From contig CM065389.1 of the NCBI GenBank assembly GCA_033060915.1, forward strand, positions 24,087,001-24,151,000: a stretch of DNA of 64,000 bases, read 5' to 3'. The notes below the pieces were generated by a model that was not told the DNA's origin, made no database searches, and saw only the letters and a list, made by a program, of their open reading frames with translations. Of this stretch, positions 1-64,000 are shown piece by piece. A program made the position numbers and the translations under genes. How positions within the stretch are numbered: position 1 is the stretch's first letter; each line of letters begins with the position of its first letter. This DNA is from Euryodendron excelsum. Lineage: Eukaryota; Streptophyta; Magnoliopsida; Ericales; Pentaphylacaceae.

Positions 1-33
1 GAACTAACGGAGGGCAAGATCCGTCAACGTCAT

Positions 34-291
34 TCAAGGAGTGATATTTGTCATGGGGTGTGTGTATGGTGACAGGTGGGAATATAGATGGTCTTGTTCA
101 TATTGAATTGCTTGATGATTATCTATAACATGATATTGATGATGGTATATGTGAGGTGATATATGAGAGGATATCTCTGGAGGTAGATCTGACTTGGAAG
201 CCACAGCACCAATTCTTTCCCCAATAGTATACGACTCAATATATCTCGGATTCAACTTACCATTCCTTCCAAATCTTAATATGCCTTTCAT
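34..291 (-). pseudogene. Gypsy integrase C-terminal region (chromodomain-side) fragment
   Basis: The 85-residue reading frame begins with a stretch containing GKLNPRYIESYTI, followed by a LPPEIS motif. This matches the conserved region after the integrase core of plant Ty3/gypsy elements (typically GKLSPRYIGPYEI then ALPPxLS), which leads into the C-terminal tail. It belongs to the same element as the integrase core just upstream on the minus strand but lies in a different continuous frame. No chromodomain proper is recognisable before the window edge region becomes unreadable. Confidence 0.7.
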
Positions 292-385
292 GGAAATACT
301 TTAAGAAACACTTAATCTCCCATCTTGAATTCAATTTCACTCCGTCGGTTATCCGCATAATATTTCTACCTACTTTGTACCACCT

Positions 386-888
386 TCAGATGCTCTTGCA
401 CTGTCTTGATTTCTCGGTTGTGTCTTGAATCATCTTCGGTCCCAACAACTGTCTATCACCAATTTTGCTCCAACATACCGGAGTTCTACATCTCCTACCA
501 TACAATGCTTTGAATGGTGCCATACCAATGCTAGATTGATAACTATTGTTATACACAAATTCCATCAAAGCAATGTAATCACCTCAACTACCTTTGAAAT
601 CAAGCATACATGCTTGTAGCATATCTTAATAGTCCTCTTAGATTTTTCGTCTGTCTGAGAATGAAAGGTCATACTAAACTTCAATGTTGTACTTATAGCT
701 TGCTGAAGATTTAACCAAAATCTTGAAGTAAACCTTGGATCTCTGTCCAAAACTATAGATACTGGCAATTTATGTAGTTTGACAATCTCCTTCACATATA
801 AATTAGCATAGTGATCCAGTGTATAAGTAACCTTTACTGGAAGAAAATGAGTTGACTTGGTCAATCTATCCACAATAACCATGTCCAC
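386..888 (-). pseudogene. Gypsy integrase catalytic core, frameshifted, catalytic Glu lost
   Basis: Two overlapping minus-strand frames (565-888 and 386-568) together cover an integrase core. Visible motifs are VDRLTKSTHF (first Asp of the DDE triad), LDRDPRFTSRFW (second Asp) and SKRTI. In active relatives the last motif reads SERTI, where Glu is the third catalytic residue; here it is Lys. The downstream frame holds NNSYQSSIGMAPFKALYGRRCRTP, trimmed here to its key parts YNNSYQSSIGM and ALYGRRCRTP, the GPY/F-adjacent region. A frameshift near 565 separates the two. The enzyme would join element DNA to the host genome; this copy cannot. Confidence 0.85.
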
Positions 889-940
889 TAGGAGTTTTCG
901 GTAATCCTACCACAAAATCCATAGTGATATGCTCCAATTT

Positions 941-1396
941 TCATTGGGGTATCGAGAGAGGTTGCAATAATCCTGCCAGCCTTTGATGCTCAACTTTCAC
1001 CTGTTGGGAAGTTAAACATTTTGCCACAAAGTCAGCAATATGCTTCTTCATAGCTGGCCACCAAAATATCTCCCGAAGATCTCTGTACATCTTCGTGCTC
1101 CTGATATGCATAACATATAGTGAGTGACATGCCTCCTCTAGAATTTCATTCTTTAAAGCTAAATGATTAGGTATACAAAAGCAATTTTCCAACATCAAAG
1201 TACCATTATCAGGAATAGAGAAATCGGTGCTCACATTCTCCGTCACTTCTTTCCTAACCTTTATCAACTGCTTATCCTGCATTTGAAGTTTCTGGATTCG
1301 ATCAAGTAAGAATGGTCTCACCCGAAAATGAGCTAACATGACACCCATACCTTTCTGTTCAAACTCCACTCCCAAGGAAGTTACTTCCGCATACAA
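941..1396 (-). pseudogene. Gypsy integrase N-terminal zinc-binding (H2C2) domain
   Basis: The 151-residue frame holds the H2C2 zinc-finger region of gypsy integrase: a His-containing CHSLYVMH motif, STKMYRDLREIFWWPAMKK, then the Cys pair. Relatives have CLTCQQ; this copy reads CLTSQQ, so the last zinc-binding Cys is Ser. The end of the frame (VKVEHQRLAGLLQPL) is the normal linker into the catalytic core, which continues at 888 after a break. The N-terminal part matches the spacer between RNase H and integrase. Confidence 0.85.
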
Positions 1397-1522
1397 TTAT
1401 GCCTGATAACATCGCATGCAAGCCAGTCTACTTGAAGACTTCCGTCTCAAGGCATCAACTATTACATTGGCTCTTCTCGGATGGTAATGAATCATACATT
1501 CATAGTCTTTGATTAGTTCCAT

Positions 1523-1845
1523 CTATCTTCTCTGCCGTGCATTCAAATCTCGTTGAGTGAATGGATATTTAAAGCTTTGGTGATCCATATAAATTTCATG
1601 AGGTTCCCTGTACAAATAATGCCTCCATATCTTTAATGCGAATACCACAACTGCCAGCTTCAAATCATGAATAGGATAGTTCCTTTCATGTGTCTTCAAC
1701 TGCCTCGAAGCATAAGCAATCACCCTTCCTCGCTGTATTAGAACACACCCCAATCCTTGATGTGAAGCATCACTATACACCATAAAGTTTCCTTTCCCAG
1801 AAGGAATTGTTAATATCAGTGCTGAAGTTAGCTTAACTTGTGCAA
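1523..1845 (-). pseudogene. Gypsy RNase H domain fragment, catalytic Glu lost
   Basis: Key motifs are [14 protein letters not shown] (first catalytic Asp), [20 protein letters not shown] and [20 protein letters not shown]. In active gypsy RNase H the second motif is HDLELAAV, with the Glu catalytic; here it is Lys. Upstream of the first Met the frame still reads [10 protein letters not shown], the usual RT-RNase H junction, up to about 1845, so the true domain starts before the ATG-defined frame. Sequence similarity stops there, marking the deletion that removed reverse transcriptase. Confidence 0.85.
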
Positions 1846-1902
1846 TCCCGCCTCGCCTAATGTGACATAATTGGTGTCTAATTGGGTTAGGGGTGTGACA
1901 TG
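1846..1902 (-). repeat. LTR tip (TGTCACACCCC family)
   Basis: On the minus strand this begins TGTCACACCCC and continues with AATTAGACA, ATTAGG and GAGGC motifs in the same order and spacing as the start of the solo LTR at 58769. It is therefore the first ~57 bp of the LTR of this gypsy family. The neighbouring pol belongs to the same orientation. Confidence 0.65.
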
Positions 1903-3352
1903 AGCTTAATTGTTGATTTACCCTTTAATTTTAATACATTGTGAGATTACATCATAAACACATAAGTAGAGGAGATTACACTATTGTGCACAACATATCA
2001 TATAGCATCATGTGTTGCTACCTTGTGCATTCTCATCCTTACATGAGTAGAGATTTTACCTTGTAAGTTTTAGAGCTATTTTCGCTTTTCATAGTGTATA
2101 TATTTATTCAAGGTTAAGTTGTTCATCTTCCATTCTTTCTATAGCTTCATTATTGTTGTTTTTTATTCATATGTTAGATATTGATTGCTGATGTTAACAC
2201 TTATACTCTTTTGAGCTCTTATTTTATGTACTTCGGATATGATTCTAGGCCATCATTTCACTATTTGAGCCACCGATGTGCTTTTAGTTTTCATTCCCTT
2301 TGGACCCATTTTTTACCATGTTTTTATGAGATCTTTGCTAAAGTGAATCATTGTTGAAATACTCTCTATGATTGAGAAGTATAAGTACTTTCAATTGTGA
2401 GAAGTTCATTTGTGAAGTGAAAAGGAAAGCGTTATATGGTCGCAATGTGGAAAAATGAAAAGAGAAAAGTTAATAAAGGAATTAAAATTAAGGCAAGTAC
2501 AACAAGAAGAAGAAAAAAAAAGAGAATAAAGAGATTAGATATTTGAAAAGAAAAGAGCAACATCAAATGAAAAGGGAAAATTGAAAGTAGGTACTTATTG
2601 ATCATTACATGCCTTGATCACACATGTTTGGAGCCTTTTATCCTTTCTTTTTACTTAGATTATACTCTTGGCTAAGCTATAACCTTAGAAAGTCCTATTT
2701 GATCCGAAATGTTTATGTGATTTGAGAATTCATTGGAGTATAATGTCAATTACTTTGATTGGTGTTTAACTATGGATATTCTTTCATGAAGCTATGTTAA
2801 GTTGAATACACTTTCATTCTTTCGGTTTTGTAACTGGATTGCTCTTTTGTGTTTTTATGCATTTATTCATACGATGAGCTTTCCATTGTGAGAACATTGT
2901 GTAATCACCTTTCTTGTGAGTGTATGCTCTGTAAGGTCTGGATTGAGCCTTAAAGGATGTGATTTTGTGAGTGTGTTAAAACTTGAGTTATATTGCATTG
3001 TTTCATCACACACTCACTTAAATCTCTCTTATGTTGATTTATGATTTAATCTTGCTTGTATTAGGAGATAGGAAATTGAGGATTAGCTTGAACAAGTCTA
3101 TGCATGCTTTATTTGTCTTAATGAATCTTTGATTGCAAGCCATGGATAGATATTTGTGAGTATTATCACTGTAAACTTTTATGAGACACCACTCGTCTAT
3201 GAGGGGTAACCTAGGGGTTTAAAAGGCTTGCTGCATAGGCTAAAAGCATCCGGGACTCATATGCAAGTGGAGATCATCCATTTTGGTTTTAGCATTTTGC
3301 TAGGGACTAGCAAAAAGTAAATTTTTTTTTTGGGAGGGGGGGGGGGGTGAGG
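1903..3352 (+). mobile_element. Internal region of non-coding LTR element, left copy
   Basis: No coding frame is present. The stretch aligns with 60030-61600, the inside of the element at 57591-62990. Shared landmarks in order are an A/G-rich AAAGAGAAAAG zone (2455-2590 vs 60660-60780), GATCACACATGT (2620 vs 60850), the block around ACACCACTCGTCTAT (3185 vs 61446) and GCATAGGCTAAA (3233 vs 61490). It ends in a purine run, TGGGAGGGGGG (3331-3347), the expected polypurine tract, directly before the LTR start. The left side is cut by the gypsy fragment. Confidence 0.7.
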
Positions 3353-4800
3353 TGTGATTACACTCCAAAAATGCAATTATAACATCTTAATTTGTGCTTT
3401 GTTAGCCAACATTTATGAGTTTATATGCTTTTTTAGTTAGATTTTAATATTAACTAAGTTTATTTTATTTTTTTTATATGTTTTGAGCTTAAATCGGATG
3501 ATTTCGGGCGCATTTTGGATGAATGGAGAATTAGTTTGCTGTCAGAGTACAAGCTATTGAAGCACGCATAGTTGAAACTTTAGAAGCTTATATCTCTCAA
3601 ACCAGAAGTGCTACCGAGGTGAATAATATATGCTTTTCGGATGGCCATTCGTTGCGAACGCCCGTTTGAAGCGTTCTAAAGCCTGTGCACACACTCGTTG
3701 GAGCCGTATGAACGCTCACCAAACTTCTGATGCTGGTTTTTAGCATTTGAATCAGGTTTGCAAGGTGTTAGCTAGGTGTTTGAATGCCTAGCTAACGGTT
3801 TGCGCAGCTTTGTTATTTTTCAGCCTCTTTAAGGCCGTTTTTGGCCCAAATTTGGGGATCTCATCTTATTTTTAGAGTTTTAGGGTTTTTAGGAATACTT
3901 TTAGAGAGAAAAACTCTAGATTTCTTTATATTTCTTCATTTTCATTGTAATCAAGAGCCATTTTCATCATTTCAATGCAATTTCTTATGAATTCAAGTCA
4001 ATTACTAATGGAATCAAGTAGCTAATTCTTCCCTTGGGTCCAATTGTGGAGATTATACATGGGTTTCAAGGTTTTCAATGGAGGTAATGGGTTTATAATT
4101 GTTTTATCCTCTTAAATCTCAAATCCTTAGCAATTGAAACTTAGATATCTTAGAACACAGATTATTTATTATGTTTGGTAATTTGAATACACAATTCTAT
4201 AATTGGTATTGTAATTGCACAAATCGATGGTATTAGTCTATGATTCTCAAATTGACTATGAATCTAACTTCAAATTGCTATTGAATTGAATTTATGGTAA
4301 TAATTTCTTAGTTCTTATTGAAATCTTGTGTTCTTGACTAAGTCTTTGAGTATCCATGCACGAATTTTCAATTTGGTATGGGTGTTACTTAGATCATTGG
4401 TATGAACACAAGAATCTCATCATTTACAATTCTAAGTTGATTATCATTGATTTAATTGTTTTAATGGTCTCAATCCTCTGTATCAAAGGCTTACGATAAA
4501 GCCAATGATTTGAGTTATCAAACCTCATTGGAATCTTGGGCGAATTGGATGGTTGGATCGATTGCGTACAAGCTCTTTTATCTTAGCAGTTTAATTGTTT
4601 TAATATTGCTTTAGTTTAGCCAAACCAACCTTTCAAAATCAAGTGTTTTTTGTTTTACCTTTTTAAGAAGTAATTTCATTTGGGTTGTTGCAAATTTTGA
4701 GAGAAATGTATGTGAGTTGAAACCTATAGCTTATATTGAGGTTGATCTTTGAGAGAAATGATATCTGGACTTACCAAATTTAAACTACATCGTCAACTGA
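3353..4800 (+). repeat. 3' LTR of the left non-coding LTR element, truncated
   Basis: Begins TGTGATTACACTCC right after the purine-rich tract. The same start, as TATGATTACACTCC or TATGATTATAC, heads the two LTRs at 57591 and 61601. Further shared landmarks are the TTTTAGAGAGAAAAACTCTA block (3898 vs 58070), a region rich in GAATCAAGTAGCTAAT (4011) and CAATTGGTATGGGTG-like motifs. Copies are clearly diverged. The right end is lost where LINE sequence begins (about 4800-4830). Confidence 0.65.
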
Positions 4801-4839
4801 ATCTTGTAGTTATAAATTGCACATATTTGGAGCGATTTA

Positions 4840-5333
4840 TGGAGCTTTAGATCTTCCACGATTTAATACAAGTGAGAGGTAAGTGATTTGAATCTTCCTC
4901 ATAGGCCTTACAGAATAAACAACATTTATCACTATTTTGTGGAATAATTCTTCTTTGAATCAATAACATTCTAATTAAGATCTTTTCTTAAAGAGATAAC
5001 CACCTAAAAAATCTGACATTTTAAAGAAGCTTTAATCTTGCCTAACATTTTATATAATGCCCTTGTATTAAGACTTTCAACCTGAAGCTCATCACATATT
5101 GATTTAACATTAAATGTCTTATCCTTCCCTAGCTTCCAAATCAAAGAGTCCTTATTATCATCAACCTTCTTGTTGATCAATAAGGTCGGTAGTTTCTTAA
5201 CCTTCTCTTCCTCCCCTGCATAGAGCTTTCTTCTCAATAATAAATTCCAGATCCTTGTTGATTCCACCAAATCTGCAATACTGACATCTTGTTGACAGGA
5301 TAAATGAAATAATATAGGGAATTCCTCCATCAT
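4840..5333 (-). pseudogene. LINE C-terminal zinc-binding region (zf-RVT)
   Basis: The frame 5333-5004 gives IADLVESTRIWNLLLRRKL and LIWKLGKDKTFNVKSICDEL, matching the region before the plant LINE zf-RVT domain. After a frameshift near 5004 the minus strand still reads RRIIPQNSDKCCLFCKAYEE and SNHL, the conserved C-x2-C and H part of the domain. It is a nucleic-acid-binding tail of LINE ORF2; broken here. Confidence 0.8.
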
Positions 5334-5462
5334 AGACTTGTCACCTGCCTAAACATCCTTCCAAAATAAGGTAGTCTTTCCATTTCCCAGATTAACTAAT
5401 ATATTTTTGCATATTAGATCTCTGAACTTATAATTGTCACCACCAAGATCAAGTATGTCTTT

Positions 5463-5780
5463 CTATAAGGTTGAGCATTTAATCTTACCTTCATGTAGCA
5501 CCTTAGGTTTCCAGTTCCATACACATTGATTATACTTAGCACAAATAACCTTTTTCCATAATGCTTCCCTTTTCATGCCAAACCTCCACCACCACTTAGC
5601 AAGCAAGGCCAAATTCATGATTTTTACTGGTACTAGCCCAAGCCCTCCTTTATTCTTGTTTGTTGTAATCTGATTCCACCTTACACAATGAACTCTCCTT
5701 TTCCCATTATCATCCCCACATAAGATTTTTTTTTTAATCATTTCAATCTTCTTGTATACAGCATATGGAGCTTTAAACAA
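5463..5780 (-). pseudogene. LINE ORF2 thumb/linker region
   Basis: The frame contains VRWNQITTNKNKGGLGL and LALLAKWWWRFGMKREALWK, motifs found in nearly all plant L1-type ORF2 proteins between the reverse transcriptase and the C-terminal zinc region (usual forms: VxWxxxxxPKxxGGLGI and NxALLxKWxWRF). Part of the same LINE as its neighbours. Confidence 0.85.
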
Positions 5781-6043
5781 TGAAAAATAATATAAAGGAA
5801 GATTAGAAGAGTAGATTTCAATAAGGTTAACCTCCCTCCAATCGATAAATATCTATTTTTCGAAGAAGCTAGCTTCATTTTTAGCTTTTCCAAGATGATT
5901 TTTCAGGGCTTTGTGACTTTGGGATTTGTCCCCACACCTAGTCCCAAAGAGTTTAAGGGAAGTTTTTGTTTCTTGAAATTAAATAATCTTGACACTTTAT
6001 CCAAAATACCATCATCTAGCCCAACTCCACAAATAGTACTTTT

Positions 6044-6620
6044 CTAAAAATTAATTGTAAGACCTAAATGCAATTCAAAACATCTCAAAATTCCCTTAAT
6101 GTTATCAAGTTCTTCCAAATCACCTTCACAAAAGAGAATAATATTGTCTACAAACTGTAAGTTCATCAAAGTAGGCCCGTGCAATCCAATTTTAGTACCT
6201 TTAATGATGTTTAAACTTAAAGCTTTGCTCAACAACTAATTAAGCCCCTCTGCCACCATGTTAAATAGAAAGGGAAAAAGAGAATCACCTTGTTTTAGGG
6301 CTCTTTCCATCTTGAATTTATATGATGGTGCACCATTAACAAGAACAAACACATTTCCAGAAGAAATACACTAAAAAAATCCATTTACACCACCTAGATC
6401 CAAACCCCATTTTCTCCATTATCATCATAGAAAGTTTCAATTTACACTGTCAACAGCTTTTTGGAAATCAAGTTTTATCAAAAGTCCTTGTTTCTTGTTA
6501 GCTTTCCAATCATGAATTATCTCATTTGCAATTGAAACCCCATCCAAAATTTGTCTTCCCTTAATAAATGTAGTCTGATTTTCACTTATAACCTCTTGAA
6601 TCACATTTCTCAACCTCCTT
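6044..6620 (-). pseudogene. LINE reverse transcriptase palm, active site mutated
   Basis: Reading minus strand: a DFQKAVDSVNW-like motif (near 6470; relatives DFEKAYDSVNW with a catalytic Asp), then VLVNGAPSYKFKMERALKQG and DSLFPFLFNMVAEGL (6360-6240), then LQFVDNIILFCEG (6150). The catalytic box of relatives is FADD; here it is FVDN, so one of the two catalytic Asp residues is lost. A stop at about 6235 also interrupts the frame. The enzyme would copy LINE RNA at a nicked target; this copy is dead. Confidence 0.85.
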
Positions 6621-6783
6621 GCTACATTGAAGAAACTAAGCTGATTGGTCTAAACTTAGACAAATCGTCAAGAAACTCCTCTTTAGGAGTAAGAGAGATG
6701 AAAGAAGAATTGATACCTTTCACCAACTTGGCATTTGAAAAGAAATCCTCCATGAACTTCATAATGTCATTCATCATGATTTT

Positions 6784-7205
6784 CTAATATTTTTTAAAAA
6801 AACTAAATTTAAACCTATTAGGTTCTGGGGCTTTGCTGCCATCACCAATGCATATTGCTTCATAGACCTCTTTTTTTTCAAATTTCATTTCAAAACTTTC
6901 TCTACTTTCCATACTCAACTGTAGTTTTAAAGGCCCCTGCAAAATTGGCCTGCACTTCGAGGACTCCTTGTAATAGTTTTGAAAATACAATGCTGCCTCC
7001 TGTTTAATCAAGGCGGGATCAGTAATTATCATCCCATTAATGATTAACTGATTTATACAGTTCCTTCTGAACCTATTTCCCATTGAAGTGTGAAAAAAAA
7101 GGTATTTCTGCCCTCATTCTTTAGCCATAACATTCTTGATCTTTGCCTAGCATTAGCTTCTTCTATTGTGTAATGTTCCCAAATCTTCATCTTAACATCT
7201 CTTAG
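6784..7205 (-). pseudogene. LINE reverse transcriptase N-terminal region
   Basis: The frame 7083-6784 reads NCINQLIINGMIITDPALIK, EAALYFQNYYKES and ends near PEPNRFKFSFFKKY, the usual start of the plant LINE RT (relatives: DGxNGFNMxFFKxxW). Upstream to about 7205 another frame gives ARQRSRMLWLKNEGRNT, the expected preceding motif; the two are offset by a frameshift at the A/T run near 7094. Similarity ends near 7205, the 5' truncation point. Confidence 0.8.
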
Positions 7206-7448
7206 TTCCAATGTGACCTACATTGAACTAAGTTACATTACCAACTTTATAGTAACTAGTAATTTAAGGACTGATTTGTCTTAATTTATATAAGATAAGT
7301 CATGACATGTGTGCTAAGTGTCTTGGTGAGGGAAAGCCGAGGGTGGAGATTCATACTACTATATCACAAATCTTAAATTAACTTAATTAGTACAAATTGA
7401 ATATGTAGTGCTCTAGAAACGCTTTGCCTCTCATCTTCAACAAAGAAA
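7206..7448. other. No recognisable feature
   Basis: AT-rich sequence between the LINE end and the CACTA-type terminus. No gene, repeat pair or RNA was seen. Confidence 0.5.
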
Positions 7449-7750
7449 CACTACAAAATAAACTTTTTGTGTTTTGGCTACGGTACGGTGCCGTCAATAA
7501 AAAAATTGTCACTAGAATTTTTTTAGCTGTAGTGCTATGACAAATGGGTCATAAATACTTTAGCGACAACACCACAGTCTTTAGCAACGGTAAATTGTCA
7601 TTGCAAAAAGGCCTCTATTTGGAACGACCACTCTGACATCACAAATAATTTGTTGAAAAGTAAAAATATATGTGACGGTATCTTTTACTGTAGTCGGAAG
7701 GATTTATTTGCGATGGCATTTACATCGTCATAGATAATTGGTTGGCACGA
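7449..7750 (+). mobile_element. CACTA-type transposon left terminus (partner end not found)
   Basis: Begins CACTACAAAATAAAC and is followed within 300 bp by many short GGC-ACGG, GCGACAAC, GACGGT and CGTCA motifs in both orientations, the subterminal repeats typical of CACTA (En/Spm) elements. The first 50 bases resemble those at 16064 (CACTACAA..., then TTTTG-CTACGG). No matching TTTTxTTGTAGTG end was seen downstream before the MITE, so the element is truncated or its other end has decayed. Confidence 0.55.
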
Positions 7751-8818
7751 AAAGTTATATTCATTGAAAAAACCCTTTTTCTTATGGTGAAAATGAAACA
7801 GACAAAAAAGGGAAAGAGTTGGCTGAAATTAGAGGGTGAAAGCTGGCTTCATAAGGTATGTAAAATTTAGAGATGGAGACAAAATTCTGTTCTAGTATTC
7901 TTTAATGCTAGCAGTTGATTGCTTGTGTTCTATGTGTGGATTTGATGTGTCTTAGGAGCATTCATATGCTGAAAATTTTCTAGTGAAAATGTAGCCGTTG
8001 TCCAATTATGTTGGCTACATTTTAGGTATTGTTTTAAACATAGAATTATTTGGGCGCTTATTCATTGTTTTGATTTTCGAATTAATCTCTTTCAAGTTAC
8101 TCAACCCTTCAAAAAAAAAAAAAAAAACAGTAAAAAGAATAAGACTATATGACTTATAATTTTAGTCCATCAATATTCACATAAAAAATACTAACATCAA
8201 TCACAAGTTATGGAACCTCATTGATTTATGCTAGCCACCTTAGCTGGCCCCCAACTGAGATGATTAGTATAAGCCAGCTCGTGGACTCCAACTAAGATGA
8301 CTAGCATGAATAGATGGATGATGGCTAGCAGCCCTCTTGTTCACATTTGCTTTTAGAATTAGCAACTCAGATTGTTACGCAAAAATCATTTGTAGTCCGG
8401 TGACACCTAACTCTAGCTGGAAAGTATACCCAATGAAAGGTATCTATATATCCCATTATTCCCACCACTGGCTTCATTGTCGTCTACAATCCACTTTGGG
8501 ACTGGCCGCTCCTTCTCTTCTTGGTTGATGATGCATAGGTTAGGCAATATATAATAGATGGCTACGCAGCTCTTGGAAGGTCTTCCCCCAACTCTATCTT
8601 TGGTTGGACACAATTCAAACTAAAGATAGTCCCACATCCATTTGCATGGCCAACTAACTAGCTTTTGGTTTCGTTATTGTTGTAGGCATTAGGGAGTTCT
8701 ATTAACCAAACAACCAAATATACCCCCCCTTCCTGTCCCTTTCATATTAGGATAGACCAATTGCTCTCACTTCTGTTGAAAGAAGTCTGGTAGTTGGGTC
8801 TCTTCGGGTTTTTTCACA
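7751..8818. other. No recognisable gene
   Basis: Contains a run of 17 A near 8112 and two partly similar blocks around TAGCTGGCCCCCAACT and TGGACTCCAACTAAGATGAC (8240-8300). Short frames here are not supported by any motif. Confidence 0.5.
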
Positions 8819-9002
8819 GAGTTTAATTTTGATACACTGGCAGTGTAATTTTTTTTTTAGATAAGTGGACACTAGAATGCGACATGTGTCCATGAGTCTT
8901 ACTTGCTTATGTTGTACTTAAATTTTAAAAAATACGTCACACTCTAGTACCTTACTTGTATAAAAAAAAATTATACATTGTTAGTGCATCAAAATTAAAC
9001 TC
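8819..9002. mobile_element. MITE, Mutator-type by its 9-bp target duplication
   Basis: A 184-bp non-coding unit with inverted terminal repeats of about 40 bp: left starts GAGTTTAATTTTGATACACT, right ends in the complement of GAGTTTAATTTTGATGCACT; both then run into T(9)/A(9) tracts. Flanks are TTTTTCACA (8810-8818) and ATTTTCACA (9003-9011), a 9-bp duplication with one mismatch. A 9-bp duplication is the signature of Mutator-like elements. Confidence 0.8.
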
Positions 9003-9540
9003 ATTTTCACATACATTCATACCTGATTTGGTTATGTGATATTTAATTTTTTTAAAAGTTACTTTATTTGTAACAAATAGGTATTGCAGATGTAATTATG
9101 TCACATGCTATAACTTGATAGGAATTTGTACGGAAGATTCCATACCAAGTGGACTTATCTCCCTCTTCTGCACATCAACGATTGCTTTTTGAAAACAAGT
9201 TTGATTTTGAAAATGGGTTTAAGTTTAAAAATGAAAAGAGCGTACCCTATTGGATGTCATTAATATTGCACATATTTGAGCCACTAATCATGATATATGG
9301 AGGCCGAATTAGTTCCATGCGTACGCGATATTGGTTTTTGAAATCATTAGGGGAAAACATTTGAGATTTTGGAAAAGGTATTTAGAAAACCCTCTTTAGA
9401 AAACACTTTCGAGTTTTGGAAAAAGCACTTTGAAAAACATTGGTTTGAAAAGTTGTGATTCAAAACATGCTGGAAAAATATTATAATTCTATATGATGTG
9501 GTTAACCAAATGGTCTAAAATCAAGTTAGAGAAAACATGA
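9003..9540. other. No recognisable gene
   Basis: AT-rich. From 9360 to 9470 there is a loose repetition of TTTTGGAAAA and GAAAAC motifs. Nothing identified. Confidence 0.4.
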
Positions 9541-9976
9541 AAGGTCCAATACAAATAATACGAATGGCCCACTGTCTAACATTTTTGGATCTATTGGCTT
9601 AAAACATTGAGATGGGCCTTATACCATTGTAAAATAATGGGATGGGCCTAAGGGCATATATGAAATAATGCTATGAGAGCGCAGTGACCAGCATGACATG
9701 ATTCAAATGATAAAATAAGCCTAATAGCCCATCAAAACTTGTTTCTAAATGATACGCATGCAACCTATTTAAATTGACAAATTAGTCTATTGGCAAAAAT
9801 GAGTCTTAAAAAATGCCAAAAAGAACATTAGAGAAAAATGATATTTGTTATAATAAAGAAAAAAAATTCCAATAGCCAAAAGAAAGTTTCAACCTTAATT
9901 GATCAAAAGCTACTTTTCAAAGGAGGTATGGCAAATTTTAACATAAAAAAGCATTCAAAGTGGAGATTATGATTGC
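9541..9976 (+). repeat. Dispersed repeat, copy 1
   Basis: Aligns base by base with 52720-53175. Shared blocks include ATACCATTGTAAAATAATG, AAACTTGTTTCTAAATGATA, AAAAATGCCAAAAAGAACAT and AAAGTGGAGATTATGATTGC. At 9977 the copia LTR begins, while the other copy continues, so the copia element inserted into this repeat. Non-coding; probably part of an unidentified element. Confidence 0.75.
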
Positions 9977-10729
9977 TGTTAACCCCAAGATTTCTATAAT
10001 GTTAATTTTATATTTTGATGATCAAACTTAAATGATTTTTATCTTGATAAATATATCTTGGCTGCATTATATCTTGCTAGATATATTTTTGCTAGATTTT
10101 ATCTTGATAAATATCTTTGCTAGATTGTATCTTGCTAAACATATCTTGGCTAGATTGTATCTTAAAGTTTTGACAGGAAATATCCAATGCAAAGATCATG
10201 GGAATACAATATGGAAATAAAGGAATAATTAGAAGATGTAATTATTTTTCTAGGAAGATCAAAGGTCAATAATACTATATCTATCACAGAGCCACTACAT
10301 ATTGGAAAACTATTCATATGGAAGATTTGTGAATGGAAGCAATGAAGGCAAGATTTCAGTGCAGCCTTTAAAAAGAAATAATGCAAGCCAAATGATATTC
10401 TAACATCAAGGCAATTTCCGTCAAGGACTACAAAGGAAAGATCTTGTGTCAAAGAAGATTTGATCTCAAAGAATCTAATTCAATCTTAAAGATATCAAAT
10501 CAAAGACAAGAAGATTTTGAAGAAGATATTTTTGGCCAAAAGAAAATATATTATATCAAGATAGATTTGACTTCAAAGATTCAAGATTTGAAGAAGATTT
10601 CGATTTATATCTACATGGAAGGAAAACTAGCAGCTGTCAAATTCAAATTCAAATTTAAATTTAAATCTCAAGATGGAAGCATCATAACTGGTTGAAGTTA
10701 GTTTTGGAAAGAAAATTCAAATGGCATAT

Positions 10730-10730
<1 letters not shown>

Positions 10731-10768
<38 letters not shown>
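10731..10768 (+). repeat. (CT)n microsatellite
   Basis: Uninterrupted TCTC dinucleotide run within the copia LTR. Confidence 0.95.
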
Positions 10769-10769
<1 letters not shown>

Positions 10770-11211
10770 AATGGCTAGGAGCCTTAAAGATCTTGGATGC
10801 AATTTTTGGTAAGAAGATAAAGGCAGGAAGATCATCTCCAATGGCTAGTTTGAAAATCAAAGGAGATTAAAAGCCTATATATATATACCAATAATTGAAG
10901 AAGAAGAATACACCAACCGAGCCAACAAAGTGAAATCATACTCTTGTGAAGCTATAGTATTCTTGAGCCATTGAGTGCTAAAGTCATATCATGTATATTC
11001 TAAACTTCATTGGTATATCCATTCTGTGAGAGAATTGATTGTAAAATAAGAGAGGTTTTTCTCTTGTATTGTCTTCATTGTAAGAATGGGGTTTGGGTGT
11101 GACTAGTACTTCAAAGAAAAACTAGTTGGAGTGCTAAAATCACTTGTTCAGGTTTGAGCTAGCACTTGGGTTAAAAAGCTAGTTTGGGAGTGTGCGATCA
11201 CTTATGAGGTG

Positions 11212-13714
11212 TGTAAGCACCTCATTTTTGTTTGCTCGGCAATCTCTGGTCCGATTGGGCTTACTTTTACACATCACACGCATATCCAGACTCTAACCAA
11301 CCTTCTAAACTTGAATTTAGCTCACCAGTCGCTTCCCGGGCCCTTAAGGCTCACTTGAAGCTAAATGACCATTTTGCCCCTAGGCAACCGAGTGCCCCAA
11401 GAATCACACCGGCTTTGGGTATCAAACTGGTAGCCACTCGAGAATGCTCCTTATAGTATTCCTGGCCTTCCTTTATCTTTCCAGATCATTTCGAATCAAT
11501 TCCGGCAAACCCGGTGCAAAATGACTGTTTCGCCCCTAGCGGGCCGATCGCCTTTTCCAACCACACCGGCTTTGGGTATCAAACCGATAACCTTTGGAAA
11601 CATTCTAAATAATGTTTCCAAACCTCGAGTCTCCTTCTAGGACATTCCGAGTCCGTCCCGGCAGCTTTCCAGCCCGGTTGATCGTTTTGCCCTTAATGGC
11701 CTGGTCAACCCTTCTAACAAATCTCATCATCATTTTTCAAGTGCTTTGTCCCTGAGACATTATTCTAAGGGTTCCTGTCCTTTTTCGGCTCTCCGGGTCA
11801 TTCCTGGCCCCTTTAATTCATCCCCGGACCTTCCAGAGTCATTCCTAGTAAAACCAGGCTAAAAATTACATGGTAGTCATAGTACAAGCGCCTAAATCTT
11901 CTAAAGATACGTTGCTTGCCGACTTTAAACATTTCTTAAATAGCTGGCTGGGGCCACTAGGAGTGGTGCCAAGCCAAAAAATGGCTTGGTGCCACTAGGA
12001 GTGGCGCCAATGTAATTTTTGGCCTGGCGCCACTGCAACAAGCGCCAGTGCATTCTTCTCTCTATAAATACAGAGCCTCTTCCAGCGTGAAAGAGGTCCG
12101 CAAAATCAGTCTGAAAACCCTAATATTCAATATATAGAGCTCGTAGCCTCCCTAAACCCTAGCTTCTCTGGGTTTTCCAAACTTTAGCCACCATACACAA
12201 ACCCTAGCCTTCTATACATTCATACACACTCCTATACACTTATACACTAGCCTCCAACCCTCCATTGAAGGCTTGGATTGCTGCAACTTTAAGTTTTGAA
12301 GATCAAAGACAAGCCCTTGAAGACTGAAGTGAAGCGAAGATCAAAGAAAAGCAAGGCACACAAAGCAAAGTGAAATAAACAAGACAGGGTAGGCTTTCTC
12401 TTTAAGTTTATGCACTTCTCCCTCTCTCTTCTCTCGCCTAACCCACTTGGGTTTTCTTTTATTTTAATCCCCCATCTTCTTCCCCCCCTTTCTTTGCATG
12501 CTTGAAACAAGGGAGTTCCCGGTCCATGTGTAGGATTAGGCTATTGGAAAGTCACTGTGTCGGGGGCTTTCTTTTAGTTTAACCGGAAACTACGTGGGTT
12601 CGACCTCTCTTGATTATGTGGTGAAGCCTTTAACCTTGTATGTTCACGACCCTCTTTGCATTGTGCATATCATGATCTTGCATTTTTCCAAAGTTCGCTT
12701 TTAAACTCGTTTTCAAAATTGCATCAAAATCTTCTTTTTCAAAACTTGTTTTTAAAATTACAATCCTAGGGTGATTCTAGCCTTTTCATGGCTAGGGTTG
12801 CTTTAGGAAAGTGTTACATTTAAAGTGATCAATATGGTCCATATTTTCAAAACATTGTTGTTTTCAAAACCACTATCTTAAAGTGGTTCTAACCTTCTTA
12901 TGGTTAGAATCACTTTAGAAAAGTGAGGTATTTTCTATATACTTTCTAAAAATTCTCTTTTGAAATCCCTCCTTCTAAAAACCTTTCTTTCAACATACTT
13001 TCTAAAAACGCTCTCCAATCTATTTTCAAACTTCCAATTCCAAATTTCTATTTCCAAATCTCTATTTTCAATTTCCAAAACCTTCTTTCCAAATTCAAAC
13101 TTCTATCTCTTCCGTTTTAAATCAAATCAATTTCTTTCCAAATCTATTTTTCAATTCTCTTTTCTTGCATTTGCATATCATGCATCATGTCAAATTTCTT
13201 TTTAAACATTTTTTTTTTCAAAGTGGATAGGATTGAACATTGGTTAGTTGAAGACTCTCATAGGTGAATCTAGGGTAAATAGACATGTAGGTACTGCAAG
13301 GGCGGGGTAGGGTGATGGCTTAGTGTGTCTTCCCTACACGTAACCAACCTCCGAACTTATATCACTGTTTTCGAAAGACCAAACGGAGTTATATTTCTAA
13401 AAAAGGGCTTAATATTTTCTAAAGGTTGCTAAATAACTTGTTTAACCCTCTCTTGAGGAGATATTTTCAAAATCATTTTTTAAAAAACCCTAAGTGTGAT
13501 CCTCGGATTATGCTTAGTTTTTAGGTGAACTAACTCACCTTAATCAAGTTAGGTGACGACTCCAAACTTTTTTCAAAAGCCCTTAATTCAAACCAATTTT
13601 CAATTCAAACCTAGTCGCACTTATTCTTCTAGGAGGGTGAGTTCTAACGAGAGAGTACAATGTTTTTCCCGCTTGTGTATGTATTCCTCGAGTGCAAAAA
13701 ATCTGGGCGCGACA
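11212..13714 (+). mobile_element. Solo LTR A, Tat/Ogre-like gypsy superfamily
   Basis: Begins TGTAAGCACC and ends GGGCGCGACA. It is flanked by perfect 5-bp duplications AGGTG (11207-11211 and 13715-13719), so it is a complete solo LTR of 2503 bp left by LTR-LTR recombination. It shares its start, the ATGACC-TTTTGCCCCTA blocks, TATA region and end with LTRs B to E. It is much shorter than those (4.4-5.3 kb), through absence of the central expanded region. Host is the copia LTR. Confidence 0.9.
12063..12070 (+). promoter_or_regulatory. TATA box of LTR A
   Basis: TATAAATA in the context CTCTATAAATACAGAG. It lies just downstream of an imperfect palindrome built on TGGCGCCACT-AGGAGTGGCGCC (11950-12040). 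The same arrangement recurs in LTRs B, C and E, so this is the likely core of the LTR promoter. Confidence 0.7.
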
Positions 13715-14346
13715 AGGTGGACTAGCGCTGACAATGTTAGTGGCTATATTATGGATTTGGATATAGTGAAGACAAAATCTCAAGGAGGGAGCCTTGGGGA
13801 GTGGACGTAGGCCAAGGGAGCGCCGAACCACAATAAATCTTGTGTCTTCCTTTATTGCTTGTTTTGATCTTTTATGTTTGCCATACTTTATCCTATTGAT
13901 TGATAACTTTAGCATTGCTTGGTGAAATCATTGCATATATCTTTAACATTGCTTGGTAAAATTATTACATAAAAGTAACAAGTGCAAATTCATTCACTGT
14001 TAGGTTTTTGAGCTTGCTCATTCTTACTTTGAGAATTCTCCTTTTTGGTTCTGAAGTGAACTTAACTCTCTGTTTAATTGAGCATTCTCATACTGAACAT
14101 TGAGCATTCTCATTTAACTATTTAAACCACATTTGCTCTCTGGATAATTGAGCATTCTCATATCTGGTTTTGACCATTCTTTTATCTGCTTAATTAGGTT
14201 TTTAACTCGTTGTCAAATTAAGCTTTCTCATTCTAGTTTAGAGCTTGCTCATAACTATTGTACATATATTACTATTTTAAAAAGTTATTTTAAATTTTTT
14301 AAAATTTAATTTAGCCCCCCTCTCTTGGGTTGCTTTCTGGACAACA
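13715..14346 (+). repeat. Remainder of copia element 1 LTR
   Basis: After the target duplication the interrupted copia LTR resumes. It holds repeated TTGAGCATTCTCAT and TTGAGCTTGCTCAT motifs (14010-14260), a local degenerate tandem repeat, and ends GGACAACA. The frame 13553-13810 spans the solo LTR end and is not a gene. Confidence 0.6.
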
Positions 14347-14360
14347 ATTAGTATCAAAAC
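14347..14360 (+). promoter_or_regulatory. Primer-binding site of copia element 1 (tRNA-Met type, decayed)
   Basis: ATTAGTATCAAAAC follows the LTR end. The intact form in copia elements is TTGGTATCAGAGC, complementary to initiator tRNA-Met; the match is degenerate but in the correct place. Confidence 0.65.
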
Positions 14361-14402
14361 TTGCACTCTTGTATTTGACTTAATCGTCTAAGAGAAAGAT
14401 CA

Positions 14403-16063
14403 TGGCAACTGCTATTAGCACTTCCCTTGCTGAAGGTCAATCGACAAATAGGCCACCTTTGTTTAATGGAACCAATTACAATGATTGGAAAGCTAGGATG
14501 AAAATCTACATCTAATCTGTTGATTATGAACTATGGAAAATAATTTTTAGTGGTCCTACCGCGCCTACCAATTGTAGAAGGTAAAACTATTTCTAAGATA
14601 GAAAGTGAATGGAACGAAGTTGATACAAGAAGTGTTCAATTAAATGCTAAATATATAAATCTTCTTTATTATACTCTTGATGCAAATGAATTTAATCGTG
14701 TATCTACATGTGAGTTGGCTCAAGAAATATGGAATAGATTAGAAGTTACACATAAAGGTACAAATCCAGTTAAAGAGTCAAAAATTAGTTTGCTTGTGTA
14801 CAAATATAAGTTGTTTCAAATGAATTTTGATGAAACTATTTTTGACTTGTTTACAAGATTCATTGATATTATAAATGCTTTAAAATCTCTTAAAAAATCC
14901 TATTCTAATGTTGAGATGGTGAGAAAAATTCTCAGGTCTTTACCATGAAATTGGGAAGCTAAGGTTACCTCCATCTAAGAAGCCATTGATCTTACTATTC
15001 TAAGTCTTGATGAGCTTTTATAGTCATTGATGACTTACGAACTCATAAGAAAAGGTGATGAGGATGAAAACGGAAAGAAAAAAGGAATAGCTCTCAAATC
15101 ATCCACTTGCTTAAACGATGAAGATGGTGGATCATGTGATGATGAGGAAATAGTTTTAATCACCCAAAAGTTCAAAAGCTACTTTAAAAAGAAAAAGTTT
15201 GGAGGAAAGTTCTCAAGAAGAGAACCCACAAAAGGAGAAAATTTCTCCAAAGATGCTATTGTGAAAATTTCTCCAAAGATACTATTATGTGTTATGAATG
15301 CAAAAATTTGGTCACATAAAGGCTGAGTGCCTTATGCTTAAGAAATCCAACAAGAACTCCAAATGTAGAAGCATGATGGCTACATGGGGAGAAAATGATA
15401 ATAGTGATTCCGAAAAAGAGGAACCTAGCGACACTGAACTGGCAAATCTCTACTTAATGGCTCATGAAACTGATGAGGTACAAAACAATACTGAAATTGA
15501 TAAGCATGTTTCTTTTGATGATTTTCAAAATGTTTTTGAGGAATTACTTCATGAGTTTGAAAAACTAATAGTGAAAAATAAAATCCTAAAAAAGAATGTT
15601 ACTTCTCTTTCTCATGAAAAGGAAACCCTTCAAAATGAAAATAAAGTTTTGAAAGAGAAATTTGAGAAACTTTCAAAAGAAAGTATTTCAAATGATTTGA
15701 AGCTTGAAAATAAGTCTTTGAAAAAGGAGCTTGAAACTGTGAATAAGTCTATGACTACTCTTGTTAAAAGGAAAGAGAATTTAGATACTTTACTTGGTTA
15801 ACAAAAATGTGCTTTTGATAAATCTGGAATAGGTTTTAAACAACAAAAGTCTTATAAAGATTTCTTTGTTAAAACCACATCTTACAATGCTCCAAATGTT
15901 ACATGCTATCATTGTGGTAGAAAACGACATATATCTCACTCTTGCGCTAGGAACTATTATGTTGGTGTTAAAAAGGTTTCGGTTCCTAAGAATTCTATGA
16001 AATCTCATGTGCATAAAGCTAACCTCTATGGACCCAACAAGATTTGGGTATCAAACATCAATA
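14403..16063 (+). pseudogene. Copia gag polyprotein (UBN2-type), broken
   Basis: The frame opens with ATGGCAACTGCTATTAGC and gives FNGTNYNDWKARMKIYI, the usual start of copia gag, then an in-frame stop. Fragments 14550-14948 (NEFNRVSTCELAQEIWNRL, UBN2 region), 15027-15326 and 15298-15801 follow, separated by stops and frameshifts. A first zinc knuckle near 15290 (CYECKN then GHIKAEC in another frame) is split by an indel; a coiled coil (15520-15790) and a second knuckle (CYHCGRKRHISHSC, 15904) follow. It ends at GPNKIWV where the CACTA-type terminus begins. Close relative of element 3 gag (43107-44177). Confidence 0.9.
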
Positions 16064-16320
16064 CACTACAAGAAAATGGGACTTTTGCTACGGATTCTAT
16101 TTGTGACGGCCCCTTTGCTGTCATAATATTGTTTTTTGCGACAACATCAAAAAACCAATGGCGACGACATATTTGCATCGGTAATGAATCTCGTTGCTGA
16201 AGCCTATGAAAATGATGTCATTTTTTTATGACGGAGTATTGGCGATGGCTCATATGCCATCGCATACGATGAACTTAATGCCACGGTAAGAACCCCGTCG
16301 CCAAAGCCTATTAGTGAAAT
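16064..16320 (+). mobile_element. CACTA-type transposon left terminus inserted in copia gag
   Basis: Starts CACTACAAGAAAATGGGACT exactly where copia similarity stops. Following sequence is crowded with GCGACGACAT, GACGGAG, GATGGCATATG-like and CCGTCGCC motifs in both orientations, the subterminal repeats of CACTA elements. The right end is not found; the sequence downstream (to 18404) may be its interior, later cut by LTR B. Confidence 0.65.
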
Positions 16321-18404
16321 GACATCATTTAGATGGTAAAAATTAATTTCTCCCCTTTTCCTTTTCTTCCTTCCCTCCCAAGCCCTAACGCTTTGTATTG
16401 ATCAATCCCAAAAAACCCCTCTCTCTGGCTTAAAATTTCAGCTCTGTCTTTCTCAGCCTCCACTCTTCCTCATTGAATCTTTCAAATCTGTCCTTCACAA
16501 CTGCCTCTTGCCATTGGTCTGACCCATTTTCGGCACCCAGGTATGCCTCTCTCTCTCTCTCTCTCTTACTGTCACTCTCCTTTTTCAGGTGCCACCATAG
16601 CCACCACCAAATTCCATTCGCTAATTGGAATTCCATTACGGACTAAGTTGGTATTTTAATTAAACTTCTTCTGTCATTGTAGAGAGCTAGAGTTGTTGAT
16701 GATTTTAGTTGTTGTGGACTTTGATAGCTTCGATTATATTGCTTCTTGTACAATCCATGCTACCCATTTGTGTATCTTGAATTCGCATGAAATTTTGGGT
16801 TAATATTTGAGCATTCATGCTCATTTCATAGTTATCAAGCCCTTAAACTCCCTATGTCAATCCCTTTTTTGACGTGATCATTTATTGGTAGTCTAGGGCA
16901 TGTGCTTGATCTACAATGATATTTTGTGGTTTTTTGTGACTTAATGTATGTAGGCTCTATTTTTACTTATATGGAGGCTCTTTACTGTTCTCCCCCCCGG
17001 CGCCCCTCCCCCCTCTCTCTGTATGTACATTTTTTGGCTTAAAAAATTTTCTTACATTTTCATTCCATCCATGTCTATTGTTTCTTCTCATGGCTTCTTC
17101 ACATTGCCTGAGTGGATGTAATATTTATGAAATCTTTCATTTCAGATGTCCTTGCCATTTGCCTCAATTGGGTTCACTAGGTGATGACTGGCGTGGTTGA
17201 TTTTGTGTTGATAGCATAGAGATTTTAGCTATTATTTTGATTATAAGCCCTTGTCTGGTTTGTACTAATTTCCAATCTCTTTTAACTGAAGCTACCTTCT
17301 ATATTTATTACTAATCTCTCCTACTATTTTCATTCCAGAGTTCTTTGAATATTAGACTCATTGAAATTACACTTTTCACCTTCTATGTTTTACCTAAATT
17401 TAAAATTTTAGGGTGTCTTATTTTAGAAAATAGTAATTGTATATAAGTTGCTTATGCAAAACATTCAAATCCATGTTTATATACTTCTCTAATTAATTTT
17501 AGTTTGATTTTGAATCCTTCAACAAGTACATACAATAGCTATAGTAGTTAAGAAAAAATAGCACATGGTCGAAATTACGCCCAACTTAACAACTACCATT
17601 TGCTAGGTAAATTTCATATGCCAACTTGTAAAAAATTTGGTTATTTGATTTCCAAGCTAAATGGGCAAAAACGCTAGGGTTTGTGATTATTTTTGGGGCT
17701 TTCATGGGCAGCCTGTCTGCCATTGGTGGTAATACTGATGTGGACATTTTATTGGCTTGTATTGGGTTGGTTTTGGTGAGTAAAAGGAAGACAAAGAGTT
17801 AGACAGTGAGGGAGTTAATTTTGGGTTTTTACAGTGCGACATGTATTTAAGTTTTTTTATTAGATATAACAAGAGTGAATTTTCTTGGTACTAAATATTC
17901 ATTGAGATTATTCTAAAAGTTCATCTTTTGTGTCTCTATTGTACATAATTATATCATTGCATGCATGCATACATATGTGCATGTTTATGATATTGTATTA
18001 TTGCATACTTTATATTATGGTCAACTCAAGAATATATGAGTTAATTAAAATATAAACATATCACCTTAGACCCATTCAAGAATCCTCATTGAAGCTAGTG
18101 TATTTAGCTTTGGTGAGATGATCCTTGAATTGTCCAGTTTCAGACAGTTTGAGAATGCATAAATCTATATGGTAGTCAGTGGCTGACTACTTTAAATTAT
18201 TCTTATTTGATAGAGATTGTGTGGCAAAATTTGTTATTCTCTGGATACATATGGGATGTAGTATATAGCAATATACATCGTTTATGGTGTGTACTTAGGA
18301 AAACTGCAGGGAGATACTATCATATTTTCCTTAAAGACGGACGAAGCGGTTTGAGCTGTCAAGGGAATATGTGGATGGAATTGACCAATTTCTTATGTTT
18401 GCGT
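16321..18404. other. Possible CACTA interior, no identified gene
   Basis: Resembles a plant gene leader in places: pyrimidine-rich TTTCTTCCTTCCCTCCC and (CT)n near 16550, then AT-rich intron-like DNA. Around 18090-18200 one plus frame reads SFGEMILEL, faintly like a kinase VYSFGVxLLEL motif, but no other kinase motif supports it. The frame beginning 18207 runs into LTR B and is not a gene. Confidence 0.3.
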
Positions 18405-19914
18405 TGTAAACACCCTATTTTTGCCTGCTCGACAATCTCTGACCTGACCAGACTAACATTCAAATCGGCGCAGACACATTCAAACCCAAACCAGCTTTCC
18501 AGACTTAATCTAGGCAATCAACCGCTTTACGGGCCTGCTAGGCCCAATAAAGACAAAATGACCAAAATTCCCTTGGGGCATTGCTTGGTCCAATTCCAGT
18601 TCGCACGTCTTCTTAAAGACGATAAGTCCATATTTCAACCTCAAATCTAGTTCCAATTCCAGTCCAAACAAGTCAAATTCAATTTGGCACGTCTTTTGAG
18701 AAAGTTGATCCTTGAGATGGTAAGTCCATCCAGTATGACATATTTACACAGAAAGCATAAAATCTCTGAGAACAATAAGTCCCTTCGCACTTGTCGACTG
18801 GGATGAAACCCAAGTCCCTGAGATGGTAGATCAGTTCACTATTGGCACCTGCTAGCCTGCCAACGTAGAATTTCCACTATTCAACATGTCTTTCGAAAAA
18901 GTTGATCCTTCAGGCTATAAGTCCATCCAACAGCTTTCCAAGATCAGGCACTCTTCAGAATGAATGCACACTGTCAGAGTGACAAAAAAACTCACAAACA
19001 TTGCAATCGATAGAAGGACAGAAACACTCACAAGCAAGTCGACATCGGGAATGCCAACAAATCCCCTATGTCACGGGACTGAACGTATCTTTTGGCCGTG
19101 ACACGTTTACTAGAGGACGGGATATCTTTGGAAATCAACTTGTCACATACCGTCAAAGTGACGGAAACACCCAAAACTCAAGTCAACACTAGTACCTACT
19201 AGCCCATTTAGGTGAAAAATGACCAAATTGCCACTTGGGCCCACGAGGCACGCTTCTCAGAAAAGTACCTAAGACCTTTGAGGGGTAAGTCCATCCTTTC
19301 AAGATTGTCCCAAAGATAATCTAGCACGTTTAGTGCCTTCTAGTCGTTTTTGGATCGATTTCGAGAACATTCAATTAAAATGACTATTTTGCCCCTAGTC
19401 ATCCAATTGCCTCCAAAAACTACACCGGCTCTGGGTATCAAACCGGTAATCTTTCAAGGATACTTCTAATAGTATTTCAAACCTTCCAGTACCTTTTTGG
19501 ACCATTCTGGGTCCATTTGGGTAAACCTGATGCAAAATGACCTTTTTGTCCCTAGTGGGCCGGTTGCTTTTTCCAGCTACACCGGCTTTGAGTTTCAAAC
19601 CGAAAATCCCTAAGAATATTCTCACTAGTGTTTTCAACCTTCAAGTCTTCTCACAGATCATTTCAGGCTAATCCTAGTGTTTTCCCGGTTCAAATGACCG
19701 TTTTGCCACTAATGGGTCAGTCACCCTTTTTAACTACTCCGACTCTGGTTATCAAGCCTTTTACCTCTAGGACACTCTTTTAGAGGTTTTTCGTCCATTT
19801 CCGACCAAGTTTGGTTACTCGGGACCCTCCAGATCATTCTCAGACTTTTTAGAGTCACTCCTACTAAAGTCAGGCCAAAAATTGCATAGTAGTCACTAGG
19901 ACAAGCGCTCAAAT

Positions 19915-20044
19915 CTTCTGCCTTGCGTCACAAGGGTCAAATATCTATTTCCTGTCACCTGGAAAACTTTCTAAAGTGGCTTCTGCCTTGCGTCACAAGG
20001 GTCAAATATCTATTTCTTGTCACCTTGAAAACTTTCTAAAGTGG
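19915..20044 (+). repeat. 65-bp tandem duplication in LTR B
   Basis: CTTCTGCCTTGCGTCACAAG starts two adjacent units (19915 and 19980) that differ at only about two positions, a recent duplication just upstream of the TATA region. Confidence 0.9.
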
Positions 20045-20124
20045 CTGGGGCCACTAGGAGTGGCACCAAGCCAAAAAATAGCCTGGGGCCACTACAACAG
20101 GCGCTAGTCATTATTTCAGTGGCC

Positions 20125-20132
20125 TATAAATA
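20125..20132 (+). promoter_or_regulatory. TATA box of LTR B
   Basis: TATAAATA in GGCCTATAAATACAGCCC, downstream of the CCACTAGGAGTGGCACC palindromic motif, as in LTR A. Confidence 0.7.
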
Positions 20133-22790
20133 CAGCCCACCCTCCTGCGTATTCTGGGTATGTAAAATCACTTTAGACACTTTGCCTCTCTAAAAACAGA
20201 GCTCGATTTCCCTCAAAACCTTAATTCTCTCAAGCCTCCTCAAACCTTAGCCTCCATACAATCTATACACTCAAATCCTTGCCTTCAAGCATCCATTAAA
20301 GATCAAGTGCTACACATTCAAGGCTCTCAAAGTCCAAGCAAAGTCCACCATCAAAGCATCAAAGCAAAGAGAAGACAAGGTAGGGTTTCTATTTAAATTA
20401 TGTAATCCCCCTCTCTCTCTTTTCTTTCCTAACCTAATTGGGTTTTTTTCTATTTTAATCCCCATCTTTTACCTCATCTTCTTGCATGCTTGAAACAAGA
20501 AACCTCCCGGTTCATGTTTAGGAAGGCCTTGAAGAGAATCACCGTGTTGGGGATTTTTTGTGAGTTCCACCTAAGACGGTGTGGATTTGGCCCCCTTGGT
20601 TATGTGGTGAAGCCTAACCTTATATGTTCATATCCCTATTGCATTGTTGCTATCATAATCTTGCATTCAAAGGCGTTTTCAAGCTTACATTAAAAGTTGC
20701 TTTCAAAACTTGCATTCAAAATCCTTTCCTTCAAAGTTGTTTTCAAAACTATAACCCTAAGATGATTCTAACCATTCCATGATTAGGGTTGTTTTAGGAA
20801 GGTATTATATTCAATATAACCATCAAGGTCTATATTTGAGTTCAAGTCTTACATTGTTTTTGAAGAAATCACAACTCTATGATGATTCTAGCCATTCCAT
20901 GGTTAGGGTTATTTTTGGAAAGTTTTACATTCAAAGAGACCATCAAAGTCCAAATTTTGGGTTTCAAACCCTAGTTGTTTCAAAATCACAACCCTAGAAT
21001 GGTTATAGTATTCTCATAATTAGAATCGTTTTAGGAAAATGAGATATTAAAGAGACTCTCAAAAGTCTATATTCATACATTTCTAAAATTGCTTTGCAAA
21101 TTCACTTTCTAAAATTCTTTTCAAAGATTTACTTTTTAAAAACTCTTTGTCTTGGAGTTCAAGCCAAAACCCTAGAGCCCATCTTTAGGAAATCCTAGTT
21201 TCTTCACATAAAATCATAGTTTTCTATCTACATTAAATCATAGGTTTCCAAAACCATTTTTCTACATGAAATCATGGATTTCCTAATTCAAAAGTCACAT
21301 AAAATGATAGATTTTCAAAACTAAAGCTTTCAAATTTCAAGTAAAATAAAATTTTTTCTAATTCCAATCTTTTATAATTTCAAAACTTTCATTTTCCAAA
21401 ACTTTCCAAAAACAAAACTTGCCTTTTTCAATTGAAATCCAATATTTCTAATTCAAAATGCATTGCATAAATCCTAGATTCTAGGATTGCTTAAATCCCA
21501 AGTTTCCTCAAACTTAGGTCAAACCTTTTTCAAACTCAACTTTCTAAATTTAATGTTTCTGAATTTGAACATTTCTTAATTCAAAGCTTTCTAAATCAAC
21601 TTTCTCCTAAAATGGCAACTTTCAAAAATCACATCTTTCTAAAATCAAATTAAATCTTTTCAAAATCAAATCTTTCCTAAAGTGTAACTTTTTTAATTCA
21701 AAACTTTTCTAATTTGAAACTTTCTTAAAATCAAACTTTTCAAAATCAAACCTTTTTATTTCAATTGCATGTTTAAACCCTAGGTTACTCACACTCTAGG
21801 AGGCAAGAACCCAAGTTCAATCCTTAACCCTAAGTTTGGAAATTTCAACTCTTTTCTAAACCAAGATGATTTTGAAACTCCAATTCAAGTCAAGATGATT
21901 TTAAAGTTCAATTCAATATTTTCAAAATAAGTCTAAGTTTTACTTCAAAGTTTGATTTCAAATCAAATTTAATTTCAAATCAAAGTTTAATTTTCAATCT
22001 ACAAAGCAAGTTCAAATGAAACCCTTTTCAAGAAAAGTTTTTCAATGGCTTCAAAGTGTCTTTTCAAATCAAAATAAGACCCTAAAGTATCTATTTTCAA
22101 TCGGACCCCGAGTTCGAACTACGACTGACCTGATTTCCAACAAAGGGATACGTAGGCAACCTTAATGAGTGTGGTCACAACCTTTTTCAAAATTCTAATT
22201 TCCTTTTTCAAAATCTTTATTTTCAAATTCTTTTCATGCAGTTGCATATCATGCATTATATGATCCCTAAAGTGATGACACAAGCATCTTTCCAAAATTC
22301 TTTTCAAAGTGGGTGTAATTGGACATTGGATAATCGAAGATTCTAAATGAGTGAACTTAGGGTGAAAAGACATGTAAGTACTATAAGGGCGGGATAGGGT
22401 GATAACCTAGTGCATCTTCCCTATATGTATCCAACCTCCAAACCTAGAATTATTGTTTTCAAAAGACCCAAAATGGAGTTATTTTCAAAAAGGGCTTAAA
22501 TATTTCCAAAGGTTGCCAAACAACCTGTTTTCTCCAAAAACCCTTTCTTAAGGAAGTTTTTCCAAAACATTTTTAAAAACCCTAAGTTTAATCTTTGGAT
22601 TGCATTTAGTTTTAGGTGACTTAACAAAGTTAGGTGGCGACTCCAAACTTTTTTTCAAAAGCTCTTATTCAAATCAATATTCAATTCAAACCTAATTGCG
22701 CTCATCCTTCTAGAAGGGTGAGTTCTAACGAAAGAGTACCGTATGTTTCCCACATATCATCTTGATGGTGCAAAAAATTGAGGCGCAACA

Positions 22791-22812
22791 GCTGGAGACT
22801 CCACTGTGGTCG
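22791..22812 (+). promoter_or_regulatory. Primer-binding-site remnant after LTR B
   Basis: The LTR end is followed by GCTGGAGACTCCACTGTGG. Plant Tat/Ogre elements carry a TGGCGACTCC-type site complementary to tRNA-Arg here; this copy has mismatches. It is the main sequence support for assigning the long LTRs to that lineage. Confidence 0.5.
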
Positions 22813-23225
22813 CTTAGAGAGTTAGGCCATTATTATGTTTCTTCATCCTTCACTCATCTAGAATCTTCGTTTAATTTGTCCAATTCTACCCAGTTCAAAT
22901 TTTTCAAAATTATTTTCAAAAACATGGCATCACTTGCATTTAATTCATATTCAATCATTCTATCTTACATTAAGTTTGTCATCAAGGTACTGATTTTTTA
23001 CATTTTATTTTGTAGGTAGACCATGTTCCCATTTATTTTTATTGTCTATATAAACTGCCATGAATGATAGGATGGAATGGATAAGATGGATGGGAGTTAT
23101 TGGGTCATTTTCTCCGATTTTTAAAATTTCACACACACACTGCATGTGCACTCGCATTTGCATGTTTGCATTCTCTACCTGGTTACATCACTTCTAGTAA
23201 GAAAGGGAAACAAAATATTGGTTAT
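22813..23225. other. Remnant of gypsy leader, no gene
   Basis: Short stretch between the LTR B primer site and the decayed copia pol on the other strand. It contains a small (CA)n and repeated GGATGGAATGGATAAGATGG-like sequence near 23065. No coding motif. Confidence 0.4.
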
Positions 23226-23896
23226 GGTTGGATGTTGTGTTAGTATCTTAGCCCATGAGATCCATATGCACTAACTTCAAGGTATGAGATGTGGCAAGAT
23301 CTTTGGTTTTTTTGTGTGCAGTTCTTGCTTGTTTTCTTAACTAACATAGACCACATACTTGGTTTGAGGGTTTCTTTAGTGGGGGTAACCCACTTACAAG
23401 TTCTAATTGTGACAGTCTAGTGAGGTCTGTATAGTTTACATGACCGAGTCGATCATGCCACAATTTAACATCATCAGATTGTGCAGAATTACACACAACA
23501 CTACTTTCAGGAACCATGCTATAACAATTGTCAACGTCCTAATCCCTTTCATAACAAGTTCTCCAGTTTTTGTCAAACTGGTGCATTTCCTTTTAGAAAA
23601 CAAAACTTGTTTGTCAGAATCACATAATTGACTAATGCTAATTAAATTTGCTTTCAAGCCATTAACCAAGAGGACATCTTTCAATTGGGGAATGCTAGGA
23701 GTTGAAAAATAACCCCTACTAATCACTTTGGAGGTGCTTCCATCTCCAAAGGTAACAATACCACCATTACTCTCTTCAATAGAGGTGAATAGTGACCTGT
23801 TTCCACACATATGATGCAAACACCCACTATCATGATACCACATGTTAAGATTTTAGGTTTTGACAACTTGACACCTATAGTCTGACCTTCTTATCT
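23226..23896 (-). pseudogene. Copia protease tail and GAG-pre-integrase domain
   Basis: Frame 23843-23436 starts MWYHDSGCLHHMCGN: DSG is the aspartic protease active-site motif. It continues with VTFGDGST, LLVNGLKANLISISQLCD, all standard for the copia protease/pre-integrase junction. After a break, 23460-23226 still reads LWHDRLGHVNY, LELVSGLPPLKKP and C-x2-C (VCGLC), the zinc-binding pre-integrase domain, then LVHMDLMG at the start of integrase. Frameshift and stop separate the two halves. Confidence 0.9.
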
Positions 23897-23901
23897 ATAT
23901 T

Positions 23902-26900
23902 TTTTGCGCCTCGATTTTCCGCACTCGAGAAAAATACGCACAAGTAGAAAAAACACGGTATTCTCTCGTTAGAACTCATCCTCCTAGAAGAACAAGTGCT
24001 ACTAGGTTTGAATTTAAAATAAATTTGATTAAGAGCTTTTAGAAAGAGGTTTGGAGTCACCACCTAACTTGATTAAGGTGAGTTAAGCCACCTAAAACTA
24101 AGCATAATCCAAAGATTAAATTTAGGGTTTTTGAAAAGGTTTTGAAAACTTCATTAAGAGAGGGATTTTTAAAAAATAGGTTGTTTAGTAAATTTTAAAA
24201 AAATTGTGACATTTTTTGAAAATAACTCAATTTTAGTCTTTGAAAACAGTGATTCTAGGTTCAGAGGTTGGTTACATGTAGGGAAGACGCCCTAAGCCAT
24301 CACCCTACCCCGCCCTGGCAGTACCTATATGTCTGTTTACCTTAGGTTCACTCATTTAGAATCTTTGATTAACAATTGTCCCATACTATCCACTTTTAAA
24401 ATAAATTTTTAGAAAGAAAAATTGATATGATGTATGACATACAAGTGCAAGTAAAATATTTGATTTTGCAAAAAAATTTAAAAAGAAAGACTTGATTTGA
24501 AATTAGAGAGAAGGTTTAAGAAATTGGAATTGGAGATTTGAAAATAGATTTTAGAATTAAAAATTTGAAATAGATTATGGAATTAAAAATTTGAAAAAGG
24601 TTGTGGAATTAGAAACTTGAAAAAGATTGTGACCGAACTCATGAGGGTTACCTATATATCTCTTTTTGGGAATCAGATCAGTTGTAGGTCAAACAAGAGT
24701 CCAATTGAAAATAGACACTTTGAAGTTTTGAAAAATTTAATTTGAAAAGAGTTTGATTCAAAAAAGATTTTGATTTGGATTTAGAATAGAAGATATGAAA
24801 TCGAGATTTGATTTGAAATTGAACTTAGACTTGAAAAAATGTTTGAATTTGGAAGGAAAACTTGGACTTGACTTAGGAAAGATAAAGATTTGAAAACATC
24901 TTTGACTTAAATTGGAGTTTGGAAAACCATCTTAGTTTTAAAAAAGAGTTCAAAAAAGGAGTTGAAGCTTCCTAACTTAGGATTAGGGTTGAACTAGGGT
25001 TTAGGTAACCTAAGTTTGGAATATATAATTGAATTGGAAAGATTTGATTTAAATTTAAAAAGTTCAATTTTAGAAAATTGGATTTAGAAAATGTTCGAAT
25101 TAGTAAAGGTTCGAACTAGGAAAGTTGGATTTAAGAAAAATTTGAGAAGAGATTTGATTTGATTTGAAAACACTTGACTTGGAAGGATTTGGAAAGTTAG
25201 GGTTTAGGAAAGGTTGGACTTTGGAAAGTTTCGAATTAGAAATGTTTCAAAATAGGAAAGTTTCATTTCAGGAAAGTGCCAAATTAGAAAAGTGTTGATT
25301 TTAGGAAAGTTTAATTTTAAGAAAGCTTCATTTTAGGAAAGTCTTAAATTTAGAAAGTTTCATTTTAGAAAAGTTTTGTATTTGGAAAGTTTTGAATTTA
25401 GAAAGATTTAGAGTTTGGAAATTTGAAATTTATAAAAGTTTGAAATTAGGAAATGTTAGAATTAGGAAATGTTTGAATTAAGAGAGATTTGATTCCTATT
25501 TCCTAAAGTAGAAGATTAGATTTTATTTTAAAAAATTAGATGATTTGATTTGGTTTCTAAAATTGAAGAATTTGATTTAGTATCTTAAACGGGAAGATTT
25601 GATCTAGTTTCCTAATTTGAAAGATTGAATTTGACATGTAATTGGAAGGGTTGAATTTTGAAAATCTTAGATTTTGAAAGCTAATGATTTTGGTGTAGAA
25701 AAAGGGATTTAGGAAACCTATGATTTGATGTCGAAAATAGAGGTTTTGAAAGCCTATGATTTGAGGCAAAATTGGAAGTCATGATTTTAAGAAAAAGAAT
25801 TAGGGTTTCCTAACTATGGAATCTAGGGCTTGACTTAGACTCCAAAAAAAAAAAGAGACTTGGGAAAGAAGATCTTTTGAACAGAGTTTCTAGGAAGGAA
25901 ACTTGAAGAGAGTTTTTAAAAAGTGAATTTTGAACAGAGCTTTCAGAAAGAGATTTTAAAGAGCAATTTGGAGAGGAGTTTGAAAAGCAATTTGGAAAGG
26001 AGCTTGAATATGAACTTTTTGAGATCTTTTGAATGTCTCACTTTCTTGAAATGATTCTAACCATGAAAGGATTAGAACCATTCTAAGTTGGTAATTTTGA
26101 AAATAATATGCATTTGAAATATGGACCAATATGAACCCATTGAATATCACACTTTCCTAAAACAACCCTAACCATGGAATGACTAGAATCTTCTTAAGAT
26201 AGTGGTTTTGTTGAAAAATAAATTAGGGTTTACACTCAAAATATGGACCTTAATGGTCACAATTAATATAACACTTTATTAAAACAAACCCTAACAATAG
26301 AATTACTAGAATCATCTTAAGATTGTGATTTTGAAAACAAGTTTTGAAAAAGAGATTTTTAATGAAAGTTTGAAAGATGATTTTGATGCAAGTTTTGAAA
26401 ACCACTTTGAAAACAAATTTTGAAGGGATGTATAAATATGACATGCATAATGCAAGTGAGGTCGAAAACATACAAGGTTGGCTTCGCCATATAATCAAGG
26501 GAGCCAAATTCACATGGTCTAAGGTTGAAGTAGAAGAAAGTCCCTGACATGGTGACTTTCAACAGTCCTTTCTACACATGAATTGGGAAGACTCTTGTTT
26601 CAAGCATGCAAGAAAGGGGGGAAGAAGATAGGGGATTAAAATAGAAGAAAAGCCAAGTGGGTTAGGAGGAAGAAGAGAAGGGGGAAGTACATAAACAGAA
26701 AGAGAGACCCTACCTTATCTTCTTATTGTTTTGCTTACTTAATTTGCTTTACTTTACTTGATCCTTAAGAGCTTCCAAGTTGCAGCACTTTGAGTCTTCA
26801 ATGGAGGCTTTGGAGGCTTGTGTATGAGTGTATGGAGTGTGTATAGGTGTTAGTGTTAAGTGTATGGAGGCTAGGGTTTGAAGAGACTAGAGAGGCTAGG

Positions 26901-28640
26901 GTTTTGGAGAGACTTCGAGCTCTGTAATTTGAAAAGCAGAGTTTCTGCACTGAGTTTGCAGACCCTTTTTACGCAGGAGGAGGCTTTGTATTTATAAACA
27001 TAGGATTAGCTTGGTGCCTGTTGTAGTGGCGCTAGGGCAAAATTCCTTTTGGCGACATTCAGGCCAATTTTTGGCTTGGCACCACTGTTAGTGGTGTGAG
27101 CCACTTAGGAAAGTTTTAAGGGCGGCAAGCAATATATCTTTCGACCCTTGATATACAAGGCAAAAGATTTGATCACCTGTATTAGTGACTACCATGTAAT
27201 TTTTGGCTTGGCTCTACTAGGAGTGACTCCGGAAGGTTCGAGAATATTCTGCGTGGTCGAGAATGATCCGGAAGACCGAAAATGGGTAGAAACCCTTGAA
27301 ATAATGTCCTAAGGGTAACATACTTGAAAAGCAATGTTGGGATTATTGAAGTGGTCGGTCAAGCCCTTAGGGGCAAAACGGTCAACTAGACCAAAAAATC
27401 ACCAGAATAGACTTGGAATGACTCATGAGAGGACTTTAAGTTTGGAAACACTATCTAGAGCGTTCTAGGGAATTGTTGTTTTGATAACCAGAGCTGGTAT
27501 GGTTTGAAAAGGCGGTCGGCTCACTAGGAACAAAATGGTCATTCCGCATCGGGTTCGCCGGAATGGACTCGGAATGTTTCGGAAAGGTGCTAGAAGATCG
27601 GGAATACTATAAAAAGTATTCTCAGGAAGTAACCAGTTTGATACCCAGAGCCAGTGTGGTTCTCGGAGGCATTCGGATGCCTAGAGGCAAAATAATCATT
27701 TTGACCGGATGGTCTCGGAATTGGTCCAAAATTGACTGGAAGGTAGTTAAACATGAAGGATGGACTTATCGCTTTGAGGAATTAGGTACTTTCTTGAAAA
27801 ACGTGGCAGAAAAGGCCTAACGGATAGTTTGGTCATTTTTACTAGAGTGGGCTAGCAGGCACTGGTGTTGACCTGGGTTTTAAGTGTTTCCATTACTCTG
27901 ACGGTTTGTGATAAGTTAGTTTTTAAATATATCTTGTCCTTTAGTAAACGGGTCACGGCCAAGAGGCGAGTTCGGTCTCGTGACATAGGGCTTTTATTGG
28001 CAATTTCTAATGTTGTCCTGTTTGTGAATGTTTCCGCCACTTTGACGGTTGCAATGTATGTAAGTATTTCTGCCACTCTGGCGGTGTGCGTTCATTCTAG
28101 AGACTACCTGATGTTGAGAAGTTGCTTGGTGGACTTATCGTCTGAGGAATAAACTTTTTGGAAAGACATGCCGAATAACAAACATTCTTCATTGGTAGGC
28201 TAGCATGCGCCAAAGGTGAACCGTTCTACTATTTTGGGGACTTGGATTCTTTCCTGGTTGACTGGTTTGAAGGGACTTACCGTTTTGAAGAGTTTTCTCA
28301 AAAAACGTGCCGGACTGGATGGGCTTATCGCCTAAGTGATCAACTTTATCAAAAGGCATGCCGGATTTGATCTGGATTGAAATTGGATTTGAAATTGAAT
28401 TTGAGATTGAAATAAAGATTTATCATCTATAGGAAGACGTGGCAACTAGAATTGGACCGAGTAATGCTCCAAGGGCATTTTGGTCATTTTGTCTCTATTG
28501 GGCCCAGTGGACCTGCAAAGCGATTGATTGACTAGATTAACTCTGAAAAATTGATTTGGACTTGAATATGTATGCGTTAGTTTGAATATGAGTTAGGTCA
28601 GACTACAGATTGCCGAGCAAACAAAAATGGGGTGTTTACA
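23902..28640 (-). mobile_element. Solo LTR C, Tat/Ogre-like gypsy superfamily
   Basis: On the minus strand it starts TGTAAACACCCC (from 28640) and ends at 23902 in GGCGCAAAA (relatives GGCGCAACA). Perfect 5-bp flanks ATATT occur at 23897-23901 and 28641-28645, so it is a complete 4739-bp solo LTR. Interior matches B in reverse, including the long run of TTTGGAAA/GATTTGA-type motifs (24400-26400). The host sequence on both sides is copia element 2. Confidence 0.9.
26990..26997 (-). promoter_or_regulatory. TATA box of LTR C
   Basis: Minus strand TATAAATA in GTTTATAAATACAAAGCC. The same palindrome-type motifs around GGCACCACTGTTAGTGG lie upstream on the minus strand (27030-27100). Confidence 0.65.
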
Positions 28641-28645
28641 ATATT

Positions 28646-28967
28646 TTCTTTATTTTTGGTTTGGTCTAACTTGGTGCTCTCCTAGGTAGTGTCGTAGCAT
28701 TTTGGTTTACCATAAATCTCTATCTAAACTGTCTTGGTGGTTGAACCCACATAGGCTGTGAGAGTACATTAAACCTATTGCTTATAAAGTTATACTCATA
28801 CCTAGGCTGCTGGAATCCATTAGCTTTAGTCTTAATGTAGTCAGCTGGAAGACCATAAAGCTTATGACATTAAGGCCGTATGTGAGCTTGAATCGCACAA
28901 TGGTGATAAATGGGGAAAAACTCATTTAGTGGTGGTGGCCAGTAGGGTTTAGGTCTAGAATTAGTAG
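28646..28967 (-). pseudogene. Copia element 2 gag zinc-knuckle segment
   Basis: Between the two solo LTRs the minus strand reads YHHCAIQAHIRP, stop, CHKLYGLPADY (28920-28850). Copia gag relatives have CHHCGxxGHIRPxCxKL, so the first Cys and the Gly are replaced and a stop splits the knuckle. It links the gag piece at 33459-33599 to the protease at 23896. Confidence 0.75.
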
Positions 28968-30234
28968 TGTCGCGCCTCAGTTTTTGGGTGTCCCAGGTCC
29001 TTTCGGCTCGGAGACTAAAAACACAAAATTTTGTCACTAGAACTCATCCTTCTAGAAGGACAAGTGCAACTAGGTTTGAATTGAAAATTGGTTTGATTAA
29101 GGGTTTTTTGGAAAGATAGGAGTCGCCACATAACTTGATTAAGGTGAGTTAGGACACCTAGAACTAAGTATAATCCGAAGATTAAACTTAGGGTTTTTGA
29201 AAAGAGTTTTTTGAAAATACTTTCTCAAGAGAGGGTTTTTAAGAAAATAGGTTGTTTAGAAACCTTGGGAAAGATTTATGCCCTTTTGAAAAATTAACTC
29301 CATTTTGGTCTTTCGAAAACAGAAATCTATGGTTCGGGAGTTGGTTATGTGTAGGGAAGATATCCTAAGATCATCACCCTACCCCGCCCTTTCGGTACCT
29401 ATATGTCTAATCACTCTTTTGCTCACTCACTAGAATAGCCGATTACCATTGTCCACTTAGTATCCACTTTAGAATTTTGAAAACAGAGTTTGGTCATCAC
29501 TTTTTAGATGAATGATACATGATGTGAGTTTTGGAAGAAGTTTGAAAACATGGGAGTTTTGAAGGGGTTTAAGATAAAAACTTTGTATTGATAGAAACTT
29601 TTGAAAAGGGAGTTGAAATTGAAATATAAGTTATGACCACACCATTTTAGGTTTCCTACGTATCTCATTTAGTGAGAATCAGGTCATTCATAGTTCGGGC
29701 AAGAGCCCAATGGAAAATAGGCACATTAGGGCCTTTAGAAAGTTTTGAAGACGATTTGAGGTCTTTGGAAGGATTGAAAGCTTTGACTTGAAATTGGATG
29801 GTGGAGTGTTTTGAAAATGTTTTTGGATCAATTCAAGGCAATTTTGGAAAATGCTTTGGAATGACTCAAGGGAGTTTTCAAAATGTTTTGAGGTCTTATT
29901 TCGAAGGTCTTGGATATAAAGTTTGGAAGTGTTGAAAAGCTTCTTAAAAGAGGTTTTTGAAAATACCTAAGGGCTTTGGAACCCTAACACAGACAACCTC
30001 GGAGGTTGTTCTTGATATATCACATTCCTTTGGAATCTCTAACCATGGAAATGGTAGGGACACCTTAGGGTTGTGAGTTCTTGAAAAAAATTTTAGGAAT
30101 ACTTTGAACATAGACTGCAGGGATTTGAAAGGGTTATGGAGTTGGTTTTTGAAATCTCCAAAGAGTAGGAAGTTTTGAAAAAATGGGTAATAAGCATAAC
30201 TTTAAATAGAATGGTCATTTAAAAAGGGGTTCAT

Positions 30235-30390
30235 GGGTTGGAACCTTGAAGTATACTAACCTAGGTTGGGTTGACCAATGGTTAGGGGTGATCTAAGGTT
30301 AACTAACTAAGGTTTGGTTAACCAAGAGTTAAGGAGACCTAGGGTTAAACACTGGGGTCAAGTTAACCTAGGGTTGGATTGGAAGATGGT
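30235..30390 (-). repeat. Short TTAACC/AACCCTAG-like block in LTR D
   Basis: Repeated AACCTAGGTT, GGTTAACTAACTAAGG and CCTAGGGTTA motifs. It is the small counterpart of the expanded array in LTR E (48950-49440), on the opposite strand. Confidence 0.7.
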
Positions 30391-31782
30391 TTGAAAGATG
30401 ATTTTATGCACTTTTGAAAGGGGTTTTAGAAAACAAATCATGTTATGCAAAGGACTTTGGTTGACAACCCTTTTAAATATCATTTCCATGAAAATTTTGA
30501 CTCTAGCCAAGAATGTGGTTTTTATGGTTGGTGTTTGAAAACCATTCCAAGGAAGGTTTTCTTATGATCGTGATAGCCATTATCTTGATAAGAGTATGGA
30601 ATTCAAGAATCAACATGAAGATGACAACCTTTGAAATACCATTTTTAATTCAAAGATGGACAGAATGAATTTTTGAAAGCCATTTTTGAGAAGAAGATTT
30701 TGAAAACCATTTTTAAAGGAAATCATTCCAATAAGTTAGGGTTCCCATGGCCAATGTAAAGGGAGACTACTCAAGAGAGGGTTTCATTGGGTCATTCCAA
30801 CTACTAATCTTGAGAGAATGGAAACCTTAGAAATCAAGAAGTTGAAACCATTTGTATGCAAGAAATGAAAGAAAAGTGAACCATTCTAACAATTTAGGGC
30901 TCCTATGGCCAATGTAAAAAGGAGACCACCCAAGAGAGGGTTCCATGAGGCCATTCCAACCACTAAACTTGAGAGAATAGAAACCTTAGGAATTAGAGAG
31001 TTTGAAAACCATTTTTATGCAAGTTGGAAGGCAATGATGCAAAAGAGTGAGTTAGGGGGTTAGTAGGAGATTTTCTAAGGCATGATTTCTAAGGTCTCAT
31101 CCTAAACTTCAAGAGACTAACTCTTAGAACCATTTTGAAAGAAATATAGAGCTGAGAAATGGCATGAAAATAAGATTAATGTAAGCATTGTAGAATATGG
31201 TGAAAAGCATGAAAATGAAGCTAAGCACACAAGACATGATTAAGATAGTAATATGCAAGGAGTCATGAACACAAACAAGGTTTTAGGCTACACCACATAA
31301 TCAAGGGGCTCCTAGGCCATACCATCTTAAAGTAGGCTAGTGAAAGATCCCCCTACATGGTCGCTCCCACTAGCTTTCCGCTAGGCATGTACTAAGAGCC
31401 CTCTTGGCTTAAGCATGCAAGAAAGGGGGGTTGAAGATGGGAATTAAAAATAGAGAATAGTCTAAATAGACTAGGAGGGAGAAGAGAAGAGTGGGGGAAG
31501 ACAAAAATGTAAAAGAAATACCATCTTTTGCCTTCAATATGCTTGTAGACTTCTATGGATGCCTTGACTTGAACTTCAATGGCTTCAAGTAGGCTTGAGG
31601 GGCTGGAAGGTGATGTTTAATGGTGTACGGGGCTATGTAAGTGAAGTGTATGGGTTAGAGTGGGGTGGTATCTATTCTAAGTGTTGTAGGAGTGGAATAT
31701 ATGTAAAGATTTGAGGTTCTAGAGTAGTTTCAGCAGAGCTTCGCATTAATTTTGGTGTTGGAATATGCAAAGGGGTGTGCTG

Positions 31783-31792
31783 ATATTTACAG
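31783..31792 (-). promoter_or_regulatory. Decayed TATA region of LTR D
   Basis: Minus strand TGTAAATATC occupies the place of TATAAATA in E, downstream of the GCATGTGCTACATGTGC palindrome. One or two changes from a TATA box. Confidence 0.4.
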
Positions 31793-32129
31793 GCAATCTG
31801 GAACAGGCTTGGCGCATGTGCTACATGTGCCTGGCCAAATTTTGGCCTGACGCATATCGCACATGCGCCAGTACTGTTCCATTGCTAGAATGACACGTAG
31901 CACTCATTATACTGGTTAAATCTGGACAATTGATCAAAATTTGGTCTATCTAATCAAAATTTGAACGCATGTAGCATACACTCTACCACCGGGAAGGTTC
32001 GTTTAAACTTTGCCTTGATAATTGAGCCAACCGGGATGGTTTCGGGGGAATCGGTTGCACCTGGGATGTTCTCTTGGGGCTTCTGGTAAACTTTCATGTT
32101 TTTGAGAAGTTCGAATGGTGTTAGGAAGT

Positions 32130-32665
32130 GTGAGATATTGTCCCGGGAAATGTGCTTAAAATGGCGTCTTTGCGGAGCGTATGTGATACACTCCGTGGGT
32201 GTTCGAAAGTGGCTGTTTTCGTTTCGTATGATTAAGGCCTTCTAGAAGCGATCTTTTCGATTGGACCGTGAATATGGAAAGGACTCTGGAAGTACTTTCG
32301 GGAACTCCCCAATTCACTCATTTCTCAAGTCGTTTGACGGTGCGTTGTAATCAGGGAATCAGTGGAAAAGTTAACCTAAGTGGAGCGTCTGTAAGACACT
32401 CTAGGGGTTGCTGGAAGTTGTAGTGTTTGCACCATACGATGAAGGGCTTCCAAAAGCGATCTATCCGATCGAGTCGTATCAATGGAAAGATCTATGAACG
32501 AGCTTTCGGGAATTCCCTGATTTACGCATTTCTCAAGTCATTTGACGGTGCGTTATTATCAAGGAATCGGGAGAAGAGACAATTTAGGCGGAGCGTCTAC
32601 AAGACGCTCCAGGGAATTTTTATCGAGTTGTGGGTGTTTAGCGTTGTGACATCTTCCTTAGGTTA
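32130..32665 (-). repeat. Three ~207-bp tandem repeats in LTR D
   Basis: GGAGCGTATGTGATACACTCC (start 32174), GGAGCGTCTGTAAGACACTC (32381) and GGAGCGTCTACAAGACGCTCC-type (32590) mark the same point in three successive units; each mark is itself a small hairpin. Between them TCAAGTCGTTTGACGGTGCG also repeats. LTR E has the same array (46870-47330). Confidence 0.85.
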
Positions 32666-32959
32666 AATGAGGGTTCATAACGAGATCCACCATTCAGTAA
32701 CCTAGAACCGGTGTTGTTTTGGGGCGCGTTCGGGCCGTCAGGGGTAAAATGGTCATTTTGACTGGATTTGGTAGGAATGGGACCAGAATGGGATCGGATG
32801 GCGTGTAGAATATGCCTAATAGTTTAATAACATTTTGGAAGGGTGGACTTATCGTTTTGAGGGATTTTGTGCTTTCTCAAAACGTGCCCGGAGGCCCAAG
32901 GGGCAGGTTTGGTCATTTTTCACTAAGTCGGGCTAGCAGGCGCTAGTATTGACCTAGGT

Positions 32960-33300
32960 GTTAGTTCCCGAGACCACTTGGTCTCGAAAAACTACCTATG
33001 CGGTGTTGGTCTCTAAGAACGCCAGGTCTTAGAGAGCTACCTGTAGGGTGGTGTTGGTTTCTGAGAACGTCCAATCTCAGAAAGCTACTTATGAGGGTGG
33101 TGTTGGTCTCCGAGAACGCCTGGTCCCGGAGAACTACCGAATGATGGATATTCTACATTGGTGGGCTAGCAGACGCTAAAAGTGAACCATCTGAAATTTG
33201 ACAAGATTTTGGTCCCTGAGATCGCTTGATCTCGGGAAGCTACTTGGATGGTGTTGGTTTCCGAGACCGGCCATTCTAGAAAGCTTCCTGGAATGATGGT
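32960..33300 (-). repeat. ~58-bp tandem repeats near the start of LTR D
   Basis: Repeated GTGTTGGTCTCxxAGAACGCC and AGAxxGCTACCTxTG units, about five. LTR E carries the equivalent at 40545-40880 on the plus strand. Each unit contains an inverted GAGA-type stem (TCTCxGAGAAC...TCTCGGGAG). Confidence 0.8.
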
Positions 33301-33458
33301 GCTTATGACTCCAGCGGGTCCTTGTGGCCCCAAGAAGAGATCAGTTGGCTGGATTGGAGATTGAAGGGCTCGTCTTGAGCTTGCATGTGTTGTGGTGTTT
33401 GAAAACTGAACCTGGTCGGGCCGGAGATTGCCGAGCGGGCAAAAATGGGGTGCTTACA

Positions 33459-35160
33459 AATAGGTTTAAAATTATGAAAAGTAGCATACCTTTTTGGTTC
33501 TTTACCTTTCGATTTTGGTACATTACCTTTTGGCTTAGCAATGGGAGGCTTAGTTTGTACCATCTCAACTATTTGAGCTTTCTTGCTTATCTCCTCCACA
33601 TAGCCGATTCCATGTCAGTCACCACTCATCTTCTATGCATCTATCATTTGGTGAAGTTTCTTTGAACCTCTATTCTTCTTCTTCACACAATCTTGAGTTC
33701 TAGCCAAATCAGATTCAAAAGAAGCAATCTTACGGACAAGTAACTCTTTTTCTTTAAGATAAGCATGCAATTCTTTCTCAAGTTCTAAGTTTGTATTAGT
33801 AAAGGTTAATCTTTGTGCTTTCAATTGACTAACTAAGGCAGTAGATTTAGAGATTTCATGTTGAAACATGTCTCTTTCCTTTTCAACTGTTTTAAGTTTA
33901 ATAGTCACATCAAGTTTATATTTTTTTTAGTGTGAGACATTGTTTATGTAGTTCAAAGTGAGCAAATTTTAGATTTTTTTTCTTTTCTTCTAGTCTCACT
34001 TTGAGATTCATTGTGAGAGTTGTTGGACCTTTTCAACTTCTCACTTTTATTGTCACTATCAGACTCAAGGGTTTTTGCAAGATTATTTAGAGATGTAGTG
34101 AATACAGTGTAGTTACCCTCTTCATCATCAGATTTAGACTCACCAGAGTCTTTAGATTCACTGCTATCTTCCCTAGTAGCAAGAACAACAGCTCCTTTCT
34201 TTTTCTTTTTATTAGGACACTTATGAGCTATATGACCGAACCCATGGCACCCATAACACTGAATGCCTTGGGGTTGGAGGTTTTTATTTGACTTTTGATC
34301 ACCTTATTATCCTAATCTCAATTTTTCGCCACCATTATTCTTTTTGTCAAACACCCATGTGCTCTTACCCTTTTTATATTTAAGAAATTTAAGAAATTTC
34401 TTAACCATTAAAGCCATATTATTTAAGTCAAAATTAGGTTCGTCCTCATCATGTTCAACCCTATGGACTTGAGATGATTTTAATGTAATGCCCTTATTTT
34501 CCTTAGGTTAACAAGTGTTTAGTTCAAAAGTCTGTAGAGAGCCAACAAGTTCATCTATACATATGTAGTCGACATTTGTGCTCTCTTCTATAGCTGTCAC
34601 TTTAGTTTGGAATCTCTCAGGCAGTGACCTCAAGATCTTTCTAACAATTTTATTCTCGGGAATTCTCTCCCTTAGATTAAAGTTAGTGTCCACCACATCA
34701 CTTAGTTTGGCGTAGAACTCATTAAAAGTTTCATTCTCTTCCATTATGAGTGTTTCAAATGTAATGGTAAGTCTTTGCAATTTCGACAGCTTTACCCCAA
34801 GGATACCCTTATGGGTTATCTCAAGGATATCTCATACTTCCTTTGCATTCTCATAGTTGAAAACTCTCATAAATTCTTTAGGTGTGAGAGCACCGTAGAT
34901 TGCATTAAGCACCTTTCCATTCTAGTTAGAATTAGCATAGTCAGTCATATCTTACCATACATAAGTCTTAGGGTCAGTCACATTAGTGACAGTGGTAGTG
35001 GGAGTAGTATAGCTGTTTATCATAGCTAACCAAGCCCTTTCATTAATAGATTTGATGAAAGCTCACATTTGAGCCTTCCAATAAGGGTAGTTAGAGCCAT
35101 CTAGTAGGGTTGGTCTTATAATGGACAGTCCTTTTGGTAAATCCTTGAACAGGATCACAC
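33459..35160 (-). pseudogene. Copia element 2 gag (UBN2-type)
   Basis: Reading minus from 35160: DGSNYPYWKAQM (gag start, with stops nearby), then the frame 34780-34508 with ETFNEFYAKLSDVVD and VRKILRSLPERFQTKVTAIEE, the diagnostic UBN2 region. At 34262 CYGCHGFGHIAHKCPN is an intact CCHC zinc knuckle. The frame 33908-33633 is a predicted coiled coil (LKTVEKERDMF, LELEKELHAYLKEKELL). The last part (33599-33459) is lysine-rich and stops at LTR D. It would have formed the particle coat; many stops make it non-functional. Confidence 0.88.
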
Positions 35161-35185
35161 TCAAATAAGAAACATGGAGTGACTC

Positions 35186-35198
35186 GCTCTGATGCCAA
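35186..35198 (-). promoter_or_regulatory. Primer-binding site of copia element 2
   Basis: Minus strand TTGGCATCAGAGC, a near match to the TTGGTATCAGAGC site complementary to initiator tRNA-Met, just upstream of gag. Confidence 0.85.
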
Positions 35199-35200
35199 TT

Positions 35201-36242
35201 AAAATTTTATCGTACACAGAATTACGTCTAATCCTTTACCTATGTGATAAATGTATGCACTATAAGCAATCACATAGTAAAGTAAAGACACAAAAATTAT
35301 TGTGGAAACCTAAACTCGAAAAAAAAAATCACAGCCAGCAAACCAATCACTAAAATAGAGCAGTTTACACAAGCATAACTTACAAACAATAACAATTGAA
35401 CTCCACAATCAACATTCGAATCCTCAATATCTCTGGTCTAAGCCTGCTTGCTTGACTCCTCGAGTTTCTACTTTTTGGGCCTCGGTTTCAACACTTAATC
35501 CGCATAGTGTTCTCCGTCTTCAAAATCCTCTAAAGACAATCTCTTGTTGTTCTTTAGTTTAGAATCAATCAGTGAAGATACTAATGTCTTGTTGATATCA
35601 AGAAATCAAATCTTCACCTTCCTTCTTTAGATCTCTCTATAGTTCAGGCTTGTATGTATTTTACAATATATGAGAGTTCTAGAGTTCAAGTGTTTCTTTT
35701 TGTGCTCTTATAACCCTTTTTAAAAACGCCAGAAAAATAGGATGGAACTATCTCCTGATTGGCTGTAGAAAACTAGGCCAAAGAGTCTTTCTCGAATGGG
35801 AGAGTAATTCTAATTTGAACTAAAATTTATCGTATCACTCGAGCGATAGTTCACTCAAGCTAACTTCAAGTAATAGCCTCTGGAATTTTTCTTCTTGTTG
35901 ACCCAAAACAGTTTGCTCGAGCAACCGTCGAGTGATAGCTATTGGATATTTAACCTTCAAATTCTTGGTCACTTTGCTCAAGCAGTCTTGAGTTTGCTCT
36001 AGCGGTATTGCCCCTGTTGAGCTATTTGACCATTTTGATCCTAATTTTACAGGGAATGAAACCTGGCACTGAAATCAAACTTGATGAGCAGACAAATCAC
36101 CGTTACAAACCTAACAATCTCTCCCTTGGTGATTTTGTGTCAAAACAAATAAACTCAAAAGAAACAAAAACACCCCCTGTAACATTACAATTCCTGTCCT
36201 AAACCAACATGTCAACCAACTCAAACCAACCTTGACATAACA
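35201..36242 (-). repeat. Probable 5' LTR of copia element 2
   Basis: Lies upstream of the primer site. Minus-strand start TGTTATGTCAAGG (36242) is a plausible LTR start and the CGATAAAATTTT before the primer site a plausible end. No second LTR exists for comparison, so limits are uncertain. The region holds CTCGAGCGATAG-type motifs (35830-36000) that also occur near 51800. Confidence 0.5.
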
Positions 36243-37128
36243 AATTGATGTGCATGCTTGTTTGAGATTGAATCTTGTGTGCATAATTACCTGTATAAAT
36301 ATGAGTCAATGGTTTGATGATCTTTACCATATTAGTGATTCATGTTCATCTTAATGCACACTTCTCGAGACTTCTTAGAATTTTGAATCTACATTTATGA
36401 TGTATTTTAGCTGGTTCCACTATTGTTAAATATTTACGGATTGTCTCACACCTAGATTGACTTTTCGTCAATTCCCTCTCTCATTACTTATGAAAAGGGC
36501 TACCAGTGAATGTGAGTGCATCTACCATTTTTATATGACTAGAGGAGAATGCTAACTACTCATATGTGTGAAAGCCGCCATATCTTTACGTTTCTAGTAT
36601 TCCCACCATTGGAGAGATAGGGTTAGATTTTCATAAATAAAAAAAAGAGTCAAGAGTATGGGATGAGACATGTTTGATTTCTAGGTGTGTCAATCTGCAA
36701 GCTATTAGACATGGTATGCCATCCTAGATCACGCCCAGGGTCTATATTCTCATTGGTCTCTGTGAAGTTCATGCTTACAGCACTACATTTTCACTAATAT
36801 AATCTTGATCATCTCACGACTAATTGTGCTTGTTTTGTGTATATTTGATGTTGATTTTTTTAAGCTAAGCCGCATTGTGATATTCATAAATCTATATTTA
36901 CCGTACATTAATTGATCATGTCTTTATAGGGCTCCTATAACTTGAAAAGTTTAATAGTTCTACAAAAAAAAATTTGGACTTTCCTGCACTTTTAAATAGT
37001 TTTCAAAGTCTTCTCGAACTAAGAACGAAAGCTACCTGCTGATTTGCCAAAAGGGCAATATCGGTCGTCACTCAAGAGCCCCACTTGGAGGAATTTTCTT
37101 TTTCAGCAAAAGAGAGGGGGAGAACAAG
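36243..37128. other. No recognisable gene
   Basis: AT-rich sequence between the copia LTR and the tandem-array region. Short motifs such as AGGGCTACC and TGTGTGAAAG recur on the opposite strand near 52330-52370, so it may be a decayed relative of the sequence there. No motif-bearing frame. Confidence 0.35.
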
Positions 37129-37309
37129 TCAATGAGTTAAATCTCTACAAGTGATGTAAATGCTATCACATCCTAGCAAGAAAAGGGCAGAACCTAAAAA
37201 GGAAATCCTAATAAAAGAACATAAGTTCAAAATATTGCTTAATTCTGAGACATAACTCCTACAGCTAAACACAAACCCTGGGGCATCCCTGAGGCATCCC
37301 TGGGGCATG

Positions 37310-37645
37310 CATTTATTATCATCCCTATATAAACCTGTGCATTCATGACATGTAAACCTATATAATCTTGTGCATTCATCAGAAAGTATCACATGCATTC
37401 AATTTCATTCATGTATAAACTTGTGCAATTATTAAAAAGTATGACATGCGTTTAATTCCATTCCTATATAATCCCGTGCATTCATCAGAAAGTATGACAT
37501 GCATTCAATTCCATTCATGCATAAGCCTATGCATTCATAAAAAAATATGACATACATTTATTTCAATCCCTGTGTAAACCCGTATATTCATTTATTCATA
37601 TTCCTGTCTAATTTGTGCATCCATCCATGAGTATAACATACATCA
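37310..37645 (+). repeat. Tandem array, ~55-60 bp unit
   Basis: Five to six units each containing TGTGCATTCAT, AAAGTATGACATGC and TTCCATTC. Unit length varies and copies are diverged. Confidence 0.8.
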
Positions 37646-38389
37646 TTCTAACTTCCTGTGAAAACTTTACACAGCTTAATCCGACCGTTTTTGAAACGAT
37701 GAAGACTCCGGCAACATCCCACCCTCGACCTCCCTAATTAACTTTGGAAAGTCTGATTCAACCTTCTCAAATCAATAAAACTAGGGCAATCACCCACCTT
37801 ACACCTCCCATTCAATTTCAAACCAGTCTATCCATTCAAAAAAAAAAAAAAAAAAAAGAACCCACCAAAGATGTTTGACCCGCTCGATCTCTTAAAATTT
37901 TTAAAAGAGACCTCAACTGCTCCAGAAACAAACTCAAGACGTTTGACTTTAGAAAAGCACAACCCCTCAGAAGATATGTCAGCAAGAATCCTATTATGCC
38001 CAGCAAAAGCAGAATTCGGCAATCAAGTAAGCACCGAGTATTCCAATCTCCAGAAATCTCAATCCAAGAAACCACAAACGTCTTCTCCTCCAATGTTCAA
38101 GACAAAAGAACTGTAAGCAAATCCCTCCAAAGAAAAGGTATAATGTTTGCCAAATTAAATCAAAATGTTTCAAAAAGCGAAAGCTCTTGTCAAAATCATT
38201 TTCAAGTTCATAAAAATTTTCAAAACAAAAAGTTTCAACTCTAGTTTCAACATCCATTCCAAAAGATAAAAGCTCTTCCTTTTTTTCAAATTCCAAATAA
38301 TTTTCAACTTCAAAAGCTTTCAAAACTTTTTCTACAAAAGGTTTCAAATTCAAAAGATCAAAACTCTTACTTCCTTTCAAATTCAAAAT

Positions 38390-38900
38390 CAACTTTCAAA
38401 GTCAAATAAGTTTTTCTAAAACTTTTCTTCAAAAAGTTTCAAGTCAAAACGAATTTCCTAAATGTTTTGCTTTCAAAAAATCAAAAGTTTCAAGTCAAAA
38501 CAAATTTCCTAAATGTTTTGCTTTCAAAAAATCAAAAGTTTCAAATCAAAATGAATCTCCTTTTCATGAATTCAAATTTTAGGTCAAATTGAATTTTCTA
38601 AACATTATTGCCTTTAACAAAACAAGTTTCAAGTCAAATCAATTTTGAGGTTTTCTAATCTTTTCCTTCAAAAAAAAAAAAAGTTTCAATTCTAACCAAG
38701 TTCTAGGTTTTCTGAACTTTTTTCTTCAAAAAAAAAAAACATAGTCTCAAGGTTTTCTGAACTTTTTCCTTCAAAAAGTTTCCATTCTAATCATTCTTGA
38801 AGTTTTCTAAACGTTTTCCTTCAAAAAGTTTCATTTCAAAATCATTTCACCAATTTTCCAAAGCTTTTTCCTTCAAAAAGTTTAATCTCAAAAGTAAAAT
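38390..38900 (+). repeat. Tandem array, ~50 bp unit
   Basis: Repeats of AAAAGTTTCAAGTCAAAAC, TTTCCTAAATGTTTTGC and CTTCAAAAAGTTTC. Two adjacent units at 38437-38540 are nearly identical. Confidence 0.8.
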
Positions 38901-38904
38901 TTTG

Positions 38905-39420
38905 GGTTTTTAAGCTTTCGCCTCAAAAAGCCTAATTTTTAAAGATTTGGGTTTTCAAACTTTTGCCTGAAAAAGTCTAATTTTCAAAGATTCGAGTTTT
39001 CATGCTTTCAGCTCACAATGCCTAATTTTCAAAGATTCGGGTTTTCAAGCATTCGCCTCAAAAAGCCTAATTTTCAAAGATTCATGTTTTTAGGCTTTCG
39101 CCTTGAAAAGCCTAATTTTCAAAGATTCGAGTTTTCTAGCTTTAACATCAAAAAGCCTAATTTTCAAAGATTTGAGTTTTCTAGTTTTCGCCTAAAAAAC
39201 TTAGCTTTCCAAAATTTTCAGGTTTCTCGAGCTTTCTCCTTCAAAAGCTCAGTTTTCAAAACATGTTCTCAGGTTTCTTGAGCCTTTTCCTTCAAAAGCT
39301 CCGTTTTTCAAAAATCTCGGAGTTTCAAGCTTTCGCTTAAAAAAGCCTAACTTTTAAAAAATCTAGTTTTCTAACTTTCGCCTCAAAAATGCCTAGCTTT
39401 CCAAAATTTTCGGGTTTCCG
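38905..39420 (+). repeat. Tandem array, ~44 bp unit
   Basis: About ten units of TTTCGCCTCAAAAAGCCTAA, TTTTCAAAGATTCGGGTTTT. Later units change to CTTTCTCCTTCAAAAGCTC, grading into the next array. Confidence 0.85.
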
Positions 39421-39960
39421 AGCTTTGTTCGAAAAAGCAAATTAGGTTTCAGAGCTTCCTCCTAAAAAGCATATTGGATTTTCGAGCTTCCTCTAAAATA
39501 GATTGGGTTTTCGAGCTTGTTCTGAAAAAGCAAATTGGGTTTTTGAGCTTCTTTTGAAAAAGCAACTTGGGTTTTCAAACATCCTCCAAAAAAGCAAATT
39601 GAATTTTCGAGCTTTCTCTGAAAAAGCAGATTGGGTTTTCGAGCTTCCTCCAAAAAAGCAGATTTCAAAAAGCAGATTGGGTTTCAGAGCTCCCTCCAAG
39701 AAAGCATATTGGGTTTTCAAGCTTTCTTTGAAAAAGAAGATTGGGGTTTTTGAGCTTTCTTCGTCAAAAGCAAATTGGGTTTCTGAGCCTCATTTGAAAA
39801 AAGATTAGGCTTTCGAGCTTCCTCTAAAAAAAAAATTAGGTTTCCGAGCTTCCTCCAAAAAAATAAATTAGGTTTCTGAGTTTCTTCCGAAAAGCATATT
39901 GGGATTCTGAGCTTCCTCCAAAAAAAGTTGATTGGGTTTTCGAGCCTCTTTCTTCAAAAG
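39421..39960 (+). repeat. Tandem array, ~32-35 bp unit
   Basis: Many units of TTGGGTTTTCGAGCTTCCTC and AAAAAGCA. The peptide frames on both strands here simply translate the repeat. Confidence 0.85.
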
Positions 39961-40250
39961 TAGATATCAACCTTGAACCTCCCTAGAGGAGCAGCATTCT
40001 GCCAGATGGAGCATCAGTTCAAGAAGAATCAGGTTCCATATATCAACCTTGAACCTCTCTAGAGGAGCAGCATTCCGCCAAACGGAGCGTCAGTTCAAGA
40101 AGATTTAGTTTTCAGACATCAAATTGAACCTCCCAGAGGATGCACCCTTCTGCTAGACGGAATGTCAGTTAAGAGGAAATTAGTGTCAAGATATTAGCCC
40201 TAAACCTTCCCAGAGGAGTACCATTCCACTAGACAGAATATCGATTCGAG
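39961..40250 (+). repeat. Tandem array, ~70-75 bp unit
   Basis: Four units with TTGAACCTCCCTAGAGGAGC, CATTCTGCCAGA-GGAGC and CAGTTCAAGA. The AGAGG-CCTCT part makes a short stem in each unit. Confidence 0.85.
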
Positions 40251-40341
40251 ATAACTTATTCAAATATGGTCCTTCTAATCACTTCGCGCCCAAAATGGGA
40301 TTCTTATGTTATTATTTTTCTACCTTCGACAAACAAAGACA

Positions 40342-40357
40342 GAAAAAGAGGGGTAGC
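40342..40357 (+). promoter_or_regulatory. Polypurine tract
   Basis: GAAAAAGAGGGGTAGC sits directly before the TGTAAGCACCCC start of LTR E. This is where plus-strand DNA synthesis primes in LTR retrotransposons and shows LTR E is a 3' LTR. Confidence 0.75.
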
Positions 40358-40544
40358 TGTAAGCACCCCATTTTTGCCCGCTAAGCAATCTCCAGGCTGG
40401 TTGGATTCAGTTTCAAACATCACAACACATATGAGCTCAAGACGGCTTTTCCAATCTCCAATCCAATTAACTGGTCGCTTCCTAAGCTCGTAAGGCCCAA
40501 TAGAAGTTAAAAAGACCATATTGCCCTTAGGCACTCCAGGTAAC

Positions 40545-40880
40545 TTTTTTAGACTTGGCGGTCTCAAGAACCAAAGCCATCCAGGCAGCTTACTGAGACC
40601 AAGCGGTCTTGGGAGCTAACGCCATCTAGGCAGCTTTCCGAGAGTGGGCAGTCTCAGGAACCAATGCCATGCAGGTAGCTTCCCAATATTAGGCAATCTC
40701 GAGGACCAACACCTTTATCAAATTCTAGACGATTCACTTCTGGCACCTGCTAGCCCGTCAATGTAGAATGTTTATCATCTAGTAGTTCTCCAAAATCAGG
40801 CGATTTCGGGGACTAACACCACCCTACAGGTAGCTCTTTGAAACTGGGCGGTCTTAGGAACCAACATCGCACAGGTAGCT
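40545..40880 (+). repeat. ~58-bp tandem repeats near the start of LTR E
   Basis: Units contain GGCAGCTTxCxGAGA, GGCGGTCTCAAGAACCAA and AxCGCCATCxAGGC. Counterpart of the array in LTR D. The copia element inserted at the last unit. Confidence 0.8.
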
Positions 40881-41118
40881 TATTGGTCCAATAGGCAATC
40901 GAAGAGGGGGGGTGAATTGGGTTTTTCGAATGTTAATGCAAGTTAAGATTAGTTAAAATTAATCTAAACAATATAGCAGTAGTTAATCTATGTGTAAAGC
41001 AATGTTATCAATAGAAGTAAAGAAAACATAGCAATAGAAGAGAGACACAGATTTACCGAGGTTCAACCACAAACCGTGGTCTACATCCTCACCCCAAGAC
41101 CTCCTTGAAGTCTTCTTT
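40881..41118 (-). repeat. 3' LTR remnant of copia element 3
   Basis: Aligns with 44234-44470, the end of the 5' LTR (TTGGTCCAAT, GGGGGGTGAATTGGGTTTTT, ACCGAGGTTCAACCACAAAC). Breaks off at 41118. The terminal TG is TA here. Confidence 0.9.
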
Positions 41119-41945
41119 CACAAACCGTGGTCTCTTTCTTTTTGAGGTTCCTCATTTGAGCTTGGTTGGATGTCCAGCTTTTCCATTCCAGATTCTAGCT
41201 CATCTGCATCATCACTTGCAACATTCTTTGAAGAAGGATTAAGTTCATCAAAAGTGATGTGGACAGATTCTTCAACAACTAGAGTCCTCTTATTAAAGAC
41301 TCTACAAGCCTTGCTATGTGTTGAATAGCCAAGAAATACACCCTCATCTGATTTAGCATTAAACTTACTGAGGTTGTGTTTATTGTTATTCAATACAAAA
41401 CATTTACATCCAAAAGCTTTAAAGTATGAGACATTTGGTTTCTTTTCTTTCCAAAGTTTAAAGGGGGTTTTGTTTAAAAACTTTCTAAATAAAATTCGAT
41501 TTAAAACATAACAAGCTGTGTTAACAGCTTCAGTCCAAAAGTATTTTGGTAAACCATTTTCACAAAGCATGGTTCTACCCATTTCTTCTAAAACTCTGTT
41601 TTTCCTTTCAACAACCCCATTTTGTTGAGGTGTTCTAGGAGCTGAGAAATTGTGATCAAAACCATTTTCATCACAAAACATTTCAAAAGGTTTACAATCG
41701 AATTCCCCTCCATGATCAGTCCTAATAGAAGTAATTGAAATTCCTTTTTCATTTTGGACTTTTCTACAAAATTTTATAAAGAAGACAATTGTCTCATCCT
41801 TATGAGTTAAGAAGAATGTCCATGTAAATCTAGAATAATCATCGACAATAATAAGTGCATATTGTTTACCGCCAAGACTTAGAGTCCTAGTAGGTCCAAA
41901 TAAATCCATATGCAATAGTTGAAATGGCCTAGAGGTAGTAAGCAT
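41119..41945 (-). pseudogene. Copia integrase core, uninterrupted, C-terminally truncated
   Basis: 275-residue frame starting just before LLHMDLFGPTR. DDE residues are all present: Asp in DDYSRFTWTF, Asp in IRTDHGGEFD, Glu in NGVVERKNRVLEEMGRTML. The plant copia motif YVLNRILFRKFLNKTPFKLW and the FGCKCFVLN and GVFLGYSTHSKACRVFN segment follow, ending within the integrase tail. Upstream of the Met the pre-integrase zinc domain continues in the same frame. No RT follows. It would join element DNA to the host; the element as a whole cannot move. Confidence 0.95.
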
Positions 41946-42545
41946 GTTTAAAGATTTGAAAGAAATTCTAGTTTGTTTACCTAATTGACAAGCATCACAA
42001 ATTCTGTTTTTTTTTAAATTTTATCTTTGGAAGACCTTTGACTAAATCATATTTAGAAACTTTTGAAAGTATGCTCATACTAATATGACCAAGTCTTCTA
42101 TGCCACAACCAACTTTCATCACTATTCATAACAATAAGAATTCTATTTTGCATGAAGATAAATCATTAAGATTGAAAACATAAATATTGCCTTATCTATG
42201 TCCAGTGAGAATTATCTTGTTATCATTAATGTCAATTACATCACATTTAGTGGATTCAAATACAACCTTGCACCCTTTGTCGCACAATTGACTAATGCTC
42301 AAAAGATTGTGTTTGAGTCCCTTAACAAGTAGTACATTTTCGATAGAGGTAGAGGAATTCTTACCAATACTACCTATACCGAGGATCTTTCCTTTGCTAT
42401 TGTCACCAAATGTGACAAGACCTCCATCCTTTGGAGAGAGAGAAATGAATTGAGCTTCATCCCCCGTCATGTGCCTTGAGCATCTACTATCCAAGTACCA
42501 ATGATCTTTCTTGGATTTGACTTGAAGGCAAACCTACAGCAGAGT
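41946..42545 (-). pseudogene. Copia protease end and GAG-pre-integrase domain
   Basis: 42494-42192 reads [42 protein letters not shown]. The copia protease active site is DSG; here it is DSR. Upstream two stops occur in the same frame. 42190-41946 on the minus strand continues with LWHRRLGH, GLPK and ICDACQLGKQTR, the zinc-binding pre-integrase. An A9 run at 42005 may cause a frame slip. Confidence 0.9.
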
Positions 42546-44177
42546 TTATCTGATCTTAGGTACCCAAATCATCTTGGGTCCTTGGGGGTTAGTCCTCATT
42601 GGTCTTCTAGAGACCCATGCATTGCTAGGAACATTTGATTTCTGTAAGGCAAAGCATCTACTAGCAATGTGTCCCTTTTTATGACAGTAAAAACATGAGA
42701 TTTGTGATTTTCCAGTTGAAGTTCCAAATCTCCCTTTTGAAAATTTCTTCCTTTTAAATGAATCAAAACCAAGACCAGCTTTGTCAAGAGAACAATTTTG
42801 TTTACCTAAGATTGCATCAAGTTTTTCTTTTCTATTTACACATTTATGAAGACTTGTTTCCAAGTGTTTAACTTTATCAAGCAAAATGTGATTTTCTTTT
42901 GAAAAGTCCTTTTGAAAAGAATTTTTCTTAATCCTATCCTTTAAGACACAAACTTCACTTTTCAAAACTCCATTTTCCTTTTGCAAGTTCTCATTTTCAA
43001 CAGTAAGAGTAGAAATCATCTTCTTAAGAAGTCCATTTTTAATTCCCAATTTTCTGAATTCACAAATTAAATCATCAAAGACATCTTGTAATTCATTAAA
43101 AGTAAATTAGGATGAATCAGATACCTCACTATCATCATTATGAGCCATGAGACATAAGTTAGCCACTTCCTGTGGTTCAGTTTCTTCCTCGGAGCTTGAT
43201 TCTTCATCATCACTCCATGTCATGACTGCCATGGCCTTCTTTCCTTGATATTTCTTTCCTCTCTTTCTGAGCAGAGGACATTCTACCTTCATGTGGCCAA
43301 GTTTCTTGCGTTCATAGCAGATTATGTTGGAGTCTTTGTTAAATTCTCCCTTGGCTTCATACTTCTTTCCACCTCTCCATTTATTTTTTATGAATCTCCT
43401 GAATTTCCTAGTGATGAGAGCAATTTCATCTTCATTCTCTTCACTTGCTGATTCATCATCTTGACAGGTGGATTGGAATGCAACTACTCTTTTCTTCTTT
43501 TCTTCATCCTCTTGGGCATGTTGCTTTTGTGTGAGCTCATGTGTCATTAGAGAGCCCAAGAGTTCTTCCAGTGGTAGAGTATTAAGGTCCTTTGCTTCTT
43601 GAATTGCTATGACCTTGGCTTCCCAAGCCTTTGGCAAAGACCTTAGAATCTTCCTTACCTGTTCACTGTTAGGACACACTTTTCCAAGAGATTTTAAGCC
43701 ATTAATAATATTAGTGAACCTAGTGAACATTTCATTGATAGATTCTTCATGTTTCATTTTGAACAATTCATAGTTATGTACCAATATGTTGATCTTAGAT
43801 TCTTTAACTTGATTGGTACCTTCATGTGTGACTTCTAGTCTATCCCATATTTCCTTAGCAGATTCACAAGTGGAAATACGATTGAATTCATTGGGATCAA
43901 GTGCACAATATAGGATATTCATAACTTTAGCATTAGATTGTAGCATTTTCAGATCATCTTCATCCCATTCAAATTCTAGTTTAGGGACAACCATTTGTTC
44001 TATTCTGGAAGTAGGAGTTTTAGGTCCATTTACAATAAGTCTCCAAAGTTCATAATCTACCGATTGGATATAGATTCTCATTCTATTTTTTCAATAATTG
44101 TAATTTGTGCCATTAAACATAGGTGGTCTATTTGTGGATTGACCCTCACTAAGAGAGCTTCCGAAATTGGTTGCCAT
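42546..44177 (-). pseudogene. Copia element 3 gag, two in-frame stops
   Basis: Starts at ATG 44177 after the primer site. The opening FNGTNYN is followed by TGA in place of the conserved Trp, then MRIYIQSVDYELWRLI. 44081-43107 carries UBN2 motifs (NEFNRISTCESAKEIWDRLE, VRKILRSLPKAWEAK) and a zinc knuckle CYERKKLGHMKVEC with the second Cys changed to Arg. After a TAA at about 43107 the same frame continues with a coiled coil and an intact knuckle CFYCHKKGHIASRC, ending GPKMIWVPK. Same family as the gag at 14403. Confidence 0.93.
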
Positions 44178-44219
44178 GGATCTATTCCTAGGATGTTAAG
44201 CCTTAAAACAGGAATACTT

Positions 44220-44232
44220 GCTCTGATACCAA
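44220..44232 (-). promoter_or_regulatory. Primer-binding site of copia element 3
   Basis: Minus strand TTGGTATCAGAGC, perfect match to the tRNA-Met primer site, one base after the LTR end CCAACA. Confidence 0.95.
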
Positions 44233-44233
44233 T

Positions 44234-46344
44234 TGTTGGTCCAATGGGCAACTGAAGAGGGGGGTGAATTGGGTTTTTCAAATATTAATGCAAGTTAAGA
44301 TTAATTAAAATTAATCTAAACAATATAGCAGTGGTTAATCTATGTATAAAGCAATGTTATCAATAGAAGTAAAGAAAACAGAGCAATAGAAGAGAGACAC
44401 ACATTTACCGAGGTTCAACCACAAACCGTGGTCTACGTCCTCACCTCAAGACATCCTTGAAGTCTTCTTCCACTATGTAATCAACTATTACAAGATGGGC
44501 TGCTGATTGACAAAGTGCTCAGCTTACTCTACAAGAACTCCTTACTGAGCTCTTTAATTCCCAAGTGGTTTTGTCCAAGCTCCACTCAAACTTTACAAGA
44601 GTTTTGCTTCACACAAGAGAACTCTCAAACTCTCAGTTACAAGTGTATAGAAATATACAACTCACCCTCTACAAAGAGTAGATTTTACATTCAAAGCTCA
44701 CAGATGAAGGTAGGAAGAATATTCAGTGTATATCAGTGATTCTTATCTCTTGTTGTTTCTTCCTCTTGATTCTTATGTATAAATGCAGTTGGAGGCTAGT
44801 ATATATACCCTTGCATTCATTCCATCCATTGGAGGTGGTTGGGCATCATTAATGTGCGTCCAATCCGTTATAACGTTAAGAAAAATAGTCGTTATAATAG
44901 AGGGAGTCGGCTCCATTTTTTGTGGTGTCGACACTTCCTGCTTTTGCATTTACCAGACGATGTTCACTGAGTTCATGAGTCCCCTCTTCATGTTGATGAA
45001 GTGACTCCTTGTTCATTTGTCTTCTTCATATTAGGCTTCTGCTGTCATGAGGTGACACTTCTGCTTCAAGTGTCCACTCATTGATCATTTAAACTTCCAG
45101 CCTTTTGCTTCTGCTACCAGGAGGCGACACTTCATCTTCATGTGTCCGCTCATTGATCATCTTATCTTCAAGCCTTGGCGTGTGTCTCTATGAGGCGACA
45201 CTTCATTACAATGTGTCCACTCATTGTCTATTTGATCTCTAGACATTTCGCTTCTGAGATCAAGAGGCGATACATTATTTTCGTGAGTCCCCTCATTGTT
45301 CAATATGTCTTCAGGCCTTTTACGTCTGTGATCAGGAGGCGACTCCTCATTTTCATGAGTCCCCTCATTGCCCAGAATTCAGCTTTTAGATTTCTATTGA
45401 TCAAGCTTTATCAAAGCACTGTTGTAAGAACTTCAAGGAGTATGTCTTTGGGGTATGATGATCAATCAAATCTTCTTAACTCATCAGAGTTTACTTCTAT
45501 TTAATTTGGATTGAATCAATCATTGGATGTTGATCTTCTTCTTGAATCCCAAACTGTCAAAGCTTCATTAGATCGATGATAATCTTTTCTTCTTCATTTG
45601 CAAAGCTCCTTCTATCATTGTAGGATATCTTCTTCAATGCCAATCTACCTCAATTGTGTAGAGCCTCACACTGCTTCAAATCTGATTTCTTCTCTTTGAT
45701 AGCAATTCTTCATTTTTCATTAAACTCATTTCAATGAGACTTTTGCAAACTTGATGAAATCTCTTCACACATGTAATCTTCATTGATTCTTTACACTGTA
45801 GAAGAATACTTCACTTGGATTCCATGTAGAGATCAGATATTCATTGTGAGCCATCTTCTCAGCAACTTTAATCACATTGTCTTGAATTGGTCTTAGCATA
45901 CCAGATGAAATCTTCTCCTAAGCATTTTCCAAATTCTTCAACAGACAATACATCTTCAACTGAGCATTGCACCTCCTCAACTGATGAAGTCTTCAATTTA
46001 TCTTGAAAATCAATTTTCATCGAAACTATGCACACTTAAAAGAAGCTTTAATTGAACACCTTCAATCTCTTCAAATGTAAGACATTTGCTTGAAGTAGAG
46101 ATAGGCATCTTTTTCCAGTTTGGTTCATTGCATAGCCCTTTGAATTCATTGCTTGCTTCTTGAACTTGTTGTGCATTCTCTTTGACATGTATTAGACTTA
46201 AGATTTAACTTTAAGTCTTAGTTATGAACTATGTTAATCTGCACACTAAGTAGATTCATTAGTAACATAACACAAGGTTTAGTTATCATCAAAATCAACA
46301 TGGGAATTAACCTTGAGTCAACAAGGATCAACCTTGACTCAACA
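44234..46344 (-). repeat. 5' LTR of copia element 3
   Basis: 2111 bp, minus strand TGTTGAGTCA to GGACCAACA. Its end matches the 3' remnant at 40881, and TAGCT flanks its start. Contains repeated GAGGCGACACTTC and TGTCCACTCATTGATCAT blocks (45045-45370), a local tandem array of about 60-65 bp, and a CT-rich region. Confidence 0.93.
45040..45370 (-). repeat. ~62-bp tandem array in the copia LTR
   Basis: About five units each with GAGGCGACACTTC, TGTCCGCTCATTG and TTCAGGCCTTTTGC-like parts. Lies in the upstream half of the LTR on the minus strand. Confidence 0.8.
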
Positions 46345-46869
46345 TAGCTTTCCAAGACCGAGCAGTCTCGGGAACCAACACCTAGGTTAACACTGGCGCC
46401 TGCTAGCTTGATTCGATGAAAAATGACTAAACCTACCCCTTGGGCCTCCAAGCACGTCTTTGAGAAAGTTTAAAATCCCACAAGACGGTAAGTCCACCCT
46501 TCCAAAATGTTCCTAGATAGTTAGGCACACTCAATATGCCATCCTAACTAATTTCGATCCCTTTCCGGTCAACTTTGATCAAAATGACCGTTTTGCCCCT
46601 AAGCACCCACCCCAGCACAGTACAAATCCCACCAAACAGCAAAAACACCTGCCCAGACTGTCCTCGAACAATCCGGTATGTTTACTATGCCGCTCCAATC
46701 CATCCTGACCCTTTTTCGACCAATTTCGGTCAAAATGACCATTTTACCCCTAGTGGCCCGAGCACGCCCCGAAACCACACCAGTTCTGGATACCAAAATC
46801 GCTAATCTTATCATATGCCCATGTTCAGCTCAAGGTGAGTCTTGTGACTCTAAACGCTTCCAACTCAAC

Positions 46870-47330
46870 GAAAGTCCCGTAGAGCATCTCGCAGACGCTC
46901 CGCTGGGGTTGTCTTTTCTCTAGATTCCCTTGTTATAACGCACCGTCAAATGACTTGAAAAATGTGTAAATAAGAGAATTCCCAAAAACTTGACCATAGG
47001 TCTTTCCATTGATACGGCTTGATTGAGTAGATCGTTTCCCGAAGCCCCCGATCGCATGGCTTGAAAACTGCCACTTTCAGTAACCTCTGTAGCGTCTTAT
47101 AGACGCTCCACTAAGGTTGTCTTTTTATCCAATTCCCTTATTAAAATGGACTATCAGAGGAGTTGAGAAATGCATAAATTAGAAAAATTTTGAAAGTATT
47201 TCTAGAGCACTGTCCATTGGTATGTTCCAATTAGAGAGATTGCTGCCTAAAGGCCCCAATCGCGTGACCTAAAAATTGTTACTTTTGAACATCCACAGAG
47301 CGTATCACAGATGCTCCGCAAAAATGTGTT
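46870..47330 (+). repeat. Three ~207-bp tandem repeats in LTR E
   Basis: Hairpin marks GAGCATCTCGCAGACGCTCC (46881), GCGTCTTATAGACGCTCC (47090) and AGCGTATCACAGATGCTCC (47297), separated by about 207 bp with similar sequence between. Same array, reversed, in LTR D. Confidence 0.85.
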
Positions 47331-47660
47331 TTCATGCACACTTCCCAAGATGATATCTCACTCTTCCAAACACCTTTCAAGCTCTCCAAAAATTTCAGGT
47401 TCTTGAGAAACACTAGGAGCACATTGTGGACGCAATCGATTTTCCCAAATCCTTCTCGGAGTGCACAATTATCAAGGCAAATTTTAAACAAATAGTCCCG
47501 GTGGCAGAACGTATGCTACATATGCCCAAATTTTGATTAGATCGATCAAAACTGTGCTTACCCCCTAAGATTAAGTTAGTATAGAGTGTGCCACGTGGCA
47601 TTCAACAAGTGGAATAGTACTAGCGCATGTGCTACATGCACAAACTCTCTCCAGATTGCT

Positions 47661-47668
47661 TATAAATA
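47661..47668 (+). promoter_or_regulatory. TATA box of LTR E
   Basis: TATAAATA in GCTTATAAATACAGGCC, shortly after GCGCATGTGCTACATGCAC. Confidence 0.7.
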
Positions 47669-48949
47669 CAGGCCTCCTCCTTTGCATATTCCAGAATAAA
47701 AAATAGTAGCAAGGCTATACAGAAATAACCTCTGATCTCTGAAATTCCATGTACATCACACCCTCCTAGCACCTAGGTTATATTCCACCTCTTTCTAGCC
47801 CATACACTTCACCTACAAAGCCCTCAATGCCATAGAAGATCCTATTCCAGCCTGTTCATGCCTCTCTAAGGCCATTCAAGTTCAGGTCAAAGCATTCATA
47901 GAAGTTTGAAAGTGTTTGAATGCAAAAGGTGGTATTATCTTTTACGTTTTTGTTATCCCTTGCAAAAGGTGGTATTATCTTTTGGAGCACCTTGCAATTT
48001 AGTGTGGCCTATAGCCTTTTATGAATTCATGACCCCCTGACATATGGTTACCATGTTCATGTATTGCATGCTTGGCCCCATTTTCATGTCCATTATCATC
48101 TTGTAAAAGCTTTCGCTATCTTTATTTCTATATCTTTTCAAATTCCACATCCAAGGGTTTTCTCGAAAATGGCTCTAAGAGTTAGTTCCTTGAGGCCTAG
48201 CTTAATGTCCATATCCTAGAGAACCCTCCTTTAAGCCCCTTGACTTCATTTTGCATCCTTGTATTTCTTTGCATTTCATGTGGCACAAAATTGGTTTTCA
48301 AAATCTTCTCTTTTATATTGATTTTGTAGAATCCACACTCTTGAACCTTGTCGTTGAAATGGTACCTTGGAACCCTCTCTTGAGTGGTTTTTCCATTATC
48401 TTGACCATATAAACCCTAGCTCACTAGAATGGTTTTCTGCATCCCAAAAGTGGTTTTCAAAACAACCCTCTTTAAGAAGGGTTCTCAAAATTTTATTATC
48501 TTTAATTTGCTTAAAAATGATCTCTCAAAACTACCATTTTCATCTTGATTTTTAGAATTTTGCTCTCTTGAATATTGGGGTTAGAATGGTCTCATGGAGT
48601 CTTCTTTGGAGTGATTTTCTTCAAATCAACTATATGAACCCATATTCTTTAGAGTGGTCTTCAACCTCTTAAAAGTGGTTTTCCAAAACCTTCTTTCCAA
48701 AATTAATTTTCAAAGGTTCATTCTTTTTAATTTTCAAGTCTTCAAAACTATCTATTTAATGTTGATTTTCACAAGTTTTACTCTCTTGAGTTAGTGGGTG
48801 AAATGGTTCCAAGGCAACCCTCTTTTAAATGGTTTCCAAATATCAACCATAGGACCCCAACACTCACTTGAGTGGTTTCATAAAATAGTTTTCAAAACAC
48901 ACTTTCAAGTTTCATGCATAAAACCACCTTTCAAAACTATCTTCCAACC

Positions 48950-49440
48950 TTAGGTTAAGTTGACCTAGTTGTCCAACCTTAGGTTAACCTAACCCAAGTT
49001 AGTTAACCCTAAGTTAACCAAACCCTAGGTTAACTTAACTTTAGTTAGTTAACCCTAGGTCAACTAAACCTTAGGTTATCCTAACCTTAGTTAGTTAACC
49101 TTAGGTCACCTTAACCTTAGGTTAACCTAACCCAAGTTAGTTAACCCTAAGTCAACCAAACCCTAGGTTAACCTAACTCTAGTTAGTTAACCCTAGGTCA
49201 ACCAAACCCTAGGTTATCCTAACCTTAGTTGGTTAACCCTAGGTCACCTTAACCCTAGGTTAACCTAACCCAAGTTAGTTAACTCTAAGTCAACCAAACC
49301 TTAGGTTAACCTGACTCTAGTTAGTTAACCCTAGGTCAACCAAACCCTAGGTTATCCTAACCTTAGTTAGTTAACCCTAGGTCAACCCAACCCTAGTCCA
49401 ACCTAACCCTAGTTAGTTAACCTTAGGTCAATCCAGCGTA
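48950..49440 (+). repeat. Expanded TTAACC-CTAGGTTAACC array in LTR E
   Basis: Nested tandem array of about 115-120 bp higher-order units built from AACCCTAGGTTAACCTAACC, TTAGTTAGTTAACC and AGGTCAACCAAACC. About four higher-order units. It resembles the plant telomere motif CCCTAAA only locally; most steps are CCCTAGG. Confidence 0.9.
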
Positions 49441-51136
49441 AGTTAGTAAGCTTCAAGGTTCCAATTTGAAGATCCTTTTTCGAATAATCTTTCAAAAACC
49501 ATTTCTATAATACACTTTCAAAGACATCCTACTCTCTCTCGATTTTAGAAAATCAACTCGAAATCCTTTTCAAATATTCCTATACTCTATATTAAAAAAA
49601 AATGCTTCCAAGAAATTCTCTTAAACTTGTCTCAACTAAAACGGCTACACTTAATAACTTCCAAAAACTATTTTCTAAATGCAGTCGAGAACTCACAACC
49701 CTAAGGTATCCTTACCCCTCTTATGATTAGGAATTCCATGGAAATGTGATACAATGAGTACAACCTCCAAGGTTGTCCATATTAGGATTCTAAAACCCTA
49801 AGTGTTTTTCAAAAGCCCTTTTTAAAAAATGACTTTCAAACATCACATTCTTGAAGCAACCTTAATCCTTCCATAATTAGAATTGGTCAATATAAGTGAG
49901 ATATTCAAGAGGGGCTCTATAACCCTAAAGTTTTAAAAACCAAAAGGGAAGTCTCTAGCCCCCTTTTCCAAACATGTTTTTCAAATTCATAGCCCTAAAG
50001 GAGTTTAGTCCTTCAATGACTAATCTCTTAAAGGTGATAAAATATTAAACATGCCTTTCCATATGGTATTCAAACACTACTTTCAAAAGCCTTTTGAAGA
50101 TAAGTTCACAAGAGCATTTCTAATCCATATTCTACATCCAAAGTTTTCAAAACAAGAATTTAAAATATTTCCAAAACTCCCTTAAGTTGTTTCGAAATAT
50201 TTCCAAAACTCCCTTGAGTTAATTTCAAAAACATTTAAAATTATCTTCAAACCCATTTTCGAAAAAACACTTCAAACATTCCAAGTCCTATTACAAAGGC
50301 ATTTTTCTAAAAACTCTCAAGTTATCTTTTCCAAAGACCTTAAAGCGTCTTCAAAGTTTTCTAAAGACCTCAATGTATCTTTAAAGCATTCCAAAGGGCC
50401 CAATGTGCCTCTTTTCTATCAGACCCTTGCACGAACTACGAATGACCTGATTCTCGCCAAATGCGATACGTAGACAATCTAAAATGGTGTGGTTATAACT
50501 TTCATTCCAACTCAACTCGCCTTTTGAAAAATTTTCACTAAGTCAAAATTTCCTTCTCAAATCACTTCAAAATTTTCTATTTTCAAACATCTTTTTCAAA
50601 ACATGCATCATGCATCATTCATCCAAAAAGTAATTACCAAATCCATTTTTCAAAACTTTAAAGTGAATATTAGTAACCAGTTATTCAAGTGAGTGAATTA
50701 TAGGTGATTAGACCTGTAGGTACCAAAAGGGCGGGTTAGGGTGATAATCTTAAGATATCTTCCGTACACGTAACCAACCCCAGGACCATAGATTTCTATT
50801 TGTAAGACCAAAATCAGAGTCACGTTTTTCAAAGGGCTTTCAAAAGGTTATCTAGACCTCTACTTCAAAAACCTTCTTAAAAAGGATATTTTCAAAACCT
50901 TTTCGAAAAACCTAAGTTTAGTTTTCGGATTACACTTAGTTTTAGGTGACCTAATACATCTTTAACTATGTTAGGTGGTGACTCCCATTTTTTTCAAAAA
51001 GCCCTTAAATCAAATCAAGTTTTCAAAATTAAACCTAGTTGCACTCATCCTTCTAGGAGGGTGAGTTCTAACAAGAGAGCACCATGCTTTTTGTAGAGCC
51101 AAGAGGGCTTTGGTGTCCAAAAATTGGGGCGCAACA

Positions 51137-51603
51137 GTTAAGCACTTATGAGCCCTGATAGAGGAATGATGTGGCCAAACTAGACCATCACCCCAAACAA
51201 CCGCACCCAAGTCATACAATAGTAGGTCAGCATAAGCAGCAGGAAAAGGAGACACGGTACGAGGAATTCTAAGAAACTTCAAAATAGTGTCCGGAGTCAT
51301 GATAATCGTAATGCCGCAAGTATAGGATGTGAGGCAGTTTGGATGTTCTTCTGCGGTGTGAATGTGGGCATAAAACTTATGAACAATATGGACACTGATA
51401 ATACCCTACTAATTAAACACGGGATTCCAAACCCTCTGTTCGAACCAACCCGAAATTGGGGTGTCCTGGAAACAGGAAACTTCTATGGGTCATTCAACTA
51501 TAATGGTTTTCCTTCTAAAATATGAAGTGTACCGGGTTTCATCCACTTTAGTGTCAAAGACTCGATATGGTATACCTTTAGACCCAGAAGCTCTACGAGA
51601 CAT
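51137..51603 (-). pseudogene. Gag-like plant retroelement ORF remnant
   Basis: Minus strand from ATG 51603: MSRRASGSKG, YTSYFRRKTI, stop, WFEQRVWNP, stops, KFYAHIHT, then TPDTILKFLRIPRT. The pattern (FY-A-hydrophobic, then a TPxxIxxFLxIPR motif) resembles the N-terminal part of many plant retroelement gag-like proteins annotated as putative plant transposon protein. It ends abruptly at LTR E, so that element inserted into it. Weak but consistent over 130 codons; function unknown. Confidence 0.4.
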
Positions 51604-52719
51604 AAGGAAAGCAAATGATAGAAATTGAATTGGTAGAATGGGAAAGAATCTTACCTAGATGAAATTGATCGAAGAGAAGGCAAACGAAACAAACCCAATC
51701 GGAAGATCAAGAAAGCCCTAGGTAGTGAAATTTGTCAGTTTAAGCAAGCACCCAAGAAACCAATTAAGAAAGTGAATCGGTTTTGATGATTAAAAACCAA
51801 ATCTGCTGACATTGCTCAAGCAAACTTAAGTTCATTCAAGCGATATATTGCTTGAGCGATGTATTAAGTTTTTGATAATTTTAAGAAATTTTGCAGGTCA
51901 AAACCAGAATTTTCAAAACAAGGTTTTCAGATATCAAAGGATGGTATATAAGTGAATTCAACACTGCTATTTCTGATTACTCAACAATTATTCATAGAAT
52001 CATGTCAAAACACAGTCAACTTGTCACAAGATGATAAAATTCATGAATGTGTAGTGGTGTGACAATGAATATAAAATATGAACAACCTATTGTTCAAATC
52101 CATTTAGTGACCGATATTGTTGCACCACATTTGTAGATTAGAGTAAAGCAAAATATAGAAGTCACATAAGTTGTAACCTATAATTAGGTTGGCAAACAGC
52201 TATGCTCCCCCTCATTTTGAAACGATTTTCGAAGCTTACTCATTTTCTAGCAATCACGTGGTGACTTTCACTCTATTTGAATATGGTAGCCCTAATATCG
52301 TCTTGACATGACTTGGATCATTAAGAACTTCTCAGATAACGACTTTCACACATATTCATAGGTAGCCCTTTCCATCATGCACAAACTTCAATTATATATA
52401 TATTGTTGTTTACTCAAAGGGTTCAACACAAATTTGGGCATACTCTACATGTTCAAGCTAGACAGTGATTTACTGTGATAACAAGAAAGACACATAGAGA
52501 AGTTTGATCACTCATGTGGACAAAAAACCAGCTAAATCACCTTGATATATGCATAGAGTTGTACATAGTCTCATGAAAAGTATCACTTAGAATGGTAAAC
52601 ATTAGGATCACACATGAATAGGTGTACAAACTGTATAAGCAATCTATATAAGCAATGTATATATATACCCATGACTTGGTGGGCTTAAAAGTTCAATCCA
52701 AATAACAAGTTGGGCCTAT
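51604..52719. other. Remnant of unidentified LTR-type element
   Basis: AT-rich, no coding. Contains CAAGCGATATATTGCTTGAGCGATG-type inverted motifs (51818-51865) like those in the copia LTR at 35830. Nothing more can be said. Confidence 0.35.
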
Positions 52720-53175
52720 TGGCTTGCATGGTTTCAAATAAATTAAATTGCCCCATTGGCAAATAAGTAATATTCAAACATTAAGATGGGCCTAATACCA
52801 TTGTAAAATAATGAGATTGGCTTTATGCTTAATATGGGATGGGCCTAAGGCAGGCATGAAATAATGTTTTGAGAGCCCAGTGACTAGGATGACATGATTC
52901 AAATGATAAAATGGGCGTAGTAGCCCACAAAAACTTGTTTCTAAATGATACGCATGCAACCTATTCAATTTGACAAAGTAGTCTATTAGCTAAAACTGAG
53001 TCTTAAAAAATGCCAAAAAGAACATTCGAGAAAAATGATATTTGTGATAATAAAGAAAAAAATTTAATAGCAAGTTTCAACCTCTATTGATCAAAAGCTA
53101 TTTTTCGAAGGAGTTTTGGCAAATTTTAACCAACAAAATGCATTCAAAGTGGAGATTATGATTGCTATAATAAAA
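52720..53175 (+). repeat. Dispersed repeat, copy 2
   Basis: Partner of 9541-9976. Here the sequence continues beyond GATTATGATTGC with TATAATAAAATAG, showing the state before copia insertion in the other copy. Confidence 0.75.
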
Positions 53176-53253
53176 TAGAGTTTAGGCCGAGTTCGACTCC
53201 TCTAAGTTAATTTGTGCTATATTTTGTAAAGTAACCTCTCATTGGTCAACATC

Positions 53254-53282
53254 CACTACAGGAAATTACACATTTGGCGACC
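53254..53282 (+). repeat. CACTA left terminal inverted repeat
   Basis: CACTACAGGAAATTACACAT followed by TTGGCGACC; pairs with 56953-56981. Confidence 0.88.
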
Positions 53283-53716
53283 ACCTTGGGCGACGGATAC
53301 AAAATCTTGTCGCCAAAGGGGAACTTTTTGCAACAATATTTTCCTTTGTCACCAAATGAGTTATTTTCTGCATCAAGATTTGTTCGGGTCGCAAAAAGTT
53401 TACTTTTTGCAATGAAATTTTACTTTTGTCGCCAATTGTTGCCTTCCTATCAGATTTTTTTAAGAATACTGCGACAACTTTCATTTCTCGTTGCCAAACA
53501 AAATATTTTCCACAACGAGATCACGTTATGGTCGCCAATTGTTGCCACAAAATTTGGCGGCATGACATTTTTAGCGCTAAAAGAAGGAAATGTTGTAGGC
53601 CTACGAAATATTTTAAATTGCAACGATGTCGTTTTGTGGCTGAAATTGCTCCCAGTGAATAAGAATCCCGTTTTTCATTTTTTTCCCTTTAGACTTGTGT
53701 GCCTCTGTTCCTATCT

Positions 53717-53720
<4 letters not shown>

Positions 53721-53753
<33 letters not shown>
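53721..53753 (+). repeat. (TC)n microsatellite in the CACTA element
   Basis: Run of TCTC followed by pyrimidine-rich sequence. Plant 5' leaders often look like this, so it may be the leader of the captured gene. Confidence 0.9.
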
Positions 53754-55097
53754 GCTTTGTCTCTCTACCTCTGAACCTCACATCTGTGCAGCACCGACAC
53801 TTTGTTGCTTCGCCCATTGTGAATCGAAAAAGTTGTTGAAGAAGGGTTCGCCAAAGGAGAGTTTTCTCTCCACCTGCACACAAGTACATTGGTTTCCTTC
53901 TCTCTCTCTTAGAATCCCTAACATTGTGCTCCCAATTTCAGAAAACCTAACTTAAGATGCTAGTGTATATATGGATGCCATATAGATATCCCACAGGAAA
54001 AAAAAATTGATTCGATCCCCAATTGATTGGTAGGGAACCTCATATAATGTCAGGTCCATGAATTTTTTTTCTTCCTGAATCAAGGAATAGTGGCTTGGTT
54101 GGTCCACCTGTTAGGTCCACAAGAATGTTAAATAGGTCTATGTCCTGTCGTCATTCTCATCATTTAGCTAATTACAATTATTAAATTAGGGACAAAGCTT
54201 AGGATTGGATTTGTGAAGGGAACGAAAAGAAAAAAGAAAAATATATCACAAGAAAATAAAGTTAAATAGGATAAAATATTTTTTTAGTTTGTTAGTTTAA
54301 GAAAAATGAGAAGAAAATGAATAGAATGTAATGCAAGACCTTGTAAATGTTGATGGTTTCAATAGAACTAGCACTAATGGTTTTGTTGAATGTCTTGAAT
54401 TTTTCACAACCATCATTTTCTTTATTAATTTATTTAAAAGAACATCCTGAACTTGTTAAATGAGTCAATTAATGTCGAAATGTATCTCTACCTAAGAGAC
54501 ATAATAGGTGTTTCTGTAACATTCTCAATGGCTATCAGTCAAAAGAGGGGCCATCCTTAGTGCAACAGTAGAGTTAAAACTTAGCAGAATTTTTTATCAC
54601 AAGATTCCTCTAGGCTTTCACAGTCACTTAAGCAAAGTCATTGGTTATTGTTTCTAGATAAGAATGGTATTACCAAGTATATTAGTGCAACGCTCATATT
54701 GTTCCCAGAGAATCTAGATCTCCAATTTTTCCTAAGTTCTTTGGGTTCTTAAAATGGCTTTTAATAGGTTTTATTCAAATAAAACATGAGGCTCTAGGTT
54801 TGCTATCTATTTTAGTTTGATTTTATCTTGTTATCATCTTGGATAAATTTCTAAATAGCTAAATACATGGCAATTGAATCATGAGCCGAGATCATAAAGA
54901 GCATACTGCGAGTAGGAAGTGGAATTAATACAATGGATTCAGAAGCATCAAACCTCTCTTGTTCGAAAGAATAGAAACATGTCAAAATGGTACCAACTGG
55001 GGTTTGAGTAGTATGAAAAGGGGATTATTATTTATTATTTAATTTCTTGAAGCAGTAGGGCCCGAGGCGAGGACATCATCTCTGTCGAGATTTGGTC

Positions 55098-55130
55098 CCC
55101 TTACCTTGCTTAAATGGTCACATTGAGCAA
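55098..55130 (+). pseudogene. ARF pseudogene, exon ending in GHIEQ
   Basis: Degenerate exon end. One frame gives GPLTLL (relatives CAGPLVSLP), another gives GHIEQ at the exon end (relatives FPQGHSEQ). The join to the next exon, which begins with VAASMQ, matches the phase and place of an intron in ARF genes. Only the last few codons are readable. Confidence 0.6.
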
Positions 55131-55223
55131 GCATGTTGTTCCTCTCTTTTGTTCTACCATAAAAAAAAAAAAGTTAAATTCGAGTTCCTAGTGGACGATA
55201 TTTTGACAATTATAACTCTAAAG

Positions 55224-55317
55224 GTTGCAGCATCAATGCAAAAGCAGACTGATGGCATTCCAAGCTATCCTAATCTTCCTTCTAAGTTGATTTATGCTTC
55301 ATAATCTCACTTTACAT
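55224..55317 (+). pseudogene. ARF pseudogene, exon VAASMQKQ to LHNLTLH
   Basis: After AAAG the exon reads VAASMQKQTDGIPSYPNLPS then KLI, which is the conserved N-terminal segment of ARF5/7/19-type proteins with almost no change. A one-base indel then shifts the frame; the next frame reads MLHNLTLH, again the ARF sequence, and the exon ends at the expected intron position. The first half of the domain that precedes the B3 DNA-binding domain is thereby identified. Confidence 0.92.
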
Positions 55318-55606
55318 ATATAAGAACTTACCCCACTCAACACAACAATTTTTTAGAAGTATTTTCCCATTAAAAAAATTATTTGTTAATTAAGAAAAAG
55401 ATTGCATCTATGTTGTTTTGCTCTTTGCCAGTGTCTACATTATTTATATAACAATCATTTATGTTTTTGTCCTTCTTGTACTTTTCTTCTATTTAGACTA
55501 CTATTGAACAATCTGAGTGGTAGGACACATGTAGTACAATTGCAATGACATAAGCTTTTGATGGTCAAAAGCTAGAAACATCTTATGGTCTGCTGAATTG
55601 GATCAG

Positions 55607-55666
55607 GCTGATCCAGAAACTGATGAAGTCAATGTGCGGATGACTCTTCAACCTATAAGCAAAGAG
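55607..55666 (+). pseudogene. ARF pseudogene, exon ADPETDEV to TLQPISKE
   Basis: Starts right after CAG with ADPETDEV, continues NVRMTLQPISKE (relatives YAQMTLQPVNK) and is followed by GT. Frame is open. This is the small exon that follows LTLH in ARF genes. Acceptor (CAG) and donor (GT) are both visible, so the flanking introns are retained. Confidence 0.92.
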
Positions 55667-55789
55667 GTTGGCCCTATATTATCAACTTCAATCTATTACA
55701 ACATAGTTATCCTTTTTTGTTTTATTATTTATAGGGGGTAGTGGTTACCTCCGCCTAATTGAAATAGCATTTGGAATGCCATCTTACAC

Positions 55790-55935
55790 TATGACCAAGA
55801 AGCATGACTTGTATCTAATATGAGCCTCAAGCAAAGCCCTGAATGTTTTTTTCAAAACTTACAGATAGTGACATATGCACTTCTGGTGGATGTTCTACAC
55901 CTTGTGAAGCCACTGAGAAAATCTTCCCACTTCTA
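55790..55935 (+). pseudogene. ARF pseudogene, exon YDQEA to B3-domain start
   Basis: Reads YDQEA, stop, LVSNMSLKQSPECFF, matching the ARF linker ending in EFFCKTLT. After one indel the frame gives TDSDICTSGGCSTP and EKIFPLL, the start of the B3 DNA-binding domain (relatives SDTSTHGGFSVPR and EKIFPPLD). Ends at a clear donor GTATGT (55936). In-frame stop and frameshift make it dead. Confidence 0.92.
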
Positions 55936-56026
55936 GTATGTGCAACAATTTCAAATTTTGTGAATATTAAAAATGAGCATTAGGCACTGGGAGTTTCCTT
56001 GTTCATTGCTTACCATGAAGTTGTAG

Positions 56027-56111
56027 GATTTCTCAATGCAACCCTTTGCTCAGGTGCTAGTGGTTAAACATTTGCATGACCAACCATGGACATTTAGATA
56101 TATTTACCGTC
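56027..56111 (+). pseudogene. ARF pseudogene, exon DFSMQPFAQ to TFRYIYR
   Basis: Preceded by GTAG acceptor. Open frame DFSMQPFAQVLVVKHLHDQP then WTFRYIYR, the second exon of the B3 domain (relatives DFSMQPPAQELVARDLHDN and WTFRHIYRG). A GT lies at 56112. No further ARF exon could be read between here and the right subterminal repeats, so the captured piece ends in or just after the B3 domain. Confidence 0.93.
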
Positions 56112-56952
56112 GTATTCTCCTTTAAATATCTTTCATTCCCCTCTTTCTCATTCTACTTTGTTGTTCTCATGTTTGAATAGATGCTTTTGTTAAACTTATG
56201 TTGCTGAAAAACAGTTAACCACTAGATCTATAATGTGTTTCATTAAAAGTATTGAATGATATTTTCTTTTTTTTTGGTCCCAGACAGATGATGCGAAGCA
56301 TGTGATGGATTTGGGCATCAATGAAGACTTTTGTTTTGTATTTAGAAGTTCACGTATTGTAACATTTGTTTCAAAATTTTGCATCGCAAAATATTTTGTT
56401 ATATGAAGATTTTTCTTTTGTATTCGAATGTGATTTTGGCTATTTAATTTAACAATTGTTAGCAGAATGATATCTATTGATGAATGTACCAGTTGTGACT
56501 AAGTTTACATGTGTATGCGTATGAACCAAAAAAAAAAATGTGTCCAATGTATGTTAGTGCATTTATTAAAAATTTATAATGCACTAATGGCAAAGAAATC
56601 AGTCACCAAGAACTTAGCGGTGAAATTTTTTTGCTGCTAAAAGTAATATTTCCATTTTGACCAGTAATGTTTAGCAACAAAAATCATTTGACGCCTTTGG
56701 GTTATGCTTTTGCAACGTGATCATGTTGTTGGGGAAATAGCATTAGGGCGACGAAATGTTATGTCGTTGCCAAAAGTATTAGATTTGGCGATGATTAATT
56801 TTGTTGCAGAAAGGTTACATTTGGCAACGGACTCATAATTTGTCGCAAAAGACTTTTTGTGTCAAGGGTATGGCAACAACATGGCGACAAAATAATGTTG
56901 GTCGCCAATTATTTTTAGCGACAAATATCTTACTTTTGGCAACGAATACTTT

Positions 56953-56981
56953 GGTCGCGAAATGTGACTTTTCTTGTAGTG
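56953..56981 (-). repeat. CACTA right terminal inverted repeat
   Basis: Ends TTTTCTTGTAGTG; reverse complement of the left end with few differences. Confidence 0.88.
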
Positions 56982-56984
56982 ATA

Positions 56985-57590
56985 ATTTCTCCTGAATGTA
57001 GTGCATGGTAGAAGAATATTATCGTGTTTATTATTTATAGGAATAAAAATTAATGTTTTTACTATTTCCAAGCACCAAATGGTCCATATTCAATGTGATA
57101 TATATGCAAATTAAAAAAAAAAAATAAGAGCATCATTTTTCGCTCCTTGGTGCAAAATTAATTGAATGAAGAAATCCTTTTAAAATTTAAATGAATTTTG
57201 TAGGATCAAAATGAGATTTATTTAAAAAATAAAAGAGGTTTTGTTCATTGCTATTCAAGTAAGAAATAGTGTGTGAAATGCAAATCTAAAGTTGTGAATA
57301 TTTGGTCTTGTAGCATTGTTATGAGTTATTTAAGCTATGTGGCATTAGTTAAACAAAATACAATTGCAAAAAGGTAAGAACAAAATTGAAACCCCATATG
57401 CTATTCTATTAATGTGTATATTATATTGACTGTACTGTCTGTATGCATGCATCTGATTATGTTTATGTATCTATATATGTAATATAGATATCTTATATAT
57501 TATAGTTATACTTTTTATATGTGTATATATATATATATATATGCGTACGTTTGAAACTTCCATTCAAGAGAGGATTTTTGGCCTTGAGAA
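56985..57590. other. AT-rich spacer, no gene
   Basis: Includes an (AT)n run at 57522-57541. Nothing else recognised. Confidence 0.5.
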
Positions 57591-58768
57591 TATGATTACA
57601 CTCCAAAAATGTAATCTCAATCCCCTAATTAATGGATTGTCAGCTCTAGTTTAGATATTAGACTAGTAGTTTATCTTTAAATTGTCCTAAATAGTCTTTT
57701 GATCTAATTGCAGGGAATGAAGCTTAATTATAGAAAAAGGGCCAAAAAGTGCAGCACCGAGTGATAACCGAGTGATAGCTGAGCGCTCAATCGAGCGAAC
57801 ACCCCAACTCACTAAGCGCTTGGCCGAGCACTAGCTTAATGCTTGCCTAGCACTCGAACATCGAAAAATGCATCGATTGCTAACTTCAGAGAGTTATTTT
57901 CACCGTTTGAATTAGGAGCGCTAATCGAGTGCTCGTCCAGCACTCGCCTGACAGATTCCTATTTTTGCATTAGTTATAAAAGGCTGTTTTGGGCATTTTT
58001 GAAGGCATCTTTTCATATATCTCTCATTTTTACTTACTTTTCTTAGATTTCTTTGTATATGAGTAGTTTTAGAGAGAGAAACTCTATTTTTTTTTTTTTT
58101 ACTTTCTCTCACTTTTCTTCATTTTTCATGTAACCAAACACTAGATTTACTTCAATGTAATGCAAAATCTTCATTTCTTTATGCTTTCTTCCATGAAATC
58201 TAGTAGCTAATCTTCTACTTAGATACAATTGTGAAGATCTATCAAGGATCTTCAACGATTTCATGAAGTTATATGAATCTTATAGATCTATCTTTAGATT
58301 TCTCTAATTCTACTTAATTGAGTTCTAAATTCATTTGAAAACCTAGATTCATAACCCAATTTGGCAACTCCTATGCACAATTCCTCAATTGGTATAGGGA
58401 TTGCACAAATCTAAGGTTTGTTTCTATGATTCTATCAATTGATTACAATTCTAATCTCAATTAAGTTTGAATTCAAAGTTTTATGGCTTAAATCATCCGA
58501 ATCAAGGATCCACTAAGTGATCCTTGATTTGAGTTATAACTTCCTCCATTAAAATTCTCATTATGAATTGGTGGATTGAATCAATTGTATTCAAGCTTCT
58601 TTAATTGCACTGAAATCTAGATTTATCTTGCTCTAATTGCTTCAATTAGTTATTAATTGCCTTGCATTAGTTTAGTCAATTCAATCTCTCCCAACAACAA
58701 AGGATTTTTGGTTTTCTTTTGCCTAAATACAATTTGCTTAATTGTTGTTCAATTCAAGTTAGTTTAGT

Positions 58769-59057
58769 TGTCACACCCCCATCCCAATTAGACATCATTA
58801 ATGTTATATTAGGTGAGGCATGATCGCATAGAACACAGGGAAATAAACACCATTATTTTATATAACCATGGACCACTATACATAAATATAAATTATATCA
58901 GAGTAAACCATCCCACAATCATGGACATGAAATAGATTAAGCAAGAACATGATGCATCTTGCCTCAAATGATAAATACAAGTTGGACACAAGTTTTTCCT
59001 CTTGAATTCTCTTCTCTCCTCTTCTCTCTTTCTCTATATGTATATATATCTCCTCTA

Positions 59058-59104
<47 letters not shown>

Positions 59105-59517
59105 ATGATGGCAGCCAACAACAACTCTTGACTTCCTCTCTTCATTTTTTTCTTCTTCTCTCTCCCATGATGCTAGGCCACCCATTCTCCACTAGCCTTT
59201 CTTTTTCATTTTCTTTTTCTTTGTCTCCCCACTGACCTTATCCCCCTCTTGTCTTCTCTCTCTTTCTCTCCACCGAAAGCCTATATCTTCCTTCTTGACT
59301 TCTATTGTAACTAGAAGCCAAAATAGATATAAGAGTGTATTTCACACCCTTAGGTATCCTATGCACACAGTCACTAATGACTCCCCATTCAACTCACCAT
59401 CTAACTCACCAATTGCCACATGCAACACACACACACACCCGCATAATTTTAAATACCAATTAACCATGAAATAAATGTAATTTGCTACTTATGAAATTAT
59501 GAGATTAGAGTCTCACA
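58769..59517 (+). mobile_element. 749-bp solo LTR (TGTCACACCCC family)
   Basis: Starts TGTCACACCCC, ends TCTCACA, with perfect 5-bp duplications TTAGT at 58764-58768 and 59518-59522. The uninterrupted 3' LTR of the host element shows the empty site at the matching place (62850). Its start matches the LTR tip at 1846-1902, so it probably belongs to the gypsy family whose pol is at the left edge. Contains a (CT)n run. Confidence 0.92.
59060..59100 (+). repeat. (CT)n microsatellite
   Basis: CTCT run inside the solo LTR. The frames on both strands here translate only the dinucleotide repeat. Confidence 0.95.
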
Positions 59518-59665
59518 TTAGTGATCTCCAAGTGTTGGTAGCCTATGTTTGGCTTGGTCCTCTTAGGAATCGACTCCGGTACTCACCGGATTTGTGCTAC
59601 AATTGCGATACTTGTTCTCTTACGAGAGCTCAATTTTCGAACATCTTTGGAAGCGACTCAAGTTT

Positions 59666-59683
59666 TGGCGCCGTTGCTGGGGA
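59666..59683 (+). promoter_or_regulatory. Primer-binding site, tRNA-Asp type
   Basis: TGGCGCCGTTGCTGGGGA, complementary to the 3' end of plant tRNA-Asp except at one position. Lies five bases after the LTR end. Confidence 0.9.
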
Positions 59684-61600
59684 CCAAAGGCATGAGGTGA
59701 GCACTAAAAAAATTTTGGGTTGAAGAGTGATTAGTGAATTGGAACTCCATCATTTCTACTAGAATGGAGTAATCTACAGCTTAGGCCTTGGGTAACTTCT
59801 TTATGTGAATACCATGTTAGATTTTCGGTCTTTCTTTTTCTAGTTTTGTTTTGTTTGAGTAGCTTAGTTTTCTATTCTTTTTTTTCTTTTTTGTATTATT
59901 GAAATGACTTGTTAGGAACTAATTGGTGGCTTAGATATTGGTGGGTAGGCTAGTGTGCTTTACTTGCTTATTGGTAGTACTATATTTGTATAAGGAGATT
60001 GGAGACTCAGTTGGATTGAAATTGAAATTGCTTGAATTGGTGAAAAGAGTGTTGCATGACTTATACTCATAGTATGATGACCATTTCACTCTTTAATTTT
60101 GATGTTTTGTGGGGTTTTATCTTTAGTCCACATCGATGAGGGGATTACACTCATTGAGCACAAATCATGGATGTAGTTTCATTGTATTAGTCTATACATT
60201 TGTAGCCTTACTTGAGTGGAAATCTTTATCTTGTGAGATTTAGAGCTATACACTTCTTTGAAGAGAAATTACATTCACTCGAGGAGATTTCTTGATTCTT
60301 ATCATTTCAATAGCTTCATAACATTTGCATTTGGCTTATATTCTTTATATTGCCTTTCATGACTCACAGTCACATTCATTCAAGATCTATTTTATGAATG
60401 TTTTTGAAAAATGATTTTAGGCCATCTTTCATCCTTTTTGAGCCATATAATTCTTGTTGTTTTATTCCCTTTGCAACCATGTCTTTTTACCCATTTGATA
60501 TGAGATCTTATTTGAGATGTGATCATTGATGAGATAATTTTTCTCTCTAGTTGAAGAGACACAAACCTTCATTCAATTGAAGCTCATGAAAAAAAATAAA
60601 GAGTTCATTCAATTGAAGCTCATGAAAAAAAACAAAGAGGAGCTATGTTGGTGAAGGTATGCAAAAAGTGTAATAAAGAGAAGTAAAAGAAAAGAAAGAG
60701 ACAATGGAATTGAAAACAAATAAAAAAGAATGGAAAAGAAAGAAAAGAAATAAGAAAAAGGGTTGAAGCCTCAAAGAGGTGAGGAAATGTGTTAGAAAGT
60801 TATAATTGGGAAAAAGAGAAGAATTGCTTTATTAACATTATATGTCTTGATCACACATGTATTGTATACTTTTACCTCTTCCTCCCTTCTATATCTTCCC
60901 TTGATACCTATTGGCTTTCCCTTACAAAGTCCTTTATGATTCAAAGCATGCACTTTATTGGAGATCTTGTTTGAATGTGAGTCATTACTTGTCAATCATG
61001 CTTAGTGATATTTAAGTTTTGAGTATTCTTTCATGAAATTATGCCAAGTTGATACACTTTCATTGTTACTGTTTTTGAAATTTTGATTGCTCTCTTGTAT
61101 AGTATTGCATTTACTCAGTTTTAGAGCTTTCTATTGAGAGGAACCTTATGCTTAATTGTTTGAGAGTGTAAATCGGTAACGATTTGGATCAAGGCTCCAA
61201 GGCTAAGAATGTGTGAGTAGATACTCTTGAGCTACATTGCATGATTCCAACACACACACACATGAATCTCATTTTTATGTTCTTTGTGATGTAGTCTACT
61301 TGCATTAAAATTAGAGATGTTTTGTTGAGATTGCTTTCATATATCTATGCATCATATCTATGCGTCATTCTCATATTGTTCTAAATCTTTGATTGATAAT
61401 TATGAGTCGATGTTTGTGGTTGTCATCACTGTAAGCCTTCATGAGACACCACTCGTCTATTAGGGGTAACCTAAGAGTAAAAGCTTGATGCATAGGCTAA
61501 ATTCATCCATGACTCCTACAAAAATAGAGATTATCTTTTTGTACATACTTGTTTTAATTATAGATTTTGCTAGGGATTAGAAAAAAGCTAAGTTGGGGGG
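59684..61600 (+). mobile_element. Internal region of the non-coding LTR element
   Basis: No coding frame. It contains a 38-bp duplication (TTCATTCAATTGAAGCTCAT, 60568 and 60605) and an A/G-rich zone (60650-60780), and ends in the polypurine tract at 61588-61600. Similar to 1903-3352. Confidence 0.8.
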
Positions 61601-62990
61601 TATGATTATACTAGAAAAGTGTAATCTCAATCATCTAATTAGTGGATTGTTAGCTTTATTTTAGCTGTTAGACTAATATTTTATCCTTAAATTATCATAA
61701 ACATGCCTTTTTGATCTAATTACTGGGAATGGAGCTTAATTATAGAAGAAATGGTCAAAAAGTGTATCATCGAGTGATAACCGAATGATAACTAAATGCT
61801 CGGCCTAGCAATCGCCCAACTCACCGAGCGCTTGACCAACTTATTGAGCGATTGCTACCCAACTCATCGAGAGCTCAATTGAGCACATGCCTAGTGCTCG
61901 CTTGGCACTCAGATGTTGAAAAAATGCTCTAATTGCTAACTTCAGAGAGCTGTTTTCACTATTTATTTTAGGAGCGGTAACCGAGTGTTCGGTCTCTTAG
62001 GCGAGCGCTAACCGAGCGCTCACTCAGGACTCGCCTGATGGATCCCTATTTTTGCATCACCTATAAAAGGTTATTTTTAGTATTTTTGAAGGCATCTTTT
62101 CATATATGTCTCAGTTTTACTTACTTTTCTTAGATTTCTTTATATTATGAGTAGTTTTAGAGAGAGAAACGCTATTTTCCTTTAGTTTCTTGCACTTTTC
62201 TTCATTTTTAATGTAACCAAACACAAGATTTACTTCAATGTAATGCAAGATCTTCATTTGTTTGTGCTTTCTTCCATGAAATCTAGTAGCTAATCTTTTA
62301 CTTAGATGCAAATGTGAAGATCAACAAAGGATCTTCAAGGATTTCAGTAGAGGTATATGAATTTCATAGATTTATCTTTAGATTTCTCTAATTCTACTTA
62401 ATTGAGATCTAGATTAATTTGAAAACCCAGATCATAACCCAATTTGGTAACTCCTATGCACAATTCCTCAATTGGTATAGGTATTGCACAATTTCAAGGT
62501 TTGTCTCTATGATTCTATCATTTGATTACAATTCTAATCTCAATTAAATTTGAATTCAAGGTTTTATGGTCTAAATCTTCCATGTCAAGAATCCATGGAG
62601 TGATCCTTAATTTGATTTATAACTTCCTCTATGGAAATTCTTGTTATGAATTGGTGGATTGAATGAATTGTATCCAAGCCTCTTTAATTACACTTAAATA
62701 TAGCTTTATCTTATTTGAATTGCTTCCATTAGTTGTTAATTTCCTTGCATTAGTTGAGTTAACTCAATCTCTCTCAACAACAAAGGATTTTTTGCTTTCT
62801 TTTTACCTTGATACAATTTGCTTAATCGTTGTTCAATTCAAATTAGTTTAGTGTTCTCCAAGTGTTGGTAGTCGATATTTGACTTTGTCCTTAAGAAAAT
62901 TGACTCCGGTACTCACCAGATTTATACTTCAATTGCGACACCCGTTCTCTTTCGGGAGCTTAATTGCTGAACATCTTTGGAAGTGATTCA
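61601..62990 (+). repeat. 3' LTR of the non-coding element
   Basis: Partner of 57591-59660, uninterrupted; 1390 bp, ends AAGTGATTCA. The frames inside are not genes. Confidence 0.85.
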
Positions 62991-63274
62991 GAACGGCTTG
63001 AGGGATGAGCGGTAACATGAGGGTGTATAGGCTACCCCAATATTGTTATAGCAGTGGCGAAGTGGACCAATAAATTGGTTACTTTATAAAATACTGCAAA
63101 ATAGTACTTTAGAGGATCTGCGCAAGGGCAGAACTTAAAGTGCGAAATCCCCTCGTAGGGATTGGAGATATGGCTTCTACACAAAACTCCGCTACCTACT
63201 CTAGGTGTTACACTTTCATAGCTTATAGCTTAAGAGATTTGTCTGCTAAAAAAACAAATGCTCCCCTATTAGTA

Positions 63275-63373
63275 AGCTTAGATCGAACCTATCCAATTTT
63301 TATAGTGCGATGGTTGGCTATTCATGGACTAGCTATAACTACCCTTTCTTTTTTGGGGTCAATATCAGCAATG
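63275..63373 (+). pseudogene. psbF: psbF-like (cytochrome b559 beta) plastid-derived fragment
   Basis: Frame reads [17 protein letters not shown] and SFLGSISAM, almost the complete 39-residue photosystem II cytochrome b559 beta subunit, including the haem-ligand His in the IHGLA motif. The true start (MTI) is replaced by SL and the C-terminal QFIQR is replaced by RSPHS. Plant mitochondrial genomes commonly hold decayed plastid pieces; this one is not functional. Confidence 0.9.
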
Positions 63374-63546
63374 CGCTCCCCTCATTCTGCCATGAGAACA
63401 AAGAAAGCCGTACTATCTCCTTGTAGCTTTGCCTAGCACCCTTCGGTGCTGTAGTAGGATGGATAGCAAAGCCGCCTTCGGTCCTTCGCTTAGTAAGCCC
63501 CTCTTCGAGCCTCTACTGAATTCCGCTCGCCCCGGTCCTTAGTAGC

Positions 63547-63611
63547 GTTGACAAAGTCAACCTTTGGATGTTGTTGTGACGCTTTGGTTAGGCTCGGTTG
63601 ACTTTGTCAAC
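63547..63611 (+). repeat. Inverted 15-bp pair GTTGACAAAGTCAAC
   Basis: GTTGACAAAGTCAAC (63547-63561) and its reverse complement GTTGACTTTGTCAAC (63597-63611), each also nearly palindromic, with a 35-base spacer; could form a hairpin. Confidence 0.85.
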
Positions 63612-63859
63612 GACACAAGCAAGGAGTTGACAAAGGAGAGCAGCCCCCCTGTTCTTGCTAGAGAGCTTACCGCCCCGCCCTTTATAGTCGCGACTGTTGT
63701 CATGGAAAAAGAGTTTGTTTTCAGAAGCATGCTTAACACAACCTTAGTTTTGATATAATCTACTCTTAGTTTTGAGTAAGGGGATCCATTCTGAAAGATT
63801 CTTCTTTCTCATAAAGGGTCTTACGGTCGGGAGAACTACCTAACTAAAGAAAAATAGTG

Positions 63860-63941
63860 CTCTTTCTAAGAGTAGGCGTGGAGAGCTTTTTGCGGGGAAA
63901 CTTGCAAGTACAGTTTGGGGGGAGGCGGGCGTCGACCCAAC
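63860..63941 (+). other. Group II intron 3' end with domain V, cox2 intron
   Basis: The 34-base domain V lies at 63883-63916: it opens GAGCTTTTTGCGGGGAAACT, contains GCAAGTACAG and closes GTTT, matching the conserved GAGC...GAAA...ACGTACGGTTC-type pattern with an AGC catalytic triad. Domain VI-like sequence follows and the intron ends in AAC (63941), before the cox2 exon. The position matches the cox2 intron known as cox2i373. The 5' end of the intron is not identified in this window. Confidence 0.85.
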
Positions 63942-64000
63942 CTTATGAGTATTCGGACTATAACAGTTCCGATGAACAGTCACTCACTTTTGACAGTTAT
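63942..64000 (+). pseudogene. cox2: cox2 exon start (cytochrome c oxidase subunit 2), cut by window edge
   Basis: Open frame YEYSDYNSSDEQSLTFDSY follows the intron end. This is the start of the soluble CuA-side domain of plant mitochondrial COX2, directly after the intron. Nothing in the short visible part is disrupted. In a nuclear insertion the copy would not be expressed from its own mitochondrial promoter. More than the window shows cannot be said. Confidence 0.88.

Follow-up and report, generated by a model that had tools for sequence, protein, structure and literature searches.

Two inverted termini beginning with CACTA enclose, in a 64,000-nucleotide stretch of the Euryodendron excelsum genome (the window), a run of exons resembling those of an auxin response factor (ARF) gene, and the question raised by this locus is whether a transposon has captured a piece of a host gene together with its introns, or whether the ends and the gene came to lie side by side in some other way. 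We consider it highly probable that a non-autonomous CACTA (En/Spm-type) transposon, belonging to the Pack-CACTA kind, lies at this locus and carries a captured intron-containing segment of an ARF7/19-class gene. A CACTA element with a captured ARF segment had been proposed in a preliminary description of this DNA, and the terminal inverted repeats (TIRs), the motif clusters at both ends, the ordered exons and the gaps at intron positions all speak for it (Table 1).

Table 1. Features of the CACTA element and of the ARF segment that it carries. Positions are those of the window; the exon numbers (2-7) follow the usual numbering of ARF genes.
Feature	Position	Strand	Description
Whole CACTA element carrying ARF fragment	53254-56981	+	3,728 bp; TIRs and subterminal motif clusters
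Left flanking triplet ATC	53251-53253	.	candidate target site duplication
Left TIR	53254-53283	+	30 bp, CACTACAGGAAATTACACATTTGGCGACCA
Left subterminal repeat region	53254-53653	+	12 GGCGAC/GTCGCC/GTTGCC-type sites, 53276-53620
ARF exon 2 end, NGHIEQ	55113-55130	+	block profile rank 1 of 63983 positions
ARF intron 2	55131-55223	+	donor GC, acceptor AG; position as in real ARF introns
ARF exon 3, VAASMQKQTDGIPSYPNLPSKLI/MLHNLTLH	55224-55317	+	28/31 identical, 1 frameshift; 0/150 controls
ARF intron 3	55318-55606	+	donor AT, acceptor AG
ARF exon 4, ADPETDEVNVRMTLQPISK	55607-55663	+	14/19 identical; 0/150 controls
ARF intron 4	55664-55789	+	donor GA, acceptor AC; GT one codon downstream of donor
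ARF exon 5, B3 start	55790-55935	+	28/48 identical, 1 frameshift, 1 stop; 0/150 controls
ARF intron 5	55936-56026	+	donor GT, acceptor AG, both intact
ARF exon 6, DFSMQPFAQVLVVKHLHDQPWTFRYIYR, mid-B3	56027-56110	+	19/28 identical; 0/150 controls; usual exon border at end
Right subterminal repeat region	56581-56981	-	14 motif sites, 56712-56939
Right TIR	56952-56981	-	30 bp; CACTACAAGAAAAGTCACATTTCGCGACCA read on the other strand from 56981
Right flanking triplet ATA	56982-56984	.	compared with left ATC

Both ends of the element open with CACTAC, as expected of the inverted termini of the CACTA superfamily. The left and right TIRs are identical at 25 of 30 positions and at 23 of the first 28, which agrees with the matching CACTA-type repeats of about 28 bp previously placed at 53254 and 56981. 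In 60 simulated sequences of 64 kb having the dinucleotide make-up of the window, the best CACTA-anchored pair with ends 300-15,000 bp apart matched at 20/28, a value attained in 5 of the 60 simulations, as compared to 23/28 for the real pair. Among the 1854 CACTA-anchored pairs of the window itself (spacing 300-30,000 bp), two located elsewhere match as well or better, 11955/27093 at 25/28 and 20052/27093 at 23/28, and therefore the 28-bp TIR match alone is not unique in the window. The first of these pairs falls on a diagonal formed by longer inverted repeats, the second close to another such diagonal.

The subterminal motif structure is a stronger sign of a CACTA element than the TIR match, and it is this structure that makes the case. 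A count of GGCGAC/GTCGCC/GGCAAC-type sites gives 12 for the left terminal region (400 bp) and 14 for the right one (401 bp), as compared to a single site in the intervening 2,927 bp and 44 in the remaining 60,272 bp of the window. The densest other 400-bp intervals, taken in 50-bp steps, hold at most 5 sites, and those with 5 surround a CACTA end at 16064. Overlapping sites were scored separately in this count, and the motif set was picked after inspection of the element ends. Self-BLAST detected internal repeats within the subterminal ends, and the short repeat units, in direct and in inverted orientation, that mark the subterminal regions of the superfamily are present, the motif set being a post hoc choice here as well. 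The ends carry what CACTA elements require in cis, namely inverted CACTA termini and clustered subterminal motifs; the ends are the cis-acting part of such elements (PMC8978399). By reading of the sequence, a CT-rich, 5'-leader-like stretch is seen on the plus strand at 53685-53950, either a leader of the element or a captured 5' UTR, and a similar-looking stretch comes after the second CACTA end, at 16064.

Between the TIRs lies coding host-gene DNA, as in Pack-CACTA elements, consisting of ARF exons 3 to 6 preceded by the final residues of exon 2. Identities were determined relative to an ARF7/19 sequence, and each exon was scored against 150 control windows. That the ARF exons stand in gene order on one strand, as had been claimed, is confirmed by exons 3 to 6, each of which outscored all of its controls, and by the first rank of NGHIEQ. 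Searching the whole 64 kb by tblastn with two ARF queries, one of them a 4ldu stretch, placed all of the best blocks in 55221-56110 (E 5.9e-8 and 4.3e-10), and the best ARF matches outside this interval in the window had E values of 0.31 and 0.41.

The boundaries of the ARF piece were drawn as follows. An exon 2 start read by eye at about 55063-55100 was rejected, as its start-block profile ranked only 46 in the window and the score of its frameshift-tolerant alignment was reached by 82 of 300 shuffles and at 51 of 284 other places. The block profiles of exon 2 besides NGHIEQ, six in all, gave no support (ranks 28 to 274 in the window). Since neither alignment nor block profiles support it, exon 2 upstream of NGHIEQ is not claimed. 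On the other side, neither exon 7 nor the stretch after it was found in 56111-56580, where 93 and 28 of the 150 control windows, respectively, scored as well. What can be recognised of the gene ends with exon 6, within the B3 domain, of which we take exon 5 to be the start and exon 6 the middle; this end had formerly been put near the domain. Judged by exon 7 and the stretch after it, the piece is a fragment and not a gene with whole B3, ARF and C-terminal domains: 56111-56580 holds no recognisable exon 7, and the exons contain frameshifts and a stop.

When the ARF pieces were joined and compared with the PDB, the top match was Auxin response factor 5 (4ldu, E 4.2e-30). In a large protein collection 40 of the 41 candidates matched at E <= 0.001; the numbered ARF names among them are ARF19 (6) and ARF7 (1), and the others are named as ARF without a number, as hypothetical protein, or not at all. 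Candidates were restricted to 0.55-1.75 times the length of the query (113 residues), and for this reason full-length ARFs are absent from the set. The B3 start and the stretch preceding it are those of the ARF5/7/19 class, with introns at the positions of the class. Judged by these alignments, the passenger is a fragment of an ARF7/19-class auxin response factor. The previous ARF5/7/19-like assignment is upheld as far as ARF7/19 is concerned, the named relatives being ARF19 and ARF7, whereas ARF5 is nearest only among solved structures.

Of an ARF7/19-class gene the interior of the element thus holds the final residues of exon 2 and the exons up to the sixth, and non-coding sequence occupies the intron positions between them. 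These positions were compared with those visible in read-through open reading frames of real ARF genes among the 40 related proteins. An intron follows GHSEQ in 6 of them, LTLH in 12, LQPV and a further two residues in 7, and IFPPL in 2; of the 8 relatives with the IYR end, 6 diverge immediately or one residue later, 1 stops and 1 continues. Left out of this count were P0024, which carries a short insert after GHSEQ, and P0008, in which the sequence after IFPAL resembles exon 6 in another frame. The element has non-coding sequence at every one of these positions and therefore the piece was captured from genomic DNA, in line with the earlier proposal of retained introns, and a processed (intronless) ARF copy is ruled out.

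The intron borders are less well preserved than had been described. AG and GT borders were said to stand at the expected places, which is true of four of the eight splice dinucleotides, the other four being lost. The survivors are three of the four AG acceptors (exons 3, 4 and 6) and one of the four GT donors, that after exon 5, whereas the donors after exons 2, 3 and 4 read GC, AT and GA and the acceptor of exon 5 reads AC. Counting the GT one codon past exon 4, which would lengthen the exon by one codon, would give 5/8.

Similarity of the intron sequences themselves was sought in the same relatives. The 3' end of intron 2 resembles the intron of P0034 (28 relatives tried), with none of the 3574 control sites, the AG sites that were tried outside the element, reaching its score. 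The start of intron 3 resembles the P0034 intron weakly (34 relatives tried), its score being reached by 47 of 5815 controls, for which every second GT, AT or GA site was used. At a level of at most 4 of 400 controls, P0034, P0162, P0164 and P0165 scored for intron 2 (4/28 relatives) and P0034 alone for intron 3 (1/34, about chance level), so that P0034 is the sole relative scoring for both. The tests of P0169 and P0170 (of the 34; one residue there) and of P0024 (of the 28; reads through exon sequence) were empty. Eight unanchored intron tests were mostly negative, the best score being reached by 4 of 300 shuffles and the next by 12 and 18; at the end of intron 3 (2 tests) and the starts of intron 4 (7) and intron 5 (3) none reached 4/400 or better, the best being P0013 at 5/400. 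As far as alignment can tell, the evidence from intron sequence comes mainly from one relative, P0034, and that from intron positions from many.

Exons 3 to 6 carry two frameshifts and one stop. As four of the eight splice dinucleotides survive and the exons carry these lesions, the ARF piece is a pseudogene fragment, and it is probably untranslated. The longest stop-to-stop frame of the element measures 172 aa, and a search of Pfam with 10 of its 46 frames of at least 38 aa found no transposase family. The element looks non-autonomous, with a passenger pseudogene inside.

Of the three bases flanking the element on each side, ATC and ATA, two agree. Among grapevine CACTA families some are listed with target site duplications (TSDs) of 3 bp and others without any (PMC2528002), and 5-nt TSDs are given for annotated CACTA elements (PMC8903248). 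The rest of the 64-kb window holds no other copy of the element by blastn at E <= 0.01, and no empty site was found within the window.

The ends of the element would be moved by a transposase that an autonomous relative at another genomic site supplies, as its family suggests, and the ARF piece would have been picked up from chromosomal DNA. Capture would most likely have occurred through two neighbouring CACTA insertions mobilised as one, or through repair of a break inside the element from the ARF gene. In the model described for the former route, two adjacent insertions are mobilised jointly and their inner ends are lost (PMC8903248; PMC13317346); with just one motif site in its middle, the element shows no direct trace of inner ends that were once there. 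After capture the passenger, being without selection, would have accumulated the frameshifts, the stop and the broken splice sites, and any effect on the plant would run through small RNAs or spurious splicing.

A different history would start from an ARF pseudogene or fragment, resident or brought here by some other means, on either side of which a CACTA element inserted independently and has lost its inner end, so that the pair may never have moved jointly. The flanking triplets, which differ, and the lack of a second copy of the whole unit in the window speak for such a history, yet no further end of the CACTAC(A/C)AGAAAA type (at most 2 mismatches) is found inside the element, the 2,927 bp between the terminal regions hold only the one motif site, and the left and right ends match over their first 30 bp and have their motif set in common, which makes this history improbable. 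More doubtful still is a reading in which the TIRs pair by chance or form an inverted repeat of unrelated origin, with the locus a plain ARF pseudogene in a repeat-rich region. The window does contain other CACTA-anchored pairs at 23/28 and 25/28, but these belong on or near diagonals of long inverted repeats, the simulations did not exceed 20/28, and motif clusters of such density occur within the window at these ends only; we regard this explanation as very unlikely.

Neither of these alternatives displaces the captured segment in a CACTA transposon, for which one may ask whether the ARF piece is in use. It could be transcribed and give rise to small RNAs against the host ARF7/19, or its exons could be spliced into neighbouring transcripts, as the exons of soybean Tgm-Express1 are into host transcripts (PMC1947982). 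The identity of 28/31 retained by exon 3 and the two intact borders of intron 5 would be compatible with such a role, against which stand the loss of 4/8 splice dinucleotides, the two frameshifts and the stop, and the fact that no host gene is seen nearby among open frames of at least 110 aa; a functional piece would accordingly be a slim prospect. Slimmer still is the idea that a transcribed ARF7/19 fragment reached several places along with the element and that its RNA silences or tunes resident auxin response genes. If this were true, a transposon would have come to regulate auxin signalling in trans in this lineage.

CACTA-type gene capture in plants is known, as the preliminary description had stated for soybean, rice and others; the plants concerned are soybean, Arabidopsis, rice, maize, grapevine and Chenopodium (PMC1947982, PMC8903248, PMC8978399, PMC2528002), rice and maize being covered in PMC8903248. 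The soybean element Tgm-Express1 (5.7 kb, PMC1947982) resembles the present one in having CACTA ends, a length of several kb and host-gene exons plus introns. As described, it contains fragments of five unrelated genes, their borders being canonical GT/AG, sits in a gene and is spliced into its transcripts, whereas here one gene is recognised, half of the borders are destroyed and no surrounding host gene is seen. Pack-CACTA elements, within the Pack-TYPE group (PMC8903248), likewise are non-autonomous and enclose sequence of genic origin within the TIRs of a Class II superfamily; TSDs of 5 nt are given for the CACTA elements annotated there, and here two of three flanking bases agree. The CACTA-like elements of Chenopodium (PMC8978399) share captured gene pieces (neprosin superfamily, AP2) and subterminal repeats of 10-20-bp units; a conserved coding domain is reported there downstream of the captured piece, whereas no transposase domain was found in the scanned frames here (10/46). 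In grapevine (PMC2528002) part of a PPR gene is found in two Cactavine-5 copies, a similar event with different genes, and the families there were defined from genome copies, unlike the present element; PIF, hAT and Mutator elements of the same plant are reported to contain both intronic and exonic host sequence (PMC2528002).

The type of event is well known, and the ARF as passenger gene was not met in the literature searched. No report of a CACTA element containing part of an ARF gene was recognised by title or start of abstract among the open-licence papers listed, and the word "auxin" is absent from the main text of a 2026 gene-capture review (PMC13317346) and of the grapevine paper (PMC2528002). 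The locus offers one clear case with a readable anatomy, in which the ends, the passenger gene, the positions of exons and introns and the course of decay can all be followed.

The left flank of the element, 52773-53166, is repeated at 9599-9977 (83%), with the similarity stopping 87 bp short of the insertion; this place was rejected as an empty site, the right flank scoring 81 there as compared to up to 91 for shuffles. The 8 frames of the window that were scanned elsewhere gave retrotransposon families or nothing. A copia integrase frame lies at 41118-42020, and among the best 120 of its 6818 matches the best full-length identity is 64%, with at most 70% over part of the length.

An open frame runs through the left subterminal repeats of the apparently non-autonomous CACTA element that carries the ARF7/19-class gene fragment, and it matches the Pfam family K_trans_C with an E value of 1.5e-4, which falls short of the curated cut-off. 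Perhaps some of the potassium transporter models in this family contain CACTA ends. Another CACTA left end, beginning CACTACAAGAAAATGGGAC, is accompanied by subterminal motifs of its own and followed by CT-rich, leader-like sequence, and it lies within a stop-to-stop frame downstream of a copia gag frame. No convincing partner right end was found for it.

Further features of the window
Feature	Positions
Diverged long inverted repeats	11397-13715 and 23901-27666
Stop-to-stop frame containing the second CACTA left end	15802-16200
Region of the second CACTA left end	16064-16340
Frame matching K_trans_C	53360-53659
Long direct repeats	57591-59660 and 61601-62990
Apparent insertion in left direct repeat	about 58769-59517
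Organelle-like DNA	62991-64000
Rfam RF00029 (group II intron) match	63881-63941

The inverted repeats are in several pieces that fall on about two diagonals, at a separation of 10-16 kb. As the long direct repeats (~80% identity) enclose no open frame of at least 110 aa, they probably represent an old LTR element devoid of coding capacity, the left copy of which seems to have received an insertion. Directly beyond the right copy lies organelle-like DNA, which includes a peptide resembling psbF (match to Pfam Cytochrom_B559 with an E value of 8.2e-11) as well as the group II intron match, and this stretch is probably a nuclear insertion of organelle DNA.
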